A stretch of 64,000 nucleotides of DNA from a bacterium (GTDB taxonomy: Bacteria > Cyanobacteriota > Vampirovibrionia > Gastranaerophilales > Gastranaerophilaceae), in NCBI GenBank assembly GCA_017470245.1, contig JAFUEV010000005.1:62001-126000 (forward strand), in the 5' to 3' direction. A model generated the notes under the pieces. That model did not search any database, was not told the origin of the DNA, and was given only the letters and a program-made list of their open reading frames with translations. The first letter of the stretch is position 1; the number at the start of each line of letters is the position of its first letter. The translations under genes were made by a program, and so were the position numbers. This document shows positions 1-64,000 of the stretch, one piece after another.

Positions 1-1
1 T

Positions 2-2494
2 GAAATTCTTTTTGAAGATTTTGTTGCGGATGAAAAGAAAGACAGACAAGGTAATATTTCAAGAACAGCAAGTAAGAATGGTATCGTTTGGGTATTAGGC
101 GGTGACGTTTATAACCTTCCAGGCGGTTCAAATATTCTTGTTAAAGATGGTCAAGCCGTAAAAGAAGGTGAAAAACTTGCTGAAATCCATGTTGTATCAG
201 AACATGGCGGTGAAGTAAGACTTGGTCAAGATTTGGTTGTTGAGGAAGTTAAATTTGACGGTAAGAAGATTAAAAAAATTGTTCAAGGTAAAGAACTGAC
301 AATTGTTATTGCTTCTATATCAGCTGCAAATGCAACTTTTGAACAAACAAAGAAAGAACAAATCTGGACAGTTAAGAAAACAGGTGAAAAATATATCGTT
401 AAAGCTCCAGTTGATACAGAAGTTGAAAGCGGTATGATTATTGCTGAGCTTATTGATGAAGAATATACAGTTCCATCAAGCGGTGAAATAAGATATAACG
501 GAATTGAAGTTGATGAAAATCAAATTATTACAAAACCCGGAGAATTAATATTTATTCCTGATGAAATTCATCAGGTTAACAAAGATTCCGCATTAAAAAT
601 GGTTGAATCAGGTACATTTGTTACAGCAGGTACTGAAGTAGTAAAAGATTTGTACGCTCATATTGACGGTATTGTTGAAATAAAAGAATTCAACGATATG
701 ATTCACGAAGTTGTAATTCGCCCCGGTGAAATATACAATTTAAGCGGAATTAGCGAATTAAAAGTAGATGAAGGCGAAGTTGTAAAAGCCGGTACAGAAA
801 TCGCTCCAAAAATCAAAGTAAAAGCAGATTCAATTGTTACCATAATGGATAATGATAAAGATAACCTTGAAATTGATGATTTGGAAGAAGATTTAGGTGT
901 TGTTGCTTTAGATGAAAAATCTATTTCTAACCAACCTATTCAAATCTTAGTAAGACCGGTTCAAAGATTTAATATTGATACAAAAGATGTTTCTATTAAG
1001 TTTAATTCTACTGATGAAGCTATAGATTTAGTTCCTGTAACTCAATTACAGTATAAAGACGGTTCAAGAGTTAGAAATCTTGACGGTAGTGTTTTAACAA
1101 GAACAAGTTTAGTTCTTCAAATGGATAATTATCTAAGTCATTTAAAAGGGTTACTTGAACTTGACGAAAACAATAACTTAAAGATTGTTGTTCTTGAAAA
1201 TATTATTGTAAGAAGAGAAATTGAAGGAGCTTCAAAAACTGCAGCATCAATGCAAACAGAACTTCTTGTTAAAGATGGTCAAGTAATTGAACCAAAAACA
1301 CCTGTAGCAAAAACACAAGTTCTTGCAATAAGTGATGCTATTGCAAGTATAAAAGACAATAGTCAGGATTTAAGAAGATTGTTGTTAGTTTCTGAAAGTT
1401 CTGAAACTAAGATTAACTTAAAATCCAAACCTGTTGTTAAAAAAGGTGAATTGGTAAAAATGGATAATGTAATATCCGAAGGCGGCGAGCTTTCTGAATT
1501 GTCAGGTTTAGTTGTTGCAACTGATAAAAACTCAATTACTTTAAGAGTTGGTCGTCCATACTTGATTAGCCCCGGAACAATGCTTCAGGTTGCAAACGGT
1601 TCACTTGTTAACAGAGGTGATATGATTGCAACATTGGTATTTGAAAGACAGAAAACAGGTGATATCGTTCAAGGTTTGCCTCGTGTAGAAGAATTACTTG
1701 AAGCAAGAAAACCAAAAGATTCAGCAGTAGTTGCAGAATATGCAGGTAAAGCAGAAATCGAAGTTGAAGATGATGTACCTCGTTTATTCTTAAACGGTGA
1801 TTTGGGTCGACAAGAAGTAAAATTCGCTATTGATTCGAATATTATCGTTGCAAACGGTCAGGATATAGCAATTGGTCAACCTTTAACTGGTGGTCCATTA
1901 AATCCTCACGATGTTATAAGACTAAATGGTGTAGAAGCAGCTCAACAATACCTTGTAGATGAAGTACAGAGAGTATATCGTTCACAGGGTGTTGAAATTG
2001 CTGATAAACACGTTGAAGTTATTGTAAGACAGATGACAAAGAAAGTTAAAATCCTTGAATCAGGTGATACAAAACTTCTTCCCGGAGAATTTTTGGAATT
2101 TAAAGTAGTTCAAGCAGAAAACGAAGCAGTTAAAGCTGCAGGCGGTCAAGAAGCTACTTATGAAGCAGTTCTTTTAGGTATTACAAAAGCTAGTTTGAAT
2201 ACCGAAAGCTTTATCTCTGCAGCATCGTTCCAAGAAACAACGAGAATTTTAACTGAAGCAGCTGTCGAAGGTAAACGTGATTTGTTAAGAGGTTTGAAAG
2301 AAAACGTTATTATTGGTAGATTAATACCTGCAGGTACCGGTTTCTATCACTTAACAAATGCTTCCGAAGAAAAAGACAGAGAAGCTCAAAAACGTGCAGC
2401 AGAAAAGAATACTGCAAGAAAACCATCTGCAATTTTGGAAGAAATCGAAGGAATGTTCGGTTCTCCCGATTTGATGGATATACCTTTGGAATAA
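2..2494 (+). CDS. rpoC2: RNA polymerase beta' subunit, C-terminal part (RpoC2-like), 5'-truncated by window edge
   Basis: Catalytic-core subunit of RNA polymerase. The frame is open from base 2, so the gene starts before the window. The first two thirds are repeated sandwich-barrel-hybrid segments (V-x-x-G-x-x-V-x-x-G-x-x-I/L-A motifs, as near bases 130-185), like the long SI3 insertion of cyanobacterial beta'2. The last third is the conserved C-terminus: the GLPRVEELLEARKPK motif, the LNPHDVIRLNG-like stretch (here GGPLNPHDVIRLNG) and GRLIPAGTG near the end. The stop at 2494 is followed by a strong terminator. Whether rpoC is split into rpoC1/rpoC2 cannot be seen because the 5' part is missing. 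The long barrel insertion is the best single hint of cyanobacterial-phylum affiliation. Confidence 0.95.
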   Translation, partial: EILFEDFVADEKKDRQGNISRTASKNGIVWVLGGDVYNLPGGSNILVKDGQAVKEGEKLAEIHVVSEHGGEVRLGQDLVVEEVKFDGKKIKKIVQGKELTIVIASISAANATFEQTKKEQIWTVKKTGEKYIVKAPVDTEVESGMIIAELIDEEYTVPSSGEIRYNGIEVDENQIITKPGELIFIPDEIHQVNKDSALKMVESGTFVTAGTEVVKDLYAHIDGIVEIKEFNDMIHEVVIRPGEIYNLSGISELKVDEGEVVKAGTEIAPKIKVKADSIVTIMDNDKDNLEIDDLEEDLGVVALDEKSISNQPIQILVRPVQRFNIDTKDVSIKFNSTDEAIDLVPVTQLQYKDGSRVRNLDGSVLTRTSLVLQMDNYLSHLKGLLELDENNNLKIVVLENIIVRREIEGASKTAASMQTELLVKDGQVIEPKTPVAKTQVLAISDAIASIKDNSQDLRRLLLVSESSETKINLKSKPVVKKGELVKMDNVISEGGELSELSGLVVATDKNSITLRVGRPYLISPGTMLQVANGSLVNRGDMIATLVFERQKTGDIVQGLPRVEELLEARKPKDSAVVAEYAGKAEIEVEDDVPRLFLNGDLGRQEVKFAIDSNIIVANGQDIAIGQPLTGGPLNPHDVIRLNGVEAAQQYLVDEVQRVYRSQGVEIADKHVEVIVRQMTKKVKILESGDTKLLPGEFLEFKVVQAENEAVKAAGGQEATYEAVLLGITKASLNTESFISAASFQETTRILTEAAVEGKRDLLRGLKENVIIGRLIPAGTGFYHLTNASEEKDREAQKRAAEKNTARKPSAILEEIEGMFGSPDLMDIPLE

Positions 2495-2510
2495 TAAATA
2501 AATTAAAAAT

Positions 2511-2547
2511 AAAAAAAGCAGTTTGATTAATCAAACTGCTTTTTTTA
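2511..2547 (+). terminator. Rho-independent terminator after rpoC2
   Basis: A perfect palindrome at 2517-2540 (arms AGCAGTTTGATT/AATCAAACTGCT) is flanked by an A-run and a T-run, so it could act in both directions. It lies 16 bases after the rpoC2 stop. Confidence 0.9.
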
Positions 2548-2622
2548 TACAGTTAAATATACACTCCGGCAATTGAGCCGAATATTAATTTGGTTCAATA
2601 TTGAAATAGTTTTGGAGGTTAT

Positions 2623-3084
2623 ATGAAAAAAATTTGTTTATTATTTTTACTTCTTGCGTTAGTCGGAACAATATGTTATGCAACTGAAATGCAGGATGTT
2701 CAATGCTTTTTCAACAGATATGTCGAGGCTGCAAATAATTATGATAATAATTATTTCAATTTTTATAGTAATGATGCTAAAATTATACGAGTAGTTGAAA
2801 AACCTGATGGTACGTTTGAAGCAGTTAATATCCCTCTTGAAAGATATAAAAGTGAAGCAAAAAAATCTCAAGTATTAATGAAAATGAGAAAATATAAGAA
2901 TTTCTATTCGAACATAAAAATTTTGCCGCACGGAAAGGATTATAAAATAGCTGCATTAAGGATGCCTTCAACAAGCGATTATAAAGTTCCTTCTTATTTT
3001 ATTGTCGGAAAAGATTGTGAAGGCAATTGGAAAATAAAAGAAGAATCAATGAATACTAAAGTGCAGGCGTTTCTTGGAAAATAG
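2623..3084 (+). CDS. Small secreted protein, possible NTF2-like fold
   Basis: 153 residues. A signal peptide is clear: Lys-Lys, a hydrophobic Leu-rich core (residues 5-16) and a likely cut near CYA-TE at about residue 21. The mature part begins with VQCFFNRYVEAANNYD and ends with a short domain of alternating strands (SYFIVGKD...GNWKIKEES), which resembles the NTF2/SnoaL-type folds of small periplasmic proteins. That fold is an inference. An excellent ribosome site, GGAGG at 2614-2618, fixes the start. The stop is one base from the stop of the convergent next gene, with no terminator between them. Function unknown. Confidence 0.8.
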   Translation: MKKICLLFLLLALVGTICYATEMQDVQCFFNRYVEAANNYDNNYFNFYSNDAKIIRVVEKPDGTFEAVNIPLERYKSEAKKSQVLMKMRKYKNFYSNIKILPHGKDYKIAALRMPSTSDYKVPSYFIVGKDCEGNWKIKEESMNTKVQAFLGK

Positions 3085-3085
3085 A

Positions 3086-4522
3086 TTATGTTACTATTTG
3101 GTCATTGTTATATTGGTATGATTGAACGCTGCCTGAGTATTGGTATATCATATCTCTTGTTACCGTAATAGTTTTACTTGTATTTTCAGGATCAACAAGA
3201 GTAACATAATTACCATGAACTTCTTTAACTGCAAATTCATGTCCAAAGGTGTTCTTAACAACATTTCCGTTAATATCAACGCATTTTTTACTTCTTCCTG
3301 ATAATGCTATAGTGACTGCATAACCATCAGGATTATTTTCTATATCATTTAACATTTTATCAACGTCTGTTTTGTAATTGGAATTGTTATTAGGTATTGT
3401 TGTTGCTACATCATTTCCTGTTAAAAGGAACATAGCATCTTCCATATTCCCAAAGTCTAAACCTTCATATCCTATTTTCCCTTTTAGAGCAATAGATAGG
3501 GCAGGATGATTATCATTAATTTTTATTTTCCCGTTTTGAATATCTTTTATTGCGGATTCAAATGCGAGTTCAAGCAATACGACATCTTTATCCCCATTTG
3601 AATATTTATCCATAGTATATGCTTGTTTCAAATCTTCTTGCGATATATTAATAGTTTTGTTTATGCCTTTCAAATATACGGAGTATGAACCGTCATTATT
3701 TTGCGTAATTGCATCTTCAATTATTTTTCTTCCGTTTTCAGTGTAGCTTAGGCTGGTTAATGTTGATAATAGCCAACAATCGCTTGTTTTAAAATTCTGT
3801 TTGATATATTCAACCTCACTATTGCAGTCGTCAATGTAGATTGCTTCTAAATTACCGCTATCATCAGCTTCATATTCAGTATGAAAGGCAATTTCACCAT
3901 CTTCAGTATATTCTAATGAATGACGTTTTAACGTATTTCCTGCTTCATCCAATTCGTTAATTTCTTCGGTATCAATATTTCCTATACTTCCAAATGTAAG
4001 TATACGCTCTTCACTCTTAGTACCATCTTTGAACGATGACATTATAGCACTTTCTACAAGTCCTGAGTTATTATAACTATATTCTATCGTGTAGGTTTCA
4101 TTTCCGTCGGTGAAAGTTTCTTTTATAATTCGACCTTTTTTGTCTGTTTCAATTTCTGCTTCTTCTATAAGAGATTCGTTTTCAGTTCTGCTTTGTCCTA
4201 AAGTAGGGATGCCTGCTGCTATCGAAGCTAATTGATGAATATGTTCTCTAATCGATTCAGATGTTGAGTTTTGATTTGAGTCATATAATGATTTTTGTGT
4301 ATCATTATCTTTCTCTTGTGAATTAGGAATTACAATACTCTTAAGCAGTGATTTTATATCAGAATTTAACTCTAAAATTTGTGTGGGATTATCGGTTTTT
4401 TCATTCTCAAAAACTGAAATGTTTTCATTTGCACTGTCAATTTGAGATTGATATTGACCTATGTCATTATTATTAGAAAATTTATTAATTCCTAATTTCT
4501 CAAAATTAAAACAAAAAAACAT
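3086..4522 (-). CDS. Calpain-like (C2-type) cysteine protease domain protein
   Basis: 478 residues with no signal peptide. The C-terminal half (about 240-460) looks like a calpain catalytic domain: Cys249 in SDCWLLSTLTSLS, His428 in FGHEFAVKEV, and an Asp/Asn pair (D444/N447) where calpains have the N-P-W loop. Residues 130-235 hold short YD/RHS-like repeats (E-Y-x-x-D-x-x-G patterns), and the N-terminus is Asn/Ser-rich and probably disordered. The protein is clearly related to the C-terminal domain of the 1151-residue protein at 37139, so this genome carries at least two members. Role unknown; an intracellular or exported protease is possible. An inactive calpain-like domain cannot be excluded because the third catalytic position is not canonical. 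Confidence 0.7.
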   Translation of the reverse strand: MFFCFNFEKLGINKFSNNNDIGQYQSQIDSANENISVFENEKTDNPTQILELNSDIKSLLKSIVIPNSQEKDNDTQKSLYDSNQNSTSESIREHIHQLASIAAGIPTLGQSRTENESLIEEAEIETDKKGRIIKETFTDGNETYTIEYSYNNSGLVESAIMSSFKDGTKSEERILTFGSIGNIDTEEINELDEAGNTLKRHSLEYTEDGEIAFHTEYEADDSGNLEAIYIDDCNSEVEYIKQNFKTSDCWLLSTLTSLSYTENGRKIIEDAITQNNDGSYSVYLKGINKTINISQEDLKQAYTMDKYSNGDKDVVLLELAFESAIKDIQNGKIKINDNHPALSIALKGKIGYEGLDFGNMEDAMFLLTGNDVATTIPNNNSNYKTDVDKMLNDIENNPDGYAVTIALSGRSKKCVDINGNVVKNTFGHEFAVKEVHGNYVTLVDPENTSKTITVTRDMIYQYSGSVQSYQYNNDQIVT

Positions 4523-4707
4523 TTTTCAACTTTCTATAAGAATTCAGTATTTATAATATCGGCATTATTTTATGAAAACTTTAAGGTAATATCGTTGTTT
4601 TATGTATATTTATTACGTAATTATGAAAAGATTATAGTGTGTAAAAATAGATATTTGTTTGTATAGTTTTGAAAGATTAATTGATATGCGTTTTTTCTTT
4701 TCATATA

Positions 4708-4716
4708 TGATATAAT
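4708..4716 (+). promoter_or_regulatory. Extended -10 promoter upstream of preA, in a 368-base intergenic gap
   Basis: TGATATAAT (TG-N-TATAAT) without a good -35 box, about 175 bases before preA. The rest of the gap (4523-4890) is AT-rich. It must also hold the promoter of the divergent calpain-like gene, but I see no convincing gene or RNA in it. Confidence 0.5.
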
Positions 4717-4890
4717 TCTATGGAATAAGGGCATTTTATGAATTTTAATAATAAAAATAATGATTATGTCTTTAATTACTTATAAAATTTATAGATTAAA
4801 AGAGGTTCAAAATCAGAACTATTTACTGAAATCGTAAGATATATAATGTATATATAATTGCTTAAGAAATGAAAAATAAAGGAAAAATAA

Positions 4891-6072
4891 ATGGCTACAT
4901 TAAAGACATCTGTATTAGGAATAGACTTTGAAAATCCGTTTTTGTTAGCATCTGCTCCTCCAACCGCTTCTGTTGAAAGTATTGACAAAGCTTTTGAAAT
5001 GGGATGGGGAGGTGCTGTTCTAAAAACAATAACTCCTGATGATTTGGAAATGCTAGAAGCAAGTCCTCGCTATGCAACAATTAAAGAAAAAGGAAAAGTA
5101 ATCTGTCTCCAAAATATAGAACTGTTGAGCCATGAAACCATAAAATACTGGATAGACGGAATTAGATATCTAAAAGAGAAACATCCGTCAAAAGTTATTA
5201 TTGCGAGCATAATGGCGCCTGTTGAACGTAAAGAGTGGCAAAACCTTGTAAAAATATTTAATGATACGCCAATAGATGCTTACGAATTAAATTTTTCTTG
5301 TCCTCATGGAATGCCTGAAAGAAATATAGGTATGGCAATAGGAACAAGTGCTGAAATTTCTATACTTATAACATCTTGGGTAAAATCAGTTGCCACTAAA
5401 CCTGTTTTTGTAAAATTAACACCAAACGTTACTAATATTACTTGGATAGCTAATGCTGTAGAGAGAGCAGGTGCAGATGGTTTTGCTGCAATTAATACAG
5501 TTCAAAGTTTTATGGGTATTAATCTTGATACATTGGAACCTGTTCTTAATATTGATGGATTATCAACCTATGGAGGTTTGTCAGGAGAAGCTGTTAAGCC
5601 GATTGGATTTAAATGTGTTGCACAATTAAGACAAAATTCTAATTTGCCTATTCTTGGTATAGGTGGAATTTCAAATTGGCAAGATGCTGCACAATATATT
5701 GCTATTGGCGCTGATGCAGTTCAAATTTGTACGGAAGTTATGATTAACGGATACGGAATAATAAACGGTTTAAAATCAGGATTGCTTAATTATTTGGAAA
5801 CAAAAGGATTTAACGATATATCCGAATTAAAAAATATTGCAGTTAAAAAAATTACATCACATGAAAAACTGAATAAAGAAAGTCATCTTTATCCGTCTAT
5901 AGATAAAGAAAAATGTATAAAATGCGGTAAATGCGCAAAAATATGTTCTGAATCAGAATATCATGCATTAAATATTGAAAAAGAATGTTTGAACTTGAAT
6001 AGAGAACAATGTGCAGGTTGTTCATTGTGCAGCCATGTTTGTCCTAAAGAAGCTATAAAAATGTGTTGTTAA
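4891..6072 (+). CDS. preA: Dihydropyrimidine dehydrogenase (NAD+), catalytic subunit PreA
   Basis: 393 residues. The N-terminal 310 form the FMN-binding TIM barrel of the dihydroorotate/dihydropyrimidine dehydrogenase family, with an LNFSCPHGMPERN active-site loop and barrel motifs GAVLKT, AINTVQS and GIGGIS. The C-terminus carries two [4Fe-4S] clusters: C342-x2-C345-x2-C348-x3-C352 and C374-x2-C377-x2-C380-x3-C384. In E. coli PreA pairs with the FAD/NADPH subunit PreT to reduce uracil and thymine. No preT is visible next to it here, so the electron partner is encoded elsewhere or differs. Length fits PreA (about 410). Function follows from family knowledge. Confidence 0.9.
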   Translation: MATLKTSVLGIDFENPFLLASAPPTASVESIDKAFEMGWGGAVLKTITPDDLEMLEASPRYATIKEKGKVICLQNIELLSHETIKYWIDGIRYLKEKHPSKVIIASIMAPVERKEWQNLVKIFNDTPIDAYELNFSCPHGMPERNIGMAIGTSAEISILITSWVKSVATKPVFVKLTPNVTNITWIANAVERAGADGFAAINTVQSFMGINLDTLEPVLNIDGLSTYGGLSGEAVKPIGFKCVAQLRQNSNLPILGIGGISNWQDAAQYIAIGADAVQICTEVMINGYGIINGLKSGLLNYLETKGFNDISELKNIAVKKITSHEKLNKESHLYPSIDKEKCIKCGKCAKICSESEYHALNIEKECLNLNREQCAGCSLCSHVCPKEAIKMCC

Positions 6073-6169
6073 ACAGAATAATTAATCAGCTGATATTACC
6101 AATTTTGCTATAATTTGCAGCTATAAAACTTTTGTTTATTTTCTAAGCTGTAAATTGCTATAAATTTTA

Positions 6170-6652
6170 TTATTTTTTTATGCCCATAATAATTCTGTTT
6201 GTTTTCCCCAACATATCCCGTCCTGTAAAAATATCGGCTTTAGTACTTGTTAGGGTTTCGTAAGTATATTTTATTGAATCATATTCTGAACGAATTGCAG
6301 AAATATTTGCATTATTATTATTTTCCTCAAACAAAGAAATTTTAGAATTGATTTTAATTAATGCATTTTCTATTTTTTCACTGGAAGAAATTGAGATATT
6401 AATTTTCATAGCAAGAGTTTTAATTCTTTGATATATTTTTTCAAGACGGTCATCATCCTGTTGCGTTTTATTAGCATTTTCTTGTTTTTGAGATTTTTCT
6501 TCAATAATTTTTCTTGCTTGTGCTTCAGAAGAAATACCGGATATATTAATACCTAATTCTTTTAATTCAGAAATGGTTTCCTTAGATAAATTTAATCCGG
6601 AATATCCTAGTGTAATTGAATTTAAAGAAGAAAGAGAATTTGCAGAGAACAT
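6170..6652 (-). CDS. Conserved-looking hypothetical protein, coiled-coil
   Basis: 160 residues, no signal peptide or membrane segment. The N-terminus is Ser/Leu-rich (MFSANSLSSLNSITLGYSG), followed by a helix with ELKELGINISGISSEAQARKII and a long Lys/Glu/Gln-rich region likely to form coiled coil (about 50-130). The N-terminal style (short Asn/Ser-rich start, no signal) resembles other proteins of this genome, such as the one at 30797. Not recognised. Convergent with preA, with a 97-base gap. Confidence 0.65.
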   Translation of the reverse strand: MFSANSLSSLNSITLGYSGLNLSKETISELKELGINISGISSEAQARKIIEEKSQKQENANKTQQDDDRLEKIYQRIKTLAMKINISISSSEKIENALIKINSKISLFEENNNNANISAIRSEYDSIKYTYETLTSTKADIFTGRDMLGKTNRIIMGIKK

Positions 6653-6802
6653 AAAAGCACCTTACATATACAATATATATATTCCTTATATGCATAATTA
6701 TTTTCGATAATTTTTTTTAATTTTACATAAGTTAATAATTAGTTACTTCAGAACTTTTGGGAGAATGAATTGTCTCAAAAATCTAAGTTTGTTGTTTTTT
6801 TA

Positions 6803-6811
6803 TGTTATAAT
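6803..6811 (+). promoter_or_regulatory. Extended -10 promoter for the transporter gene
   Basis: TGTTATAAT (TG-N-TATAAT) 24 bases upstream of the start at 6835, giving a leader of about 17 bases. No clear -35 box. Confidence 0.6.
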
Positions 6812-6834
6812 AGGGTTTAAAAGGTTAAGATGTA

Positions 6835-7791
6835 ATGTTAAAGTCGTTGCAAAAAGTTAGCGGATTTTTATCCTCAAAAACATCAATTTTTATAATTGTA
6901 ATTGCAATTATCACATACTTTTTCCCTGATATTTTTACTTGGGTAAAAGGGGATACTCAAACTATTATTTTAGGCATAATTATGCTTACAATGGGTATGA
7001 CGTTATCTTTAAAGGATTTTGAAGTACTTTTAAAACGACCGTTAGATATAGGTATAGGTACATTTGCTCAATACTTTTTTATGCCGCTAATTGCAATTAG
7101 CTTAGTACATTTACTACATTTGCCAAAAGAAATATCAATAGGTTTAATTTTGGTAGGATGTTGTCCCGGTGGTGTTTCATCTAATATAATGTCATTTTTA
7201 TGTAAAGGAGACGTTGCTTTTTCTGTTGGAATGACAGCTGTATCAACGTTGTTAGCTCCTATTATGACACCAACGTTGGTATATGTTTTGGTAAAAGAAT
7301 CAGTTAATGTTGATGTAATCGGAATGTTTAAATCTGTGTTAATCGTAACTATATTACCTGTATTAATCGGTGTCACTTTAAATTATATATTTAGAAAAAA
7401 TGAAAAATTTCCTGAATATTGTAAAGTTATGCCTGGTATTTCCGTTATAGGTTTAGCTTGTATTGTTGGTGGTGTTGTTTCTCATTTTGGCAGTACCTTT
7501 ATAAAATCAGGAGTGGTTATTTTTATTGCAGCATTTTTACATAACCTTGTCGGATATATTGCAGGTTGGATAATAGGTACAATTACAAAAATGTCTGAGG
7601 CAAAAAAGAGAACTATTTCTATTGAGGTTGGTATGCAAAATGCAGGATTGGCAACAGTCCTAGCTACAAAACACTTTGCATTGATTCCTGAAGCTGCGAT
7701 TATTTCCGCTGTATCTTGTGTATGGCATTCAATATCAGGTACAATTTTAGCAAATTTATTTGTACTAAAAGATAAGATGAAAAAGTCTTAA
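6835..7791 (+). CDS. Bile acid:sodium symporter (BASS/SBF) family transporter
   Basis: 318 residues, almost wholly hydrophobic, with nine to ten predicted membrane helices. Family signatures are present: TMGMTL at 52-57, CCPGGVSSN at 109-117, which forms the sodium-binding crossover, and EVGMQNAGLA near residue 265. Family members import bile acids, pantothenate, pyruvate or other organic anions with Na+. The substrate cannot be told from sequence. In a gut organism bile acids are possible, but many bacterial members are not bile-acid carriers. Single-gene unit with its own extended -10 promoter and terminator. Confidence 0.88.
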   Translation: MLKSLQKVSGFLSSKTSIFIIVIAIITYFFPDIFTWVKGDTQTIILGIIMLTMGMTLSLKDFEVLLKRPLDIGIGTFAQYFFMPLIAISLVHLLHLPKEISIGLILVGCCPGGVSSNIMSFLCKGDVAFSVGMTAVSTLLAPIMTPTLVYVLVKESVNVDVIGMFKSVLIVTILPVLIGVTLNYIFRKNEKFPEYCKVMPGISVIGLACIVGGVVSHFGSTFIKSGVVIFIAAFLHNLVGYIAGWIIGTITKMSEAKKRTISIEVGMQNAGLATVLATKHFALIPEAAIISAVSCVWHSISGTILANLFVLKDKMKKS

Positions 7792-7796
7792 TAAAA

Positions 7797-7829
7797 ATAA
7801 CCCGATAACATTTGCTATCGGGTTATTTT
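7797..7829 (+). terminator. Terminator after the SBF transporter
   Basis: Stem AACCCGATA (7799-7807) pairs with TATCGGGTT (7816-7824), followed by a short T-run. Confidence 0.85.
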
Positions 7830-7838
7830 GAGGCTTTT

Positions 7839-7917
7839 GTGGACAAAGTTCGAACCTTTTTTAATTGATTATGAAAATGCTAAAGAAATTGAGAGAATAT
7901 TAAAACAATGTGCGTAA
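7839..7917 (+). pseudogene. Short repeated coding remnant, copy 1 (frameshifted)
   Basis: 79 bases homologous to 10577-10654. Read with one frameshift it encodes the C-terminal pattern F-L-I-D-x-E-N-x-x-E-I-E-R-I-L-x-x-C-A-stop. One extra base relative to copy 2 breaks the frame. Parent gene not recognised. It marks the start of the duplicated unit. Confidence 0.5.
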
Positions 7918-7922
7918 AAATT

Positions 7923-7979
7923 CCCTCTTTGGATAGAGAGGGTAGAAAATCAAGTTGAGTTTACGAAACTTAGATTTTC
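7923..7979. repeat. Pair of adjacent hairpins, REP-like
   Basis: CCCTCT (7923-7928) pairs with AGAGGG (7937-7942). Directly after it, GAAAATC (7945-7951) pairs with GATTTTC (7973-7979), with an inner AAGTT/AACTT pairing. A GC-richer flank (AGAGGGCAGGGTGAGGGT, 7995-8012) follows. The arrangement resembles interspersed palindromic repeats, but copy number cannot be known from one window. Confidence 0.4.
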
Positions 7980-8037
7980 GAGTGAGATAACAATTAGAGG
8001 GCAGGGTGAGGGTTTATTTGTAACTATCCGAAATTTA

Positions 8038-8046
8038 TGCTACAAT
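8038..8046 (+). promoter_or_regulatory. Extended -10 promoter, leader of RTX-like gene 1
   Basis: TGCTACAAT followed by TTGCGTATGGA. It aligns with the element at 10748 (TGGTATAAT, then TTGCCTATGGA), so promoter and transcription start context are conserved between the two units. Confidence 0.55.
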
Positions 8047-8116
8047 TTGCGTATGGAATTTAGCAGGGGTAAATATATTGATAATTAATGCAATAAACAA
8101 AATCTCTGAAATCCTT

Positions 8117-8257
8117 ATGGTTATAAAAAAAAGGGGGGGTAGCGAAATTACGTACGGACATAGAGAAACGAGCCCGGATAGCACCGAGCGTGGAGTAATT
8201 TCAAGACGAACCCTTACCAGACCTTGCTTTCAGGGGTTTGTTAAATATAAAAATTGA
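8117..8257 (+). CDS. Candidate leader mini-ORF 1 with a homopolymer tract
   Basis: 46 codons starting MVIKKRGGS, running through an A8G7 tract (8125-8139) and ending RPCFQ...KYKN-stop. The last 13 codons match mini-ORF 2 (RPCFQ...RYKN) with mostly conservative or synonymous changes. No convincing ribosome site precedes the ATG, so translation is uncertain and the conservation may be at RNA level. The tract is followed by TAG: one extra G would put a stop immediately after it. It lies between the promoter and the terminator-like hairpin in front of the RTX-like gene. Confidence 0.35.
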   Translation: MVIKKRGGSEITYGHRETSPDSTERGVISRRTLTRPCFQGFVKYKN

Positions 8258-8267
8258 ATAGAATTAT

Positions 8268-8312
8268 AAAAATCTTGCTTGATTAGTTAAATACATCGGG
8301 CAGGATTTTTTG
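8268..8312 (+). terminator. Terminator-like hairpin (possible attenuator) before RTX-like gene 1
   Basis: AAAAATCTTGC (8268-8278) pairs with GCAGGATTTTT (8300-8310) with one G-U pair, followed by T. It stands between the mini-ORF stop and the RTX-like start, so readthrough from the 8038 promoter must pass it. Confidence 0.55.
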
Positions 8313-8356
8313 CTTTATAAATTTAGGTGTACGTGTAACAAAAAAAGAGGTGGAGT

Positions 8357-10498
8357 ATGACAATAGAGTACAAATCAGGTGCAGTTCAAAAAACTAAAAA
8401 AGGTTACTGTTTAACAACCGAAAATCAAGGTGCAGAAAATATAGATATTAATTTAGTTGATTTTCTAAATGAAAAAATGAAAGGTGTTACAATAATTTCA
8501 AATTCAACTTTTACGGGCGGTGCTTGGAATTGGATTACATCATCATTATTTAATGATATTATAACCGCAAAAAATGCTAATCACTATATAACACTTCGTG
8601 GTTGGGGAACAAAAACCGTTACAACAGGAAACTACAAAGATACTATTGATATTACAAACAGCGGAAATAATAAAATCAATTTAGGTAACGGAGAAAATCA
8701 AATATATATCAGACCCGGTGCTGCAAAAAACGTAATTAACACAGGTGTTGATAAGGATTCTTATACTATTCAAGGCGGAAATAATACAATAGTAGATTAC
8801 GGCGGAGATAATAAATTTGATTTTACTTATGATTCTAAAAACAAAATTACAATAAAAGGAAAAGGCACAAATACATTTACCCAATCAGGCGGAGAGAATA
8901 ATATAACTTCAACAAAAGGGGAAAATATTTTTGAATATAACGGAAATGCAAACGATAAAATTAAAACAGGTGCATTTAAAGATACGTTTGATGTTTTATT
9001 AATGGGCAGTTCTTCAACTCTTAATATTGATTCAGGCGCAGGTGATGATGAATTAACAATAAGAAGTTATTCAGCCAAAGATACACCTTCAAGAATAACG
9101 GCTAATTTAGGGGCAGGGGATGATGAAGTTGATATTATTCGTGCTTCAAGTTCTTATGGTGTTACAACTGATATTAAAACAGGAAAAGGTGAAGATAATG
9201 TTGAAATATACGCAGGTCTAATTAATAAAATTGATACGGGAAATGATATTGATACCGTAACAATATATGACGGCAGACAAAATTATATTTCAACTGGAAA
9301 CGGTAATGATTGTGTCTATATTGAAAGCGGTTGGACTTCAGGAGATGAAACACACTATATAAATGATGCAATATCAACAGTTAAAACAGGAAAAGGAAGC
9401 GATTATATAAGTATAAGCGGCGGATATAATACAGTATATGGTGAAGCAGGTAATGATTCTATTGCAATAGATGGCGGATATAATACTATCTATGGCGGAA
9501 ACGATGAAATTAATATCTGGAGCGGAGAAAATACAATTTATGCAAGCGGTGATATAATTGGTTTACTGGATGGAACAAATACAATCTATACTAAAAAAGG
9601 AAATAATAATATTACTGTTGGCGGAGGAACAACAGGGCTAAGTAACATAATTAACCTTTCAAAAGGGAATAATACGGTTAATTTAGCTGAAGAAACCGCA
9701 CAAGCAACCGTTAATATAACCGCAGGAAAAAATTATATTAATATAAACAATATTGACCAATTACTTGTTAAATCAACGGCAAAAACAGCTCAAACAGCAG
9801 ATGTAAACGGATGCAGTAATAGTACCATTGTGTTTGACGTTAAAAAAGGCAGCTGTAATATTTTAGACGGTTCATCTTCAAATGAAATATATGGAGGGGA
9901 TAACGCAGAAACCTTTAATATTAAAGGCGGAAGTTCAAATACAATAAATGGCAAAGCAGGAAATGATATTTATAATCTCTATGTCGGTGCTAATACCGAA
10001 ATAACCGATACAGAAGGAAATAATATTTTTAATATTAAAAAAGGTTATTCCGGAATGAGTAAAATTACGGAAACTACTTCAACGTCTAAAATTGTTTTGG
10101 ATAAAAGCTATAAATTAACTAATGCGAAAAATATTAAAGATGATTTGGTTGTAACAAGTAATAACTCTGTAACTTTATTTGGTTTATATAGTAAAAGCAC
10201 AGGGGGTTTTCTTGATGATTCATTAAGTTTAATGTTTAATGCTCAAAATGAAATATCAGATAAAGATTTTGTCGATAATATAATTTTTAACGACACCGCA
10301 GAAATTTATAATATTGGAGGAAAGAATTATAAGCTTGATTTAACTCAATTAAAATCGGATTTAGCAAGTTGGTTTTCTTCTCATAGCGGTTATAATTCTA
10401 CATTAGATGTATTTAAAACCACAACTCCGATTGAAGATATTAATTCTCTTATGGCGGTATACACAGAAAATACACAAAATTGCTTTATAAAAGCGTAA
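8357..10498 (+). CDS. RTX-like repeat surface or secreted protein, paralogue 1
   Basis: 713 residues dominated by short repeats rich in Gly, Asn, Asp and Thr (patterns such as GAGDDELTI, GEAGNDSIAI, N-T-I-Y-G-G), which should fold as a calcium-binding beta-solenoid like RTX nonapeptide repeats. There is no N-terminal signal peptide. The N-terminal 110 residues (start TIEYKSGAVQKTKKGY) and the C-terminal 100 (GGKNYKLDLTQLKSDLA...LMAVYTENTQNCFIKA) are conserved in the paralogue at 10973. A C-terminal uncleaved signal for type I secretion fits, but no ABC exporter lies nearby. GAGG upstream of the ATG supports the start. Likely role: surface layer or adhesin (inference). Confidence 0.75.
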   Translation: MTIEYKSGAVQKTKKGYCLTTENQGAENIDINLVDFLNEKMKGVTIISNSTFTGGAWNWITSSLFNDIITAKNANHYITLRGWGTKTVTTGNYKDTIDITNSGNNKINLGNGENQIYIRPGAAKNVINTGVDKDSYTIQGGNNTIVDYGGDNKFDFTYDSKNKITIKGKGTNTFTQSGGENNITSTKGENIFEYNGNANDKIKTGAFKDTFDVLLMGSSSTLNIDSGAGDDELTIRSYSAKDTPSRITANLGAGDDEVDIIRASSSYGVTTDIKTGKGEDNVEIYAGLINKIDTGNDIDTVTIYDGRQNYISTGNGNDCVYIESGWTSGDETHYINDAISTVKTGKGSDYISISGGYNTVYGEAGNDSIAIDGGYNTIYGGNDEINIWSGENTIYASGDIIGLLDGTNTIYTKKGNNNITVGGGTTGLSNIINLSKGNNTVNLAEETAQATVNITAGKNYININNIDQLLVKSTAKTAQTADVNGCSNSTIVFDVKKGSCNILDGSSSNEIYGGDNAETFNIKGGSSNTINGKAGNDIYNLYVGANTEITDTEGNNIFNIKKGYSGMSKITETTSTSKIVLDKSYKLTNAKNIKDDLVVTSNNSVTLFGLYSKSTGGFLDDSLSLMFNAQNEISDKDFVDNIIFNDTAEIYNIGGKNYKLDLTQLKSDLASWFSSHSGYNSTLDVFKTTTPIEDINSLMAVYTENTQNCFIKA

Positions 10499-10532
10499 CC
10501 TTCTCGAACTCTGTAAATACAATAACAATAAC

Positions 10533-10562
10533 AAAAAAGAGGACTTAAATGTCCTCTTTTTT
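10533..10562 (+). terminator. Terminator after RTX-like gene 1
   Basis: AAAAGAGGAC-TTAAAT-GTCCTCTTTT hairpin. An identical stem follows paralogue 2 at 13344-13373, showing that the unit was duplicated with its terminator. Confidence 0.9.
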
Positions 10563-10576
10563 AATGGTGGGCTTTC

Positions 10577-10654
10577 GTGGACAAGGTTAGAACTTTTTTG
10601 ATAGATTCCGAAAATACTCTCGAAGTTGAAAGATTATTACAATCTTGTGCATAA
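10577..10654 (+). pseudogene. Short repeated coding remnant, copy 2
   Basis: Open as 26 codons (GTG first) with the pattern V-D-K-V-R-T-F-L-I-D-S-E-N, then E-V-E-R-L-L-Q-S-C-A-stop. Homologous to 7839-7917, which has a frameshift. It looks like the 3' end of a lost gene carried with each unit rather than a functional gene; source family not recognised. Confidence 0.45.
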
Positions 10655-10747
10655 GTTAGATAAACATAAAAATTAATGTTTACAATTTGTTCTTTTTGTT
10701 TTCACGATTGGATTTTGGGTATAAAAAAATAATTTTTACTAATTTTG

Positions 10748-10756
10748 TGGTATAAT
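10748..10756 (+). promoter_or_regulatory. Extended -10 promoter, leader of RTX-like gene 2
   Basis: TGGTATAAT, equivalent to the element at 8038. Transcription would start about at the ATG of mini-ORF 2 (10763), giving a leaderless or near-leaderless message. Confidence 0.6.
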
Positions 10757-10762
10757 TTGCCT

Positions 10763-10876
10763 ATGGATTTGAGTATGCTAAACTTTAGAGAATTAAGTCT
10801 TTCCTTAGCTTCCGTTGGGGGGGGTAATACTTCTATCAGACCCTGCTTTCAGAGGTTGGATAGATATAAGAATTGA
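10763..10876 (+). CDS. Candidate leader mini-ORF 2 with a G8 tract
   Basis: 37 codons starting MDLSMLNFRELS, passing through G8 (10817-10824, read as Gly codons) and ending RPCFQ...RYKN-stop, matching mini-ORF 1. The tract is followed by TAA: with nine Gs translation stops at once, with seven the frame ends four bases later at 10880. The G8 run is striking in such AT-rich DNA. There is no Shine-Dalgarno site, and the ATG is about 7 bases after the -10 box, so translation would have to be leaderless. Confidence 0.4.
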   Translation: MDLSMLNFRELSLSLASVGGGNTSIRPCFQRLDRYKN

Positions 10877-10883
10877 ATAAAAT

Positions 10884-10925
10884 AAAAACAGTCAGCTACC
10901 TATAAAATGTGGCTGACTGTTTTGT
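10884..10925 (+). terminator. Terminator-like hairpin (possible attenuator) before RTX-like gene 2
   Basis: AAAACAGTCAGC (10885-10896) pairs with GCTGACTGTTTT (10912-10923), followed by more Ts. It lies eight bases after the mini-ORF stop and 48 bases before the RTX-like start, the same position as the hairpin at 8268, but with different stem sequence. Confidence 0.75.
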
Positions 10926-10972
10926 TTTATAAAAAAAGAATTATGTATAACTAAAATATAAAGGAGAAGAAT

Positions 10973-13309
10973 ATGGTAGATATCTATAAATCAGATAAAG
11001 TTGTTAAAACTAAAAAAGGCTGGCAAGTAGTTACAAATAAGGGAGATTATCCTGAATACATTGATTTACAGGAATTTTATTCTTATTACCCCGAAAATAC
11101 AAAAGGCGTTAATATTGTAGCAAATAGTACTTATACAGGGTGGGATAATCAATCAATTCATTCATCTCATTATAACGATACAATTACTGCTTTATATGCA
11201 AACCATAATATCTATTTATACGGTACAGGTTCTAAAAAGGTTACAACCGGTAATTTCTATGACCTTATTCGTATATATAATACAGGCAAAAACACAATAA
11301 ACCTTGCCAATGGTGATAGTTTTGTTTATATTGAATCTCCAAGCAGCATTAATAATATTATAACCGGGGTTGATAAAGATATATACCAAATTCAAGGTGG
11401 AACAAACAAAATTACAGATAAAGGCGGAGAAAATAAATTTTATATTAATGCAACCTATTCTAAAAATAATATTACTCTAAAAGGAGAGAAAAACACTTTT
11501 GAAGAAGTTCTAAATTCAACAAACACAATTAAAACAGGGAACGGAGAAGGTATATTTAATTTTGGAAAAGGCTCAATTAATAATGTTAAAACAGGAAATG
11601 GAACTAATGCTTTTACATTAGAAAATAATTCAATAAGTACAATTGTAACTGGCTCAGGCGATGATACATTCAATATTTCTCTATCCGACAGGGGGACTGC
11701 TAATATCAAATCCGGTAAAGGAACGGATACGCTAAATATAACCGATACTTACGCTTCTTCTTGGATGGATTCTAAAATTACTGCTGATTTAGGAGATGGA
11801 GTTGATTATGTCTATATTACCCCAACATCAGATACATCAGAATATACGGCTTATACCGATATCAAAACAGGTAGTGGTGATGATAATGTTGAAATATCAG
11901 CAGGGCTTATAAATAAAATTAATACGGGAGCCGGAAAAGACTATATTGTTGTAAAAAACACCACCAAAACAACAAGTTTATCAACAATTAAAGCAGGAAA
12001 TGATAGTGATACAATAAGATTAAACGGCGGAACCAGCGTTGTTTATGGAGAAAAAGGCGAAGATGAAATAACCGCAACAGGTGGGATTAATACAATCTAT
12101 GGCGGAAGCGGTGTTGATACTATTATATCATCAGGCGGACAAAATATAATTTATAGCGGAGCGGGAAAAGATAAAATTGTTCTTACGAGCGGAACAAACT
12201 CTATTTATGCTGATGGGGATATTGTTTCAATTATAGATGGTAACAACGCAATTCATACCGTAAAAGGCGGAAATAAAATTAATGTTCAAGGCGGAACTTT
12301 AAATAGAATTTATCTTGAAAAAGGAAATAATACAGTTAATATAAAAGCTACAACAGATGAAGATGTATCATCCAATACGGATATTAATATTACCGCAGGC
12401 AAAAATACAATTAATATCGAAGGTAAATTAAATAAAACATTGGTAAATTCAACCTTAAAAAATCAAACGGTAAATGTTTTGGAAGGTTCATCCAAAAACA
12501 AGTTCTATGGCTCTGATGTATCCGAAATTTATAACATCACAGGCGGTGTGGATAATGAATTATACGGTAGAGAAGGAAACGATATATTTAATATAAAGAA
12601 TGGTTCTAATTTTATATATGGTGATGAAGGAAATGATATTTTTAATATAACAGGCGGAGACAATAACATATTACATGGCGGAGACGGAGTCGATACCTTT
12701 AATATAAAAGGGGGAGGCGGGTCACAATTACAATACAAGGGAGATAACGGAGACGACATTTATAATTTATATAATTCAAGCAGTGCAACCATAATTGAAT
12801 ATAACGGAAGCAACACTTATAACATTAAAAAAGGTTATTCGGGTAAAACTCGAATATGGTATCAGGGAACAAAGACAACCGATAAAATGGTATTTGACAA
12901 GAGTTATAAATTAACAAATGCTAATAATGTTAAAAATGATGTTATAACATCAAATTCTTCAAACGTAACGATATACAGCAATTATGATACAAATGATACA
13001 AATTCGTTTGGAGATGAAATTATATTTACGGTTGATGTTAAAAATGAAATTAAAGATAAAGTAATTGATAATGATAAATCAATTGTATTATTAACCCCCG
13101 ATATGATTACAACATATAATGTTGGCGGAAAAAACTACAAACTTGATTTAACAACATTAAAACAAGACCTTGCAGGGTGGTTTACAAGCCATAGTACTTA
13201 TGCTGATAAAACTACAGATTATGTGCTTTCAAACGGCAGCGAAGCTGATATCCAATCACTTATGGCAGTATATACTAAAGACACCGCAGGATGTTTTATA
13301 AAAGCATAA
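10973..13309 (+). CDS. RTX-like repeat surface or secreted protein, paralogue 2
   Basis: 778 residues, the same architecture as the protein at 8357: conserved N-terminal domain (KTKKGWQVVTNKGDYP, then NSTYTG), a long Gly/Asn/Asp solenoid with RTX-like turns (GSGVDTI, GEKGEDEI, REGNDIF, GDEGNDIF) and a nearly identical C-terminus (NVGGKNYKLDLTTLKQDLAGW...LMAVYTKDTAGCFIKA). It is longer by extra repeats near residues 500-590. GGAGAAG before the ATG supports the start. The repeats differ freely while the ends are kept, as expected of paralogues that vary their exposed surface. Secretion route and ligand unknown. Confidence 0.75.
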   Translation: MVDIYKSDKVVKTKKGWQVVTNKGDYPEYIDLQEFYSYYPENTKGVNIVANSTYTGWDNQSIHSSHYNDTITALYANHNIYLYGTGSKKVTTGNFYDLIRIYNTGKNTINLANGDSFVYIESPSSINNIITGVDKDIYQIQGGTNKITDKGGENKFYINATYSKNNITLKGEKNTFEEVLNSTNTIKTGNGEGIFNFGKGSINNVKTGNGTNAFTLENNSISTIVTGSGDDTFNISLSDRGTANIKSGKGTDTLNITDTYASSWMDSKITADLGDGVDYVYITPTSDTSEYTAYTDIKTGSGDDNVEISAGLINKINTGAGKDYIVVKNTTKTTSLSTIKAGNDSDTIRLNGGTSVVYGEKGEDEITATGGINTIYGGSGVDTIISSGGQNIIYSGAGKDKIVLTSGTNSIYADGDIVSIIDGNNAIHTVKGGNKINVQGGTLNRIYLEKGNNTVNIKATTDEDVSSNTDINITAGKNTINIEGKLNKTLVNSTLKNQTVNVLEGSSKNKFYGSDVSEIYNITGGVDNELYGREGNDIFNIKNGSNFIYGDEGNDIFNITGGDNNILHGGDGVDTFNIKGGGGSQLQYKGDNGDDIYNLYNSSSATIIEYNGSNTYNIKKGYSGKTRIWYQGTKTTDKMVFDKSYKLTNANNVKNDVITSNSSNVTIYSNYDTNDTNSFGDEIIFTVDVKNEIKDKVIDNDKSIVLLTPDMITTYNVGGKNYKLDLTTLKQDLAGWFTSHSTYADKTTDYVLSNGSEADIQSLMAVYTKDTAGCFIKA

Positions 13310-13343
13310 CTTTCTCGAACTCGGTAAAACCAATAATAACAAC

Positions 13344-13373
13344 AAAAAAGAGGACTTAAATGTCCTCTTTTTT
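13344..13373 (+). terminator. Terminator after RTX-like gene 2
   Basis: Same AAGAGGAC/GTCCTCTT stem as 10533-10562, ending four bases before the 3' end of the opposing tRNA-Ile gene. Confidence 0.9.
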
Positions 13374-13376
13374 AAA

Positions 13377-13453
13377 TGGTGGGCCGCAGAGGACTCGAAC
13401 CTCCGACCTTACGCTTATCAGGCGTACGCTCTAACCACCTGAGCTAGCAGCCC
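13377..13453 (-). tRNA. tRNA-Ile (GAT)
   Basis: On the minus strand a full cloverleaf reads from GGGCTGC to CGGCCCACCA. The anticodon loop is CTGATAA (anticodon GAT) and the T arm holds GGTTCGAGTCC. CCA is encoded, unlike the two tRNAs at 20.4 kb. Confidence 0.97.
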
Positions 13454-13505
13454 TTAACCTCTCTCTTGATTTAATACTCTCATAAACATTTTTTAAAATC
13501 AAGCA

Positions 13506-13799
13506 TTAATCTTCATTTAATGGTCTAAGTAATATTATAGAATTTAAATTTAATTGTAAGAAATCATGTGTTTCAGCTTTTCTGTTTGGAAACTCTCTAT
13601 GAACAACTTCACAATTCTTTATAGCAACAAATCTTTTTGAACCATTTAATATATCAGATAATACCCTATTTTTTCTACCTGTCTTCGGCATAAAAACATT
13701 ACCTTTTATTTGGTAATCCTTAGTTACAACCAAAACTCTCTCAGACCATATACCGGTTATAAAACTATTATTTTCATCCATTTTATTATCTTCGTACAT
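13506..13799 (-). CDS. Hypothetical protein at the end of the pilus operon
   Basis: 97 residues, small and probably all-beta (segments ERVLVVTKDYQIKGNVFMP, RFVAIKNCEVV and LNLNSIILLRPL). No signal or membrane segment. It lies 13 bases downstream of pilC on the same strand, so it is probably the last gene of the type IV pilus operon. Met7 is an alternative start. I cannot name a family with certainty. A regulatory or assembly role in piliation is only suggested by position. Confidence 0.65.
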   Translation of the reverse strand: MYEDNKMDENNSFITGIWSERVLVVTKDYQIKGNVFMPKTGRKNRVLSDILNGSKRFVAIKNCEVVHREFPNRKAETHDFLQLNLNSIILLRPLNED

Positions 13800-13812
13800 T
13801 TATTACCCTTTC

Positions 13813-15015
13813 TTATACGGAATATGATTGGAATAATGGCAGATATAATGATAATGCCAAGAAACAAACAATTACACCTATGAATATAAGTAAGATAGGC
13901 TCAATCAACTTACCAATCGTATCAATTACTGTATCAAGCTGTTGATCAATATGTTTTACACTCTGATCCATTAATTCGCCTAAACGACCTGATTGTTCAC
14001 CTGTTGAAACCATAAACAATATCATCTTTGGAAATATATTTGCAGCTTTCAACGATTCTGATAAATGCGCACCTGCTTGCATCTTTTTGATAGATACTTT
14101 TATTGCATCATTCATTACAGTATTTGACAATGTCGTTCTTGATAAATATAAACATTCAATAATCGGAATACCTGCATCATAAGCGATTTGTAATACGGTT
14201 AAGAAGTTAGAAAATGCAGCCGATTTTACCAAATCAGATATTAAAGGTATCTTTAATACTATTTCATCAATTTTTCTTTTTGATGGTTCCCATCTCATCA
14301 AATATATGCATGCAAACACAATTGCAGCTATTGCAAGCGGAATTATTGCCCATTTGTCCTTTAAAAATTCACCTGAATTAATACAAAATTGAGTTATTGC
14401 AGGCAACTTTTTACCTTGTTGATCAAACATATCTTTGAAAGCAGGAAATACAAACATTAACATAACCAGTACAACTGCTATTGCCAACAAAACAACAAAT
14501 ATAGGATATGTTAAAGCAGAAATTACTTTACCCTTGATATCACCTTGTTTCTTTAACAACTCAATCAAACGTTCAAATGTTTTATCAATTTCACCCGAAT
14601 CTTCACCTGCTTTTGCAAGACCAATGTATACTTGACCAAAAATATTAGGATATTTTGATATAGTATCTGATAAAGTATAACCTGAAATAATTTCTTTTTT
14701 AATCTTTTGCGCAAGCATCTTTACTTGCCTTGAAGAAGCATTAGATTCAATAAAGATAAGACTTTCTATGATTGGCAAACCCGCTTTATTTAATGTCAAA
14801 AATGTCTGTGTAAAATCTATTTTATCTTTTAATGACAATGACTGTAATTTATCAGATTTAATCGCTTTGCCTGAAACAGTCGAATCACTTATTGTTATAT
14901 TTTTATAGCCAAGATTTTTAACACGAATTCGTGCTTCTGTTTGCGTTTTTGCATCAATTCTTCCTTTTACCTTTTCACCGTTCCATTTTTCAGCTTCATA
15001 TTCATATCTGGTCAT
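13813..15015 (-). CDS. pilC: Type IV pilus inner-membrane platform protein PilC (GspF family)
   Basis: 400 residues with two T2SSF domains (about 65-185 and 270-390) and three membrane helices (about 165-195, 220-240, 370-395). Conserved motifs include F-T-Q-T-F-L-T-L-N-K-A-G-L-P in the first domain, A-G-I-P-I-I-E-C in the second and the TGEQSGRLGE segment. PilC anchors the motor ATPases and drives pilin polymerisation from the inner membrane. The N-terminus (YEYEAEKWNGEKVKGRIDA) is typical of the family. 13 bases separate it from the upstream pilB, so co-expression is expected. Confidence 0.92.
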   Translation of the reverse strand: MTRYEYEAEKWNGEKVKGRIDAKTQTEARIRVKNLGYKNITISDSTVSGKAIKSDKLQSLSLKDKIDFTQTFLTLNKAGLPIIESLIFIESNASSRQVKMLAQKIKKEIISGYTLSDTISKYPNIFGQVYIGLAKAGEDSGEIDKTFERLIELLKKQGDIKGKVISALTYPIFVVLLAIAVVLVMLMFVFPAFKDMFDQQGKKLPAITQFCINSGEFLKDKWAIIPLAIAAIVFACIYLMRWEPSKRKIDEIVLKIPLISDLVKSAAFSNFLTVLQIAYDAGIPIIECLYLSRTTLSNTVMNDAIKVSIKKMQAGAHLSESLKAANIFPKMILFMVSTGEQSGRLGELMDQSVKHIDQQLDTVIDTIGKLIEPILLIFIGVIVCFLALSLYLPLFQSYSV

Positions 15016-15028
15016 AAGTTCTTATCCT

Positions 15029-17242
15029 TTACTCCTTAACAGGTCCAAGTACACGAACAAACTCATCTATGGTAGTTTTACCTTCAAGAATATGTTTTAA
15101 ACAAGCCTGATGTAAGGTATTCATACCTGCACCAACTGCAGCTTCCTCAATTGTAATATCGTGAGCACCTTGTGCTATTAACTTTTTAATTTCTTTTGTT
15201 ATAGGCATGATTTCATAGACACCTAAACGACCTTTATATCCTTCAAAATTACATTTTTCGCATCCGTTAGGTTTATAAATAGGAGTTTTCATAAACTCTT
15301 CTATTTCTTTTTCACCACCGGCAACAACAAGTTCAGCTTCTTCTCTTGTCGCAAAATACTGGGTGCGACAATGAGGACATAAATTTCTTACCAAACGTTG
15401 TGCAATTACACCAACCAATGTTGAAGATACCAAATAATCTTTAGCACCCATATCTATTAATCTGGTAATAGTTGAAGCAGCAGAGTTTGTGTGAAGTGTC
15501 GATAGTACAAGGTGACCTGTTAAAGCAGCCGATATAGCTGTTTCTAATGTTTCAATATCACGAATTTCACCGACAAGTATAACATCAGGGTCCTGTCTTA
15601 ATATAGCTCTCATACAAGAAGCAAATGTAATACCTGCTTTTGAATTAATCTGCGACTGGTTAATACCGTCAATTCTAATTTCTATAGGGTCTTCAATTGT
15701 TGTAATATTAATTTTTTCATCATTAATAGCTTTTAATAATGTATACAATGTTGTTGTTTTACCAGAACCTGTAGGACCTGTTGTCAGGATGATACCATTT
15801 GGAACACTTTCCATTTTTTTGATCAAATCAGTATCCTCTTTAGAAGCACCAACAATAACCATTTCTGATTTTGATGATGCCATAGATACAGCAGGTGCCA
15901 AAATTCTTATTACCATCTTTTCAGCATCACCAACAGGCAAGGTGTTAATACGAAAATCGAAATCTTTATCTTTATATGTTATAGAAAATGAACCATCTTG
16001 CGGTCTTCTGTGCTCAGCAATGTTCATTTTAGAAATAACTTTTAAACGTGTTAATATTGCAAGTTCAGATTTTTCAGGCAATTTTAAAGCAACTCTTAAA
16101 ATACCATCTTTTCTGTATCTTACAACATAACCGTCTAATCTTGGCTCAATGTGAATATCACTTGCGCCCATATCTATACCGTCAGATATCATTTTGTTAA
16201 CAAACTTAACAACAATATTTGAATCATCTTTTAACTCTTTTTGTGCCTGTTCAAATAAAGTTTCTTCACGTTCAAACGCTAATGCCTGACGCTCGATTTT
16301 TCTTGATAACTTCTTTGTAGCTTTTGCACTCTCGTTAAAATATTTCTGTATTGCCATTGAAAACTCATAATGAGTCAAAAGCAATATTGTTGGTTTCATT
16401 CCGGTATAAGCAATTATGTTATTAAATGCTTGTTTATCATTTGGATTTACCATACCAACAACAAGAGATTTTTCATCACTACTAATAGGTAAAACCATAT
16501 ACATTCTTATAAAGTCTTCAGGCAAAATAGAAAGAACCGTATCATCCAAATTTAACTGTTCAGAAGATACAACATCATAACCTAACTGAGTTTTCAAAGC
16601 AGCTTTTAATTGGTCAAGAGTTATAATACTTTGTCTGACTAAAATTGTACCTAAAGGTGTATGCTCTTTTTTAGCTTGAATTAATGCAGCATATATTTGA
16701 TCTTGTGTAACAAGATGCATATCAACAAGAACTTCACCAATTAATTTAGGCTCACGTTTTGAATCGACAGCATTATAATCTTCAGATTCAGCAGCTACTG
16801 CATCATCACCAATCTCAGCATCAGTTTCACCGGAATCATACTTTAATTGTATTTCTGAATTTGAATAATCAGAATCAGAAACATCAACTGAATTAGTGTC
16901 ATTAATTACTTCTAAATCAGAAGAATTATAATCATTTGCCGAATCTTGAGACTTTTGACTTGAAGTAATATTATTCAATCCAACAAAGTCAAAGATTTCC
17001 ATATAATCAGTATCAGGCAATTCATAATACTTAATTTTATCAGAAGTAACACCAGTTGTATTAACAATAAAATTTTTAACAACTGATTCACTTGCAAAGC
17101 CTTTTCTACCGATTACATATACTATACCTTTTGCTTCTTTAATTGGTATGAAATATTTATTTTTTATATCAACATTATCAAATTTTGAAACAAAGTCAAA
17201 ATCCAATATAGACTTTAATTTTTCTGCATTAGAACTTGCCAT
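15029..17242 (-). CDS. pilB: Type IV pilus extension ATPase PilB (GspE family)
   Basis: 737 residues. An Asp/Ser-rich linker (100-160) precedes an MshEN-type N-domain (IGEVLVDMHLVTQDQI at 168-183, then PLGTILVRQSIITLDQL at 196-212), which in related ATPases can bind c-di-GMP. The ATPase core has Walker A GPTGSGKT (489-496), the Asp box TTIEDPIE, Walker B ILVGEIRD, the His box TLHTN and a zinc tetracysteine (CPHC...CEKC) near the C-terminus. It powers pilus extension in the cytoplasm with PilC. Longer than usual (about 570) because of the acidic N-terminal extension. Confidence 0.93.
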   Translation of the reverse strand: MASSNAEKLKSILDFDFVSKFDNVDIKNKYFIPIKEAKGIVYVIGRKGFASESVVKNFIVNTTGVTSDKIKYYELPDTDYMEIFDFVGLNNITSSQKSQDSANDYNSSDLEVINDTNSVDVSDSDYSNSEIQLKYDSGETDAEIGDDAVAAESEDYNAVDSKREPKLIGEVLVDMHLVTQDQIYAALIQAKKEHTPLGTILVRQSIITLDQLKAALKTQLGYDVVSSEQLNLDDTVLSILPEDFIRMYMVLPISSDEKSLVVGMVNPNDKQAFNNIIAYTGMKPTILLLTHYEFSMAIQKYFNESAKATKKLSRKIERQALAFEREETLFEQAQKELKDDSNIVVKFVNKMISDGIDMGASDIHIEPRLDGYVVRYRKDGILRVALKLPEKSELAILTRLKVISKMNIAEHRRPQDGSFSITYKDKDFDFRINTLPVGDAEKMVIRILAPAVSMASSKSEMVIVGASKEDTDLIKKMESVPNGIILTTGPTGSGKTTTLYTLLKAINDEKINITTIEDPIEIRIDGINQSQINSKAGITFASCMRAILRQDPDVILVGEIRDIETLETAISAALTGHLVLSTLHTNSAASTITRLIDMGAKDYLVSSTLVGVIAQRLVRNLCPHCRTQYFATREEAELVVAGGEKEIEEFMKTPIYKPNGCEKCNFEGYKGRLGVYEIMPITKEIKKLIAQGAHDITIEEAAVGAGMNTLHQACLKHILEGKTTIDEFVRVLGPVKE

Positions 17243-17257
17243 TTTGAATCGTTATCC

Positions 17258-19039
17258 TTAAAGTTCAGCTACGTCTTCAGTATCTTTAATAATTCTAGGT
17301 GTTATCATAAATAACAATTCTTCTCTCTTCATAGTTTTATTCTGATTTCTGAAGAAGAATCCAACTATAGGAATATCACCTAATATTGGAATTTTAGCAA
17401 CAGTTTCAGCTTCAGAATTTTGAATCATACCACCCAATAATAAAGTTTCTTCATCTTTTATTCTAATAGATTTTAAATCTAAGTTATGTCTTTGAAGCAA
17501 TGTTGCTGCTGTAAATGAATTATCATATAAAGTATCAACAACCGGTCTTAATTCTGATGCATAATCAGGCTTAATATCCAAAGATACGTATCCATCAGGA
17601 CTTATGAATGGCAATACTTGGATTTTTATACCATTGTCTTTACCAATTTCATATGTTTTTTGAACAGCACCGTAATTTGCACCTTGACCATTTGTATAGT
17701 TGTTCAATAATTGAACTGTTGTAGATTCAATATAATCTTGCGTTAAGTCAATAACTGATTTTTTACCGTTTGTAATAACAATTTTTGGATTAGCTAACAT
17801 TCTTGCTTTTTTATTTTCAATTAAATAAGAAAGTGTTTGTTGTAAACTATGGCTGCCACCTGAATATCTGGATCCATGCCATATTAATGGTTTATTAGTT
17901 TTAACACCGCCATTCATAGATATACTGAACAATTTGTCTGAATATACCCATGCATTATTGAAATCTTTTGAACCTTCTTCGCTTAAAGCAATAATAGAAA
18001 CTTCCAAATAAGCTTGTGGTTGTTTTCTATCATTTTCTAAAATGAAATCATTAACAAGCTGTATTTGATATTCACTACCACCAACCATTGTTAAAGTACC
18101 AAGTTCCGGTTGAACATACATTGTCATTGTAGGTTTAGATGCATAAGAATTGAGGTTTCCGGTTGTAATACCACTTGTATAGATACAAGCAACAGTACCC
18201 CCACCTATAGCACCTTCTGCCACAGGGTCAACACCAGTTTTAGCTTTTACATTTGCATTAAGTTTTGAAGTATAAGTACCACCTGTACCTTGATTTGATA
18301 CAGCACCTTCAAAAGGTAACTGGAACAATGTTTGACAAATCATTTTTGCCATTTCCATTGGTGTTGTATGGTTAACCCTGAATGTTGTCATTGTAGGTTT
18401 TTTATCAAATCTGTCTACAATTTTCTTTGCCATTTGGTAATCTGCATCAGTACCAAATATCATTAACTCATTTCTGTCGGAATTTGTTGTAACAATAGGC
18501 CCATAAGTAAGACCCGGTCTGTTCATTCCGAAAATATTCGTATTTAAGAATTGTGCCAAATATGCTGCATCACTGTATTTAACAGGAAGAACAGTTACTG
18601 TATCTTTTGTAAGATTCAATGTTTCTGCACTGGCAGTAGACATAACCATCATTGTTTTGTCTTTTATAACATAAGTCAAATCGGTCATTTTCATAACCAT
18701 CTTAAAAGCATCTTCCAATCTTACATCAACTAAGTCTAATGTAACTGTACCGGTTGCTGATTGATGGAAAACAATATTTAAGCCAGCTTTGTCTGCAAAC
18801 ATTCTTAATACTTGTTGAACATCGGTATTTCTCAAGCTTAAATTTATAAGCTGATTACCGGCATTAAAATCAACATTACCTGTCAAATTAATTTTATTCG
18901 GAGCATTATAATCTGTTCTTACAGTTGTTTGTCCGACATCGTATGTAAGAGGAGCCGCAATCGCCATGCCATACGCCAGCACTGATACACACCCCGTAAC
19001 CATCAAAAGTTTTGATATACTTTTTAACTTTCTTTCCAT
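17258..19039 (-). CDS. pilQ: Type IV pilus secretin (PilQ/GspD family)
   Basis: 593 residues with a signal peptide (KSISKLLMVTGCVSVLAYGMAIAA). Residues 60-140 form an STN/N0 domain (NLSLRNTDVQQVLRMFADKAG), then an N1-like ring domain (about 150-250). The C-terminal secretin barrel shows RMLANPKIVITNGKKS and the hallmark VAKIPILGDIPIVGFFFR near 545-562. It forms the outer-membrane pore for the pilus. Shorter than many PilQ proteins, without an AMIN domain at the front. Same operon as pilB (15-base gap). Confidence 0.9.
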   Translation of the reverse strand: MERKLKSISKLLMVTGCVSVLAYGMAIAAPLTYDVGQTTVRTDYNAPNKINLTGNVDFNAGNQLINLSLRNTDVQQVLRMFADKAGLNIVFHQSATGTVTLDLVDVRLEDAFKMVMKMTDLTYVIKDKTMMVMSTASAETLNLTKDTVTVLPVKYSDAAYLAQFLNTNIFGMNRPGLTYGPIVTTNSDRNELMIFGTDADYQMAKKIVDRFDKKPTMTTFRVNHTTPMEMAKMICQTLFQLPFEGAVSNQGTGGTYTSKLNANVKAKTGVDPVAEGAIGGGTVACIYTSGITTGNLNSYASKPTMTMYVQPELGTLTMVGGSEYQIQLVNDFILENDRKQPQAYLEVSIIALSEEGSKDFNNAWVYSDKLFSISMNGGVKTNKPLIWHGSRYSGGSHSLQQTLSYLIENKKARMLANPKIVITNGKKSVIDLTQDYIESTTVQLLNNYTNGQGANYGAVQKTYEIGKDNGIKIQVLPFISPDGYVSLDIKPDYASELRPVVDTLYDNSFTAATLLQRHNLDLKSIRIKDEETLLLGGMIQNSEAETVAKIPILGDIPIVGFFFRNQNKTMKREELLFMITPRIIKDTEDVAEL

Positions 19040-19062
19040 AATATATATTTCAACTCCTCTAA

Positions 19063-20103
19063 TTAGTTTTTATATCTTCCACCAAATTTATTTTCCAGAT
19101 TTGCAACTGACTGTTGCTGATCTAAATAACCTTTTGCGAACAGTTCGCCAACAGATGCAACGTAACTGTTGTTTTTATAACTTATTTGTACTTTATCACG
19201 TGTTATACTTACAATTTTATATCCTGAAACAGTATCTCCAACCTTAACAAACTGATCCATACCATTTAAATTTACAATAGCAGAAGGGCTTTCTTTATCA
19301 TACAAAATACCTGATATTTTTGTTTGTAATAATCTTGTTAAGTTTTCATCAGGAACCGATGCTGTTGGCGGTTCTATAATTTCGAACTGAGTATTATTAA
19401 CTGTTTCATAAGGTACTTCTTTATAAGTCTCTGTTATAACAGGCGGTTTAAAGGGATTAAGTCTTGCAGCCTTGTTATAAACAACCATGATAGAGTCATT
19501 TGCTTGATTTGCTTCTTCTTGATTTGTAAACAAATCACCTTCATTAACATGCTCTTGAGGTTCTTCAACAGGTTCTGTTACTGTTGCAACTTCCTGATTT
19601 TCGCCTTCACCTGTTACAACATTTGTTTCTTCGCCATTTTCATTAAAATTGACACTCATCATGTCGCCATTTTCTTCATTTGAAGAATCAAAGAATGAGT
19701 CACCCATATTTTCATTATTTTGTTGGTTTTCATTATTTTGTTGATTTTCGCCATTATTTTCATTGTTAAAATTTTGTTCTTGATGGTATGAAACATTTTC
19801 AGATTCAAAATCTTTTTCACCCATCATTTTGGGGATAACAATGAACCCGCCAGCAATTAACAAAGCCAATAATATTATTATAAGAGGCAATGCGCTCTTT
19901 TTCTTTGGAGCTTCTTCCTCTTCATCATCTTCTTCATACTCCTCTTCTGATTCTTCATATTCTTCGGGTTCTTCTACGTTTTCCTCTTCTGAATATGAAT
20001 CGTCATCATCATAGTCAAATGTTGATTCTTCTGCAACATTCTCGTCTTCGGTATATTCCATATCTTCAAATTGATTCTCGTTATTATCCACCATATCTCT
20101 CAC
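19063..20103 (-). CDS. PilP/GspC-like pilus alignment protein with acidic cytoplasmic N-terminus
   Basis: 346 residues. Residues 5-72 are extremely acidic (Glu/Asp runs), one membrane helix follows (about 74-92), then an Asn/Gln/Glu-rich linker and a C-terminal beta domain (about 255-330). That domain begins after an R-L-N-P-F-K-P-P motif and contains ISGILYDKESPSAIVNLNG and VKVGDTVSGYKIVSI, typical of PilP or the GspC homology region that docks on the secretin. First gene of the pilQ-pilB-pilC operon. The acidic tail is unusual and may be a cytoplasmic interaction arm (inference). Confidence 0.75.
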   Translation of the reverse strand: MRDMVDNNENQFEDMEYTEDENVAEESTFDYDDDDSYSEEENVEEPEEYEESEEEYEEDDEEEEAPKKKSALPLIIILLALLIAGGFIVIPKMMGEKDFESENVSYHQEQNFNNENNGENQQNNENQQNNENMGDSFFDSSNEENGDMMSVNFNENGEETNVVTGEGENQEVATVTEPVEEPQEHVNEGDLFTNQEEANQANDSIMVVYNKAARLNPFKPPVITETYKEVPYETVNNTQFEIIEPPTASVPDENLTRLLQTKISGILYDKESPSAIVNLNGMDQFVKVGDTVSGYKIVSITRDKVQISYKNNSYVASVGELFAKGYLDQQQSVANLENKFGGRYKN

Positions 20104-20351
20104 TCTTTATTCCGAATATGCTTCTTTTTATATTCTACACACATTTTTCTAAATGGGCAAATTTAATTTATAAATCTTTTTTTTGTTAATGATTATTAAT
20201 ATTTTATTATATTGTAAAACAAAAATAAATAACAATCGTTATAAGTATAGCTTATTCTATCATTCTAGCTTAAAACGTTTCACAAAAATTTACGTCAATC
20301 ATTTGCATGAATTTTTGTAAAGTATTTTTATAAAGAAAATAATAAAAAGAA

Positions 20352-20423
20352 AGGCGGCACCCAGATTCGAACTGGGGGATAAAAGCTTTGCAGGCTTCTG
20401 CCTTACCACTTGGCCATGCCGCC
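20352..20423 (-). tRNA. tRNA-Cys (GCA)
   Basis: On the minus strand the cloverleaf reads from GGCGGCATGGCC to GGGTGCCGCCT, with anticodon loop CTGCAAA (anticodon GCA) and T arm AGTTCGAATCT. CCA is not encoded. The 5' end is 17 bases downstream of tRNA-Gly, so both are probably one transcript. Confidence 0.96.
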
Positions 20424-20440
20424 ATATTATCCGTTAAAAT

Positions 20441-20513
20441 AGCGGAAGACGGGACTCGGACCCGCGACATTCTGCTTGGAAGGCAGACGCTCTACCAACT
20501 GAGCTACTTCCGC
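20441..20513 (-). tRNA. tRNA-Gly (TCC)
   Basis: The minus-strand cloverleaf runs from GCGGAAGTAGCTCAG to CTTCCGCT, with anticodon loop CTTCCAA (anticodon TCC). CCA is not encoded. Confidence 0.96.
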
Positions 20514-20538
20514 TTAATTGAAGTCTTGCTTCAAATAT

Positions 20539-20567
20539 ATACTACATGAAAAATTTTTATTTCGCAA
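20539..20567 (-). promoter_or_regulatory. Candidate promoter of the tRNA-Gly/tRNA-Cys unit
   Basis: On the minus strand TTGCGA (20567-20562) and TAGTAT (20544-20539) are separated by 17 bases, about 26 bases before the tRNA-Gly 5' end. The rest of 20514-20718 shows nothing else. Confidence 0.4.
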
Positions 20568-20718
20568 CTAATAATTTAAAATTATATTTATAATTCGATA
20601 TTAGTTGTCTTGCACAACATTCTTTGCTTTTAAATATTTGGCATGTGTTTTTTATTTTTAATTCATAGCATTCATGATTATAAGCAAACTTTCTCTGACA
20701 CTTTATTAAATTGACACT

Positions 20719-21261
20719 TTAAAGAACAGAACTGATTGCAAGATACAAAAATAATCCGGCTGAAATGAAATAAACTATTTTTTTATTAACGTTTTTTAAA
20801 ATATTTGCAAAATTAAAACCAAATAAAGAAAGTATAAAAGTTACAATTCCAATTATTATTGACGGAATAAAAATATCTGACGAAAGCATTTTTATGGATA
20901 TTCCTGCACCCAATGCATCAATACTTGTTGCAACAGACAACCCCAATAAACAAATTAACGAAATACATGATGTATCAATGCTATTTTCGTCAGAAAAGAC
21001 TTCATATACAAATTTAAAACAAAGAAATAAGAAAACTAAAAATACAATCCATTTAGAATATATATTAATATAAAAATATATACATCCTGTTAATATCCAT
21101 CCGATTAGTGGCATTATGAATTGAAAGAAACCAAATGAACATGCCATAATAATTGAATTTTTCAATCTTTTATCAGAGATAATAAGCCCGTATGAAAAAC
21201 TCACCAACATGGCATCAAGCGCCAAAGCAAAAGCAAGAATAACTATTTGGATTAAAGTCAT
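20719..21261 (-). CDS. mntP: Putative manganese efflux pump MntP
   Basis: 180 residues with six membrane helices. The two family signatures are present: LAFALALDAMLVSFSYG in helix 1 and VATSIDALGAGISI in the second half, with the paired aspartates needed for Mn2+ transport. Family members export Mn2+ from the cytoplasm. The short upstream gap to rpsP contains the rpsP terminator but no room for a yybP-ykoY manganese riboswitch. Slightly shorter than E. coli MntP (188). Confidence 0.88.
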   Translation of the reverse strand: MTLIQIVILAFALALDAMLVSFSYGLIISDKRLKNSIIMACSFGFFQFIMPLIGWILTGCIYFYINIYSKWIVFLVFLFLCFKFVYEVFSDENSIDTSCISLICLLGLSVATSIDALGAGISIKMLSSDIFIPSIIIGIVTFILSLFGFNFANILKNVNKKIVYFISAGLFLYLAISSVL

Positions 21262-21287
21262 TTTTATCTCCTTATGAATATTAACAT

Positions 21288-21315
21288 AAAAAAAACCGCT
21301 TTTGTTAAAGCGGTA
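21288..21315 (-). terminator. Terminator after rpsP
   Basis: On the minus strand, ACCGCTTTAACAAAAGCGGT is followed by a T-run, 34 bases after the rpsP stop. Confidence 0.85.
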
Positions 21316-21348
21316 AATAAGTGTTCTCTTTCCCTGTAAAAATTTATT

Positions 21349-21702
21349 TTATGCAGAAGCTTCTTCTGTAGTATTTTCTGCTGCAGCTGCAGCTTCTTTT
21401 TCAGCTTGAAGTTTAGCTTGTGCTTTTTTAGATAATTTTTCAGTTTGTTTCTTAACGTAATTTAATTTGCCTTCTTCATTGCAATTATTAATTAAGAATT
21501 GAACTGTTTGTGTAGGTTGTGCACCTTTCTTTATCCATTCCAATGCAGATTGTTTATCTAACTGCATTTCTTTTGTTTTAGGATTATAGTAGCCTAATTG
21601 TTGAATAGGAGCAGCTTCTCTTTTTGTTGTAGAATTTAATACTACTATTCTGAACATCGGGTTCTTTTTATATCCTAAACGTTTTAATCTTATCTTAACC
21701 AT
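21349..21702 (-). CDS. rpsP: 30S ribosomal protein S16
   Basis: 117 residues. The N-terminal 80 are classic bS16 (VKIRLKRLGYKKNPMFRIVV, PIQQLGYYNPKT, LEWIKKGAQPTQTV). A Lys/Ala/Glu-rich tail (about 88-117) extends it beyond the usual 80-90 residues. Single gene with its own leader and terminator, not in the common rpsP-rimM-trmD arrangement. Confidence 0.97.
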   Translation of the reverse strand: MVKIRLKRLGYKKNPMFRIVVLNSTTKREAAPIQQLGYYNPKTKEMQLDKQSALEWIKKGAQPTQTVQFLINNCNEEGKLNYVKKQTEKLSKKAQAKLQAEKEAAAAAENTTEEASA

Positions 21703-21800
21703 GCGGTTTACTCTCCATTTTTATATGCAACTTTGCTTTCTAAGCATTTGCAGCCGTCGGACACTTAGCCTTAAAGAGGATAACCAAGTAATCCTCTTAT
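21703..21800 (-). promoter_or_regulatory. Structured 5' leader of rpsP
   Basis: On the minus strand an 8-bp hairpin (arms 21791-21798 and 21774-21781) is followed by GC-richer sequence (GGCTAAGTGTCCGACGGCTGC) and then a second possible stem (GCAAATGCTTAGAAAGCAAAG) before the ribosome site GGAGAG. Such GC content is unusual for this genome's spacers and suggests a regulatory RNA leader. No known ribosomal-leader class was recognised. Confidence 0.4.
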
Positions 21801-21882
21801 ATAAAAACATAAGCAAAATAAATAATCAAGTGATTATTTTAAAAATTTGTAACTTTACTTAAAGAAATAAAAAAAGTTAATA

Positions 21883-21891
21883 TGCTATAAT
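21883..21891 (+). promoter_or_regulatory. Extended -10 promoter of the kdsC operon
   Basis: TGCTATAAT, 36 bases before the kdsC start, the same class as the elements at 6803 and 10748. Confidence 0.6.
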
Positions 21892-21926
21892 TTGTTTGAG
21901 AATTAAGAAGTAATAAAACACTAAAC

Positions 21927-22409
21927 ATGGAAAAAGATTTTTTAAAAAATAATAATATTAAAATATTTATAAGTGACTTTGACGGAATTTTTACGGATGG
22001 AAAATTGACCGTATATTCTGACGGAAGAACCTCGAAGGTTATTGATTATAAAGATATAATGGCTGTTGCCAATATAATAAAAGGCGGAATAAAATTTGCA
22101 ATAATTTCAGGTGAAAAATCAGCAGCCATTGATGAAATGCAAAAAAAATTTCCTATGATAGATATTTTTCAAAATGAAAGAAATAAATTAAACATACTTA
22201 AATCTTTATTAGGGAAATATCAATTAACACCTGAAAATACTTTATATATGGGTGATGACATAAACGATATAGAATGTTTAAAATATGTAAAATACCCGAT
22301 TACGGTAAATAATGCACATGACAGTGTACTAAATATTGAAAATATATTCATTACAACAAGAACAGGCGGAAACGGAGCAGTCAGAGAAGTAGCGGATTAT
22401 ATATTATGA
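21927..22409 (+). CDS. kdsC: 3-deoxy-D-manno-octulosonate 8-phosphate phosphatase (KdsC-like HAD)
   Basis: 160 residues, HAD superfamily of the capless C0 type. Motif I is ISDFDGIFTDG (D17 and D19), motif II AIISGEKS, motif IV YMGDDINDIECL, and the GNGAVREVADYI tail is typical of KdsC, which lacks a cap and forms tetramers. It dephosphorylates KDO-8-phosphate in lipopolysaccharide core synthesis, consistent with an outer membrane. A related activity on another sugar acid (for example N-acylneuraminate-9-phosphate) cannot be excluded. Its stop overlaps the next start by 4 bases. Confidence 0.85.
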   Translation: MEKDFLKNNNIKIFISDFDGIFTDGKLTVYSDGRTSKVIDYKDIMAVANIIKGGIKFAIISGEKSAAIDEMQKKFPMIDIFQNERNKLNILKSLLGKYQLTPENTLYMGDDINDIECLKYVKYPITVNNAHDSVLNIENIFITTRTGGNGAVREVADYIL

Positions 22410-24091
22410 ACAACTTTTTTAAACAAATATATAATAAAATTCTAAAATTTGATGAATATACAAATCAATATTTAAAAGTCACCAATAATATTGAAATACC
22501 TTCACTTGCCTATACAAATTGGGGAAATTATTTTGCAAATTTAAAAGATTTTAACAGTGCAATAGAAAAATTAGAAACAGCAATGTTAATGTCTAATCAA
22601 AACCCAAAACCTTGTATTTATTTGGGAACAATTTATGCAAAATTAAAAGAATACAACAAAGCAGAAGAAGTACTAAAAGAAGCAATAAGACGTGATACGC
22701 AAAATTCATACGCTTATTCTGTTTTAAGCAGTATTTATGTCGTTCAGGACAGATTTGAAGAAGCTGAAGATTTTTTAAAAAAAGCATTAAAATTATCTTC
22801 TTCTAACTCAGAAATATATTTAAATTACGGTATTTTATATGCAAAAATGCAAAAAAAGACAAAAGCAATAGAAATGCTTAAAAAAGCTAAATTTTATAAT
22901 CCGGCAAATATTCATACTTATTTTATTTTAGGAGTTTTACTTTTTGAAACAGAAAAAATACCTGAAGCTTTTATTGAATTTAAAGAGATAGAAAAAATAA
23001 ATCCTCGATATAGAAATCTAAATTATTATATGGCACTGTGTTATAAAAAAGAATCTAATCACATGGCAGTACTTGAATATGCACAAAGAGCACTGGAAGA
23101 TGACCCTAATAATCCTTCCATATATGTTCTTCTTGCACAAACTTATATTACGCTTAAACAATTTGATAAAGTACAACAAATATATCTGCAAGGTGAAAAA
23201 CAAGGCATTAATGATTTTGACTTTTTCCTTTCCTGGGGAATATCTCTTCTTAGAATAAACAAGATATCGGAAGCTAAAGATAAAATAGAAAAAGCTCTTC
23301 AAAAAAATCCTCAAAATTCAATCGCATTATATCGTTTAGGTTCTTGTTTCCATAAGGAAAACAACATTGAAAAAGCAGAAGAATATTTCAACAAAGCAAT
23401 TGAACTTGATGCATATAATACTTCAGCTATTGCAGATTTAGGTATGATATATTACGAAAAGAAAGACTATAATTCGGCAATTCAAACATTTTTTAAAGCA
23501 ATTAACATATCATCGGAAAAAGCTTTTTTGTATTTTTATATTGCAAATTGTTATTATAAACTCGGAAGATATAAAAAAAGCATTGAGTATTACGAAAAAA
23601 CAATTGAATATTATCCTAACCACATTGAAGCATATATAAATTATACTCTATGTTTATTAAGTATAAATAATATAAAAGAAGCGTTAAGAAAAATAAGAAG
23701 TGCATACCAGATAAACAGAAATTCAGAAAAAGTCATTCTTATATATGCATATACTGATTTAAAATCAGGTATTTATACAGATGCAATAGAAAAATCAGAT
23801 ATATTACTTAACAAAAATCCTGAAAACAGAGAGGCAAAATTCATAAAAATTCAAACTCTTATAAATTTAAGGAAACCTCAGGAAGCCTTAAATATACTGG
23901 ATTCATTGTCTGAAAACGAAAAACAAAGCGAAATATTTACATTTTTATCATATATCGCATATAAAATACTTGTTGAAGATAATCCGTCGAATTATAATGA
24001 GAACATGCTCAATGAATATTTAAACAAAATAAATAATATGAACATTGAGACAGTTAACGAATATTTACTAAATGCAATAAACAAACATTAA
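22406..24091 (+). CDS. Tetratricopeptide repeat protein
   Basis: 561 residues built almost wholly of TPR units of 34 residues (about 13 units from residue 35 to 520), with typical W-x-x-L-G-x-x-Y...A...F-x-x-A-I...P patterns, for example ALYRLGSCFHKENNIEKAEEYFNKAIELD. No signal peptide or membrane segment is seen, so it is probably cytoplasmic. TPR arrays bind partners; the partner is unknown. Translationally coupled to kdsC through the ATGA overlap and 17 bases before lysC. Confidence 0.88.
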   Translation: MNNFFKQIYNKILKFDEYTNQYLKVTNNIEIPSLAYTNWGNYFANLKDFNSAIEKLETAMLMSNQNPKPCIYLGTIYAKLKEYNKAEEVLKEAIRRDTQNSYAYSVLSSIYVVQDRFEEAEDFLKKALKLSSSNSEIYLNYGILYAKMQKKTKAIEMLKKAKFYNPANIHTYFILGVLLFETEKIPEAFIEFKEIEKINPRYRNLNYYMALCYKKESNHMAVLEYAQRALEDDPNNPSIYVLLAQTYITLKQFDKVQQIYLQGEKQGINDFDFFLSWGISLLRINKISEAKDKIEKALQKNPQNSIALYRLGSCFHKENNIEKAEEYFNKAIELDAYNTSAIADLGMIYYEKKDYNSAIQTFFKAINISSEKAFLYFYIANCYYKLGRYKKSIEYYEKTIEYYPNHIEAYINYTLCLLSINNIKEALRKIRSAYQINRNSEKVILIYAYTDLKSGIYTDAIEKSDILLNKNPENREAKFIKIQTLINLRKPQEALNILDSLSENEKQSEIFTFLSYIAYKILVEDNPSNYNENMLNEYLNKINNMNIETVNEYLLNAINKH

Positions 24092-24108
24092 TAAAAAAGG
24101 AAATCAAA

Positions 24109-25365
24109 GTGGGAATTATTGTACAAAAATTCGGAGGAACCTCCGTAGCCGACCCTCAAAAGATACACAATGTAGCAAATGCGGTTATTAGAGAAAAAGA
24201 AAACGGAAATGACGTTATCGTTGTTGTTTCTGCAATGGGACATACAACAGATTATTTAATAAAACTTGCAAAAGATGTTACATTAACTCCCGATTCAAGA
24301 GAAATGGACATGCTCCTTTCTACAGGAGAACAAGTATCAATAGCACTGCTTGCAATGGCAATACAATCACATGGTTATAAAGCTATAAGTATGAATGGTC
24401 AACAAGTAGGAATTATCACTGAAAACATTCATTCAAAAGCAAGAATTGTAGATATAAAAACAGATAAGCTGCAAAAACATTTAAAAGAAGGTAATATTAT
24501 TGTTGTTGCAGGATTTCAAGGTGTAACAACAGATGGTGAAATAACAACATTGGGCAGAGGTGGTTCTGATACATCTGCTGTAGCTATAGCTGCAGCAATG
24601 AAAGCAGACAGATGTGATATATATACTGATGTTGAAGGTGTATATGCTACTGACCCGAGAATAGTTCCGAATGTTCAAAGAGCAGAAGTTATTTCTTATG
24701 AAGAAATGCTTGAACTTGCAAGAGTTGGAGCTAACGTTCTACATCCTCGTTCCGTTGAAACAGCAAAACAATTCAACGTTCCGTTAAGAGTCAGAAGCTC
24801 TTTCAAACTTGACAATATGGGTACATTAATAATAGGAGTTGAAAAAATGGAAATATATAAACCGGTGGCAGGTGTTGCGGCTGATTCTTCACAAGTAAGA
24901 ATTTTATTATCAAATTTACCGGATATCCCCGGAACCGCAGCTAAACTATTTGGCGCATTGGCAAAAAACAATATAAGTGTTGATATGATTATTCAATCAC
25001 TTGCAAGCAACGGAACAAATTCAATTGCGTTCACGGTTGATGCTGAAGATTTGGATGCGGCATTAAAAACATTAAATGACGAAAAAAGTTCGGTAAGAGC
25101 AGCTGAAATTTTAATTGACAAAGATATTGCAAAAGTATCAATAGTAGGTGCCGGTATGGTTGACCGTCCAGGTATAGCTGCTGATATGTTTAGAGCTCTG
25201 GCTGAAAAAAATATAAATATTAAAATGATTTCAACAAGTGAAATCAAAATAAGCTGCCTTGTTGATAAAAACAATGCAAATGAAGCAATAAAAGCTCTAT
25301 GCAAAGAATTTGGACTTGAATCAACGGAAATTGCAGAAGTAAAAGGTGATTTACCAAACGTATAG
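24109..25365 (+). CDS. lysC: Aspartate kinase
   Basis: 418 residues from a GTG start preceded by AAAGGAAATC. The kinase domain (1-245) has KFGGTS (7-12), STGEQVSIALLA, GRGGSDTSAVAIA and TDVEGVYATDPR. Two ACT regulatory domains follow (about 265-335 and 345-410), with the LPDIPGTAAKLF and MVDRPGIAADMF segments. It makes aspartyl-phosphate, the first step to lysine, threonine and methionine. The two ACT domains imply feedback inhibition by end-product amino acids. No lysine riboswitch, because the gene follows the TPR gene within an operon. Confidence 0.95.
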   Translation: MGIIVQKFGGTSVADPQKIHNVANAVIREKENGNDVIVVVSAMGHTTDYLIKLAKDVTLTPDSREMDMLLSTGEQVSIALLAMAIQSHGYKAISMNGQQVGIITENIHSKARIVDIKTDKLQKHLKEGNIIVVAGFQGVTTDGEITTLGRGGSDTSAVAIAAAMKADRCDIYTDVEGVYATDPRIVPNVQRAEVISYEEMLELARVGANVLHPRSVETAKQFNVPLRVRSSFKLDNMGTLIIGVEKMEIYKPVAGVAADSSQVRILLSNLPDIPGTAAKLFGALAKNNISVDMIIQSLASNGTNSIAFTVDAEDLDAALKTLNDEKSSVRAAEILIDKDIAKVSIVGAGMVDRPGIAADMFRALAEKNINIKMISTSEIKISCLVDKNNANEAIKALCKEFGLESTEIAEVKGDLPNV

Positions 25366-25397
25366 ATTTTTTCGGAAATATCGTTAATAATATATAT

Positions 25398-25949
25398 ATG
25401 AAAAAGTTTTTCAGTTCTATATTAATATTATTGTCTTTTACATTGAGCATTAATATTGTTAATGCTGAAGATGATGTTTCTATACAAAAATTAAGAGCAG
25501 GAACATTCATCAGAGTTATGACATTGGATGAATTTTCAACATTAACAGCAGATATAGATGATGAAGTAAAATTCATAAATGTACAGGACATGTATGTTTA
25601 TGAAACAAATGCAGTTCCGGAAGGAACGATATTCTACGGAGAAATAGAAGACGTAAGAGAACCTGTTCAAGGTAAAGACGGGGCATTAAAAATTTTAATA
25701 AATAAAATGATAACTCCTGATAAAAAAGTATATAAATTAAAAGCATATATATATGGAGAAGATGATAATTATATTGGAGGAAGAAATACAGAACCAATGT
25801 ATTATCATAAAACTCCTCATTACACCCAAGGTTTTAGACCAATGCTGCATGTCGTTCCATTAAACATTCACGAAATGGGAAAACATACAGTTGTAAAACC
25901 GGGAGCCGAACTTTTTGTTATTCTTGAAAATGATGTTATTTTAAAATAA
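25398..25949 (+). CDS. Secreted hypothetical protein
   Basis: 183 residues with a clear signal peptide (FFSSILILLSFTLSINIVNA, cut before EDD). The mature part looks all-beta: LRAGTFIRVMTLDEFSTLTADIDDEVKFINVQDMYV, then PEGTIFYGEIEDVREPVQGKDG-like strands and a closing PGAELFVILENDVIL. The layout of an entry strand, a P-x-G-T-x-F-x-G motif and a final VILE/VVLDQ strand is shared with the next gene, so both may be envelope proteins of one small family. Function unknown. Confidence 0.75.
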   Translation: MKKFFSSILILLSFTLSINIVNAEDDVSIQKLRAGTFIRVMTLDEFSTLTADIDDEVKFINVQDMYVYETNAVPEGTIFYGEIEDVREPVQGKDGALKILINKMITPDKKVYKLKAYIYGEDDNYIGGRNTEPMYYHKTPHYTQGFRPMLHVVPLNIHEMGKHTVVKPGAELFVILENDVILK

Positions 25950-26014
25950 AATGAACTTAAATAAATATAAGCTCGTTTATTTTAATGTAAAAATTTTAAT
26001 TGGAGGAATATAAT

Positions 26015-26881
26015 ATGAGGAAAGAAATTATAACATTTTCAATAATTTCAGCTATGTTTTTCGCACCTTGTCTTTGTTTTGCGGATGACTATGCAATGAT
26101 AGATCCTGTTATTCAACAAATTCCAAATACTCAATATTCCAATTACCAAAGCGAATATCCGCTTCCTAATATACAACAAGACACAGGATATCAAACACAA
26201 CAACAAATGACACCTGCCGTAGGAAACGGTTATAATACACAATATCCTGTTCCTGTTAATTCATATCAAACACAAGGTTATAATAATAATTCGGGACAAT
26301 TACAAGGTAATGTTGTTTTTGTTCCGGCTAATACAGTATTTCCTGCAATTTCTTCAACACCATTATCTAGCGAAATGCTAAATGCAGGAGATAGCGTATC
26401 ATTCTATCTCGGTTCCGATTTCTATTATAACGGGAAATTAGTTGCACCGGCAGGAAGTCATGTGAACGGTACTGTACTTGTTGCAAAAAGAGGCGGCATG
26501 GCAAACAGAAACGGTAAACTTCAAATCAGATTTTCACATATTTTAACACCGTCAGGACAAATGATTCCTATAACAGCAAGTATTCAAACTGATGATGGAA
26601 CAGGTGTTCTAAAAGCAGGCACTGCAAAAGATGCAGCAAAAGAATATATTAAGGATACTGCCATAGGCGCAGGAGTAGGTGCTGCTTTAGGTACAGCGAT
26701 GGGAGCACTATCAGGAGGCAAAGTTGGTCGTGGTGCTATATATGGTACTGCGATTGGTGGTGGTATGGGCGTTATAAGCTCATTAATGGAAAGAGGCGGA
26801 GATATTGACATTCCTCAAAATGCACAAATGAATATTGTTTTAGACCAACCTGTAACGGTTACTTCCAATACTCCATATTAA
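26015..26881 (+). CDS. Secreted hypothetical protein with glycine-zipper segment
   Basis: 288 residues from the ATG at 26015. GGAGG at 26002-26006 excludes the in-frame TTG at 26000. Signal peptide to CFA-DD. A Gln/Asn/Tyr/Pro-rich linker (25-90) is followed by a beta domain (AGDSVSFYLGSDFYYNGKLVAPAGS, then G-T-V-L-V-A-K-R-G-G) resembling TrbI/VirB10 or conjugal-type envelope folds. Next come a glycine-zipper helix (GAGVGAALGTAMGALSGG) able to sit in a membrane and a final strand MNIVLDQPVTV. Envelope location is likely; the function is not known. Probably cotranscribed with the gene before it. Confidence 0.75.
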   Translation: MRKEIITFSIISAMFFAPCLCFADDYAMIDPVIQQIPNTQYSNYQSEYPLPNIQQDTGYQTQQQMTPAVGNGYNTQYPVPVNSYQTQGYNNNSGQLQGNVVFVPANTVFPAISSTPLSSEMLNAGDSVSFYLGSDFYYNGKLVAPAGSHVNGTVLVAKRGGMANRNGKLQIRFSHILTPSGQMIPITASIQTDDGTGVLKAGTAKDAAKEYIKDTAIGAGVGAALGTAMGALSGGKVGRGAIYGTAIGGGMGVISSLMERGGDIDIPQNAQMNIVLDQPVTVTSNTPY

Positions 26882-26897
26882 TAGTAAAACAGGCGAT

Positions 26898-26926
26898 TTG
26901 TTTTATCAAAATTTTTTTGATAAAAT
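26898..26926 (+). promoter_or_regulatory. Candidate promoter of the tonB-exbBD operon
   Basis: TTGTTT (26898-26903), a 17-base spacer and TGATAAAAT (26918-26926, extended -10), 24 bases before the tonB-like start. The region also forms an AT-only inverted repeat (TTTTATCAAA/TTTGATAAAA). Confidence 0.5.
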
Positions 26927-26949
26927 ATCTGTAAATGGGAATTTAGGGA

Positions 26950-28149
26950 ATGTCAATCACAAAAAATGACGAAGATTTAAAATCTTATAATACATCAAAG
27001 AACAAGGCTATATACGAAGTACCTGCCGTTATTAGGAAAGAAAAAGAGGGTATTTCTTTTGAAAAAGCATTATTTATTGCTTTAATATTACACCCTATTG
27101 TAATATTAGTCCTTCTTTTAGCATCTTTAGTTCTAAAACTTTTAGGTATTGATTTTAGTTTATTTAATAAACCGGACTTAAAACCAAAAGATATCGAATT
27201 TGTACTTGTGGAAAAAGAGGCTCCGCCTATAGATAAAAATACTAAAAACAGAGCAGATAAAAATTCACAGGCAGGCGGTAAACATGATCCAAAACGTCCT
27301 GTGTCTTTACCTCAAACATCAGCACCGAAGTCACCTGATAAAAAACCGACTTCACCGGCTCCGTCAAAACCTGCTCAACAGAAACCTCAAAAGCCGCAAG
27401 TAAAACCGCAGCCAGCTGCTCAACCAAAAGCGCAACAACCTGCGAAACCACAACCTGCTGCTCAGCCGCAACAGACTTCAAAACCAACGACAGAAGCACC
27501 AAAGCCTACTGCTCCAAAACCGGCAGCACCAACAGCCTCGGTACCTAAACCGAATCCGTCGTCTAATTTCAATATACCAATACCAAAATCTAATATACCG
27601 CAGATGGCACAACCCAGTGCTGCACCTGTTACTTCAGCACCTAAAATAGGTGGTTCCGGTTCAGGTTCTGGAAGTACATCAGCTTCGCCGAGTTTTTCGC
27701 CAACCACTTCAAATAAAGGTGGTGCAGGTGGCACAGGAACAGGTGCCGGAGGTGGCGGAAGATTTAGTAATGGTACCGGTACAGGGAAAGGAAATGTAGG
27801 AAATCCGGGGCCCGGTAATCCAAATGGAGCTCCTGGCATAGATGCAATTAAAGAGCCTGATTTCGGTCCTTATATGAAAGAATTGCAAAGACGTATAAAA
27901 ATGAACTGGGATCCTCCAAAAGGAAATGAAAGCAAACGTGTAATTCTGTTATTCACAATTGCAAGAGACGGAAGACTTTTAAATATAAAAGTTCATCGTT
28001 CTTCAGGATTACCTGCAGCAGATAATGCAGCAATGAACGCCGTAAAATTAACGGCACCATTCAGACCATTGCCTGCAGAATTTAAAGGAAACAGTGTTGA
28101 TATTCAATTTACATTCGATTATAACGTTTTCGGTGTAAACGGATACTAA
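26950..28149 (+). CDS. TonB/TolA-like energy-transducing protein
   Basis: 399 residues. One N-terminal membrane helix (about 40-65, ALFIALILHPIVILVLLLASL), then a Pro/Lys/Gln/Ala-rich periplasmic spacer (about 95-210), a Gly/Ser-rich stretch (225-300) and a C-terminal TonB-type domain (about 305-395: YMKELQRRIKMNWDPP, then G-R-L-L-N-I-K-V-H-R-S-S-G). It should transmit energy from the ExbB/ExbD complex to outer-membrane partners. The following exbB and two exbD genes confirm the context. TolA and TonB cannot be separated by sequence alone. Confidence 0.85.
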   Translation: MSITKNDEDLKSYNTSKNKAIYEVPAVIRKEKEGISFEKALFIALILHPIVILVLLLASLVLKLLGIDFSLFNKPDLKPKDIEFVLVEKEAPPIDKNTKNRADKNSQAGGKHDPKRPVSLPQTSAPKSPDKKPTSPAPSKPAQQKPQKPQVKPQPAAQPKAQQPAKPQPAAQPQQTSKPTTEAPKPTAPKPAAPTASVPKPNPSSNFNIPIPKSNIPQMAQPSAAPVTSAPKIGGSGSGSGSTSASPSFSPTTSNKGGAGGTGTGAGGGGRFSNGTGTGKGNVGNPGPGNPNGAPGIDAIKEPDFGPYMKELQRRIKMNWDPPKGNESKRVILLFTIARDGRLLNIKVHRSSGLPAADNAAMNAVKLTAPFRPLPAEFKGNSVDIQFTFDYNVFGVNGY

Positions 28150-28180
28150 GAAATATAATAAGAAAAGAGGAAAATAAATT

Positions 28181-28816
28181 ATGGATCTATTATTACATTC
28201 AATTCAAATGGACTGGCCGGTATTATTACCGATTCTGTTATGTTCTATTCTAACAGTAGCTGTTGCTATAAACAGATTTAATTTCTATAACAACAATAAA
28301 CGTGATGTTGTAAAATTTATCAAAGGTTTAAAAAATGAATTAGTAAACAACAGACTTGATGCCGCAAAAAGTTTAAGTATACAACTTGGCGGTGTAATCG
28401 GTGAAGTTGCGGAAGAAGCAGTAAGAATATTCTCCGAACAAAAACAAGGTTTCTCTCGTTCATTTGATATATCCGCAAATTTAGCAGTAAGAAAGTTAGA
28501 AAAATATTTAACAATTTTAGGTACAGTAGGTGGTGTTTGCCCCTTCTTAGGCTTATTCGGTACTGTTGTAAGAATCCTTTATACATTCCAAGACTTAGCA
28601 TCACAGGGAAATCAATCAGCTGCAGTTGCTATGGGTATTGGTTCTGCATTAATAGCTACTGCTTTCGGGTTAGGTGTTGCTATTGTTGCAGTTGTTCTTT
28701 TCAACTTGTTTCAATCAACAGTTAAAAGATATGAAGATGATTTTCAGCTAATTAAATTATTATTCTTAAGCTTCACTGATTCTGAAGATAAGATACAAGA
28801 AAGAGCATTAGTATAG
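28181..28816 (+). CDS. exbB: MotA/TolQ/ExbB proton channel family protein
   Basis: 211 residues with three membrane helices (about 12-30, 112-135, 147-170). The conserved stretch LTILGTVGGVCPFLGLFGTVVRI, followed by GIGSALIATAFGLGVAIVAVV, is diagnostic. With ExbD it forms the proton-driven stator that energises the TonB-like protein encoded 31 bases upstream. TolQ is the alternative name; no pal or tolB is seen nearby. Confidence 0.9.
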   Translation: MDLLLHSIQMDWPVLLPILLCSILTVAVAINRFNFYNNNKRDVVKFIKGLKNELVNNRLDAAKSLSIQLGGVIGEVAEEAVRIFSEQKQGFSRSFDISANLAVRKLEKYLTILGTVGGVCPFLGLFGTVVRILYTFQDLASQGNQSAAVAMGIGSALIATAFGLGVAIVAVVLFNLFQSTVKRYEDDFQLIKLLFLSFTDSEDKIQERALV

Positions 28817-28825
28817 GGAAATAAA

Positions 28826-29332
28826 ATGGCATTTTCAAGTTCAGATAACAAAAAATTATTTACCGAGATTAATATTACTCCGTTGACAGATATCTTTTTG
28901 GTATTACTAATCATAATGATGGTAATAGCTCCCTCTTTTCAAACTATCGATACGGATATAAATATACCTGAAATTAATTCAGGTACTGCGGTAGAACAGA
29001 AAAATGCCGAAATATCCGTTACAAAACAAGGCAACTACTACATTAACGGAAAGCCTATATCATCAGATAGTCTTGTTCAAGAGCTTACCGAGTTAAAACC
29101 GACTCTTGAAAAAGCAGAAGTTGTAGTTAAAGCTGACACACAAACAAAAAGCAGCGAAATTCAGAAGATTATGAAAGCTGCACAAGAAGCGGAATATGCA
29201 AAATTAGTGCTTGCAGGTGAACCTTTAACAAAAAAAGAACAAAGAAAATTAGAAGAACAGAAAGCACAAAACGCTGAACCGCAACAAAAAGCAGAAACAA
29301 ATAATCCAACAAATGTTGATTGGAATGAATAA
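28826..29332 (+). CDS. exbD: ExbD/TolR family protein 1
   Basis: 168 residues. The N-terminal motif EINITPLTDIFLVLLIIMMVIAP places the essential aspartate at the start of the single membrane helix. A periplasmic domain follows (about 50-135, EISVTKQGNYYINGKPIS), with an extra Lys/Glu/Gln-rich tail of about 35 residues (KKEQRKLEEQKAQNAEPQ) not usual in the family. Nine bases after exbB. Confidence 0.9.
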   Translation: MAFSSSDNKKLFTEINITPLTDIFLVLLIIMMVIAPSFQTIDTDINIPEINSGTAVEQKNAEISVTKQGNYYINGKPISSDSLVQELTELKPTLEKAEVVVKADTQTKSSEIQKIMKAAQEAEYAKLVLAGEPLTKKEQRKLEEQKAQNAEPQQKAETNNPTNVDWNE

Positions 29333-29343
29333 GGAAAATAAAA

Positions 29344-29733
29344 ATGGCAGGACAAAGAAAAACATTTAATGAAATTAATATTACTCCATTAACGGATATT
29401 TTCCTTGTATTATTAATCATAATGATGGTTATTGCACCGTTATTGGATCAACAAGGCTTGAATTTAGCAGTTCCGAATATGATAGAAGTTCAAGATGAAA
29501 TAAAAGATTCTAAACTCATAAAAATACTTGTTGATGATAATGATAAATATTTTATAGACGATGTTGAAATTGCTTCTTCAGATTTAGCGAATGTTATAAC
29601 AGAACAAGCACAAGAGAATACTGACGGATTGTTAATTATGACACAAGACAATGCAACACATGGAGCGGTTGTAAAACTAATGGATGAAGCAAGAAACGTA
29701 GGTGTAACAAATATTTCAATTACGGAATATTAA
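29344..29733 (+). CDS. exbD: ExbD/TolR family protein 2
   Basis: 129 residues, the normal length, with the same EINITPLTDIFLVLLIIMM motif and a compact periplasmic domain (LIKILVDDNDKYFIDDVEI, ending TNISITEY). Two different ExbD proteins with one ExbB suggest a hetero-oligomeric stator. Its stop codon abuts the stop of the convergent gene with no terminator between. Confidence 0.9.
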   Translation: MAGQRKTFNEINITPLTDIFLVLLIIMMVIAPLLDQQGLNLAVPNMIEVQDEIKDSKLIKILVDDNDKYFIDDVEIASSDLANVITEQAQENTDGLLIMTQDNATHGAVVKLMDEARNVGVTNISITEY

Positions 29734-30789
29734 TTATATTCCTGCAAAAAACATAAGGTTAAAAGGAAAAGCTAAAAGCAAAAATGGAATTAGCAATATT
29801 TCCGATAGAACACCTAATAATTCGACAGGAAATAATTCTATATTCATTTTTCGAAGTTTTGCTTTTATTGTTTTTTTCAATATTTTGTCATTTGTTTTAT
29901 CAGAAAGACTAACAAATTCAAACGGCACAATAACGTTATTTTCTTCATCCACAAATCCGTATTTATTATTTTTTTTAGCAAGATATATTGTTTGATTGGA
30001 AATATCATTTATTTCCGCATTATTATTTACATTTAAAGTAATAATAGTATTTGGAATATCTTTATAACTATGTTTATCCTTCTTTATAAGTTTTTTCATA
30101 AAAAAGAATGCTTCACCTGATTTGCTTCTATGTGAGATATATTTATTCAAATTATTATTTTCTACTCCCAAATATTCAATTGTTGTTACATCAGGTTTTA
30201 CTATTACCTTTTCTTTTACATCTACTGATTTTATTTTTTTATTTAAATTATCAATTTCAGTAACAAATTCCATGTCTTTAAAATCAGAAAAAGAGATCCC
30301 AAGCATCTCATATATTAAAGAATTATCATCCGGCGCATAAAATTTCTTATAGACAGGAGTTGAAACAATAATCGAGTTATCTTTTATAATTATTAAACCA
30401 AATTCTGATTTATATTTATATACTATAAGTCCATTGGAAGGATAATTTTCAAATTTTACAGAATTTATTTCATTATTGAACTTAATATACTTTGTTAAAT
30501 AATCAGAATATAATCCTTCAGGACTATATAACTCAAAAAGACCATTAGCGATATCCGCAACAAATATATTAACATTATCAATTTTGTGATGTTTAATTCT
30601 TTTATAACTTCCACTTAATATTTTTTGTTTTGTTGTTTTATCAATTAAGGTATATTTTTTATTTTCTTTAGCAATTTGTATATTAGTATTTTTTATATTT
30701 TTATATTGAGTTTCCGCACTTGCAATAAAAAACAAATTAAAAACAAAAACAATAAAAGTTCCTATAAGAAAACAAAAAATTTTTTTCAT
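29734..30789 (-). CDS. WG-repeat-like secreted or membrane protein
   Basis: 351 residues with an N-terminal signal or anchor (KKIFCFLIGTFIVFVFNLFFIASAE). Two WG-type repeats are visible, a weak one at about 35-60 (KKYTLIDKTTKQKILSGSYKRI) and a clear one near residue 280 (KKNNKYGFVDEENNVIVPFEFV). A C-terminal hydrophobic segment (about 325-350) may be a second anchor. WG repeats form beta-propeller-like binding surfaces of unknown ligand. Seven bases separate it from the upstream hypothetical gene on the same strand. Confidence 0.7.
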   Translation of the reverse strand: MKKIFCFLIGTFIVFVFNLFFIASAETQYKNIKNTNIQIAKENKKYTLIDKTTKQKILSGSYKRIKHHKIDNVNIFVADIANGLFELYSPEGLYSDYLTKYIKFNNEINSVKFENYPSNGLIVYKYKSEFGLIIIKDNSIIVSTPVYKKFYAPDDNSLIYEMLGISFSDFKDMEFVTEIDNLNKKIKSVDVKEKVIVKPDVTTIEYLGVENNNLNKYISHRSKSGEAFFFMKKLIKKDKHSYKDIPNTIITLNVNNNAEINDISNQTIYLAKKNNKYGFVDEENNVIVPFEFVSLSDKTNDKILKKTIKAKLRKMNIELFPVELLGVLSEILLIPFLLLAFPFNLMFFAGI

Positions 30790-30796
30790 CTGTTAA

Positions 30797-31420
30797 TTAT
30801 CCCATTAAATCAAATGACCTATTTTCGTAGGATACCGAACTTAAGCATCTTGAATGTTTATCCGAATTTTCAAATTCATCTTTTGTCATAACATGCCCGT
30901 TTTTAATCATTGTATATTCTATATTCATCGATTCATAATCTATATGAGAAATTTTGCCGTTAGCAGGAGAAGATTCAATATACAATTTTGTTTTCGCTCT
31001 GCCTTCTTTTCCGTCTTCTATTTTTGAATTAAGAACTTTCCCTTCTTCCAGGTATGTTTTTTTTACCAATCTCAGCTTTTTAGTACGGGTTAAATTTGGA
31101 TTTTTCCATATTAGTTTTCTTGTATGCTGTTTTTGTTCTTCTGTATTTTTTACATCAGCTGCATCCTTACCTGAAAGCAATACAGAATCACCATCTTCTG
31201 TTGTTCTTAAAATAACTTCTTCACTTTTTGAATTATAATCACCTAAAATTTGTCTAAAGAACACCCTTAACTGTCTTGCTTCTTTTTTTTGATATACTTT
31301 TGAATTTTGCCCGTTTAACACATTTAATAATTCTTGATTAGTATTGTTTTCGGGCTTTGAGTTTTGTACAACTATCGCTCTGCCAAAATTAAAACCATTG
31401 TTAATTGCTGCTACTTTCAT
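30797..31420 (-). CDS. Hypothetical protein
   Basis: 207 residues, no signal peptide, strongly basic in the middle (TRKLIWKNPNLTRTKKLRLVKKTY). The N-terminus (VAAINNGFNFGRAIVVQNSK) begins with a short ordered strand, followed by a helical region (residues 25-60) and a C-terminal beta part (HIDYESMNIEYTMIKNGHVM). Not recognised. It lies 2 bases downstream of ispF on the same strand, so it is probably the fourth gene of the nudix-HAD-ispF transcript. Confidence 0.65.
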   Translation of the reverse strand: MKVAAINNGFNFGRAIVVQNSKPENNTNQELLNVLNGQNSKVYQKKEARQLRVFFRQILGDYNSKSEEVILRTTEDGDSVLLSGKDAADVKNTEEQKQHTRKLIWKNPNLTRTKKLRLVKKTYLEEGKVLNSKIEDGKEGRAKTKLYIESSPANGKISHIDYESMNIEYTMIKNGHVMTKDEFENSDKHSRCLSSVSYENRSFDLMG

Positions 31421-31422
31421 AC

Positions 31423-31899
31423 TTAACTCCTTTTTAGTAAAACTACACTTTGAGTTGCAACTGCCTGTTTTTGTCCTACTGAATCTTGTTCTTCCATTGT
31501 TTTTGCTTTTATAGAGATTTGAGAAATATCAATTTCCAATATATTTGCCAAGTTTTTTTGCATTAAAGGAATATAAGGCTTCATTTTAGGTTCTTGAACC
31601 ATTATAGTACTATCTATATTATTAATTGTATATCCTTTTTCTTTAACTATATTATATGTTTTTTTTAATAAAATAACACTATCAATTCCTTTATAAGCAG
31701 GGTCATTATCCGGGAAATGTGTTCCGATATCACCTAAAGCTAATGCACCAAATAAAGCATCTATAATTGAATGAATTAAAGCATCAGCATCGGAATGCCC
31801 TAATAGTCCTTTATTGTAATCTATTTCAATACCGCCTAAAATAAATTTTCTACCCTCAACAAGCCTGTGAATATCAAATCCCTGACCTATTCTATACAT
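31423..31899 (-). CDS. ispF: 2-C-methyl-D-erythritol 2,4-cyclodiphosphate synthase
   Basis: 158 residues. Metal ligands D9, H11 (GFDIH) and H43 (GHSDADALIH) are intact, and GDIGTHFPDNDPAYKGIDS is the substrate loop. It makes methyl-erythritol cyclodiphosphate in the MEP isoprenoid pathway. The C-terminal segment, commonly T-x-E-x-L-G-F-x-G-R-x-E-G-I, is altered here (K-T-M-E-E-Q-D-S-V-G-Q-K-Q-A), a divergence worth noting at the trimer core. Directly follows the HAD gene with no spacer. Confidence 0.95.
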   Translation of the reverse strand: MYRIGQGFDIHRLVEGRKFILGGIEIDYNKGLLGHSDADALIHSIIDALFGALALGDIGTHFPDNDPAYKGIDSVILLKKTYNIVKEKGYTINNIDSTIMVQEPKMKPYIPLMQKNLANILEIDISQISIKAKTMEEQDSVGQKQAVATQSVVLLKRS

Positions 31900-32694
31900 T
31901 TATTTCCCCCACACAAATTTATTTATTGCTTTAACAAAACCGTCATTTTCTATTGTATCAGTTATATAATCAGCTTTTTGTTTAATTTGCTCGGTACCGT
32001 TACCCATTGCAACACCAACACCTGCCGTTAGAACCATTTCTATGTCATTATTTTGATCACCGATTGCAAGTACCTCATCAGTTTTAAATCCGAATTTATC
32101 CGCAAGAAATTTTATAGCATTACCTTTAGTTGCCTGTTTATTTGCTATTTCACAAAAATATTTTGCTGATTTTACCACATATAATTCTGGATATTTTCCG
32201 CTCAATTCTTCAATTAAATTGTCAATAAAGACTGTATCATAATTTATGGCAAGAAGTTTATTTAATTTTGAGAAATCAAGTTCATCAAAAGAATCAACTT
32301 TAAAATAATCAATACCTTTATCCCCTATATAATCTTTTATATATTGATTATCATCCTCTACATATAATCTATCTTCAACATAAACATTTAAATGAATATT
32401 TCTTTTTTTAAAATCTTTTATAATTTCACGTGCAGGCACAGGATTTAAATATTTAACATCAAGTATTTCTCCGTCATAAGTCATAACTAATCCACCCTGA
32501 TAACATATTAAAGGACATTTTATTCCTATACTGTCCGCAACGGTTTTCGTACTTGCATAGGTTCTGCCTGTAGCAATAACAACGATTATTCCGTTTTTTA
32601 CAAGATTTTGAATACAATCTTTTACATTTTTTGTAGTACCTGTTTCCGGTGAATAAATTGTACCGTCTATATCAGTTACAACCATTTTTATCAT
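31900..32694 (-). CDS. Cof-type HAD-IIB hydrolase (sugar-phosphate phosphatase-like)
   Basis: 264 residues. Motif I VVTDIDGTIYS (nucleophile D in D-I-D-G-T), motif II VIATGRTYAS, motif III Lys in ATKGNAIKFL, and motif IV AIGDQNNDIEM. A C2 cap occupies about residues 85-185. Cof-type HADs act on small phosphorylated metabolites; the substrate is not predictable. It overlaps the nudix gene by 4 bases, so the two are translationally coupled. Confidence 0.88.
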   Translation of the reverse strand: MIKMVVTDIDGTIYSPETGTTKNVKDCIQNLVKNGIIVVIATGRTYASTKTVADSIGIKCPLICYQGGLVMTYDGEILDVKYLNPVPAREIIKDFKKRNIHLNVYVEDRLYVEDDNQYIKDYIGDKGIDYFKVDSFDELDFSKLNKLLAINYDTVFIDNLIEELSGKYPELYVVKSAKYFCEIANKQATKGNAIKFLADKFGFKTDEVLAIGDQNNDIEMVLTAGVGVAMGNGTEQIKQKADYITDTIENDGFVKAINKFVWGK

Positions 32695-33221
32695 AATTTA
32701 TATGCCCTCATAAGTGCTGCTATAGACTTGGAATCATTTATTCTTCCATCTTTCACCATGGCAAAAACTTCTTCTTTATCAACTAAAATATAGTCCAAAA
32801 TTTCACCTATATCCAAATGTTGCTTCGTTTTTGTAAGTTCATTTGCTTTAAATAAATACAATTTTTCGCTGCAAAAACCCGGACTTGTCCATATAAACCC
32901 TAATGGAAGCCATTTATTTGCAACATGTCCCGTTTCTTCTTCCAATTCTCTTTTAGCGGCAGATAATATTTCTTCATTCGGCTTATCCAATTTACCTGCA
33001 GGTAATTCATAAAGTATTTCACCTGTTGGATATCTAAACTGCCTAACGAGTGCAATTTGATTGTCTTTTTCTGCAACAATTACAACTCCGCCATTATGAT
33101 GAACAACCTCTCTAATTGTTTTATAACCGTCAGATAGTTCTACGTCATCCTTTGTAATTGTAAAGACTTTTCCTTTATATATTTCAGTTGTTTTTATAGT
33201 TTTTTCATACAATTCATTCAT
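32691..33221 (-). CDS. NUDIX hydrolase, ADP-ribose pyrophosphatase-like
   Basis: 176 residues. The nudix box lies in LPAGKLDKPNEEILSAAKRE followed by LEEETG, with the Gly-to-Glu spacing one residue longer than the classic G-x5-E, as in the ADPRase subfamily. Upstream GGVVIVAEKDNQIALVRQFR and the proline in SPGFCSEKLYLF also fit ADP-ribose pyrophosphatase (NudF type), which cleaves ADP-ribose to AMP and ribose-5-phosphate. First gene of the nudix-HAD-ispF transcript. Confidence 0.9.
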   Translation of the reverse strand: MNELYEKTIKTTEIYKGKVFTITKDDVELSDGYKTIREVVHHNGGVVIVAEKDNQIALVRQFRYPTGEILYELPAGKLDKPNEEILSAAKRELEEETGHVANKWLPLGFIWTSPGFCSEKLYLFKANELTKTKQHLDIGEILDYILVDKEEVFAMVKDGRINDSKSIAALMRAYKL

Positions 33222-33260
33222 AAAAAAATTATACTAAAATCAATTTAGCGTCGCAACAAG

Positions 33261-33295
33261 CAAAAAAGGGAGAACTTGTTTATTCTCCCTTTTTA
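33261..33295 (-). terminator. Terminator after minE
   Basis: GGGAGAA (33268-33274) pairs with TTCTCCC (33283-33289). The stem is flanked by an A-run and a T-run, so it can work in both directions. It lies 52 bases beyond the minE stop. Confidence 0.85.
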
Positions 33296-33346
33296 TAATC
33301 TTTTTATTTAATCAAAAGCCGCCTTTTAAAGACAACTTTCAAAAAT

Positions 33347-33868
33347 TTATTCTTTATCTTCTTCTGCTTCAACAATAACATCATTTTCTTGCGAAGGAGT
33401 TACTATTGTTGTTTCTTCAATAACTTCAGAAGCTTCAGCATCAACTATTGTTGCATCTTCTTCGTCATCATCTTCATCAGAAGAAGTATCTTCTGATTCT
33501 TCTGAATCTTCTTTTTCATCTTCATCATCAGAAACTTTTTCTTCTTCTTCTTGAAGTTTTCTTCTCAATTCTTCAAGTTCTTCTTCCGTTTTAGCTCTTA
33601 CAATAGGAATATTAAGCATTAAAGCGACAGCATCACCTTCGTTTTTTAATCCTATTTCAAGTTCTTCTTTGTCTATTACAACATATTTAGAGAATACATT
33701 AATAAGTTCTTCTCTCATTTTATTCATTATAAGCGGGTCAAGTTTTGTCCTGTCGTGCATTAAAATTACTTGAAGTCTGTTAGTTGCACATTCACTTGTA
33801 TTTTCTGATTTTTCAATCTGAAATAACTCTCTTATTTTATTATATATATCAGCAAAAAGTGTTTTCAT
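33347..33868 (-). CDS. minE: Cell division topological factor MinE with long acidic tail
   Basis: 173 residues, twice the usual length. Residues 1-90 are MinE: an amphipathic N-terminus, then ATNRLQVILMHDRTKLDPLI (the MinD-binding segment) and VINKYVVIDKEELEIG-like topology region (here VFSKYVVIDKEELEIGLKNE). Residues 95-173 form an Asp/Glu/Ser-rich tail absent from E. coli MinE. MinE displaces MinD from the membrane so that division is placed at midcell. Last gene of minC-minD-minE, 3 bases after minD. Confidence 0.88.
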   Translation of the reverse strand: MKTLFADIYNKIRELFQIEKSENTSECATNRLQVILMHDRTKLDPLIMNKMREELINVFSKYVVIDKEELEIGLKNEGDAVALMLNIPIVRAKTEEELEELRRKLQEEEEKVSDDEDEKEDSEESEDTSSDEDDDEEDATIVDAEASEVIEETTIVTPSQENDVIVEAEEDKE

Positions 33869-33871
33869 TGT

Positions 33872-34690
33872 CTACTCCTTTCCCTGCTTTTTAAATCCGG
33901 AAAGAAATTTTTTAATTTTTCCGACAATGTCTTTAGGTTCATCTATATCCAAAAACGGAACATCTTCACCGTTTATTCTTCTTGCAACATTTAAATAAGC
34001 CCTGCCTGCTAAAGACTTTTCATTATTAACAATAGGTTCACCTCTGTTTGTAGATGTAATAATACCTGTATCTTCGGGAATTATACCGATTTTTTGGCAA
34101 GAAAGAATATTTTCAACATCTTCAACACTCATCATGTCTTTATCTTTAATCATATTAGGACGAACACGATTAATTAATAGCTTATAACTTTCAATGCCTT
34201 CTGCTGCTTCAAGTAATCCGATAATTCTATCAGCATCCCTAACTGCAGACATTTCTGGAGTTGTTACAACAATAGCTTCCGAAGCACCTGCAATAGCAGT
34301 TTGAAATCCTTGTTCAATACCTGCAGGACAATCAACAATAACGAAATCATAATCTTTTTTGAGTTTTTCCGTTATTTTCTTTAATTGCTCAGCCGTAACT
34401 GATGATTTATCTCTTGTTTGTGCAGCTGCTAACAAACATAAATTAGGATTTTTCTTATCTTTTACTAATGCTTGTTTCAATTTGCAGCGTTCTTCTACTA
34501 CATCTACTAGTGTATAAACAATTCTATTTTCAAGTCCTAATAATAAGTCTAAATTCCTAAGTCCGATATCTGTATCAATAAGGACAACACTATGTCCGTT
34601 TTTAGCAAGTGCACTACCGATATTCGCACTGGTTGTAGTTTTACCTACACCGCCTTTTCCGGAAGTGATAACTATAACTCTCCCTGCCAT
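33872..34690 (-). CDS. minD: Septum-site-determining ATPase MinD
   Basis: 272 residues. The deviant Walker A motif GKGGVGKTTT (11-20) with signature Lys12, the switch motif IDTDIGLRNLDLLLG, IVDCPAGIE and the C-terminal amphipathic membrane-targeting helix (IVGKIKKFLSGFKKQ) are all present. It binds the membrane as an ATP dimer, recruits MinC and is released by MinE. Confidence 0.97.
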   Translation of the reverse strand: MAGRVIVITSGKGGVGKTTTSANIGSALAKNGHSVVLIDTDIGLRNLDLLLGLENRIVYTLVDVVEERCKLKQALVKDKKNPNLCLLAAAQTRDKSSVTAEQLKKITEKLKKDYDFVIVDCPAGIEQGFQTAIAGASEAIVVTTPEMSAVRDADRIIGLLEAAEGIESYKLLINRVRPNMIKDKDMMSVEDVENILSCQKIGIIPEDTGIITSTNRGEPIVNNEKSLAGRAYLNVARRINGEDVPFLDIDEPKDIVGKIKKFLSGFKKQGKE

Positions 34691-34702
34691 CTAATCCGCT
34701 CC

Positions 34703-35926
34703 TTAATCATTCATTTTAAATACTACTATTTCACCGTTTATTATTCTTGCTTCTTCCGGTGTGAAAGAATTTGTTTTTTCTATATATACCGTATTCAAAG
34801 AATCCGGTCTTCTCGAATAGCAATTTGCAATTCTTAATTGTATTGCATTCATTTTTAATGCACGTACTCTGGCTTTTTGATTACCGCCTGAGCCGGCATG
34901 AGCAATACCGCTCAATACACCCCATACAGTGATATCACCAAATGCAGTAATTTCACATCCCGGATGACAATCTCCAATTATAACAACATTACCTTCATAA
35001 TTTATAACCTGCCCCGAACGCAATGTTTGTTTTATATATTTGGTAGGAAATGCTTCCAACTCTATATCTTCTTTTGTATATTCCTGCTCGGGAACAACAA
35101 TATCAGCCAATTCTTCTCTGTCTTCATAAAGTTCAGAAGGATTTTGAATATTAAATATGCTGGTTTTTTCAGGTGCAGAACCAAATATTACATCTAATTC
35201 ATCCTGTACATCACTTGATGAAACTTGATTTGTATTTTGTGCAATCGGTTCTTCAGGTTCTTCTTCTTTTATATGCGGCTCATCAGAAATTTGTTCTTCC
35301 GCATTTTCAGAAATTTGCTCAACGTTTTGCTCTTGCTCATTAGTTTCAACAATCTTAGCGATATCTTCTACCTCGTTTTCGGAAGAAGGTAAGTCTGTTT
35401 CCTCAACAATACTATAATTTTCATCCTCCGTTTCTTGAATAGCACTTACAATTTGTTGTTCTTCTATTTCAGCATCTTCAGTACTAACAGGAATATCAGC
35501 GGCAGAAACAATAAGTTCCGTTTCTTGAGGCACTGTTTGAGGTATTTCCTCTGTCTTATTATTTTCTTCTTTTAATTCTTCCGCCATTTTGTACGGCATA
35601 GTTGGTGCCACTTCAAGTGCATTCTCGGCAGAAACGTTTGAGACTATTATCCCCAGAGATAATGCTATTTTTTCAGTTTCAACAGACTTTGTATCAATAC
35701 TTGACAGAGTTGAATCTATACCATTTATTAATGATTTTATGCTTAAAAGCTGAGCCTGATTTAAATCTACATTACCCAACTTCAAACAAATTCTTCTGTT
35801 TCTTGCTTCATCTTTATCCAGAACAGAACTCAATTCAAAGATTATTTCAGGAGTTGTATTTATTTCACCCAAATCAATTATATACATATTATCATCGGAA
35901 AATTGTTCCATAGCTTTCACTTTCAT
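34703..35926 (-). CDS. minC: Septum-site-determining protein MinC with long acidic linker
   Basis: 407 residues, longer than usual (about 230). The C-terminal beta-helix (about 295-400) is classic MinC: KQTLRSGQVINYEGNVVIIG, DCHPGCEITAFGDITVWG and LSGIAHAG. The N-terminal 90 residues are a divergent MinC N-domain, and about 95-285 is a Glu-rich, low-complexity linker. It inhibits FtsZ assembly away from midcell. First gene of the min operon; 12 bases separate it from minD. Confidence 0.92.
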   Translation of the reverse strand: MKVKAMEQFSDDNMYIIDLGEINTTPEIIFELSSVLDKDEARNRRICLKLGNVDLNQAQLLSIKSLINGIDSTLSSIDTKSVETEKIALSLGIIVSNVSAENALEVAPTMPYKMAEELKEENNKTEEIPQTVPQETELIVSAADIPVSTEDAEIEEQQIVSAIQETEDENYSIVEETDLPSSENEVEDIAKIVETNEQEQNVEQISENAEEQISDEPHIKEEEPEEPIAQNTNQVSSSDVQDELDVIFGSAPEKTSIFNIQNPSELYEDREELADIVVPEQEYTKEDIELEAFPTKYIKQTLRSGQVINYEGNVVIIGDCHPGCEITAFGDITVWGVLSGIAHAGSGGNQKARVRALKMNAIQLRIANCYSRRPDSLNTVYIEKTNSFTPEEARIINGEIVVFKMND

Positions 35927-36198
35927 ATCCTCAAGGTTTATTAAGACAAATAAAAACCACCCGTTCTACATAAAACTACAATATACCAAATTGACCATGA
36001 TTTCAAATAAATGCAAACATTATGTTTAGTTTTATAAATAATATTTAGCTTAACAAAACTACACATTAGGAACATTTAAATCAATTTTATATATTCACGA
36101 GATTTATATCGGTGTAAACTAACAAACCTAACAAACTAACTAACCATAAAACATAAACCATAAATAATTTCCCCAAACAATTTTGAAATGTAATTTCT

Positions 36199-36240
36199 AA
36201 GACTTTAACTAAATTTACAAAACGGTTAAAGTCTTTTTTT
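36199..36240 (+). terminator. Orphan Rho-independent terminator
   Basis: AAGACTTTAAC (36199-36209) pairs perfectly with GTTAAAGTCTT (36225-36235), then a T-run. No coding gene lies immediately upstream on the plus strand. Confidence 0.75.
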
Positions 36241-36250
36241 GCTTAATTTT

Positions 36251-36291
36251 AGGACAATAACATTTTTTATTGATTAAAAAAAATTTGTCCT
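36251..36291. repeat. Inverted repeat in the promoter region of the HExxH gene
   Basis: AGGACAA (36251-36257) and TTGTCCT (36285-36291) are inverted around a 27-base AT-rich centre, with further pairing outside (TTTTA/TTAAAA). Could be an operator; unproven. Confidence 0.3.
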
Positions 36292-36347
36292 TAAAAACTA
36301 AATAGTCCATAATATTAAAAGACAAGATAAATAAGAGTTAGGGAAGT

Positions 36348-37049
36348 ATGATAAATAAAAAATTTCTTTTAGTTGTTCTCTCTTTGTTTTTACTGCAAGG
36401 TACTGTATTCGCTGCTGCAGGAATTGATGAAAGCAAAATGAAATCTTCACAAATAGCTGAAGGTATTGATGTAACAAAACCCGAATTTGATACGGGAGCT
36501 TATGCAAAAAAATATAAAAAAGTAACAAAAGACGGTGCTGTAATGCAAGCAATGGAACTTATGAATTCGATAAACATTTCAAAGTATTCATATAATGCAC
36601 TTATGGGAAATAATTTAACAGAAAAACCTTTTAAAATAGAATTTAAAAATATAAGCGAAATAAATCCGGAATATGCATCTTTTGATGCTTTAGGCTGGAA
36701 GAAAAAAGGCACACTATATATTTACATAAATGAAAAACACAGAAATGCACCGCCCGAAGCACTTGCAGCACTATTAGCACACGAAGCTATACATCAGGAT
36801 GAATTTGCATCATTAAACGAAGAAACCTACGCCTGGACACTTGAAGCAGCAACATGGATGAAATTGGCAGAAAAAAATCCTAATGCTTTAAAAAGCGCAT
36901 CCACGCTTGTTGCAAGAGAAAATATGCTTAAAAAATTATTTGAAAAAGGCGATTACTCAAATAAATACATAAAAAGAGCAGTATATACAAATCCCGGATA
37001 TAAAAAATTACCAACCCGTTCTCCCGGATTTGAAGATGAAGATTTATAA
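36348..37049 (+). CDS. Secreted protein with HExxH zinc-protease-like motif
   Basis: 233 residues with a signal peptide (INKKFLLVVLSLFLLQGTVFA). Residues 139-160 contain LAALLAHEAIHQDEFASLNE: H145-E146-x-x-H149 is a zincin signature, followed by the S-L-N-E-E pair where the third ligand may lie. The upstream strand TLYIYINEKHRNAPPEA is as expected before such a helix. The fold resembles putative periplasmic zincins of unknown substrate. AGGGAAG supports the start. Catalysis is inferred from the motif only. Confidence 0.7.
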   Translation: MINKKFLLVVLSLFLLQGTVFAAAGIDESKMKSSQIAEGIDVTKPEFDTGAYAKKYKKVTKDGAVMQAMELMNSINISKYSYNALMGNNLTEKPFKIEFKNISEINPEYASFDALGWKKKGTLYIYINEKHRNAPPEALAALLAHEAIHQDEFASLNEETYAWTLEAATWMKLAEKNPNALKSASTLVARENMLKKLFEKGDYSNKYIKRAVYTNPGYKKLPTRSPGFEDEDL

Positions 37050-37138
37050 TATTTAAATTTTGTAACGTTTATATACTCCGTATATCATTTTTATATAAAA
37101 GAATTTTTTATATTATTTATATATTTGTAGGGGTATAT

Positions 37139-40100
37139 ATGAAAATTAATAATATACAAATAAATGAATTTAATTATAATTCGGAACAAATAAACAACGA
37201 AAATACAGATGTTAGCCTGTTTGATTATAACAACAATGGCTCAATAGATTCTTGCGAATATGAAGCTTTTGTAAAATGCACAAACCCGATAACATCTGAC
37301 AGAGCTAACTATAGAATTAGCAATATGCCGGAAAGTAACTCTGCCGAGAATAAAAGTGATGCACAAAAAGCTGCAGATACTTTTACAAAAAATCTATTCG
37401 GAGATATAAATATTCCTTCCACAAATAGAGATTATTCAGGACTTTCTTCAATAAGCAAAACTGCCTTAAACGAAAAACTAAATAAAAATTATAATAAAGC
37501 CTATGCATCACAAGCCACTATTGATTTTGCAAAAAATATGCATGGAATTAATGAAATAAAATACAAGGACAATAATGGAAAAGAACACTCTATTAATTCT
37601 AAAGATGACATAAAGAAATATCAGCAATCTGTTCCTCAAAATCCAACTGATATTCCTGTTGGATCAATCGTCATTATGGATAATCCTGATGGAGGTAATT
37701 TCCATAGCGGTATTATTGTTGGTTATACAGATGACGGGAAAGCACTCGTTGTTGAAGGAAATTCAGATAAAGCAAATGGTGGAGCAGCTTTAGTATGCTA
37801 TAACTTTAACTCAAATGATACAAAATCCATAAAAGGCTATATTCCTATCCAAGGTTTGAGTGATAAAAAGCCCACGGTTGAACCAATATCGGATGACAAT
37901 AGCATATCCGAACCAATACAATTTATTCAACCATCTATTGATGAAGTGCAAGAAGAAAAAATTGAAGAAATAGATTTACAATCTAACGATGCAACTCAAG
38001 AACAACTTGATTTTCAGTCGAAATTATTAAAAGCAATGGAAGATGAAGATTCTTCAAAAACTAAAGAAACAAACGGCATAGTATACCATTTTAATGAAAA
38101 CAATGAAATTTTATACTCTCAAACAATCGGAAATACTTCAACAAAAGAAAAAGCCCCAGATAGTTTATCTTTTATATCAAAATTAAATGCCATAAATGGT
38201 GATGATTTAAATCTTGATAAATATTATAAACAATACGCATCTTCCTATGATAAAAATGACAAAACAAAATACTATGAACAGATTGCACAGTCTATAACAA
38301 ATACACTGGCTGCAAAATACGGAATTAATGCCACCGACAATAACGGCAATTATACAATTGAAATCAAATCAATATACACACAAATATATCAAAATAACAA
38401 AGATATATTTAATAAAAGCGGATATTATCTTAACGACAATGCATCAATCGAAGAAATAAGTAAAACATTAGCCGCATTTTCTTGGGACGGAGATAAAAGT
38501 AAAGATGGAACAACAAAAGTAAGAAATGACAACATTAATTTATCAGGAATAACCGTACAAACATCTAAACCCGAAGAAACAATTGCTACACTATACGAAT
38601 ATAATGAAAACAGACAAATATCTACTGTTTCCCAAATGAGCATTAATACCGGATTATCAGATATAAAAGATATTAGTGAATACAATCCTAATGAATATCA
38701 ATTATTAAAACAAACAAATTACAATTATGAAGACGGAACGGTAAATATTACCGAGCATGATTACAAAACAAATGAAGATAAAGCCAGCACTACAACTGAT
38801 TCAATTTTTCAAGCACAAAATGATTTTAATATGGAATTAGTACAAGCAAAAGCAAATGCAGTAACAACAGAGAACAATAATAACGAAACTATATATAAAG
38901 ATGCAAACGGTAATATTCTCTATAAGGAATCAAAAATGATTTCGCAATTCAGAGAATATACACAACTTAATTCTGTAACAGAAAACGGTATCATAAAATT
39001 ATATGACAACAATGGAAATGAAATTGTTCAATTTGAAGAACAAGCCGGATTTAACCCTGAAACTAACATAGGATATTATGTGGATAGCGAAAGACGCCAA
39101 TATATATATGATACAGAAGAAGGTATTTGGCAGCAATTAAAATTTGTCTCAGGATCAAATACAACATTATACGAATATGATGATGAAGGAAATTTACTTA
39201 ACGAAAAAGTAGGTTTTCTGCCCAAAACAAATGAAGATAGTTCTTCTATAACACCTAATACTTATAAAATTGCAAGCACTAAATCATACGATGATGATGG
39301 TGAGCAAGGTTATACAATCAATTATACGAATTACGCTTTGGGTAAAGAAGAGCACTACAGTTGCAGAAGAGCAAAAGAAGATATAGAAAAAGGACAAAAA
39401 TACTATAATGAATTAAACCTGCTCAAACAAACAGCAACACCACCTTCTGATGCTATTCAAAATGATACAAACATAAATGTATATGGATACTACGATGAAA
39501 ATCACCGATTAATTTGTTCTGATGATAACAAATTATATAAATATGATGAACAAGGACGTGTAGCAAGTATCATACAACTCGGCAATATAGTACAATTTTA
39601 TGATGAAGAAGGGAAATACATTACAAGTACAACAGATAAGACTATCGGTGTACAATCTGAAACAAGATACACTTATGATAACAATACAGCCATTGCACAA
39701 ACATATAATTCGGACGGAACTAAAAGAGGTGAACCTCAAATTATATCAATAGATTCTAATGAAGAAATTGAAGGTGATAAACTCAGACAAAACGGAACCG
39801 GTGACTGTTGGTACATATCGGATATGATAAGCTTTTCAAGAACTCCGGACGGACAACAAGCATTTAGAAATGCAATTGAACAATTACCAAACGGTGATTT
39901 TCAAGTAAAACTTTATGCTCCAAGAATTGATAAACGAGGAAGAGTTGTCGGATATGAAAATGAAAAAACAACATATACCGTCACTCAAACAGAATTATTT
40001 AATATATTAATTCTCGGCAGCCCATACGCAACCGGAGATATTGATGCGGTAATTATGGAAAGAGCAAAAGAACAACAGTACGATAAAGCAACGAAAGCAG

Positions 40101-40594
40101 AATTTAGACTTAATGGTCTTCCGAGATATAAAGCTAATTACGGTCCAAACCGTCCATATTGTCAAACCCAAAATGATAATATGTGCGAATTATCCTATGC
40201 TTTATTTGGAGAAAAAGCAAGGACAAATAATTTGTCCGGAGATAAAAACGGATATTTGGTAAAAAGAAGCAAAGCAGTTAAAGATTCTATTAACTGGCTT
40301 AAAGAAAAAGGAGTTGCTGCTTTTCAAAATGGAAATATTGGCGTAATGCTCGATACTTTCAACAATGAAACAACTTGTGTAAACACTTCAGGAGGAGTTG
40401 AAACTTTAATAACAGGTCACGCATATTCACTAAAAAACTGTGAACAGGTATTTGTAAACGGAAAAAACGATTTACTTATCACAATACAAGAAACAAATTC
40501 AGGTAATCTTACACAAATGTATTTAAGTGATATGGAAAAAGCACATCAAAACGGTGAATTTTCATTTTATATAAGATATTACGATTTTAACTAG
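37139..40594 (+). CDS. Large EF-hand / CHAP-like / YD-repeat / calpain-like protein
   Basis: 1151 residues, no signal peptide. An EF-hand loop lies at 29-40 (D29-x-N31-x-N33-G-x-I-D37-x-x-E40). A CHAP or NlpC/P60-like domain follows (about 115-240) with His189 in FHSGIIVGY and E206/N208, but the expected catalytic Cys is missing. Residues 290-870 carry many YD/RHS-like repeats (YEYDDEGNLL, YKYDEQGRVA, YDNNGNEI). The C-terminal calpain-like domain (about 880-1151) has Cys890 in GTGDCWYISDMIS, His1094 in GHAYSLKN and Asn1120 in QETNSGN. Related to the protein at 3086. The architecture recalls polymorphic toxins with a protease tip; this is inference. Confidence 0.75.
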   Translation: MKINNIQINEFNYNSEQINNENTDVSLFDYNNNGSIDSCEYEAFVKCTNPITSDRANYRISNMPESNSAENKSDAQKAADTFTKNLFGDINIPSTNRDYSGLSSISKTALNEKLNKNYNKAYASQATIDFAKNMHGINEIKYKDNNGKEHSINSKDDIKKYQQSVPQNPTDIPVGSIVIMDNPDGGNFHSGIIVGYTDDGKALVVEGNSDKANGGAALVCYNFNSNDTKSIKGYIPIQGLSDKKPTVEPISDDNSISEPIQFIQPSIDEVQEEKIEEIDLQSNDATQEQLDFQSKLLKAMEDEDSSKTKETNGIVYHFNENNEILYSQTIGNTSTKEKAPDSLSFISKLNAINGDDLNLDKYYKQYASSYDKNDKTKYYEQIAQSITNTLAAKYGINATDNNGNYTIEIKSIYTQIYQNNKDIFNKSGYYLNDNASIEEISKTLAAFSWDGDKSKDGTTKVRNDNINLSGITVQTSKPEETIATLYEYNENRQISTVSQMSINTGLSDIKDISEYNPNEYQLLKQTNYNYEDGTVNITEHDYKTNEDKASTTTDSIFQAQNDFNMELVQAKANAVTTENNNNETIYKDANGNILYKESKMISQFREYTQLNSVTENGIIKLYDNNGNEIVQFEEQAGFNPETNIGYYVDSERRQYIYDTEEGIWQQLKFVSGSNTTLYEYDDEGNLLNEKVGFLPKTNEDSSSITPNTYKIASTKSYDDDGEQGYTINYTNYALGKEEHYSCRRAKEDIEKGQKYYNELNLLKQTATPPSDAIQNDTNINVYGYYDENHRLICSDDNKLYKYDEQGRVASIIQLGNIVQFYDEEGKYITSTTDKTIGVQSETRYTYDNNTAIAQTYNSDGTKRGEPQIISIDSNEEIEGDKLRQNGTGDCWYISDMISFSRTPDGQQAFRNAIEQLPNGDFQVKLYAPRIDKRGRVVGYENEKTTYTVTQTELFNILILGSPYATGDIDAVIMERAKEQQYDKATKAEFRLNGLPRYKANYGPNRPYCQTQNDNMCELSYALFGEKARTNNLSGDKNGYLVKRSKAVKDSINWLKEKGVAAFQNGNIGVMLDTFNNETTCVNTSGGVETLITGHAYSLKNCEQVFVNGKNDLLITIQETNSGNLTQMYLSDMEKAHQNGEFSFYIRYYDFN

Positions 40595-40730
40595 CAAATA
40601 TTAATTTTTGTAAACTATGCAATGCCTTGTATTACTAAGGTATTACATTTTAGTATATATTTAATATGCAATTTTTATTTCTTTTTTGTTTTTATATATA
40701 CAAGAGAAGTTTAAAAAGAGGATTTACAAA

Positions 40731-40919
40731 ATGGCCCGAGTATTAATTTCAATGCCTGAAGAATTTTTATCAAGAATAGATGAAGTTGCCGAAGGCGAAA
40801 ATCGTACCAGAAGCGAACTTATCCGTGAAGCACTCAGGACATATATTCATAAACAAAAAGTTAGAGAAAATGCTTTAGCAATTAAGAACGCAAATTTACT
40901 TGAAACATTATTAGATTAA
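40731..40919 (+). CDS. Ribbon-helix-helix (CopG-type) transcriptional regulator
   Basis: 62 residues from the ATG at 40731; an in-frame upstream ATG at 40686 gives a 15-residue extension that does not resemble the family. The protein starts MARVLISMPEEFLSRIDEVAE and continues NRTRSELIREALRTYIHK, a textbook RHH strand and two helices. It binds DNA as a dimer. No toxin gene follows (alaS is next), so it is not an obvious antitoxin. A strong terminator separates it from alaS. Confidence 0.88.
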   Translation: MARVLISMPEEFLSRIDEVAEGENRTRSELIREALRTYIHKQKVRENALAIKNANLLETLLD

Positions 40920-40976
40920 AATAAAGACTGAAACATAAAGAGCGAACTACAGACTAGGGAAAAGATTGGGGAAAAT

Positions 40977-41007
40977 AAAAATGCTTGCAATATTGCAAGC
41001 ATTTTTA
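40977..41007 (+). terminator. Terminator between the RHH gene and alaS
   Basis: Near-perfect palindrome AAAATGCTTGCAA-TA-TTGCAAGCATTTT followed by T-rich sequence. Confidence 0.85.
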
Positions 41008-41074
41008 TTTGTTTTTCCGTATGATTATATTTGTTGTAAAATATTTGGTAGAGAGTAAAGAAAAGGAATATAAA

Positions 41075-43687
41075 ATGCCATTAACAGGTAATGAAATAAG
41101 AAAAGCATTTATTGAATTTTTTAGAGATAAACATCAATCAACGGAAGTTCCAAGTTCAAGTTTAGTACCGGATAACCCAACTGTATTACTTACTACAGCG
41201 GGCATGTTGCAATTTCTGCCTTATTATTTAGGATTGGAGCAACCTCCGTATAATCCGCCAAGAGCAGTATCTTGTCAGAAATGTGCAAGAGCCGGCGGGA
41301 AAGATTCCGATATAGAAAATGTCGGAAGAACCCCTAGACATCATACCTTTTTTGAAATGCTAGGTAATTTCGCTTTCGGTGATTATTATAAAAAAGATGT
41401 TATTCCTTGGAGTTGGGATTTTGTTACAAACTATTTAAAACTTGATCCCAAAAGACTTTGGATAACAATTTATGAAACAGATGAAGAAGCATACGAAATT
41501 TGGACAAAAGATGTAGGCGTTCCGCCTGAAAGAGTTATAAGAAAAGGTAAAAAAGACAATTTCTGGGGACCTCCGGGGGCAACAGGTTCTTGCGGTCCTT
41601 GCAGCGAAATTCACTACGACTTGGGCGAGCATTTAAAATGTAGCGATAACTGTTCTATAGCAACATGCGAATGTGACCGTTGGGTTGAAATTTGGAACCT
41701 TGTATTTACTGAATTATTCCAGGATGAAGAAGGGAATTTTTCACCTTTAAAGAAAAAGAATGTTGACACAGGTATGGGACTTGAACGTATTGCGATGGTT
41801 GTTCAAGGCAAAGAATCAACATTTGAAACAGATTTATTATTCCCAATTCTTCAAAAAGTATCGGACATGGCAAAAGTTCCTTACAAACAGAACCATAAAA
41901 CAGATATTTCTTTAAGAATTATAACCGACCATGCCAGATGCGTTTCGTTTATGATTAATGATGGAGTAATTCCTGGAAATGAAGGCAGAAGTTACGTTTT
42001 AAGAATGATTTTAAGACGTGCACTAAGACACGGCAAATTATTAGGGCTTGAGCTCCCGTTTTTAAGCGAAATTGTTGATACAGTTATAGGTCTTTATAAA
42101 GAACAATATCCTGATTTGGAAAAAAATGCGGAAAAAATCAAAACTATAATAAAAACAGAAGAAGAAAGATTTAAAATAACTCTGGATAGAGGATATAAAT
42201 TATTAGAAGATTTAATGCAAAACGCAAAACAAATAGACGGAGAAAATGCATTTAAACTGTATGATACTTTTGGGTTCCCTCTTGAATTAACAGTTGAAAT
42301 AGCCGCAGAAAAAGGTGTAACAGTTGATACAAACGGATTCAACAAAGAAATGAAGAAACAGAAAGAAAAAGCCAAAGCAGCTGCTCATAAAATCAGTCTG
42401 ACTGATGACCTTGTATATGTTGAAGTTGAAAATAAATTTGGAGCAACAGAATTTACAGGATATACAAAAACTCAAAGCGATGCCAAAATCATTTCTATTA
42501 TCGAAGCTGGTGACTTTATTGATATTATGCTTGATAAAACACCATTTTACGCAGAATGCGGAGGTCAGGTAGGTGATACCGGCATAATTGAAGGACAAGA
42601 CTTTAAAGCTGAAGTATTAAATACATTTAAAGTTAATAAATTATTTGTACATCGTGTCCAAATGATTAACGGTGAAGCAAAAGTCGGCGATTTTGTTTCT
42701 GCAAAAATAGATGAGGCAAGAAGAAAAGAAATTGCAATTCACCATTCAAATGCACACCTTGTTCAAGCAGCATTAAGAAAAGTTCTTGGCGAAGAAGTTC
42801 ATCAGGCAGGTTCTTATGTTGATGAAGAAAGAACCCGTTTCGACTTCACTTTCCCAAGAGCAATGACAAAAGATGAAATCCAAGAAGTAGAAACCATAAT
42901 CAACGGTTGGATAGCTCAAGATATAAAACAGAATACAGAAGTAATGAATATTGAAATGGCTAAAAAATCAGGGGCTATGGCTTTATTTGGTGAAAAATAT
43001 GATGATGATGTAAGAGTTGTTAAATTCGGAAATGTTTCAGCAGAACTCTGTGGCGGAACGCATTGTTCTTCAACAGAAGACATAAGATTAACAAAGATTG
43101 TATCAGAAACCGCAGTAGCTGCAGGAACGAGAAGAATTGAAGCGGTATGCGGCAATACAGCATTTAAATACCTTTCCGAAAAGGCCGATATTGTAGATAA
43201 AATGGCACACGCTTTTAAAGTTCCGGTAAATGAGCTTGGAGAAAGGATTTTAAAACTTGCTGCCGATAATAAAAATTTGCAAACTGAAATTGAAAATTTG
43301 AAAGCAGAACAAGCAAAAACAAAATTCCAATCATTTATATCAAAAGCTCAAGATATAAAGGGAGGAAAGTTATTTATTTCTCAAATAGAAGCCTTTCCGG
43401 CAAATCTTGTTAAACTCGGAAGCGAAATTTTATCATCAAAACTTGGTGACAGTATAGTTGTTCTTGCATCGGTAGATGAAGACAAGATTAACTTTGTTGT
43501 CAAAGTTGATGATACTTTTGTGAAAAAAGGTATTAACGCAGGTCAAATTGTTGGTAAACTTGCTTCCGCAACAGGTGGAAAAGGTGGCGGTCGTCCACAA
43601 TATGCTCAAGGCGCAGGTAAGGATAAAACAAACCTTAATGCCATATTACAAGAAGTTGAAAAAGAAATAAAACTATCTGTACAATAA
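41075..43687 (+). CDS. alaS: Alanyl-tRNA synthetase
   Basis: 870 residues from the ATG at 41075, preceded by AAAGGAAT; the open frame runs further up but codes for non-homologous sequence over the terminator. The class II core starts LTGNEIRKAFIEFFRDKHQS, then TTAGMLQFLPYYLG, RHHTFFEMLGNFAFGDYYK and GLERIAMVVQG. The editing domain has HHSNAHL (HxxxH) and C-G-G-T-H-C, and the C-terminal C-Ala domain ends ATGGKGGGRPQYAQGAG. Charges tRNA-Ala. No T-box leader is present. Confidence 0.97.
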   Translation: MPLTGNEIRKAFIEFFRDKHQSTEVPSSSLVPDNPTVLLTTAGMLQFLPYYLGLEQPPYNPPRAVSCQKCARAGGKDSDIENVGRTPRHHTFFEMLGNFAFGDYYKKDVIPWSWDFVTNYLKLDPKRLWITIYETDEEAYEIWTKDVGVPPERVIRKGKKDNFWGPPGATGSCGPCSEIHYDLGEHLKCSDNCSIATCECDRWVEIWNLVFTELFQDEEGNFSPLKKKNVDTGMGLERIAMVVQGKESTFETDLLFPILQKVSDMAKVPYKQNHKTDISLRIITDHARCVSFMINDGVIPGNEGRSYVLRMILRRALRHGKLLGLELPFLSEIVDTVIGLYKEQYPDLEKNAEKIKTIIKTEEERFKITLDRGYKLLEDLMQNAKQIDGENAFKLYDTFGFPLELTVEIAAEKGVTVDTNGFNKEMKKQKEKAKAAAHKISLTDDLVYVEVENKFGATEFTGYTKTQSDAKIISIIEAGDFIDIMLDKTPFYAECGGQVGDTGIIEGQDFKAEVLNTFKVNKLFVHRVQMINGEAKVGDFVSAKIDEARRKEIAIHHSNAHLVQAALRKVLGEEVHQAGSYVDEERTRFDFTFPRAMTKDEIQEVETIINGWIAQDIKQNTEVMNIEMAKKSGAMALFGEKYDDDVRVVKFGNVSAELCGGTHCSSTEDIRLTKIVSETAVAAGTRRIEAVCGNTAFKYLSEKADIVDKMAHAFKVPVNELGERILKLAADNKNLQTEIENLKAEQAKTKFQSFISKAQDIKGGKLFISQIEAFPANLVKLGSEILSSKLGDSIVVLASVDEDKINFVVKVDDTFVKKGINAGQIVGKLASATGGKGGGRPQYAQGAGKDKTNLNAILQEVEKEIKLSVQ

Positions 43688-43688
43688 T

Positions 43689-43725
43689 AAAAAAGGGGAT
43701 GGAAAAAAATTTCCATCCCCTTTTT
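43689..43725 (+). terminator. Terminator after alaS
   Basis: AAAAGGGGATGGAAA and TTTCCATCCCCTTTTT form a 15-bp stem with a T-run immediately after the alaS stop. Confidence 0.92.
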
Positions 43726-43738
43726 GTAATGTTTTTTC

Positions 43739-44008
43739 TTAAACTATAGTTTGTATCATACAAGCAAACATAAAAACAAAACCGCATATAATTGGCGAAC
43801 TGGATAATAACAATTCACTGTGAATCAACTTTAATTCTGCCGAAACAGTTTTATTTGGTGCATATTCTGGCAAGAGATAATAAATATTATTATCCTTATT
43901 TTCATTTTTCTTTGATGAAACTAATTTTAAAGAATTAGTTTGTAATACCCTTTTTTCAGCAAACGAATCATACTGGCGAACAGCCAAATTACTTTTTCCC
44001 ATATTCAA
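43739..44008 (-). CDS. Small hypothetical protein with C-terminal membrane segment
   Basis: 89 residues. The first 55 are polar (GKSNLAVRQYDSFAEKRVLQ), the last 25 hydrophobic (LLLSSSPIICGFVFMFACMI), suggesting a tail-anchored protein. The start sits behind a weak purine-rich site (ACAACGGGGGATTTTTGAAT region on the minus strand). Convergent with alaS and just outside the phage genes; whether it belongs to host or phage is unclear. Not recognised. Confidence 0.55.
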   Translation of the reverse strand: MNMGKSNLAVRQYDSFAEKRVLQTNSLKLVSSKKNENKDNNIYYLLPEYAPNKTVSAELKLIHSELLLSSSPIICGFVFMFACMIQTIV

Positions 44009-44129
44009 AAATCCCCCGTTGTCTTTCCTATATTATTTAAGTATTTTATTTTTTCAAAATTTCAGATAATAATATTTTTTTAACAGAAATTAACAAAACC
44101 AAATATAAGTAATCTTTATTTTTTGTTTT

Positions 44130-44357
44130 TTATTCAAGAGAATCTATTCTATGATGTGCTGATTTTGTTGATTGTTCAACACAAATCATTCTTTCTAAAA
44201 TATTATTATATTTACGCATATCTTCTTTCAGTTCAATAATTTGTTGCTGCATAAAGTTTATTGTAGTTTTATACACTCCGATAAAAATGCCGATTGATAC
44301 AAGTTGAATTGTTACGGACAGATAAAATTCAGGACTAAAACTCATCACACTTTCCAA
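44130..44357 (-). CDS. Holin-like small membrane protein with coiled coil
   Basis: 75 residues: a short N-terminus, one membrane helix (about 11-32, LSVTIQLVSIGIFIGVYKTTI) and a C-terminal coiled coil (QQQIIELKEDMRKYNNILER, ending HHRIDSLE). This resembles XhlA-type or small phage membrane proteins found in lysis modules. Its start overlaps the preceding gene's stop by 13 bases. Met5 is an alternative start. Last gene of the late module; lysis role inferred from position. Confidence 0.55.
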   Translation of the reverse strand: MESVMSFSPEFYLSVTIQLVSIGIFIGVYKTTINFMQQQIIELKEDMRKYNNILERMICVEQSTKSAHHRIDSLE

Positions 44358-44827
44358 CCTTTCTTATTACAAATCTGAAAGACATCCACACACCAAGCCA
44401 TTATATTAGCTTTTATGACATTTGTTCCCTGATTTTTTATTTTTTCTCTAAATATAAGAGAGGTTAAACGTCTGTATTCATCAATAGTTATTTGTTTTTC
44501 AAGTGTTTCATTAATAATAAATACTTTAAATTCTAATAAGTAATCATGCAACATTGAAGCTATTAAAAAATCATTATCGGTTCTTGCGCCTATAATTCGC
44601 CAAAACATTCTTGGAATATCCGCACCATTCCACGTAAAACCTTTGCTTATAGTAAATGTAAATTGTCTAAAAGTTGTTATTACGGTTACATTAACAGTAT
44701 TATGAAGTTCAAACGGATATTCTTTCTTCTGCTTTTTTATAGCTTCGGGGTCACTGTCATCAATAACTCTTACACAAACCTTCGGTTGTTCCGAAAAACA
44801 AATGTTTTTAACCTTTTCTCTATTCAT
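44345..44827 (-). CDS. DUF1353-like phage protein
   Basis: 160 residues. The central motif ISKGFTWNGADIPRMFWRIIG, followed by FLIASMLHDYLLE, matches the DUF1353 pattern (G-F-x-T-D-x-A-S-I-P-R, then A-x-x-x-H-D-x-L) found in many tailed phages near tail and lysis genes. Biochemical role unknown. It overlaps both neighbours by a few bases, as typical of a phage operon. Confidence 0.6.
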   Translation of the reverse strand: MNREKVKNICFSEQPKVCVRVIDDSDPEAIKKQKKEYPFELHNTVNVTVITTFRQFTFTISKGFTWNGADIPRMFWRIIGARTDNDFLIASMLHDYLLEFKVFIINETLEKQITIDEYRRLTSLIFREKIKNQGTNVIKANIMAWCVDVFQICNKKGWKV

Positions 44828-45299
44828 TTACAGGCAATTCCTTATTTATAAACAAATAATCCATATCATCAGAGGTATAGCCTAACATCGCTCCTACCAT
44901 ATCGATAAGTCTTGTTCCGTCAGAAAGTTTAGCACCTCGAAAAAAATCTTTTGCACGAAATTCTATAGAAAGAGCTTTTACATCTATTGTTGGAACATTT
45001 AAAGATATAAAATGTTTTAAATCATCAAAATCCATACCTTTAGCTTTATATAAAGCCCTTTCAACATCAGCAGGAGTAAGAGTTAATTGGTCAAGTTCTT
45101 GTCGGTGTTTTGCAATTTTTTCTTTTTCATAATCAGGATTAGCAATAATTTCTCCGTTTGAAAAAATATATTTCAAATTATCATTAACGAAATCATCATA
45201 TAATTCTTTTGATACTTCTAAATTTATAATATCCTCATTCAAGCATTTTGCTTCTCCGGAACCACTTATAACACCATTTTTTATAAAGATATAATACAT
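44820..45299 (-). CDS. Phage protein following the tail fibre
   Basis: 159 residues. The N-terminal beta part (MYYIFIKNGVISGSG) is followed by a helical linker (YEKEKIAKHRQELDQLTLTP) and a C-terminal part (DVKALSIEFRAKDFFRGAKLSDG). Its position, 2 bases after the tail fibre gene, and its architecture resemble small fibre-associated or assembly proteins, but no family is recognised. Overlaps the next gene by 8 bases. Confidence 0.55.
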   Translation of the reverse strand: MYYIFIKNGVISGSGEAKCLNEDIINLEVSKELYDDFVNDNLKYIFSNGEIIANPDYEKEKIAKHRQELDQLTLTPADVERALYKAKGMDFDDLKHFISLNVPTIDVKALSIEFRAKDFFRGAKLSDGTRLIDMVGAMLGYTSDDMDYLFINKELPVNE

Positions 45300-45301
45300 T
45301 T

Positions 45302-46852
45302 TTACCTAACCTTTCTGTAAGCTATCGCATATAAACTGTTCAAATTTCCATTCCATCCGGAATCTCTAACAACAGTGAGTAATCTATCTGTACCAACAGG
45401 AACAATTGCACTTCCACCACTGGTAACATTGCTGCTGCTTCTTGTTTGTGCTCTTGCAAGAGTTATATTATTCCCCAAGGCAGAGGTAGTTACCTGTATT
45501 GAAATAATATGACCCGATGTAGAACCCGTAGCACAAAGACCTCTTAATATAACCTCATATTTGTTACCATCTTTAGGTAGGTATGAATCTAAAGAATAAT
45601 ACAAATCGCCATCACTACTATGCAAAGAAACGCTTGAGGTAACTATACCATAATAAGAAGGAACCCATTGTCCGTCTATATCATTAACCGTTACAAGAGT
45701 AACCGGTTTATATGGCATATATGTTCTATTTGTCATCACAACGCCAAGACAAACAAGAGGAATATTTTCCCAAAATGATGCCATATTTCTTTTAAAAGTT
45801 TTATTTTGAAAAGGACTATACCAAACATCATTAGTTACACTGCTTGTCGGTTCTATATCGCTTACATAATAATTAGAAGCGTAATAAATTGTACCGTTTT
45901 TATTAACAAAAACATATTTATTTACATCAAGTGCAGGGGTATCAGATATATCCGAAGTTACTGTATATTCAATATTTGTAAGTGTACCGTCATTATTTTT
46001 TCCATTCGGAATAAGTACTTTTAATCCGGAGCTTATGGTTATAGTCGAACCAATATACGTAAAAACACCATTTGGAGCTTCTAAAATACAATTAGAAATT
46101 TGCATTTTGTTTAAAAAATGTTTTTCTCCCGCTGTAGAAAGATTATCAAGAGCAATTGTTCCAAAAGTATTAATACCCGAATTACGAATATTTTCCAAAC
46201 ATTGCTCATATTCTTGCAAAAATTCAGCTTTTTTAGTATTCAAGACACTAATTACATTTTCTGCATCTTGAGCAGAATTTGCGGAATTTTGTGCATAAAT
46301 TAAAGCATCATTAACATAACCTGATGCAGTTTGTGCACTATTTGAAGCATTCTGCGCCGAATTTGATGCGTTTTGAGCTGAAACCACCGCTACATTTTTT
46401 GCGGAATTTAATTCATCTATAATCATATCCGGCGTACTTTCGCTGCCTTCTACAACCTTTACACAACGCTCTATTTTTCTTGATAAAATTTGCAAGATTC
46501 TTATTATATAGTCATAAGTCCATTCAATTACTTCTATGTTATAGTACAAAGAATTTCTAAACTCGTTTTCTTGTTTTATTACAAGGTCAAGCATTAAAGA
46601 AAGTCCTTCTTCCTCCTTTAATACTGGATATTGAGAGTTATTCAACGGGAATATTATATAACTGCCATTTTTATTGCCGATTTCATGTATTGAATAATCA
46701 ATACCATACTGGAGTATACTAATTACTCCATTTTTATCGGTATGTTGGACAACAAGTTCACTTTCTTTTTCTATTAAAAAGTCAAAATCAAACCTCGTAT
46801 TTGATGAATTACCGGTATAATTATTTACCGGACTTACCGATGATACTGTCAT
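45302..46852 (-). CDS. Tail fibre protein, T7 gp17-like N-terminus
   Basis: 516 residues. Residues 1-130 resemble the virion-anchoring domain of T7-like tail fibres (VSSVSPVNNYTGNSSNTRFDFDFLIE, then YGIDYSIHEIGNKNGS, YDYIIRILQILSRKIERCV). A coiled-coil of repeated S-A-Q-N/D-A units (about 155-195) follows, then a beta-rich receptor-binding region (about 230-516). It should bind the host surface. The N-terminus overlaps the upstream gene by 32 bases. Confidence 0.75.
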   Translation of the reverse strand: MTVSSVSPVNNYTGNSSNTRFDFDFLIEKESELVVQHTDKNGVISILQYGIDYSIHEIGNKNGSYIIFPLNNSQYPVLKEEEGLSLMLDLVIKQENEFRNSLYYNIEVIEWTYDYIIRILQILSRKIERCVKVVEGSESTPDMIIDELNSAKNVAVVSAQNASNSAQNASNSAQTASGYVNDALIYAQNSANSAQDAENVISVLNTKKAEFLQEYEQCLENIRNSGINTFGTIALDNLSTAGEKHFLNKMQISNCILEAPNGVFTYIGSTITISSGLKVLIPNGKNNDGTLTNIEYTVTSDISDTPALDVNKYVFVNKNGTIYYASNYYVSDIEPTSSVTNDVWYSPFQNKTFKRNMASFWENIPLVCLGVVMTNRTYMPYKPVTLVTVNDIDGQWVPSYYGIVTSSVSLHSSDGDLYYSLDSYLPKDGNKYEVILRGLCATGSTSGHIISIQVTTSALGNNITLARAQTRSSSNVTSGGSAIVPVGTDRLLTVVRDSGWNGNLNSLYAIAYRKVR

Positions 46853-48260
46853 TTACTTTTCCTTCCTTTTTTACATTAATTTCTTTTTGTTCAAATCTTT
46901 CTAATACACTATCTATAATTTTATTTTTGGTTTCGATATCCGGATTTTTATTATGTTGATTTTTATAATCTTTTAACGAGAATATTAATGTTTTAACGCA
47001 ATTATATTTATCCTCAACTTGTGAAATATTAGCGTTTTTCAATTTTTTAATCACATAAATGTAGTCCAAATATAAGTTTTCATACTCTGACTTTTCTAAT
47101 TGTTGAAAACTTTCAATCAGTTTATAATCTTCTTCCGATAAAAATGCTCTATATTTTGAAATATCCTTTTGCAGATACTTATTAAAATCCTTAAAAATTT
47201 CCGAAATAATTTCAAAAAATTTCTCTTTATCCGTTACAATAAAACCATTATTTTTTATATCTTTTATATATTTTTCAACCGATTTAATATGGTCATCGTC
47301 TAATGTATAATCAATATATAATTCTGCGGTATCAGGAGTGTTCAAACAAGCATCTGTTATTTCTTGCCAATTTTTTTCATTATCTTCTTTTTTCTTATTA
47401 TCAATTTGTTGTTGTTTTCTGAATTCCAAATTTTTAAGAAAACTTTTTGCCGATTTTTTTATATTTTCTTCTTTTATTGAATTTAAGTGTTTCTGAATTT
47501 CTTCTTCTGATAAATTATAAGAAAATATTTCTTGAGCCCAGTTATAAGCTATGATATTGTCTTTCATTTTATTCAAGGATTTTTCAAGTTTATCTTTATC
47601 TTCTATTTGTAGAAACTCTTTATTCCTTTCAAAATACTTATATGCTTCAATATCTTTTTCTGACATAAATGCTTTTATAACGGAATAATAAAATTCGGAA
47701 CGATATATTTCCTTTTTCTTTTTAAGTGTTTTAGTCGACCAATTTTCTTTTTCAGCAAGAATATCAATGATTGAAAGACCTTTATTATAAGAAGAAAGTA
47801 CAACTTCATTATCTGATTTATATAATATTGCTCTGTTTATAGCGGAATTAATCGCATCATTGTAAACACTCAATTCCCAGTTTTTAAGTTCTTTGTCTTC
47901 ATAAGCTTGCATTTTATAAGAAATTGCCGATATTTTCTTTGCTTTTATTTCATAAACAATCTCTTTAGACAAGATATCATTGAATTCCATTTCATTAACT
48001 TTTGAATTAATAAATTTTTCAAGTTCCTTTATAAACTCATTTCTTTTTCCTGTTACTTCTTTACCTTGTAATGAATAAAACCCGTTTTCAGAGAAAAGCA
48101 CTTCTTCTTCCCACTTATCAACAATATTACAGAGTTCTATAATTTTAATTTTATCTGTCTGTTTAATATCTGTATTATCCGTCTGGAAATTAGAATTCAA
48201 ATTAATTTTTTCCACATTAAAAGAACCGTTATTACGGTTACTATCGAGTATTTTTTGCAT
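46821..48260 (-). CDS. Putative internal virion (ejection) protein, helical
   Basis: 479 residues, Lys/Glu/Asn-rich and almost entirely helical, with no signal peptide. It lies between the gp14-like protein and the tail fibre, where short-tailed phages encode large internal core proteins that form the DNA-ejection channel. The sequence itself is not recognised, and it lacks an obvious transglycosylase domain. Frame +1 overlap of 32 bases with the tail fibre start. Confidence 0.55.
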   Translation of the reverse strand: MQKILDSNRNNGSFNVEKINLNSNFQTDNTDIKQTDKIKIIELCNIVDKWEEEVLFSENGFYSLQGKEVTGKRNEFIKELEKFINSKVNEMEFNDILSKEIVYEIKAKKISAISYKMQAYEDKELKNWELSVYNDAINSAINRAILYKSDNEVVLSSYNKGLSIIDILAEKENWSTKTLKKKKEIYRSEFYYSVIKAFMSEKDIEAYKYFERNKEFLQIEDKDKLEKSLNKMKDNIIAYNWAQEIFSYNLSEEEIQKHLNSIKEENIKKSAKSFLKNLEFRKQQQIDNKKKEDNEKNWQEITDACLNTPDTAELYIDYTLDDDHIKSVEKYIKDIKNNGFIVTDKEKFFEIISEIFKDFNKYLQKDISKYRAFLSEEDYKLIESFQQLEKSEYENLYLDYIYVIKKLKNANISQVEDKYNCVKTLIFSLKDYKNQHNKNPDIETKNKIIDSVLERFEQKEINVKKEGKVNDSIIGKSGK

Positions 48261-48278
48261 ATATCACCTGTTTTCTTA

Positions 48279-48785
48279 TTATTTAGATTTTTTATCCGTT
48301 AAATATGTATTTGCAGCGGAGCTTACGGTATTTGCCGCAATAGTAAACATTCCTGTTTTAAATGATTGCTGTGATTTAAATGACCTCAATGCCATATTTT
48401 CATAATACTTATCCGCTTGAATAAGATGATTCTTCGCACGGCGTTGTGCCATATTCATTGTTTTTAAGGATTCAAATTCACTTGTTTGTTTTTCATCATC
48501 TTCTATATCAGACAATGTTAAAGAGCTTAATGATAAATTTCCGGAAGCATAAGATGCTTTTTCTTTTCCCATACTCAAAATGGATTGCAGCCTTTTTTCT
48601 CTATTCGATTCTACTGCATCTTGTATTTCTTCCCCGGCTTTATCTTCTTCTCTTTTGGCAGTTTCTATTATTTGTCTGTTTTCGTATGCTTCTATTCTTT
48701 TTTGAGTTTTACGTTCCTGCACTTTTGTTAAAGTAAATGCAGCAACTTGAACTGCTGTTTTTATCGCATCATAATAATTGCACAT
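48279..48785 (-). CDS. Putative internal virion protein, T7 gp14-like
   Basis: 168 residues from the ATG at 48785. A ribosome site AAAGGG lies between this and an in-frame upstream ATG at 48800, which favours the downstream start. The N-terminus is a hydrophobic helix (YDAIKTAVQVAAFTLTKV), the rest is helical with many charged residues, and a small hydrophobic segment (GMFTIAANTVSSAANTYL) ends the protein. Size, position and style fit gp14-like core proteins that insert in the host envelope on infection. Confidence 0.6.
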   Translation of the reverse strand: MCNYYDAIKTAVQVAAFTLTKVQERKTQKRIEAYENRQIIETAKREEDKAGEEIQDAVESNREKRLQSILSMGKEKASYASGNLSLSSLTLSDIEDDEKQTSEFESLKTMNMAQRRAKNHLIQADKYYENMALRSFKSQQSFKTGMFTIAANTVSSAANTYLTDKKSK

Positions 48786-48786
48786 C

Positions 48787-49263
48787 TTAAACCCTTTCAT
48801 TTACTTTGTAAAAAAATTCAAATCCTTTTTTGACATTTAATACGTCAGGTCTGGGATTATCAAACTGAAATCCGAGTTTTACTAACCAGTTTTTCGCCTG
48901 CAAATTTGAAGTATAAATATAGTTATACATTATTTTATATTTTGTTTCCGCATTCTTTATCAACGGCACTACATCTTTAAAAAATAATGTTTTATTAATA
49001 TATAAATAGAAAGAAGAAATAAGCCAAACAGCAGCAATGTTTTTATTTTCTTTAATTTCATAAAATCCGCCAATTGCAATAGGTATTTCTTTTTTATCGT
49101 TATCATATCCGTACATTACCAAAAATTCTTTATCTTTCAAAGAATTCAAAGTTTCAAAATACCAATTGTCACCATACAAAGCAAATAATTCTTCTTTATC
49201 TTCATCTCTCAGATTATCCAGAACAAAAAGAATTTCAAAATCATCTTTTACTTTTTTAATCAT
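48787..49263 (-). CDS. T7 gp13-like GNAT-fold phage protein
   Basis: 158 residues. The protein shows a GNAT core: EFLVMYGYDNDKKEIPIAIGG, then NIAAVWLISSFYLY, and a C-terminal SNLQAKNWLVKLGFQF, where acetyltransferases have the acyl-CoA-proximal A-x-x-x-Y/W-x-x-x-G-F. This pattern matches the gp13/DUF2833 family encoded next to internal virion genes in T7-like phages. Enzymatic activity is unproven. It overlaps the tail tubular B gene by 8 bases. Confidence 0.65.
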   Translation of the reverse strand: MIKKVKDDFEILFVLDNLRDEDKEELFALYGDNWYFETLNSLKDKEFLVMYGYDNDKKEIPIAIGGFYEIKENKNIAAVWLISSFYLYINKTLFFKDVVPLIKNAETKYKIMYNYIYTSNLQAKNWLVKLGFQFDNPRPDVLNVKKGFEFFYKVNERV

Positions 49264-51301
49264 TTATATCCGCCATAGTTATTTCTAACGAAATTGAATT
49301 TATTGTAAGCGGAAACGGATATTTTTGTTTTATATGAACAGTAGCTTTTTCGGTATAATCAGCAAAGGTAAAGCATTTAACATTTCCGGAATGCAGATAA
49401 TTTTGATTTTTTATACTTTCAATACTTAATAAATTTTGAGCGAGAGAACCGTCATTACCCACAATAAAGAAATCTTCTCTTGATTTATCTACCGTTACAT
49501 CAATTCCGTTTACAATTTTTGCCAAGCCAAATGTATTTTCACCTTCTAAATTCAATGTTTCAAGTTCAAACTCATAAGGCAATCCGACTACTATTTTACT
49601 TGCCGGCATATCTAATTGAATTTTACCGTTTTCAACAAGCTTATTTTCTATTAAAAATCCGTCAGCAAGTAAATTAACTCTTTCTCCTTCAAGATGGTCA
49701 AGTCCGGAAATTAAACTGACAGGATTACCTGTATATTTTAGAGAGCAATCCAAAAATACCCCATCTTCAGCACTATGAACATGTCTGGAAGCTAAACGTT
49801 CAATAAAACGTTTTGTTTGTCCGTTGATAGTACGTTTTATTACAAAATATACAGCATCTTCAAAATTTTCCCTAATAACAGCAATTGACTCAAATTCACC
49901 CTTTGTTTCATGTTTGTGCCAACCTGCAACATCCTGTTTTTTATTATAAGTAAGAGCATTTACCGTTCCGTCAGACATTATACACCACAATATTCTGTAT
50001 GTTTTTGAATAAGCCATATCAACAACTTGTTTATCCTCAAACAAATGAGAAGCAAATATAGTTAATTCATCGCCATCATAACTGTCTGATACATAAGTAT
50101 ATCCCAAATCTCTGATAACCGAACCACCTGACTGTGCAAATAAAATCATATTACCGGAAACAACAGGAGCCACATTTGAACAGCCATAAAAGCTTTGAGG
50201 AGAAGCATTTAAAGATGAAGCAGGAGAAAATGAGCCATCCGACCCGTTTAATTTCCATTCACCTCCTGATGTCAACAAAATCAGGTCATTCATTGCTATA
50301 ATATGTCTTATTTCATTAACTTCACGTTCGGATAAGGTGATATTTATTGCATCAGTTGCAGTTAACGGTCTTGATACATTAAAGTTATTATTTGTTCCTG
50401 TTTGAGAAGCAACCAATTGCTGCGGGTTATTTGAAAGACAGCCGTATACTTTTCTTTGTTGAAAATAATTTACGCATCCGGGGTTGTTTCCGTCTGCAAA
50501 AGGATTTGTATATATTGGAGCAGTTGCCGACAAATCAGGTTCTATCTTATCATCTTTAAAACTTGTATCAGAAGTTGTGCCGACATAAGCATATATTCCG
50601 TTAACATTTTTATATACATTATATTCAACGGCATTTTCAACTGCCGAGAATGTAATTGTAATATACTCGGTGGTACCCCAATATCCCTCCAATTCACCAC
50701 GAACAGAAACAACATCAGAACGTTTACTTTCTTCATAAGTATCCGCTCTGACTGCAGTTACGAGATATTTATAAGTTGTCGTATGTTCGCTGCCGCCAGT
50801 CCAAACTGCCCTTAAATTTGTCGGAGCCTCAATATGAGGATTAAAATTTATTGCATTTAACGTCCAATTGTAATGAGATTCTCTTGACAATTCCATTGGA
50901 GTGTAATTATTGTGACATAAGGTTAAAACATCTGCATTTTGAGCATATTTAATATCAAATATTTCATCTTCACTATATGGTGTTTCAATTTCAATCGGAG
51001 CACCGTTATTATCTGTTATTTGAGCACCATCTTTTATAAATCGTGCATAATGATGACCTAATTCAATAATATATGTCTGTTCCGTATTAAAAGAAAATGG
51101 AATCAGACGAGCTTTTGAAGCAGAAGTTTTAACTTCCGTAATAAGTTCAAGTCCGGCTCTGTTACTGACACATCCTTCAGCACGAACAAAACCGTTTTTT
51201 AGTGTTTTTAACCCTGTATTATATTTAACAAGATCATTTCTTGAATATAAAGCCGGACTTAATTCTCCTCCGGTAAAAGATTTTTGTGTATATCTTACCA
51301 T
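49256..51301 (-). CDS. Tail tubular protein B-like (phage nozzle/tail protein)
   Basis: 681 residues from the ATG at 51301. An upstream in-frame start at 51334 would overlap the previous gene and adds 11 unrelated residues. The N-terminus VRYTQKSFTGGELSPALYSR, then NGFVRAEGCVSNRAGLELI, is the hallmark of a podovirus tail protein family. The body has propeller-like strands (QQRKVYGCLSNNPQQLVASQ, DLILLTSGGEWKLNGSDGSF). It should form the lower part of the short tail tube. Confidence 0.8.
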   Translation of the reverse strand: MVRYTQKSFTGGELSPALYSRNDLVKYNTGLKTLKNGFVRAEGCVSNRAGLELITEVKTSASKARLIPFSFNTEQTYIIELGHHYARFIKDGAQITDNNGAPIEIETPYSEDEIFDIKYAQNADVLTLCHNNYTPMELSRESHYNWTLNAINFNPHIEAPTNLRAVWTGGSEHTTTYKYLVTAVRADTYEESKRSDVVSVRGELEGYWGTTEYITITFSAVENAVEYNVYKNVNGIYAYVGTTSDTSFKDDKIEPDLSATAPIYTNPFADGNNPGCVNYFQQRKVYGCLSNNPQQLVASQTGTNNNFNVSRPLTATDAINITLSEREVNEIRHIIAMNDLILLTSGGEWKLNGSDGSFSPASSLNASPQSFYGCSNVAPVVSGNMILFAQSGGSVIRDLGYTYVSDSYDGDELTIFASHLFEDKQVVDMAYSKTYRILWCIMSDGTVNALTYNKKQDVAGWHKHETKGEFESIAVIRENFEDAVYFVIKRTINGQTKRFIERLASRHVHSAEDGVFLDCSLKYTGNPVSLISGLDHLEGERVNLLADGFLIENKLVENGKIQLDMPASKIVVGLPYEFELETLNLEGENTFGLAKIVNGIDVTVDKSREDFFIVGNDGSLAQNLLSIESIKNQNYLHSGNVKCFTFADYTEKATVHIKQKYPFPLTINSISLEITMADIND

Positions 51302-51309
51302 TTTCTGCC

Positions 51310-51900
51310 CTACCTTACATCCAACCAGGAACAACTGTCTTTAGTGTTTATATACCCTTCAGATGCGTTTATAGTTTTTGCCTTTGCAAGCATACTTGCA
51401 TATATACTTAAACAATCATTTTGTAATGCTCTATTACCGGTAATTGCAGGTGCTGCCAAAAATGCAAGGTACCAACATAATGCTGATACATACTCACTTG
51501 AGAAAAAAGTTTCATTCTCTACAGACTTTGTATACCTTAAAATTGCAGGTGTCAGATTTGTATTAATAATTTTTTGTCCTGTAGAATTTGTTGCTATTTC
51601 AAATTCTACAATTTCATCACTAACATAAGGAATAATTTCTCTTGCAAAAAGACAATCATTTGGATAATCAAATTCATACAAAAATTTAGGATTTTGAGGA
51701 ATATTTCCGGTAAGTGCAAGCTCTCTGTAAGAATTAGCAAAATTCCAATCAAAATCTTTAAGAACCTGCTCTCTTGCCGTATCGTAATATTCATTTAAAA
51801 TTACCGTATTTTTATCATTTTGGTTTGTATTTTGAATATTTACGCTTATCCTTAAATTTTTTAACGTTATATTAAAAATTTTAGCTTTTGTATAATTCAT
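51310..51900 (-). CDS. Tail tubular protein A-like (adaptor/gatekeeper)
   Basis: 196 residues, helical with conserved style of podoviral adaptors: NEYYDTAREQVLKDFDWNFA near residue 37-56, FLYEFDYPNDCLFAREIIPY, then SALCWYLAFLAAPAITGNRA. It joins the portal to the tail tube. Its gene lies between capsid/cement genes and tail tubular B, separated from the former by a terminator. Confidence 0.75.
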   Translation of the reverse strand: MNYTKAKIFNITLKNLRISVNIQNTNQNDKNTVILNEYYDTAREQVLKDFDWNFANSYRELALTGNIPQNPKFLYEFDYPNDCLFAREIIPYVSDEIVEFEIATNSTGQKIINTNLTPAILRYTKSVENETFFSSEYVSALCWYLAFLAAPAITGNRALQNDCLSIYASMLAKAKTINASEGYINTKDSCSWLDVR

Positions 51901-51913
51901 TTTTACTCCGTTT

Positions 51914-51952
51914 CTTTAAGAAAAAGATATCCGGTAGTTATTACCGGATATC
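51914..51952 (-). terminator. Terminator between the capsid and tail genes
   Basis: GATATCCGGTA (51926-51936) and TACCGGATATC (51942-51952) form an 11-bp perfect stem. On the minus strand it is followed by TTTTTCTT. It lies just after the cement gene stop and probably lowers expression of downstream tail genes. Confidence 0.85.
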
Positions 51953-51980
51953 AACAAATGAGGACTAATATACTGTAAGT

Positions 51981-52379
51981 TTACACGTTATGGAAACTTT
52001 CTTGATTTCCATCCGCTATACCTGCCGTAACAGAACCTTTTGTAGGTGCAGTTCCTGTAACGGTATAATATAATCGCATATAACCCAAATTACCTTTAGG
52101 TATAAATTTGATTGTACTTACAGCACCTTTTTTCAAGTCAGAAAGGGGTATAGTTTGTTCTATCAAAGTAACAGATGTTGTAAATGTTTCTTTGTCTGAT
52201 GTTTGTACTTTTATATTTAAATTTGTAAGATTGTTGAAATCATCACTTATTTGTATAAAAACATCAACCGGTGTACCGAAAGCTATTTCTCTTTTTCCGA
52301 AATCCAATACATTCGTTGATGCAGCTGAAGCTGTTATAGCTTGTTTATTTGAGAATAAACCTTGTTCATCTAATATCAT
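51981..52379 (-). CDS. Bbp16-like capsid cement protein
   Basis: 132 residues, all-beta. The N-terminus MILDEQGLFSNKQAITASAA, then VLDFGKREIAFGTPVDVFIQ and GNLGYMRLYYTVTGTAPTKG, resembles the capsid-decorating protein family of BPP-1-like podoviruses. It lies 16 bases after the major capsid gene, in the usual position. Family assignment is from memory of its pattern. Confidence 0.7.
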   Translation of the reverse strand: MILDEQGLFSNKQAITASAASTNVLDFGKREIAFGTPVDVFIQISDDFNNLTNLNIKVQTSDKETFTTSVTLIEQTIPLSDLKKGAVSTIKFIPKGNLGYMRLYYTVTGTAPTKGSVTAGIADGNQESFHNV

Positions 52380-52395
52380 TTATCATTTCCTTTCT

Positions 52396-53391
52396 TTAAG
52401 ATACCAAATCTTCCGAGCAAGTAATTAACTCACATTCTCTTATAGGAATATTTTTATAATGAAGAACATTATCATTTAAATATTCTTTTATTGTGAAGTT
52501 TACATTTGTTTTGCTTTTCAATTGAGCTTCAAAATACATTAAAACGGTAGAATTACAATAAATAAAAGTTCTGCCTGTTTTTGCAAATCTCTTAATTTTG
52601 TAATAAGCCTTATTTAAAAGTTCTTCAATATCAGCTGCCGCATTGGATGCAAGATTTGATATACTTACATTTGCAATACGACAAGTTGAACGCCAATCAC
52701 GAACGGATAAACCAACATCCATTTTGTAATGGTCTTGATAAACTTTACGTTTTCCGCCTGTTGAGCTTGTTTCTGTCATAACACCATCATCCTTATGTTG
52801 AACACCGGCTTGTGAACCTTGAGGATATAGTAATGAAGTATGTAAATCACCCCATGTTACAAACCAGATTGACGTATTATCAGAGCCTGTACCACCTGCA
52901 TCTATAATATTAGAACCGATTTTCTTTGCATCATTTGACTTTTTAGAATATCTGACAGTTAAACCATCAAAAGCTGCAGCATTTTCTTTTATACTTCCAT
53001 AGAATATTGTTTCCTGTAACTTTTGATTCATTGCTTCTATAAAGGCAGAAGATTCTGATAATCTAAATAATTTAGGGTTTTCTGCTTTATCAACCAAATC
53101 AACATCGACAATTGAATATGTTTCAAGCATACCTGTAACATCTTTTACCTGTTCTGTTGTTGATTTAGAACTTGGAACATAACCGTAAAGATTTCTGAAA
53201 ACGGCAGAAGGCAAACCTGTTCTGATTGTTGTAATATAATTAGTACCGTCATTGCATTGCAGAGCGTTTGCATCCTGCAATACTTCATTTGTTTCAGTCA
53301 TCATTTCGATAATTTCTGCGGCGGTTTTACCGTTTTCGGTTCTCTTTAGTCTATCCGCCAAAGTTAAATAGTTAGCACCTAAAGTTGCCAT
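52396..53391 (-). CDS. Major capsid protein (podovirus type)
   Basis: 331 residues. The N-terminus ATLGANYLTLADRLKRTENG, then MMTETNEVLQDANALQCNDG and RTGLPSAVFRNLYGYVPSSK, is characteristic of HK97-fold capsid proteins of the BPP-1 group, with N-arm, E-loop and a P-domain (AAFDGLTVRYSKKSNDAKKI). The gene sits between scaffold and cement genes as expected. Confidence 0.85.
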   Translation of the reverse strand: MATLGANYLTLADRLKRTENGKTAAEIIEMMTETNEVLQDANALQCNDGTNYITTIRTGLPSAVFRNLYGYVPSSKSTTEQVKDVTGMLETYSIVDVDLVDKAENPKLFRLSESSAFIEAMNQKLQETIFYGSIKENAAAFDGLTVRYSKKSNDAKKIGSNIIDAGGTGSDNTSIWFVTWGDLHTSLLYPQGSQAGVQHKDDGVMTETSSTGGKRKVYQDHYKMDVGLSVRDWRSTCRIANVSISNLASNAAADIEELLNKAYYKIKRFAKTGRTFIYCNSTVLMYFEAQLKSKTNVNFTIKEYLNDNVLHYKNIPIRECELITCSEDLVS

Positions 53392-53415
53392 TACTTTTTC
53401 CTTTCTTTTTAATAA

Positions 53416-54012
53416 CTACTGCATTGTCGGGAATAAAATATCTTCCCTGTTTTCTTTCGGAGCCGGAGCAATACCCATCCCGTATATTGCATCATTTTGC
53501 ATTTGTTTACCAATGTTGTAAAACATTCTTATTACTTTCGGATGACAATTTAACCCCGTTTGTTGAAGTATGTTTTGTACTTCACCATCAGCGAATCTTG
53601 TGTAAGCAATATTAGCGGTTCTCATTGTTCTTTCATAATTTGCACCGCCTAATTCTCTATCAGTTATAAGTGCATTTTTATACTCGTTGATTTGTTGTCT
53701 TTGTTGTTCGGCTATGGTTTTAGAGATATTATCTCCCGTTAACCTTGAAAGTTTCACTGCTAAAGACATTAATTGATTTGCACCCTTTTGTGACAAATTA
53801 TATTTACCTGCCAGTTCATTAAATTCGCCAAGTAATTCTTCGTCATAACAATAATTTTCCGGAAGCTCCACTTCCGAATAATCATAATATTCGGGTTTCC
53901 CGAATAAACCATCATTTTCCAACCCTTGTATTCCCTGTTGGTCGTGCTTTTGTTCATAAGCATTTACCCCAAGCCCGAGGGTTGGGGTTTCTTGTAAATT
54001 TTCGTTTAACAT
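53416..54012 (-). CDS. Putative capsid scaffolding/assembly protein
   Basis: 198 residues. A disordered acidic N-terminus (1-65) is followed by a helical region (ELAGKYNLSQKGANQLMSLA, QQRQQINEYKNALITDRELG) typical of phage scaffolding or head-assembly proteins. It is encoded directly between portal and capsid. The ATGT-rich start follows AAAAGGAGGAAAA, a strong ribosome site, on the minus strand. Confidence 0.65.
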   Translation of the reverse strand: MLNENLQETPTLGLGVNAYEQKHDQQGIQGLENDGLFGKPEYYDYSEVELPENYCYDEELLGEFNELAGKYNLSQKGANQLMSLAVKLSRLTGDNISKTIAEQQRQQINEYKNALITDRELGGANYERTMRTANIAYTRFADGEVQNILQQTGLNCHPKVIRMFYNIGKQMQNDAIYGMGIAPAPKENREDILFPTMQ

Positions 54013-54024
54013 TTTTCCTCCTTT

Positions 54025-55671
54025 TTAAGTTAAACCAAGTCTAGCCATCAAATCACTACCGTATGAATCGGTACCTGCCATATTTTTTATTATTTCCGTT
54101 CCTGCTTTCACCTGTTCAAGCATTTCTTTTTGTTCGGCTGCATTTTCTTCTTTTTGCTTTAATTTTTCCAACTCTCTTGTTGGGACAATCTGTTCTGGTG
54201 AAATATTTGCAAAATCCGCATAATCATCTACTATTTTGCTTGCATTTAATTTATTTTTTAACGAAGGATCCAACGATTGTGCAAGATTAACCGTAAATGT
54301 CGTGAATCGTTCCATTGCAGATATTTTTACCGCCTTTTGTGCTTGTGCCAATGTAGATACAAATTCTATATCCATATCTTTTCCAACAATTTCGAGTGGT
54401 GGCTCAGGCAAAATTCCAAGTCTTGAACATTCATAATATAACCAAGCCATAACCTGATTTAACCCGTTATGGATTTGTTGCAACAATGGAGATAACAACA
54501 CCATTTTTTCTTCCTTTAATTCATTAACCTCCGTTGCAGTTCTTGAACGTTCCGCCGTATTTAATATCATTGCAAATAAATCGTTATAGAATATTTCTTT
54601 TATTGAATCTTTTAATTTTTCAATTATTGAATCTACCTCTAATACTCTCGGATTAACCTCATATATAGGCGAAAGTCCTCTGCCGTTTTCATCTTCTTCG
54701 ATAAAAGCTGCAGGAGCATCAATCATTTTTTTATTTTTTAGACTTGCGGGCCCTTTATAAGTAGGACTTATCATTTTTTTAACTGCTTTACCCTCATCTA
54801 TAACCATACTCATAAGTTGTTTAACATCAGGTAATGCATTAACTCCGGGGCATTCAGAAGGATAAACATCTTCTCCATTCACTTCCGATTCAAACACAGC
54901 ATAAGGGAATTTATCAAATCCGCTTTGAGAAAGAAATTTATCTTCGTTTGAAGAACTTTCATAATAAACGGAAATAAATTCTTTATCCTTTGCCCATACA
55001 GATTCTGGCATAAAATTTTTATTAGGTTCTACAAAATGTACGACTTCAAATAATTCTTCATACCTGTTTGATCGAATTGCATTTATAACATTCTTAGAAA
55101 CATTTTGCTCCCCATATCGGTCATACAGATTTTTTGCCGTTTCCATAAACACTCTGCAAATCGTATCGACTTCGCCTTTTTCATTTTTAGCAATTCTGTA
55201 TGACCCGATTGGAAGCAATTGACATCTCAAAATAGAATGTTCATCTTCTACTAATCCGAGTACTGATATTCCAAACACACCTATTTGTTTGTACACAGCA
55301 GGTAAAATACGATATAAATTAGAAGAATTAAATATATCTCTGAAAATATTTTCTACCGAACTGCACCAGGTTTTTACCTCATAACTTTCCTCCAGTTTGT
55401 AATCTCTTACTTTAATTTTAAACCAGTTGGTTGCAGGACTGGTTGCACCCGACATCATACCTGATGAAAAATTTCTGACCGCAAGCAGAGGAGTAGAATC
55501 TTTTATTTTTTTATTTTTAGCAGGTTGTTTATTTACACATCTTGCTAAAAAACGGACAGAACGAGGCAAAAAATAATCCGCAAGTTCTTGCCAATCAGGT
55601 TTTAAAGAATTATAAGCGATTTCTAATTCGGCACGCCTTGAATTAAAATAACTTTTTGAATATTCTGCCAT
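54025..55671 (-). CDS. Portal (head-to-tail connector) protein
   Basis: 548 residues from the ATG at 55671. AGGTGA lies 5 bases upstream, and the in-frame GTG at 55680 is part of that ribosome site. The motifs SYFNSRRAELEIAYNSLKPD and WQELADYFLPR at the start, then GMMSGATSPATNWFKI and RTATEVNELKEEKMVLLSPL, are typical of the podovirus head-tail connector family. It forms the twelve-mer ring for DNA packaging. Starts within the stop of the small upstream gene. Confidence 0.85.
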   Translation of the reverse strand: MAEYSKSYFNSRRAELEIAYNSLKPDWQELADYFLPRSVRFLARCVNKQPAKNKKIKDSTPLLAVRNFSSGMMSGATSPATNWFKIKVRDYKLEESYEVKTWCSSVENIFRDIFNSSNLYRILPAVYKQIGVFGISVLGLVEDEHSILRCQLLPIGSYRIAKNEKGEVDTICRVFMETAKNLYDRYGEQNVSKNVINAIRSNRYEELFEVVHFVEPNKNFMPESVWAKDKEFISVYYESSSNEDKFLSQSGFDKFPYAVFESEVNGEDVYPSECPGVNALPDVKQLMSMVIDEGKAVKKMISPTYKGPASLKNKKMIDAPAAFIEEDENGRGLSPIYEVNPRVLEVDSIIEKLKDSIKEIFYNDLFAMILNTAERSRTATEVNELKEEKMVLLSPLLQQIHNGLNQVMAWLYYECSRLGILPEPPLEIVGKDMDIEFVSTLAQAQKAVKISAMERFTTFTVNLAQSLDPSLKNKLNASKIVDDYADFANISPEQIVPTRELEKLKQKEENAAEQKEMLEQVKAGTEIIKNMAGTDSYGSDLMARLGLT

Positions 55672-55672
55672 A

Positions 55673-55891
55673 TTATTCACCTAATAATTTCTTTTTTGAT
55701 GCTTCAATATCTTCTTCAATACCGTTATTTGTTGTTTTAATATTTTCGGAAATAATCCCACGTCTGCCAAGTCTTGTTTCAAACCCTGCTTTTTGTTTTG
55801 CAGCATCGGCCTGAGTAGGATTTTTAATAATTTCTCTCGGTTTATTAACCGTTTCAATTGTTGTTCTTGATACTTTTGGTCGTGTGCACAT
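55673..55891 (-). CDS. Small phage protein preceding the portal
   Basis: 72 residues from the ATG at 55891, which has AAAGGAG at ideal spacing. Start MCTRPKVSRTTIETVNKPRE, end DIEASKKKLLGE. Small proteins beginning M-C-x-x-P-K-V and ending K-x-L-L-G are common just before the portal in BPP-1-like podoviruses. Function unknown; probably basic and disordered. Confidence 0.65.
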   Translation of the reverse strand: MCTRPKVSRTTIETVNKPREIIKNPTQADAAKQKAGFETRLGRRGIISENIKTTNNGIEEDIEASKKKLLGE

Positions 55892-55913
55892 ATTTTCTCC
55901 TTTCTGTTTTGTG

Positions 55914-55943
55914 CAAAAAAACAATGCAATAATATCGCATTGT
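55914..55943 (-). terminator. Terminator between the terminase region and the portal operon
   Basis: ACAATGC (55921-55927) and GCATTGT (55937-55943) form a stem. On the minus strand a T7 run follows. It would stop transcripts from the terminase side, so structural genes need readthrough or their own promoter. Confidence 0.7.
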
Positions 55944-56035
55944 TTGTAAAACTTTAAATTTATAAATACCTGTATACTCTGTGTTCCTTGTGCAACTTTC
56001 TTTATATGCCATAGTGATATAAAGGATATTTATAT

Positions 56036-56248
56036 ATGGACGTAGATAATGTAATATCATCAATGACTCGTGAACAATTCGATGAATTATATTCCGAATA
56101 CATTGAAGCTAACGAAAGCTATTTAATAGCAGATTGTTGTCGTAGCGGTGACCGCACTATTAGTTGTGATTCTGTTGACTGTGAATGTGAATCTATGTCC
56201 GGCACTTCTTATGGCCACGGTTATACGTACTATTGTAAAAATAAATAA
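56036..56248 (+). CDS. Cys-rich RiPP-type precursor peptide 1
   Basis: 70 residues. The acidic leader (VDNVISSMTREQFDELYSEY, then IEANESYLIAD) matches the other three peptides: S-[LM]-[ST]-x-E-[QI]-x-x-x-LY-x-x-x-IE. The core has six Cys in the shared order CC-x8-C-x4-C-x-C-x15-C and ends C-K-N-K. A T-S-Y-G-H-G-Y segment recurs in peptide 2 (SYGHGY). RBS AAAGGA precedes the ATG. It stands first in the plus-strand cassette, with no ATP-grasp gene directly upstream. No known bacteriocin family is recognised. Confidence 0.75.
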   Translation: MDVDNVISSMTREQFDELYSEYIEANESYLIADCCRSGDRTISCDSVDCECESMSGTSYGHGYTYYCKNK

Positions 56249-56298
56249 TATTAATCCATTATAAATAGCTCTTTATATATGACTATTGTTTATTTTAA

Positions 56299-56328
56299 TT
56301 GACTTTTTTTTATTTTTTTCTATATAAT
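56299..56328 (+). promoter_or_regulatory. Sigma70-type promoter of ATP-grasp gene 1
   Basis: TTGACT (56299-56304), 18-base spacer, TATAAT (56323-56328), about 35 bases before the start at 56363. Near-consensus in both boxes. Confidence 0.7.
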
Positions 56329-56362
56329 TATCACTGGATAAGGAATTAGGATATTTTGTTTG

Positions 56363-57325
56363 ATGAAAAATTCGCATTTGTATAATAAATTTTTAGGTAA
56401 TATTATAAATTGTTTTGCTAACTTCTCCGATACTTTTATAAAAAAAATAAAAGAACCACCTTATGATTATGATTTTTTAATGACATTAGACAGTGATACT
56501 TGCCATAGTCATTTGCGTAAAATATATAAACAAAACATGAAGGGTAAAACTTTAAATTTATATTCACCTGAAAGATTTTCAGAGAAAATTCAATGGTTAA
56601 AGTTATATGATAATTTACCTGAAAAGGCAACACTAACTGATAAATTAAAAGTTAGAGACTATGTAAAAGAAAGAATAGGCGAAAAATATCTAAAGCCGAT
56701 ATTGCAAGTGGCTGACTCTTTTGGAGAAATTGATTTTGATTCATTGCCTGAAACTTTTGTTATGAAGTGCACTCACGGTTCAAAATGGCAAAATATAGTA
56801 AAATCAAAAGAAGGGCTGTTAGACCACGGAATAATATACAATATCGTTAGAGGTCAATTTGAAGGGTGGATGACTCATAAATTCACTCCGTATGCAGGTT
56901 TCGAGTTACAATACAAATATATAGAACCCAAAATCATTATAGAACCTTTAATGCGAGATAATATTGATGAAATGCCGACAGAATATGAAATATATTGTTT
57001 TAACGGAAAACCAAAAATATTTCAAAAAGTTAAATACGGAAGAAATAAATATGCAACGGTTTATGATGAAAATTTTAATAAAATAGATTTAAAATTTAAA
57101 CCTGACTATCAACTTTTAAAAGAAGATGCCGATAATTATCTTAAAGAAGCAATTGAACTTTCTAAAAAATTAGTTGGTGACTTTAAGTTAGTAAGAATAG
57201 ACTGGATGCTATATAATAACCAACTTTATTTTGCAGAAATGACATTTACTCCATTCTCAGGATTCTATGAATTTGAAGATGATAAATGGGATAAAAAATT
57301 AGGTGATTTACTAAGTTTAAAATAA
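56363..57325 (+). CDS. TupA-like ATP-grasp ligase 1
   Basis: 320 residues from the ATG at 56363 (a TTG lies 3 bases upstream). TupA-type ATP-grasp features: TLNLYSPERFSEKIQWLKLY, TLTDKLKVRDYVKERIGEKY, the nucleotide loop FVMKCTHGSKWQNIVKSK, YIEPKIIIEPLM, YEIYCFNGKPKIFQKVKYG, and the metal-binding C-terminus VRIDWMLYNNQLYFAEMTFT. Such enzymes join a carboxylate to an amine or hydroxyl through acyl-phosphate. TupA relatives usually serve polysaccharide loci. Here no glycosyltransferase is near, and Cys-rich peptides flank it, so peptide modification is the leading hypothesis. About 80% identical by eye to the copy at 57695. Confidence 0.85.
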   Translation: MKNSHLYNKFLGNIINCFANFSDTFIKKIKEPPYDYDFLMTLDSDTCHSHLRKIYKQNMKGKTLNLYSPERFSEKIQWLKLYDNLPEKATLTDKLKVRDYVKERIGEKYLKPILQVADSFGEIDFDSLPETFVMKCTHGSKWQNIVKSKEGLLDHGIIYNIVRGQFEGWMTHKFTPYAGFELQYKYIEPKIIIEPLMRDNIDEMPTEYEIYCFNGKPKIFQKVKYGRNKYATVYDENFNKIDLKFKPDYQLLKEDADNYLKEAIELSKKLVGDFKLVRIDWMLYNNQLYFAEMTFTPFSGFYEFEDDKWDKKLGDLLSLK

Positions 57326-57342
57326 GTAAAAAGGATTATAAA

Positions 57343-57540
57343 ATGAAAATAGATGTTGAATCTTTATCAGAACAAGAAATACAAACTCTATACAACACTT
57401 TTATTGAGGAAAACTATACCGACGATTACCTTGCAAGTTGTTGTGACTCTAATAGTGTAACCAGTTATTGTAATGCAACTTATTGTTCTTGCTATTATTC
57501 AATGGGTTCATACGGGCATGGTTATTCTTGTACAAAATAA
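57343..57540 (+). CDS. Cys-rich RiPP-type precursor peptide 2
   Basis: 65 residues. Leader KIDVESLSEQEIQTLYNTFI, then EENYTDDYLAS; core CC-x8-C-x4-C-x-C-x12-C-T-K with a G-S-Y-G-H-G-Y segment like peptide 1. Starts 17 bases after the ATP-grasp 1 stop with AAGGAT as ribosome site, so the two form an operon. Substrate of the ligase by inference. Confidence 0.78.
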   Translation: MKIDVESLSEQEIQTLYNTFIEENYTDDYLASCCDSNSVTSYCNATYCSCYYSMGSYGHGYSCTK

Positions 57541-57630
57541 CCATTAATTTGTTTTTTACTTTAATTTAATAAAAATATATAATCTATATTAGATTCTTAT
57601 TAAAAAACTATATTTAGCTTTTTTATCAAT

Positions 57631-57659
57631 TTGCATTATGTGTTTTTTCCTTATATAAT
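57631..57659 (+). promoter_or_regulatory. Sigma70-type promoter of ATP-grasp gene 2
   Basis: TTGCAT (57631-57636), 17-base spacer, TATAAT (57654-57659), 35 bases before the start at 57695. The arrangement copies that at 56299. Confidence 0.7.
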
Positions 57660-57694
57660 TTGGGTATATAAATATCATAGAGGTTTGATATAAA

Positions 57695-58660
57695 ATGGCT
57701 AACAATCCGCATTTATATGATAAATTGGCAGGTAACATTAAAAATAATGTTGCTATTTTCAATGACATAGCAATAAAAAGAATAAAAGAACCGCCTTATG
57801 ACTATGATTTAATGATAACATTAGACAGTGATAATTGTCATAGTTATTTAAGACAAATATATAAACAGAACATGAACGGCAAAACCTTGAATTTATATTC
57901 ACCTGAAAGATTTTCTGAGAAGATTCAATGGTTAAAGTTATATGATAATTTGCCTGAAAAATCAACGTTAACTGACAAATTAAAAGTCAGAGATTATGTA
58001 AAAGAAAAAATAGGCGAACAATATTTAAAACCTGTATTACAAGTTGCAAACAGTTTTGATGAAATAGATTTTAATTCTTTGCCTGAAACTTTTGTTATGA
58101 AGTGCACTCACGGTTCAAAATGGCAAAATATAGTAAAATCAAAAAAAGGGTTATTAGAACATAAAGTAATATTTGATATTGTACATGACCAATTTAACGG
58201 TTGGCTGACTCATGAATTTATGCCGTTTTCAGCTTTTGAAATGCAATATAAATTTATTGAACCCAAAATATTAATAGAACCGTTATTGAGAGAAAATATT
58301 AATGAAATGCCTGCTGAATATGAAATTTATTGTTTTAACGGCAAACCTAAAATATTCCAAAAAGTCAGATACGGTCAAAATAAAGAAGCAACTGTTTATG
58401 ATGAAAACTTCAATATAATGAACTTAAAATTTAGTTCAGACTACAATCTTAAAAATGAAGAAGCCGACAATTATATAAAAGAAGCAGTTGAACTTTCTAA
58501 AAAATTAGTCGGTGACTTCAAACTGGTAAGAATAGATTGGCTATTATATAAAGGTCAACTCTATTTTAATGAAATGACATTTACTCCATTTTCAGGTTTT
58601 TATAATTTTGAAGATGATAAATGGGATAAAAAATTAGGTGATTTACTAAATTTAGAATAG
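57695..58660 (+). CDS. TupA-like ATP-grasp ligase 2
   Basis: 321 residues with the same motifs as the copy at 56363 (FVMKCTHGSKWQNIVKSK, FIEPKILIEPLL, YEIYCFNGKPKIFQKVRYG, VRIDWLLYKGQLYFNEMTFT). In the last motif the Ala before Glu is Asn. Differences are concentrated in the N-terminal 30 and in the 150-190 region, which might bind the peptide substrate. Followed by precursor peptides 3 and 4 in the same direction. No glycosyltransferase, transporter or protease accompanies it. Ligase function is inferred from the fold; the substrate is unproven. Confidence 0.85.
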   Translation: MANNPHLYDKLAGNIKNNVAIFNDIAIKRIKEPPYDYDLMITLDSDNCHSYLRQIYKQNMNGKTLNLYSPERFSEKIQWLKLYDNLPEKSTLTDKLKVRDYVKEKIGEQYLKPVLQVANSFDEIDFNSLPETFVMKCTHGSKWQNIVKSKKGLLEHKVIFDIVHDQFNGWLTHEFMPFSAFEMQYKFIEPKILIEPLLRENINEMPAEYEIYCFNGKPKIFQKVRYGQNKEATVYDENFNIMNLKFSSDYNLKNEEADNYIKEAVELSKKLVGDFKLVRIDWLLYKGQLYFNEMTFTPFSGFYNFEDDKWDKKLGDLLNLE

Positions 58661-58671
58661 AAAGGCAACAA

Positions 58672-58869
58672 ATGGATATAAATGATTCTATAGGTTCTTT
58701 ATCGGAAGAACAACTGCTAAGTTTATATGATGATTTGATAGAAGGAGAAGATGCCTTAATGATTGCAAGCTGTTGTACTGGTGGTTGGTCGACAGCATGG
58801 TGTAGTGATACAAGATGTAGTTGTCTTAACCACTCCATGGCAGGCGAAGTTTATGTTTGTTATAAATAG
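58672..58869 (+). CDS. Cys-rich RiPP-type precursor peptide 3
   Basis: 65 residues. Leader DINDSIGSLSEEQLLSLYDD, then LIEGEDALMIAS; core CC-x8-C-x4-C-x-C-x11-C-Y-K. GAAAGGC ribosome site, 11 bases after the ATP-grasp 2 stop. The core differs from peptides 1 and 2 between cysteines (Trp-containing GGWSTAW) while spacing is kept. Confidence 0.78.
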   Translation: MDINDSIGSLSEEQLLSLYDDLIEGEDALMIASCCTGGWSTAWCSDTRCSCLNHSMAGEVYVCYK

Positions 58870-58883
58870 TTTTTTTAGAAATT

Positions 58884-59102
58884 ATGGATATAAATAATTC
58901 AATAGATTCATTAACACAAGAACAAGTAGCAGATTTATATAGCCAAATTATTGAGGGGAATGAAAATCTTATAGCCGCTTGTTGTCACGCTTCCTATTAT
59001 GGCAGGGTAGATGCTTATTGTACTGCCACGCAGTGTTATTGCGCTATTTATCATGTTAGTGGTTCTTATACGGATGTCCACTATGAAACTTGTTACAAGT
59101 AA
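58884..59102 (+). CDS. Cys-rich RiPP-type precursor peptide 4
   Basis: 72 residues. Leader DINNSIDSLTQEQVADLYSQ, then IIEGNENLIAA; core CC-x11-C-x4-C-x-C-x16-C-Y-K, the longest of the four. The weak ribosome site (TTAGAAATT) suggests lower or coupled translation 14 bases after peptide 3. Its last codons overlap the antisense terminase remnant. Confidence 0.76.
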   Translation: MDINNSIDSLTQEQVADLYSQIIEGNENLIAACCHASYYGRVDAYCTATQCYCAIYHVSGSYTDVHYETCYK

Positions 59103-59222
59103 AATTCCCCATACGGATCAAAATTAGAATCAAGTATTACGACATCTTCTCTTTCATCTATCAAATAGGAATAATAGTTTATTGCATATATACCCATCAT
59201 TAAACTGTCTGCAAAATCATAT
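59093..59222 (-). pseudogene. Remnant of a terminase large subunit C-terminus
   Basis: On the minus strand this encodes DFADSLMMGIYAINYYSYLI, then DEREDVVILDSNFDPY and a short different tail ending in a stop. It matches the C-terminus of the complete terminase at 61193-62503. No start or catalytic part remains. Confidence 0.85.
59113..59218. repeat. Direct repeat, left copy (terminase 3' end)
   Basis: 106 bases aligned without gaps to 61201-61306, with six differences (about 94% identity). The repeat brackets the two-gene peptidase cargo. Confidence 0.9.
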
Positions 59223-59245
59223 ATTCTAAACAATATAATATTTTT

Positions 59246-59824
59246 TTATAGATGTCCTATTATTCTTTCTAATTTAGAAATAGAATTAGGCATTTGATAT
59301 ATTAATCCCATTTGTTTATACTCATTAATTTTACGCAACTCTTGAAGAAAACTTTTATAGTTATTTTTTTTATCACAATTTTCTTTTAACCATTCTATAT
59401 AATAATTAATATCAGATTTATATACAAAATTATTTTCATAATAAATTTTTGAAATTTTTAATATTATATTATTATCTTGTTGAAAATAATAACCTGAAAC
59501 AAAGCCCCTATACTTCACATTGGGTTCTATTATATTTTCTCCATTTTCTATAATTACATTAAATATCAAATAATGTATTAAATATGAGTTATTATCATAT
59601 AACTTGTCTTCATCACCGGTAGAAGTTATTGGTAGAAATATATTCATATTATAAGTATTTGTTTTTTCTTCATATTTATAAGTTGATAAATCTATAAAAC
59701 AATCATTATAATATAAAAATTTCTTTATACTTTTATTGTTTTCTTCATTTATATTATACTTTATAACCAAAGTATAAATACAAACAACACAAATAAAAAA
59801 CAATACTATAAATATTTTTTTCAT
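59246..59824 (-). CDS. Membrane-anchored hypothetical protein next to the M23 peptidase
   Basis: 192 residues. One N-terminal hydrophobic anchor or signal (KKIFIVLFFICVVCIYTLVI) and an extracytoplasmic part rich in Asn, Tyr, Lys and Glu (residues 25-192), likely mixed alpha/beta. Not recognised. It has its own extended -10 promoter and lies 49 bases downstream of the peptidase gene. The pairing of a cell-wall peptidase with an envelope-anchored small protein would fit an immunity or inhibitor protein; this is only inference. Confidence 0.6.
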   Translation of the reverse strand: MKKIFIVLFFICVVCIYTLVIKYNINEENNKSIKKFLYYNDCFIDLSTYKYEEKTNTYNMNIFLPITSTGDEDKLYDNNSYLIHYLIFNVIIENGENIIEPNVKYRGFVSGYYFQQDNNIILKISKIYYENNFVYKSDINYYIEWLKENCDKKNNYKSFLQELRKINEYKQMGLIYQMPNSISKLERIIGHL

Positions 59825-59857
59825 ATAAACCTCAATTTAGGATTTTAGGTAAAACTA

Positions 59858-59866
59858 ATTATAGCA
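59858..59866 (-). promoter_or_regulatory. Extended -10 promoter of the 192-residue protein
   Basis: TGCTATAAT on the minus strand, 34 bases upstream of the start at 59824. It gives this gene expression independent of the late phage operon. Confidence 0.55.
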
Positions 59867-59873
59867 TTATTAT

Positions 59874-61112
59874 TTATTTTTTTTCATATATTCCTATATA
59901 TTTTGACGGATTCACATATTCTTTATTTTCAGAAATTCCAAAATGCAAATGAGGACCAGTAGAAGAAGGTTTACCATTTGGATAACGACCGGTTGAACCA
60001 ACTGTACCGATTTTCTGTCCTTTTTTAACGATATCACCTTTTTTTACAAAATATTCATTCATATGTATATTAATGGTTCTTATTTCTTTTCCTTCTACAT
60101 TTTTACCATGATTGATTCTAACCATATTGCCATTTGGTCCTTTATAACAAGCATCTTCAACTACCCCATCAAGTATTGCATAAATAGGTGTACCTAATGG
60201 TGCTGCAATATCTATACCAGAATGAAATATTTTTTCTCCTTTTATTGGATGAACTCTCCATCCATATGGATCACTAATGCGAGAGTATTTTTCTTCTTGA
60301 ATCGGTTTCTGACAAATAGAATGATTTTGGCATTCCATAGTTTTTTCTATATTTCCTTCTACGTTAATATTTCCCATTTCACCTTTATTTTGATTTTTAT
60401 TTTTTACATTCATATCTGGATAAAACATTTCTAATATTTTGTCATCGTTTCTTTTATCTATATGCACTTCATTACCTTTCGTCAATAGCATATTTGCTAA
60501 AGGAAAAAACATTTTTTCATTATTGTTTCCATCATTTATTTTAAGATATCTTAAACTATTGTCTGGTAAATGCCATACTGGTTTTTTATTATTATCATAA
60601 AACTTTTTATAATATTTTTCATCGTCCCCATAAAATATATCAGCCCTATTTTTTATTTTTAATGCATTCTCGTTATAGTGATTAACTAATATTTTTTGTT
60701 TTTTAATAATAATCGGTTCGCGTTCATTTATATTTTTAAATATCAGATAATTATTATGTGGTACATTTATTTTGAAAATATTACTACTTTGCTTACTATG
60801 GGAATTTAATATTTTTTTATTTTCTATTTGTCTATTTTTTAATATTTTATTCTCTATTTCTAACTTTTTTATTTGATTGTCATTATCTATAATTTTATAT
60901 TCACTCATCAAATATTCTTGTTCCAATGGCATCGAAATTTCATTTTTAATATTACTATTTATACTACGCTCATATAAAGTTTCAAAATTAAAAAGAGAAG
61001 CTGGTCTTATTTCATTTTTATTCCTTTTATCAATGGATTCATCAATTTTTTCTTCCTTTATAACTCCGCCTTTTAATATATATCTTTCATTTTTTTCTTT
61101 ATTTTTTGACAT
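59874..61112 (-). CDS. M23 family (LytM-type) metallopeptidase with long N-terminal extension
   Basis: 412 residues without a signal peptide. The C-terminal 140 are a LytM domain: SDPYGWRVHPI, H297-x3-D301 (FHSGIDIAAPLGTPI), His350 (NIHMNEYF, where His is usually followed by Leu) and H388-x-H390 (GPHLHFG). This domain cuts peptide cross-links of peptidoglycan. The N-terminal 270 residues are polar and unrecognised. It lies 80 bases after terminase on the same strand with AAAGGG as ribosome site. It might be a lysin, a virion wall hydrolase or a delivered effector; the lack of a signal peptide argues for delivery by holin or virion. Confidence 0.8.
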   Translation of the reverse strand: MSKNKEKNERYILKGGVIKEEKIDESIDKRNKNEIRPASLFNFETLYERSINSNIKNEISMPLEQEYLMSEYKIIDNDNQIKKLEIENKILKNRQIENKKILNSHSKQSSNIFKINVPHNNYLIFKNINEREPIIIKKQKILVNHYNENALKIKNRADIFYGDDEKYYKKFYDNNKKPVWHLPDNSLRYLKINDGNNNEKMFFPLANMLLTKGNEVHIDKRNDDKILEMFYPDMNVKNKNQNKGEMGNINVEGNIEKTMECQNHSICQKPIQEEKYSRISDPYGWRVHPIKGEKIFHSGIDIAAPLGTPIYAILDGVVEDACYKGPNGNMVRINHGKNVEGKEIRTINIHMNEYFVKKGDIVKKGQKIGTVGSTGRYPNGKPSSTGPHLHFGISENKEYVNPSKYIGIYEKK

Positions 61113-61192
61113 TCGTTCCCTTTCTTATATCTGTGTATTACAATATAAAGCAACTTTTTTCTATTTATATATAATCTTATGTTTTTTATAGT

Positions 61193-62503
61193 TTACAAGT
61201 ACGGATCAAAGTTTGAATCAAGTATTACGACATCTTCTCTTTCATCAATCAAATAAGAATAATAGTTTATTGCATATATACCCATCATTAGGCTGTCTGC
61301 AAAATCCGGACTTTCACCTTGTTCCGATTTCATATCTTTTTTCGATTGTATAAATATTTGCCCGTTAGGTTTATATGATTTTTTTATGTATTCCAATTGT
61401 GAAATTGTAAAATCAGAAGATATTTTTAACCATTCATTATCAATATAATCTTTTAGTGTTAAATAACCGTCAGCTCGCCTATTTAAAGCATTCGGTCTGT
61501 TACTTGATGCAGCTCCGTTAAATTTTATAGTATTGGCTATAACATTTTTTATGCTTACATATATAGAATATCCGAGTCCGTCTGCATCTAAAATCAATAA
61601 TTCCGGATTCCATTTTGTATACAAATTAATAATTCTGCCTTTGGTGACATCAGTATCAGGCTCACTCCAATGCTCTTGCCTTTCTAAAGCCCATTGTGTA
61701 GAACTTTTTGCTTCTATCAAGCTTGCTACACATAAATCTCCTCCATTTCCAGCTAAATCAACAGACATACATCTTATTTTTCTATAGTTTTCATCCTTAA
61801 AAACCAGATGTTTAGCCTTATCCAATTTGATTGAAGAAAATAAAAAATCATTTGTAGTATCTAAGGGATTACCTTCCCAAATATATTCATAATCAAGAAT
61901 ATTCCGCTCTTTACATCTTTTTGCTTCATCAATCAATTTTTGAGGACAATGTTTATTGTCATAATAGTTAATTTTTATATGGAGGCAATCATCCCTTGTA
62001 ACAAATTCGGAATATACAGGATCTTTGCGGACAAGTCTGTTCATTGTAAAAATCACAATTGAGTTTTTCTTTCTTATTGTAGGAATAATTACGTCAAGAG
62101 TAGATTTTGTAATTGCTTGTGCTTCATCAATCCAAAGAATATCCACGCCTTCCAAGCCTTTTATATTAACTCTGCCCTGTTCTCTAAAACCTTTAAAAAT
62201 AATACTTGAACCGCTCAAATTATGATTAATTTTATTAGACTTAACCGTAAAATTTAAATTATAATCATTTATCAAATCGTTAAATATTTTATATACACTG
62301 TCAGAAATAGTTGCTTGTGTTTCACGTCCGCAACAGATCCTTACATTCCTTTTTTCAGCTAACCATAATATTATTCTTGCTATGCTTTGGGATTTGCCAC
62401 CACCTCTTCCTCCTTCAATAAGAAAATAATTATAATTATTTATATTTGTTATCACAGGGATTAATTTTTCAGGAACATTTAATATTTCAGGTAATTCAAT
62501 CAT
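61193..62503 (-). CDS. Phage terminase large subunit
   Basis: 436 residues. Walker A is G31-G-R-G-G-G-K37-S, Walker B is VDILWIDEAQ (D126, E127), and the coupling motif appears as IVIFTMNR. The C-terminal nuclease has RCMSVDLAGNGGD, LLILDADGLGYS and DFADSLMMGIYAI acid motifs. It cuts and pumps genomic DNA into capsids. The C-terminal 36 codons are duplicated at 59113. Overlaps the small gene upstream by 8 bases. Confidence 0.92.
   Translation of the reverse strand: MIELPEILNVPEKLIPVITNINNYNYFLIEGGRGGGKSQSIARIILWLAEKRNVRICCGRETQATISDSVYKIFNDLINDYNLNFTVKSNKINHNLSGSSIIFKGFREQGRVNIKGLEGVDILWIDEAQAITKSTLDVIIPTIRKKNSIVIFTMNRLVRKDPVYSEFVTRDDCLHIKINYYDNKHCPQKLIDEAKRCKERNILDYEYIWEGNPLDTTNDFLFSSIKLDKAKHLVFKDENYRKIRCMSVDLAGNGGDLCVASLIEAKSSTQWALERQEHWSEPDTDVTKGRIINLYTKWNPELLILDADGLGYSIYVSIKNVIANTIKFNGAASSNRPNALNRRADGYLTLKDYIDNEWLKISSDFTISQLEYIKKSYKPNGQIFIQSKKDMKSEQGESPDFADSLMMGIYAINYYSYLIDEREDVVILDSNFDPYL
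61201..61306. repeat. Direct repeat, right copy (terminase 3' end)
   Basis: Partner of 59113-59218, inside the intact terminase gene. All six differences are synonymous when read as terminase codons. Confidence 0.9.
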
Positions 62504-62795
62504 CAGTATTTTCCGTTTTTGCCTTTTCTCCGATATTTATTTCCAGTCCTTTTCCGTCAATCATAACACTGCCCATTACATTAATATTAGGCATTGCCTT
62601 TTCATTATCAGAATACAATCCGCACAATTTCCCTTTTAATTCTTCGGCTTTTAAAAAAATAGAAATATCAGGAGTTATCTCATCATCCTTGCCTTTTTTA
62701 TTCAAAGCCATTTGCTGCACGACTTCTAAATTTTCAAAAGATTCATTTTTTGAATATAAACAACCATCTTTTTCTTTTTTCTTTTTTCTGACCAT
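62496..62795 (-). CDS. Putative small terminase subunit
   Basis: 99 residues, Lys-rich start (VRKKKKEKDG), a helical middle (ITPDISIFLKAEELKGKLCG) and a closing segment NINVMGSVMIDGKGLEINIG, which resembles the C-terminal portal/large-subunit binding end of small terminase subunits. It lies directly before terL with an 8-base overlap. No clear helix-turn-helix DNA-binding part is visible, so the call depends mainly on position. Confidence 0.55.
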   Translation of the reverse strand: MVRKKKKEKDGCLYSKNESFENLEVVQQMALNKKGKDDEITPDISIFLKAEELKGKLCGLYSDNEKAMPNINVMGSVMIDGKGLEINIGEKAKTENTDD

Positions 62796-62952
62796 ATTTC
62801 ACCTTTATAAAACTAATCACAATAAAATCTAAATCATTAATAAATTTATATTTAATCACAGAGGAACAATGTACTTTGATATAGCAACATCTGACATTGA
62901 AGAAACAATTAAAAATAGAGCATTATTTCATTACAAATTCCTGCAATATAAA

Positions 62953-62986
62953 GTAAAAAAAGTGGCGGAAACAATATCCGCCACAC
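62953..62986 (-). terminator. Terminator downstream of the first phage gene
   Basis: GTGGCGGA (62962-62969) and TCCGCCAC (62977-62984) form an 8-bp GC-rich stem. The minus strand then reads TTTTTTTAC. It lies between the 121-residue protein and the TerS candidate. Confidence 0.85.
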
Positions 62987-63009
62987 TGTTGGAATTATTA
63001 TATAGTGTA

Positions 63010-63375
63010 CTAATTTATAATTTTTACAAGCGTTTTTGTTCCATTAAAATCAACGGAATATTGATATATTTTGCCGTTTTTATCTACCCGATTTACCCCG
63101 TATATAAATCCGGCTTTTCCCTTAGTTCCATATTCATTTTTAATTTCTTGCCAGCTTCCGTCTTTTAATCGTTCCAAAAACTTAGCCAGCTGTCTTTTTG
63201 CTAGTCGTTTTTTTATTAGTTTTTGTTTCTTTACATCATATTGTATAATTTCAGCAATAACTTTTCCGCAAACATTACACACAATAACATTCAAAAATCT
63301 TTCACGATACCTGAAATCATTTGCAAGACGCAGTTTTTTAACAGGTTCTTGCATTCTGCCACAACAATAAATCAC
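63010..63375 (-). CDS. Small phage protein with zinc-binding-like cysteines
   Basis: 121 residues. CC at positions 4-5 and C33-x2-C36 (NVIVCNVCGKVIAEI) could hold a zinc ion. The rest is basic (KKQKLIKKRLAKRQLAKFLE), and the C-terminus is a beta hairpin (YGVNRVDKNGKIYQYSVDFN). It is the most upstream phage gene, before the TerS candidate, in the place of early or late regulators. A transcriptional activator of the late operon is possible, but no family is recognised. Confidence 0.55.
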   Translation of the reverse strand: MIYCCGRMQEPVKKLRLANDFRYRERFLNVIVCNVCGKVIAEIIQYDVKKQKLIKKRLAKRQLAKFLERLKDGSWQEIKNEYGTKGKAGFIYGVNRVDKNGKIYQYSVDFNGTKTLVKIIN

Positions 63376-63460
63376 AAACCACTCCCTATGACTTAGCGAA
63401 TTTGGGCACCGTTTTCAGCCATTTTACGATTTTTTATCGAAGTGAATTTTCACATCAGTA

Positions 63461-63479
63461 ATACATTAATTATGTATTT
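63461..63479. repeat. Palindrome in the phage upstream region
   Basis: AATACATTAATTATGTATT is a near-perfect inverted repeat, like a dimeric repressor operator, 86 bases upstream of the 63375 start. Confidence 0.4.
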
Positions 63480-63554
63480 CAATTCATTTGAAAATTCGGC
63501 TTACTAAAGTCTAAATTCAAATCACATTTTCAGAATAACATGTTTTAGATATTT

Positions 63555-63613
63555 TTACATCTTTTTTATTTAAATTTTTACATTTTGTTACATTCTTATG
63601 TAAAATGTTACAT
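63555..63613. promoter_or_regulatory. Phased TTACAT repeat array upstream of the phage module
   Basis: TTACAT at 63555, 63578, 63588 and 63608 plus the inverted ATGTAA at 63598; four of the five are spaced exactly 10 bp. TTACAT-TCTT-ATGTAA also forms a perfect small palindrome (63588-63603). Same-face spacing suggests a protein-binding site. The gap 63376-63615 contains no gene. Confidence 0.5.
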
Positions 63614-63615
63614 TT

Positions 63616-64000
63616 TTATCTATGATAGGGTTCATTTGCATTTATTTTAAAAGCCCTATATATTTGCTCTGTTAAAAGAAGTCTAATCATTTGATGTGTA
63701 AATGTCATAGGAGAAAAACTCAACTTAAAATCAGAAAGAGAAGTAACTTTTTCATGTAATCCGTTTGCACCACCAATTATAAAAGATATATCATTAATGC
63801 CTTCATTTGCAATATCTTGCATTTTTTTTGCAAAATTTTCAGATGAAAGTAACTTTCCCTTTATTTCAAGAGTTATAATATATGAATTAGGTTTAATTAC
63901 TTGTAAAATTTTTTCGGCTTCCAATTCTTTATATTTTTCATATAAAGATTCATCAATTATTTGTTCAGCCTGAAGTTCGACTATAGAAAATGTACAAAAA
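63616..64000 (-). CDS. rlmH: 23S rRNA (pseudouridine1915-N3)-methyltransferase RlmH, 5' end beyond the window
   Basis: The frame stays open to the window edge, so the start lies outside. Visible residues include FIIGGANGLHEKV (SAM-binding knot), FSPMTFTHQMIRLLLTEQIY and the C-terminal EPYHR, all diagnostic of RlmH, a SPOUT methyltransferase acting on the 70S ribosome. The stop is intact, and the phage module begins 240 bases downstream, so the module did not destroy this gene. Confidence 0.95.
   Translation of the reverse strand, partial: FCTFSIVELQAEQIIDESLYEKYKELEAEKILQVIKPNSYIITLEIKGKLLSSENFAKKMQDIANEGINDISFIIGGANGLHEKVTSLSDFKLSFSPMTFTHQMIRLLLTEQIYRAFKINANEPYHR

Follow-up and report, generated by a model that had tools for sequence, protein, structure and literature searches.

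TupA-like ATP-grasp ligases paired with leader peptides in Gastranaerophilales: a probable new RiPP family

The gene cassette at positions 56036-59102 of the 64,000-nucleotide stretch of Gastranaerophilales DNA analysed here (hereafter, the window) very probably belongs to a new RiPP family whose leader-guided precursor peptides are the substrates of a TupA-like amidoligase; no modification has been seen. The characterised TupA-type members belong to polysaccharide loci, and their expected reaction is amide formation from an activated carboxylate. In the explanation proposed here, the TupA-like ATP-grasp enzyme is inferred to recognise the leader and would use ATP to convert a carboxylate into an acyl phosphate, which would then be joined to an amine, creating a new amide bond on the core or its C-terminus. 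The leader would be removed afterwards, although this cleavage is as inferential as the chemistry. The gene-level criteria for a RiPP system are satisfied: gene-encoded precursors with a conserved leader and a variable core, and adjoining genes for modifying enzymes.

The cassette and the phage-derived cluster around it

The cassette is made up of four peptide and two ligase genes in the order P1 - ligA - P2 - ligB - P3 - P4, all on the plus strand and flanked on both sides by minus-strand phage genes (Table 1). The ORFs are exactly as the first-pass annotation had described them in order, strand and surroundings, and the two ligases, which it had taken for close paralogues, are 78% identical. 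The TTG given as the ligA start is not the only candidate, an ATG at 56363 being equally possible. P1 has no ligase directly upstream. The whole is best explained, with high confidence but with the modification inferred, as a small RiPP locus consisting of the units ligA-P2 and ligB-P3-P4 plus P1 as an extra precursor. When aligned, P1-P4 have a common leader ending in LY-x(3)-IE, a CC-x8(or 11)-C-x4-C-x-C layout, a sixth cysteine near the C-terminus and a C-terminal lysine. Three more family members are encoded on other contigs of the same genome (C20 and C21; E 7e-7 to 1e-3 with a one-peptide query). The promoter-like sequences before the ligases are matches to the consensus only, and the promoter scan overall was not clearly above shuffles. 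In the window, the cassette has no protease, transporter, radical SAM or immunity gene as a neighbour. A complete C39-ABC/HlyD/OEP exporter is encoded in this genome, but C39 was ruled out as the general leader peptidase or export route, since many peptide-rich genomes of the genus lack C39 domains.

Table 1. Positions of the cassette and of the surrounding phage-derived genes in the window
Feature	Positions	Strand	Remarks
Phage-derived cluster, left part	44130-55891	-	tail, MCP 52396-53391, protease, portal 54025-55680; PHROG/NCBIfam
P1 precursor peptide	56036-56248	+	70 aa, six Cys, CKNK end; leader HMM E 2.0e-12
Promoter-like TTGACT-18-TATAAT before ligA	56299-56328	+	11/12 consensus match only
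ligA, TupA-like ATP-grasp ligase	56360-57325	+	320-321 aa; PF14305 E 1.9e-37
P2 precursor peptide	57343-57540	+	65 aa, 17 nt after ligA, CTK end
Promoter-like TTTACT-17-TATAAT before ligB	57555-57583	+	consensus match only
Promoter-like TTTGCA-18-TATAAT before ligB	57630-57659	+	consensus match only
ligB, TupA-like ATP-grasp ligase	57695-58660	+	321 aa; PF14305 E 3.4e-36
P3 precursor peptide	58672-58869	+	65 aa, 11 nt after ligB, CYK end
P4 precursor peptide	58884-59102	+	72 aa, directly after P3, CYK end; leader HMM E 4.7e-14
Phage-derived cluster, right part	59246-62795	-	four genes
ORF of no known function	59246-59824	-	right part of cluster
M23 peptidase/lysin	59874-61112	-	right part of cluster
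Terminase large subunit	61193-62503	-	right part of cluster
Small ORF	62496-62795	-	right part of cluster

The surroundings had been called a phage module. The genes are indeed phage-derived, but they do not make up an ordinary prophage: a close copy of the MCP (capsid) gene (84-94%) is present in 41/41 genomes/species of the genus, its chromosomal place and flanks are alike in the genomes checked and the cluster is syntenic in related species. The pN/pS is about 0.1. One criterion for a gene transfer agent (vertically inherited structural genes at one locus under purifying selection) is satisfied, and the cluster, conserved genus-wide, looks domesticated and possibly gene-transfer-agent-like; such an agent would also package random host DNA into particles. 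The stretch at 25.4-44.1 kb, suspected of being an inserted element, contains ordinary chromosomal genes (TonB, MinC, AlaRS) and is therefore interpreted as a rearrangement. Relatives in viral and genome contigs were searched for with an alignment-based query; an exact scan of these contigs with a single back-translated ligase had given nothing usable. The six relatives from IMG/VR are only distantly related TupA and lack leader peptides, which means that phages are not the general carriers of the system.

A ligase clade linked to a single leader family

Both ligases match PF14305 over profile positions 1-240/241 (129.5 bits for ligA and 125.4 for ligB, gathering cut-off 25). The AlphaFold2 model of ligB (pLDDT 87.8) predicts an ATP-grasp fold, with Ddl (Z 13.5), the graspetide ligase PsnB (among the top Foldseek matches), ArgX and RimK as structural matches. 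The resemblance is restricted to the fold, as no sequence match was found in the PDB, graspetide ligases included. Seven residues (K136, K150, E182, E195, R279, D281 and E293) are invariant in 32 ligase members; their catalytic roles are putative and inferred from the fold.

The ligase followed by a leader peptide is a recurrent unit, present in many copies in one Gastranaerophilales genus. The peptide lies on the same strand, usually within about 40 nt of the ligase (mostly 10-44 nt). The peptide-linked ligases branch on a long stem as a clade of their own and share a conserved stretch at the N-terminus (PPYDY...); all the strictly linked ones belong to a single clade (support 100/99). A leader is found downstream of 62/74 ligases of this clade, compared to 0/29 TupA outside it and 0/394 control (decoy) genes; these counts take in related copies within genomes. 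No leader peptide was detected at the remaining 12/74, several of which display leader-like ORFs when inspected by eye. The pairing is thus not a local chance. One could still suppose that these are ordinary polysaccharide TupA ligases beside chance or decayed small ORFs, all the more as several TupA relatives outside the clade adjoin glycosyltransferase-like genes. This explanation is in practice refuted by the linkage and by the conservation of the leader in 115 distinct peptides (HMM E down to 1e-15; decoys 0/394). Neighbourhoods with sugar loci only had been proposed as a refutation of the system; the close homologues show conserved small ORFs instead. A U32-like protein and a radical SAM protein form a pair near some ligases. 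Since the pair also occurs in this genome away from ligases, it was not counted as part of the system.

The peptides combine a constant leader with a variable core. The conserved leader (I..L.EEEI..LY.DIIE) has about 23 residues across the genus; in the cassette it is N-terminal, about 23-27 residues long, and ends in LYxxxIE. The core is hypervariable and usually Cys-rich. The mean pairwise identity is 37% for leaders and 16% for cores, and leader distances correlate better with ligase distances (r 0.38) than core distances do (r 0.14). Within one genome, identical leaders can precede cores that are only 20-64% alike. The same is observed in the DNA: copies from a single genome can be 98-100% identical across ligase and leader, with unrelated cores and flanks, and in genome G016 this identity extends over about 850 nt and falls to ~50% at the core. 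Such gene-conversion-like tracts fit an arsenal-type evolution, in which ligase and leader stay alike from copy to copy and every core differs. The common leader and cysteine layout reported by the first-pass annotation hold for P1-P4 and for this genome, but the layout does not extend to the family: elsewhere the cysteine pattern is free to vary, some cores have 0-1 Cys and two have none. The hallmark of the family is the leader and not the cysteine layout. Fixed cysteine spacing was rejected as a hallmark, since CC, CxC and similar patterns are no more frequent in the full set of cores than in shuffles; cysteine itself is enriched toward the C-terminus. None of the NCBIfam precursor models (SCIFF and other named families) matched the eight peptides compared, P1-P4 included.

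In subclade C, a sister to that of the window, a RiPP-type enzyme with radical SAM and SPASM domains is encoded directly after a peptide of the same family. Its profile matches are SkfB (7.5e-21), 5wgg, PqqE and SuiB, and the top Foldseek matches of its model are SkfB, SuiB and CteB. The N-terminal part of the model is predicted to have the three-strand, three-helix order of PqqD-type leader-binding domains. No such maturase exists within 2.5 kb of the ligases of the window. Together with the neighbourhoods, this enzyme supports the earlier suggestion that a TupA-type ligase acts on ribosomal peptides, the chemistry remaining an inference.

Nature of the bond and alternative explanations

The composition of the cores limits the possible linkage sites. 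Asp/Glu, Lys and Ser/Thr had all been suggested as such sites. Asp/Glu can be ruled out as the general one, as 5/115 cores have neither residue, among them L079 and L139, which lie beside ligases 54-55% identical to ligB. Lysine is present in 107/115 cores against 90 expected from composition, whereas for Asp/Glu and Ser/Thr the spread over the cores does not exceed the expectation. Of the possible acceptors, the lysine amine therefore has the best support from composition. On the side of the core, the only carboxylate that all the predicted peptides offer is that of their C-terminus; neither a leader Glu nor a carboxylate from a small molecule is ruled out as donor. The C-terminal residue is lysine in 32% of the peptides against a local background of 22% for protein C-termini (p 0.007), a modest enrichment that had looked strong when compared to core composition.

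Several scenarios may explain what the ligase does. It could add a small molecule (an amino alcohol, an amine, an amino acid or a uronate) to the peptide without any crosslink, a possibility that deserves serious consideration without being the expected outcome. PEARL enzymes reportedly provide a precedent of ligation to peptides, and Asp/Glu, Lys and Ser/Thr are each absent from some cores, which leaves the terminus as a potential site. Ligation to peptides is also known for PGM1-type enzymes (PMC8939145), and TupA-like biochemistry points in the same direction, as the C-terminal domain of Cj1438 amidates glucuronate with ethanolamine-P or serinol-P (PMC11800379). Nevertheless, genes that could produce such a molecule are absent from the vicinity, and the lysine enrichment would remain unexplained unless lysine were the acceptor. 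That the locus encodes graspetides made by a new kind of ligase, with side-chain esters or amides from core Asp/Glu to Ser/Thr/Lys, seems rather unlikely. PsnB is among the best structural matches, the precursor adjoins an ATP-grasp gene and most cores contain Asp/Glu plus Lys/Ser/Thr; yet the ligases belong to PF14305 without sequence match to the graspetide ligases of the PDB, no common core motif is seen, and the cores without Asp/Glu and the universality of Asp/Glu and Ser/Thr, which merely equals expectation, do not fit.

It is still less probable that the peptides carry no modification and merely form disulfides or bind metals (bacteriocin-like, for instance), adjoining TupA for other reasons. 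Their Cys-rich cores, with cysteines concentrated near the C-terminus, and the lack of an adjoining export or protease gene would suit such peptides, but not the genomic linkage between one ligase clade and one leader family (62/74 versus 0/29), the radical SAM/SPASM maturase beside the same leader family or the cores with 0-1 Cys. Modification by the TupA-like amidoligase thus remains the favored explanation. Its most specific version can only be put forward tentatively: that these enzymes make Lys-linked or C-terminal amide (macrolactam) bonds, that gene conversion keeps ligase and leader alike in the dozens of copies per genome while the cores diversify, and that in this species the cassette was inserted in the genus-wide, domesticated, gene-transfer-agent-like phage cluster, which could express or spread it.

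Relation to known systems and significance

The closest known enzymes are the TupA-like amidoligases (Bacillus TupA, the C-terminal domain of Cj1438), which share PF14305 over their full length; theirs are polysaccharide loci, whereas the ligases of the clade lie beside genes for peptides. Graspetides (microviridin, plesiocin) likewise have an ATP-grasp ligase (MdnC, PsnB) adjoining a leader-core precursor, but from a different ATP-grasp family. Their criteria are not met here, since the ligases fall outside the MdnC/PsnB group and the cores lack a conserved acceptor/donor pattern (Thr/Ser...Asp/Glu). The subclade C enzyme resembles those of radical SAM/SPASM RiPPs (SkfB of the sporulation killing factor, SuiB of streptide, CteB of SCIFF), but the window lacks such an enzyme and the peptide family goes with the TupA ligase. 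PGM1 (pheganomycin) and PEARL are also ligases acting on ribosomal peptides, to which they add amino acids, and belong to other protein families. Literature searches combining RiPPs with TupA-like/PF14305 or with Gastranaerophilales returned nothing relevant, preprints and many subscription papers being outside their scope; within these limits, no paper describing the ligase-peptide pairing was found, in agreement with the first-pass annotation.

If this interpretation is correct, an enzyme family of capsules and polysaccharides would gain a second role as a peptide-modifying ligase, and an uncultured animal-gut lineage branching beside cyanobacteria would hold a large unmined repertoire of more than 100 distinct cores. 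The combination of a fixed leader with a hypervariable core would also make these ligases attractive as tolerant tools.

A ligase-leader unit and its recurrence

The cassette follows the order peptide-ligase-peptide-ligase-peptide-peptide on a single strand, as the first-pass annotation had read it. Its two TupA-like ligase genes, ligA and ligB, match no family above the cut-off besides PF14305 'TupA-like ATPgrasp' (E = 1.9e-37 and 3.4e-36 for the two), and their close paralogy is confirmed by an identity of 78%; the precursor ORFs P1-P4 likewise have the leader and cysteines proposed for them, namely a common leader and six Cys each. Only 17 nt separate ligA from P2 and 11 nt ligB from P3, and promoter-like sequences (consensus matches only) lie upstream of each ligase, an arrangement in which ligA-P2 and ligB-P3-P4 would be the natural units and P1 an extra precursor.

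Coordinates of the cassette, its surroundings and related loci
Feature	Location	Coordinates	Strand	Basis
P1 precursor peptide	window	56036-56248	+	ORF
ligA	window	56360-57325	+	PF14305 match
P2 precursor peptide	window	57343-57540	+	ORF
ligB	window	57695-58660	+	PF14305 match
P3 precursor peptide	window	58672-58869	+	ORF
P4 precursor peptide	window	58884-59102	+	ORF
Phage cluster	window	44130-62795		
TonB, MinC, AlaRS segment	window	25365-44130		
TupA and PurD/GARS-like locus	L352 (G033:C85)	1449-5752		
Radical SAM and U32-like pair	L256	2636-4764		

A ligB search of 98 genomes found matches in 40, with a maximum of 28 per genome. At a lax threshold (E <= 1), the leader profile matched in 36/41 genomes of the genus (63 matches in genome G021 and 50 in G009); at E <= 1e-4, among 241 genomes sampled from the order, its matches were limited to this genus. 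Judging from coordinates alone, a leader lies 10-262 nt 3' of 52/76 N-extended ligases, on the same strand, and 3' of none of the 28 shorter-type TupA ligases. The proposed neighbourhood search for small ORFs beside PF14305-type genes also gave a positive result: when 112 ligase neighbourhoods had been retrieved and a second-round leader profile was applied, a leader peptide was found downstream of 62/74 clade ligases, of 0/29 TupA outside the clade and of 0/394 control genes. Maximum-likelihood phylogeny places each of the 54 strictly linked ligases inside this 74-member clade (support 100/99, stem 0.49), and the sugar-locus TupA relatives outside it. The window's ligases belong to its A group; subclade B (G009/G021) has long peptides, and subclade C has short ones, many with leaders starting MPDN..., and a radical SAM enzyme. 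L352 is an exception, a variant that combines ATP-grasp enzymes of two kinds: an outgroup-type TupA and two PurD/GARS-like proteins accompany three short peptides with the same leader motif. Two contigs of 3-4 kb that were assigned to Clostridia and Bacilli (L195, L225) also have the same ligase-leader unit; these assignments are likely due to misbinning. At L091 and L246, a conserved ORF of 58-60 aa ending in YFTYK lies directly 3' of a sugar-type TupA, before a glycosyltransferase-like gene.

The phage-derived cluster and the host genome

The genomes are MAGs. The one that contains the window measures 2.56 Mb and has a contamination of 8.25%, yet the flanks of its phage cluster match the genus. 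The genus-mates, non-photosynthetic relatives of cyanobacteria, go by names such as 'Candidatus Gastranaerophilales bacterium' (samples from rabbit, red deer, rumen and goat) and 'Candidatus Avigastranaerophilus faecigallinarum'. Three more leader peptides of the window's own genome, on contigs C20 and C21, have no adjoining ligase and could be substrates in trans.

The first-pass annotation placed the cassette in a phage module. Phage genes (terminase, portal, MCP, tail and M23 lysin) do surround it, but an ordinary prophage does not fit, since all 41 genomes of the genus have a closely related version of the cluster (MCP 84-94% identical; pN/pS ~0.1), which in those read sits at the same chromosomal place. 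In the rest of the family it is patchy (13/117 sampled genomes, genus-mates included). It may be a gene transfer agent or a domesticated prophage of Gastranaerophilales; no paper pairing this order with a gene transfer agent was found, within an incomplete coverage of the literature. At locus L326 the terminase and a portal-side ORF are 19 nt apart, and the position of this gap is occupied in the window by the cassette, an ORF at 59246 and the M23 gene. Given that the cluster holds one place in the genomes read, that these genes nearly adjoin in L326 and that no other ligase was found between them, the cassette was inserted late, into a domesticated cluster. In other genomes, many copies lie among housekeeping genes. 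The segment bearing TonB, MinC and AlaRS splits in two a block that relatives have in one piece, and is a chromosomal rearrangement in this genome.

Evolution of leaders, cores and copies

Across 115 distinct peptides the leader has the consensus I-E-N-L-S-E-E-E-I-x-x-L-Y-D-D-I-I-E, with L in 101/115, Tyr or Phe in 114/115 and the terminal E in 83/115. Compared pair by pair, leaders are on average 37% identical and cores 16%. Three precursors of G021 have identical leaders, without a single nucleotide difference, and cores 39-64% alike with a pN of 0.23-0.35; positive selection on the cores is not shown, as pN/pS is < 1 and the core alignments are uncertain. In two copies of genome G016 (L085/L086), the inner ligase and leader DNA is 98-100% identical over ~850 nt, and identity falls sharply to ~50% at the core and ~150 nt inside the 5' end of the ligase; the same fall occurs on the core side in G027 (L123/L124), where ligase and leader DNA is likewise 98-100% identical, and in both pairs the cores are unrelated. 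As far as sequence comparison can tell, these tracts resemble the outcome of gene conversion or of a recent copying of the cassette. Near-identical ligase and leader repeats break assemblies, as the contigs of G009, G010 and G021 do at such repeats, which explains why 40/63 ligase-less peptides of known contig position are <1 kb from a contig end, where the ligase is expected. The long precursors of L259, L102 and L346 (G021) have internally repeated cores and possibly give two products each.

Proposed maturation enzymes and chemistry

The predicted ligB model (pLDDT 87.8, residues 1-14 poor) has an ATP-grasp fold (Z 13.5 for D-Ala-D-Ala ligase and 12.2 for ArgX), its Foldseek matches include PsnB, RimK and ArgX, and the residues expected for ATP/Mg binding are invariant across 32 ligase members. 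At most of the 31 ligases of subclade C a radical SAM gene follows downstream on the same strand, its product being classed as RiPP type at 21 of them. This enzyme combines a radical SAM with a SPASM domain. In profile comparison it hits SkfB (7.5e-21), 5wgg, PqqE and SuiB, the best matches of its model are SkfB, SuiB and CteB, and the model's N-terminus has a three-strand, three-helix order like that of a PqqD-type leader-binding domain (secondary structure only). Since a RiPP-type maturase adjoins them in subclade C, the peptides are independently marked as RiPP precursors. There is no radical SAM enzyme beside the window cassette, and no general exporter or protease for the peptides was found across the genus genomes. 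A pair made up of another radical SAM protein (MANIFLTRKCNLKCPYCF...) and a weakly U32-like Cys-rich protein (L256, L051, L116) occurs near some ligases and elsewhere on its own.

TupA-like enzymes are amidoligases where assayed: Cj1438, through its C-terminal domain, links the carboxylate of glucuronate to ethanolamine-P or serinol-P (PMC11800379). Links through Asp/Glu of the core had been suggested, but these residues are ruled out as a general modification site, as 5/115 cores have neither (3.4 expected by composition). Lys is the residue most above compositional expectation (107/115 cores vs 90 expected, z 5.0; without the last residue, 96 vs 83, z 3.3), these z-values being only indicative because the sequences are related, and Lys or Arg is present in every core of the 115 peptides. 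The Lys amine is put forward as the likeliest acceptor, at roughly even chances. There are no mass data, and the reading to which we commit is that the ligase forms an amide on a leader-guided peptide.
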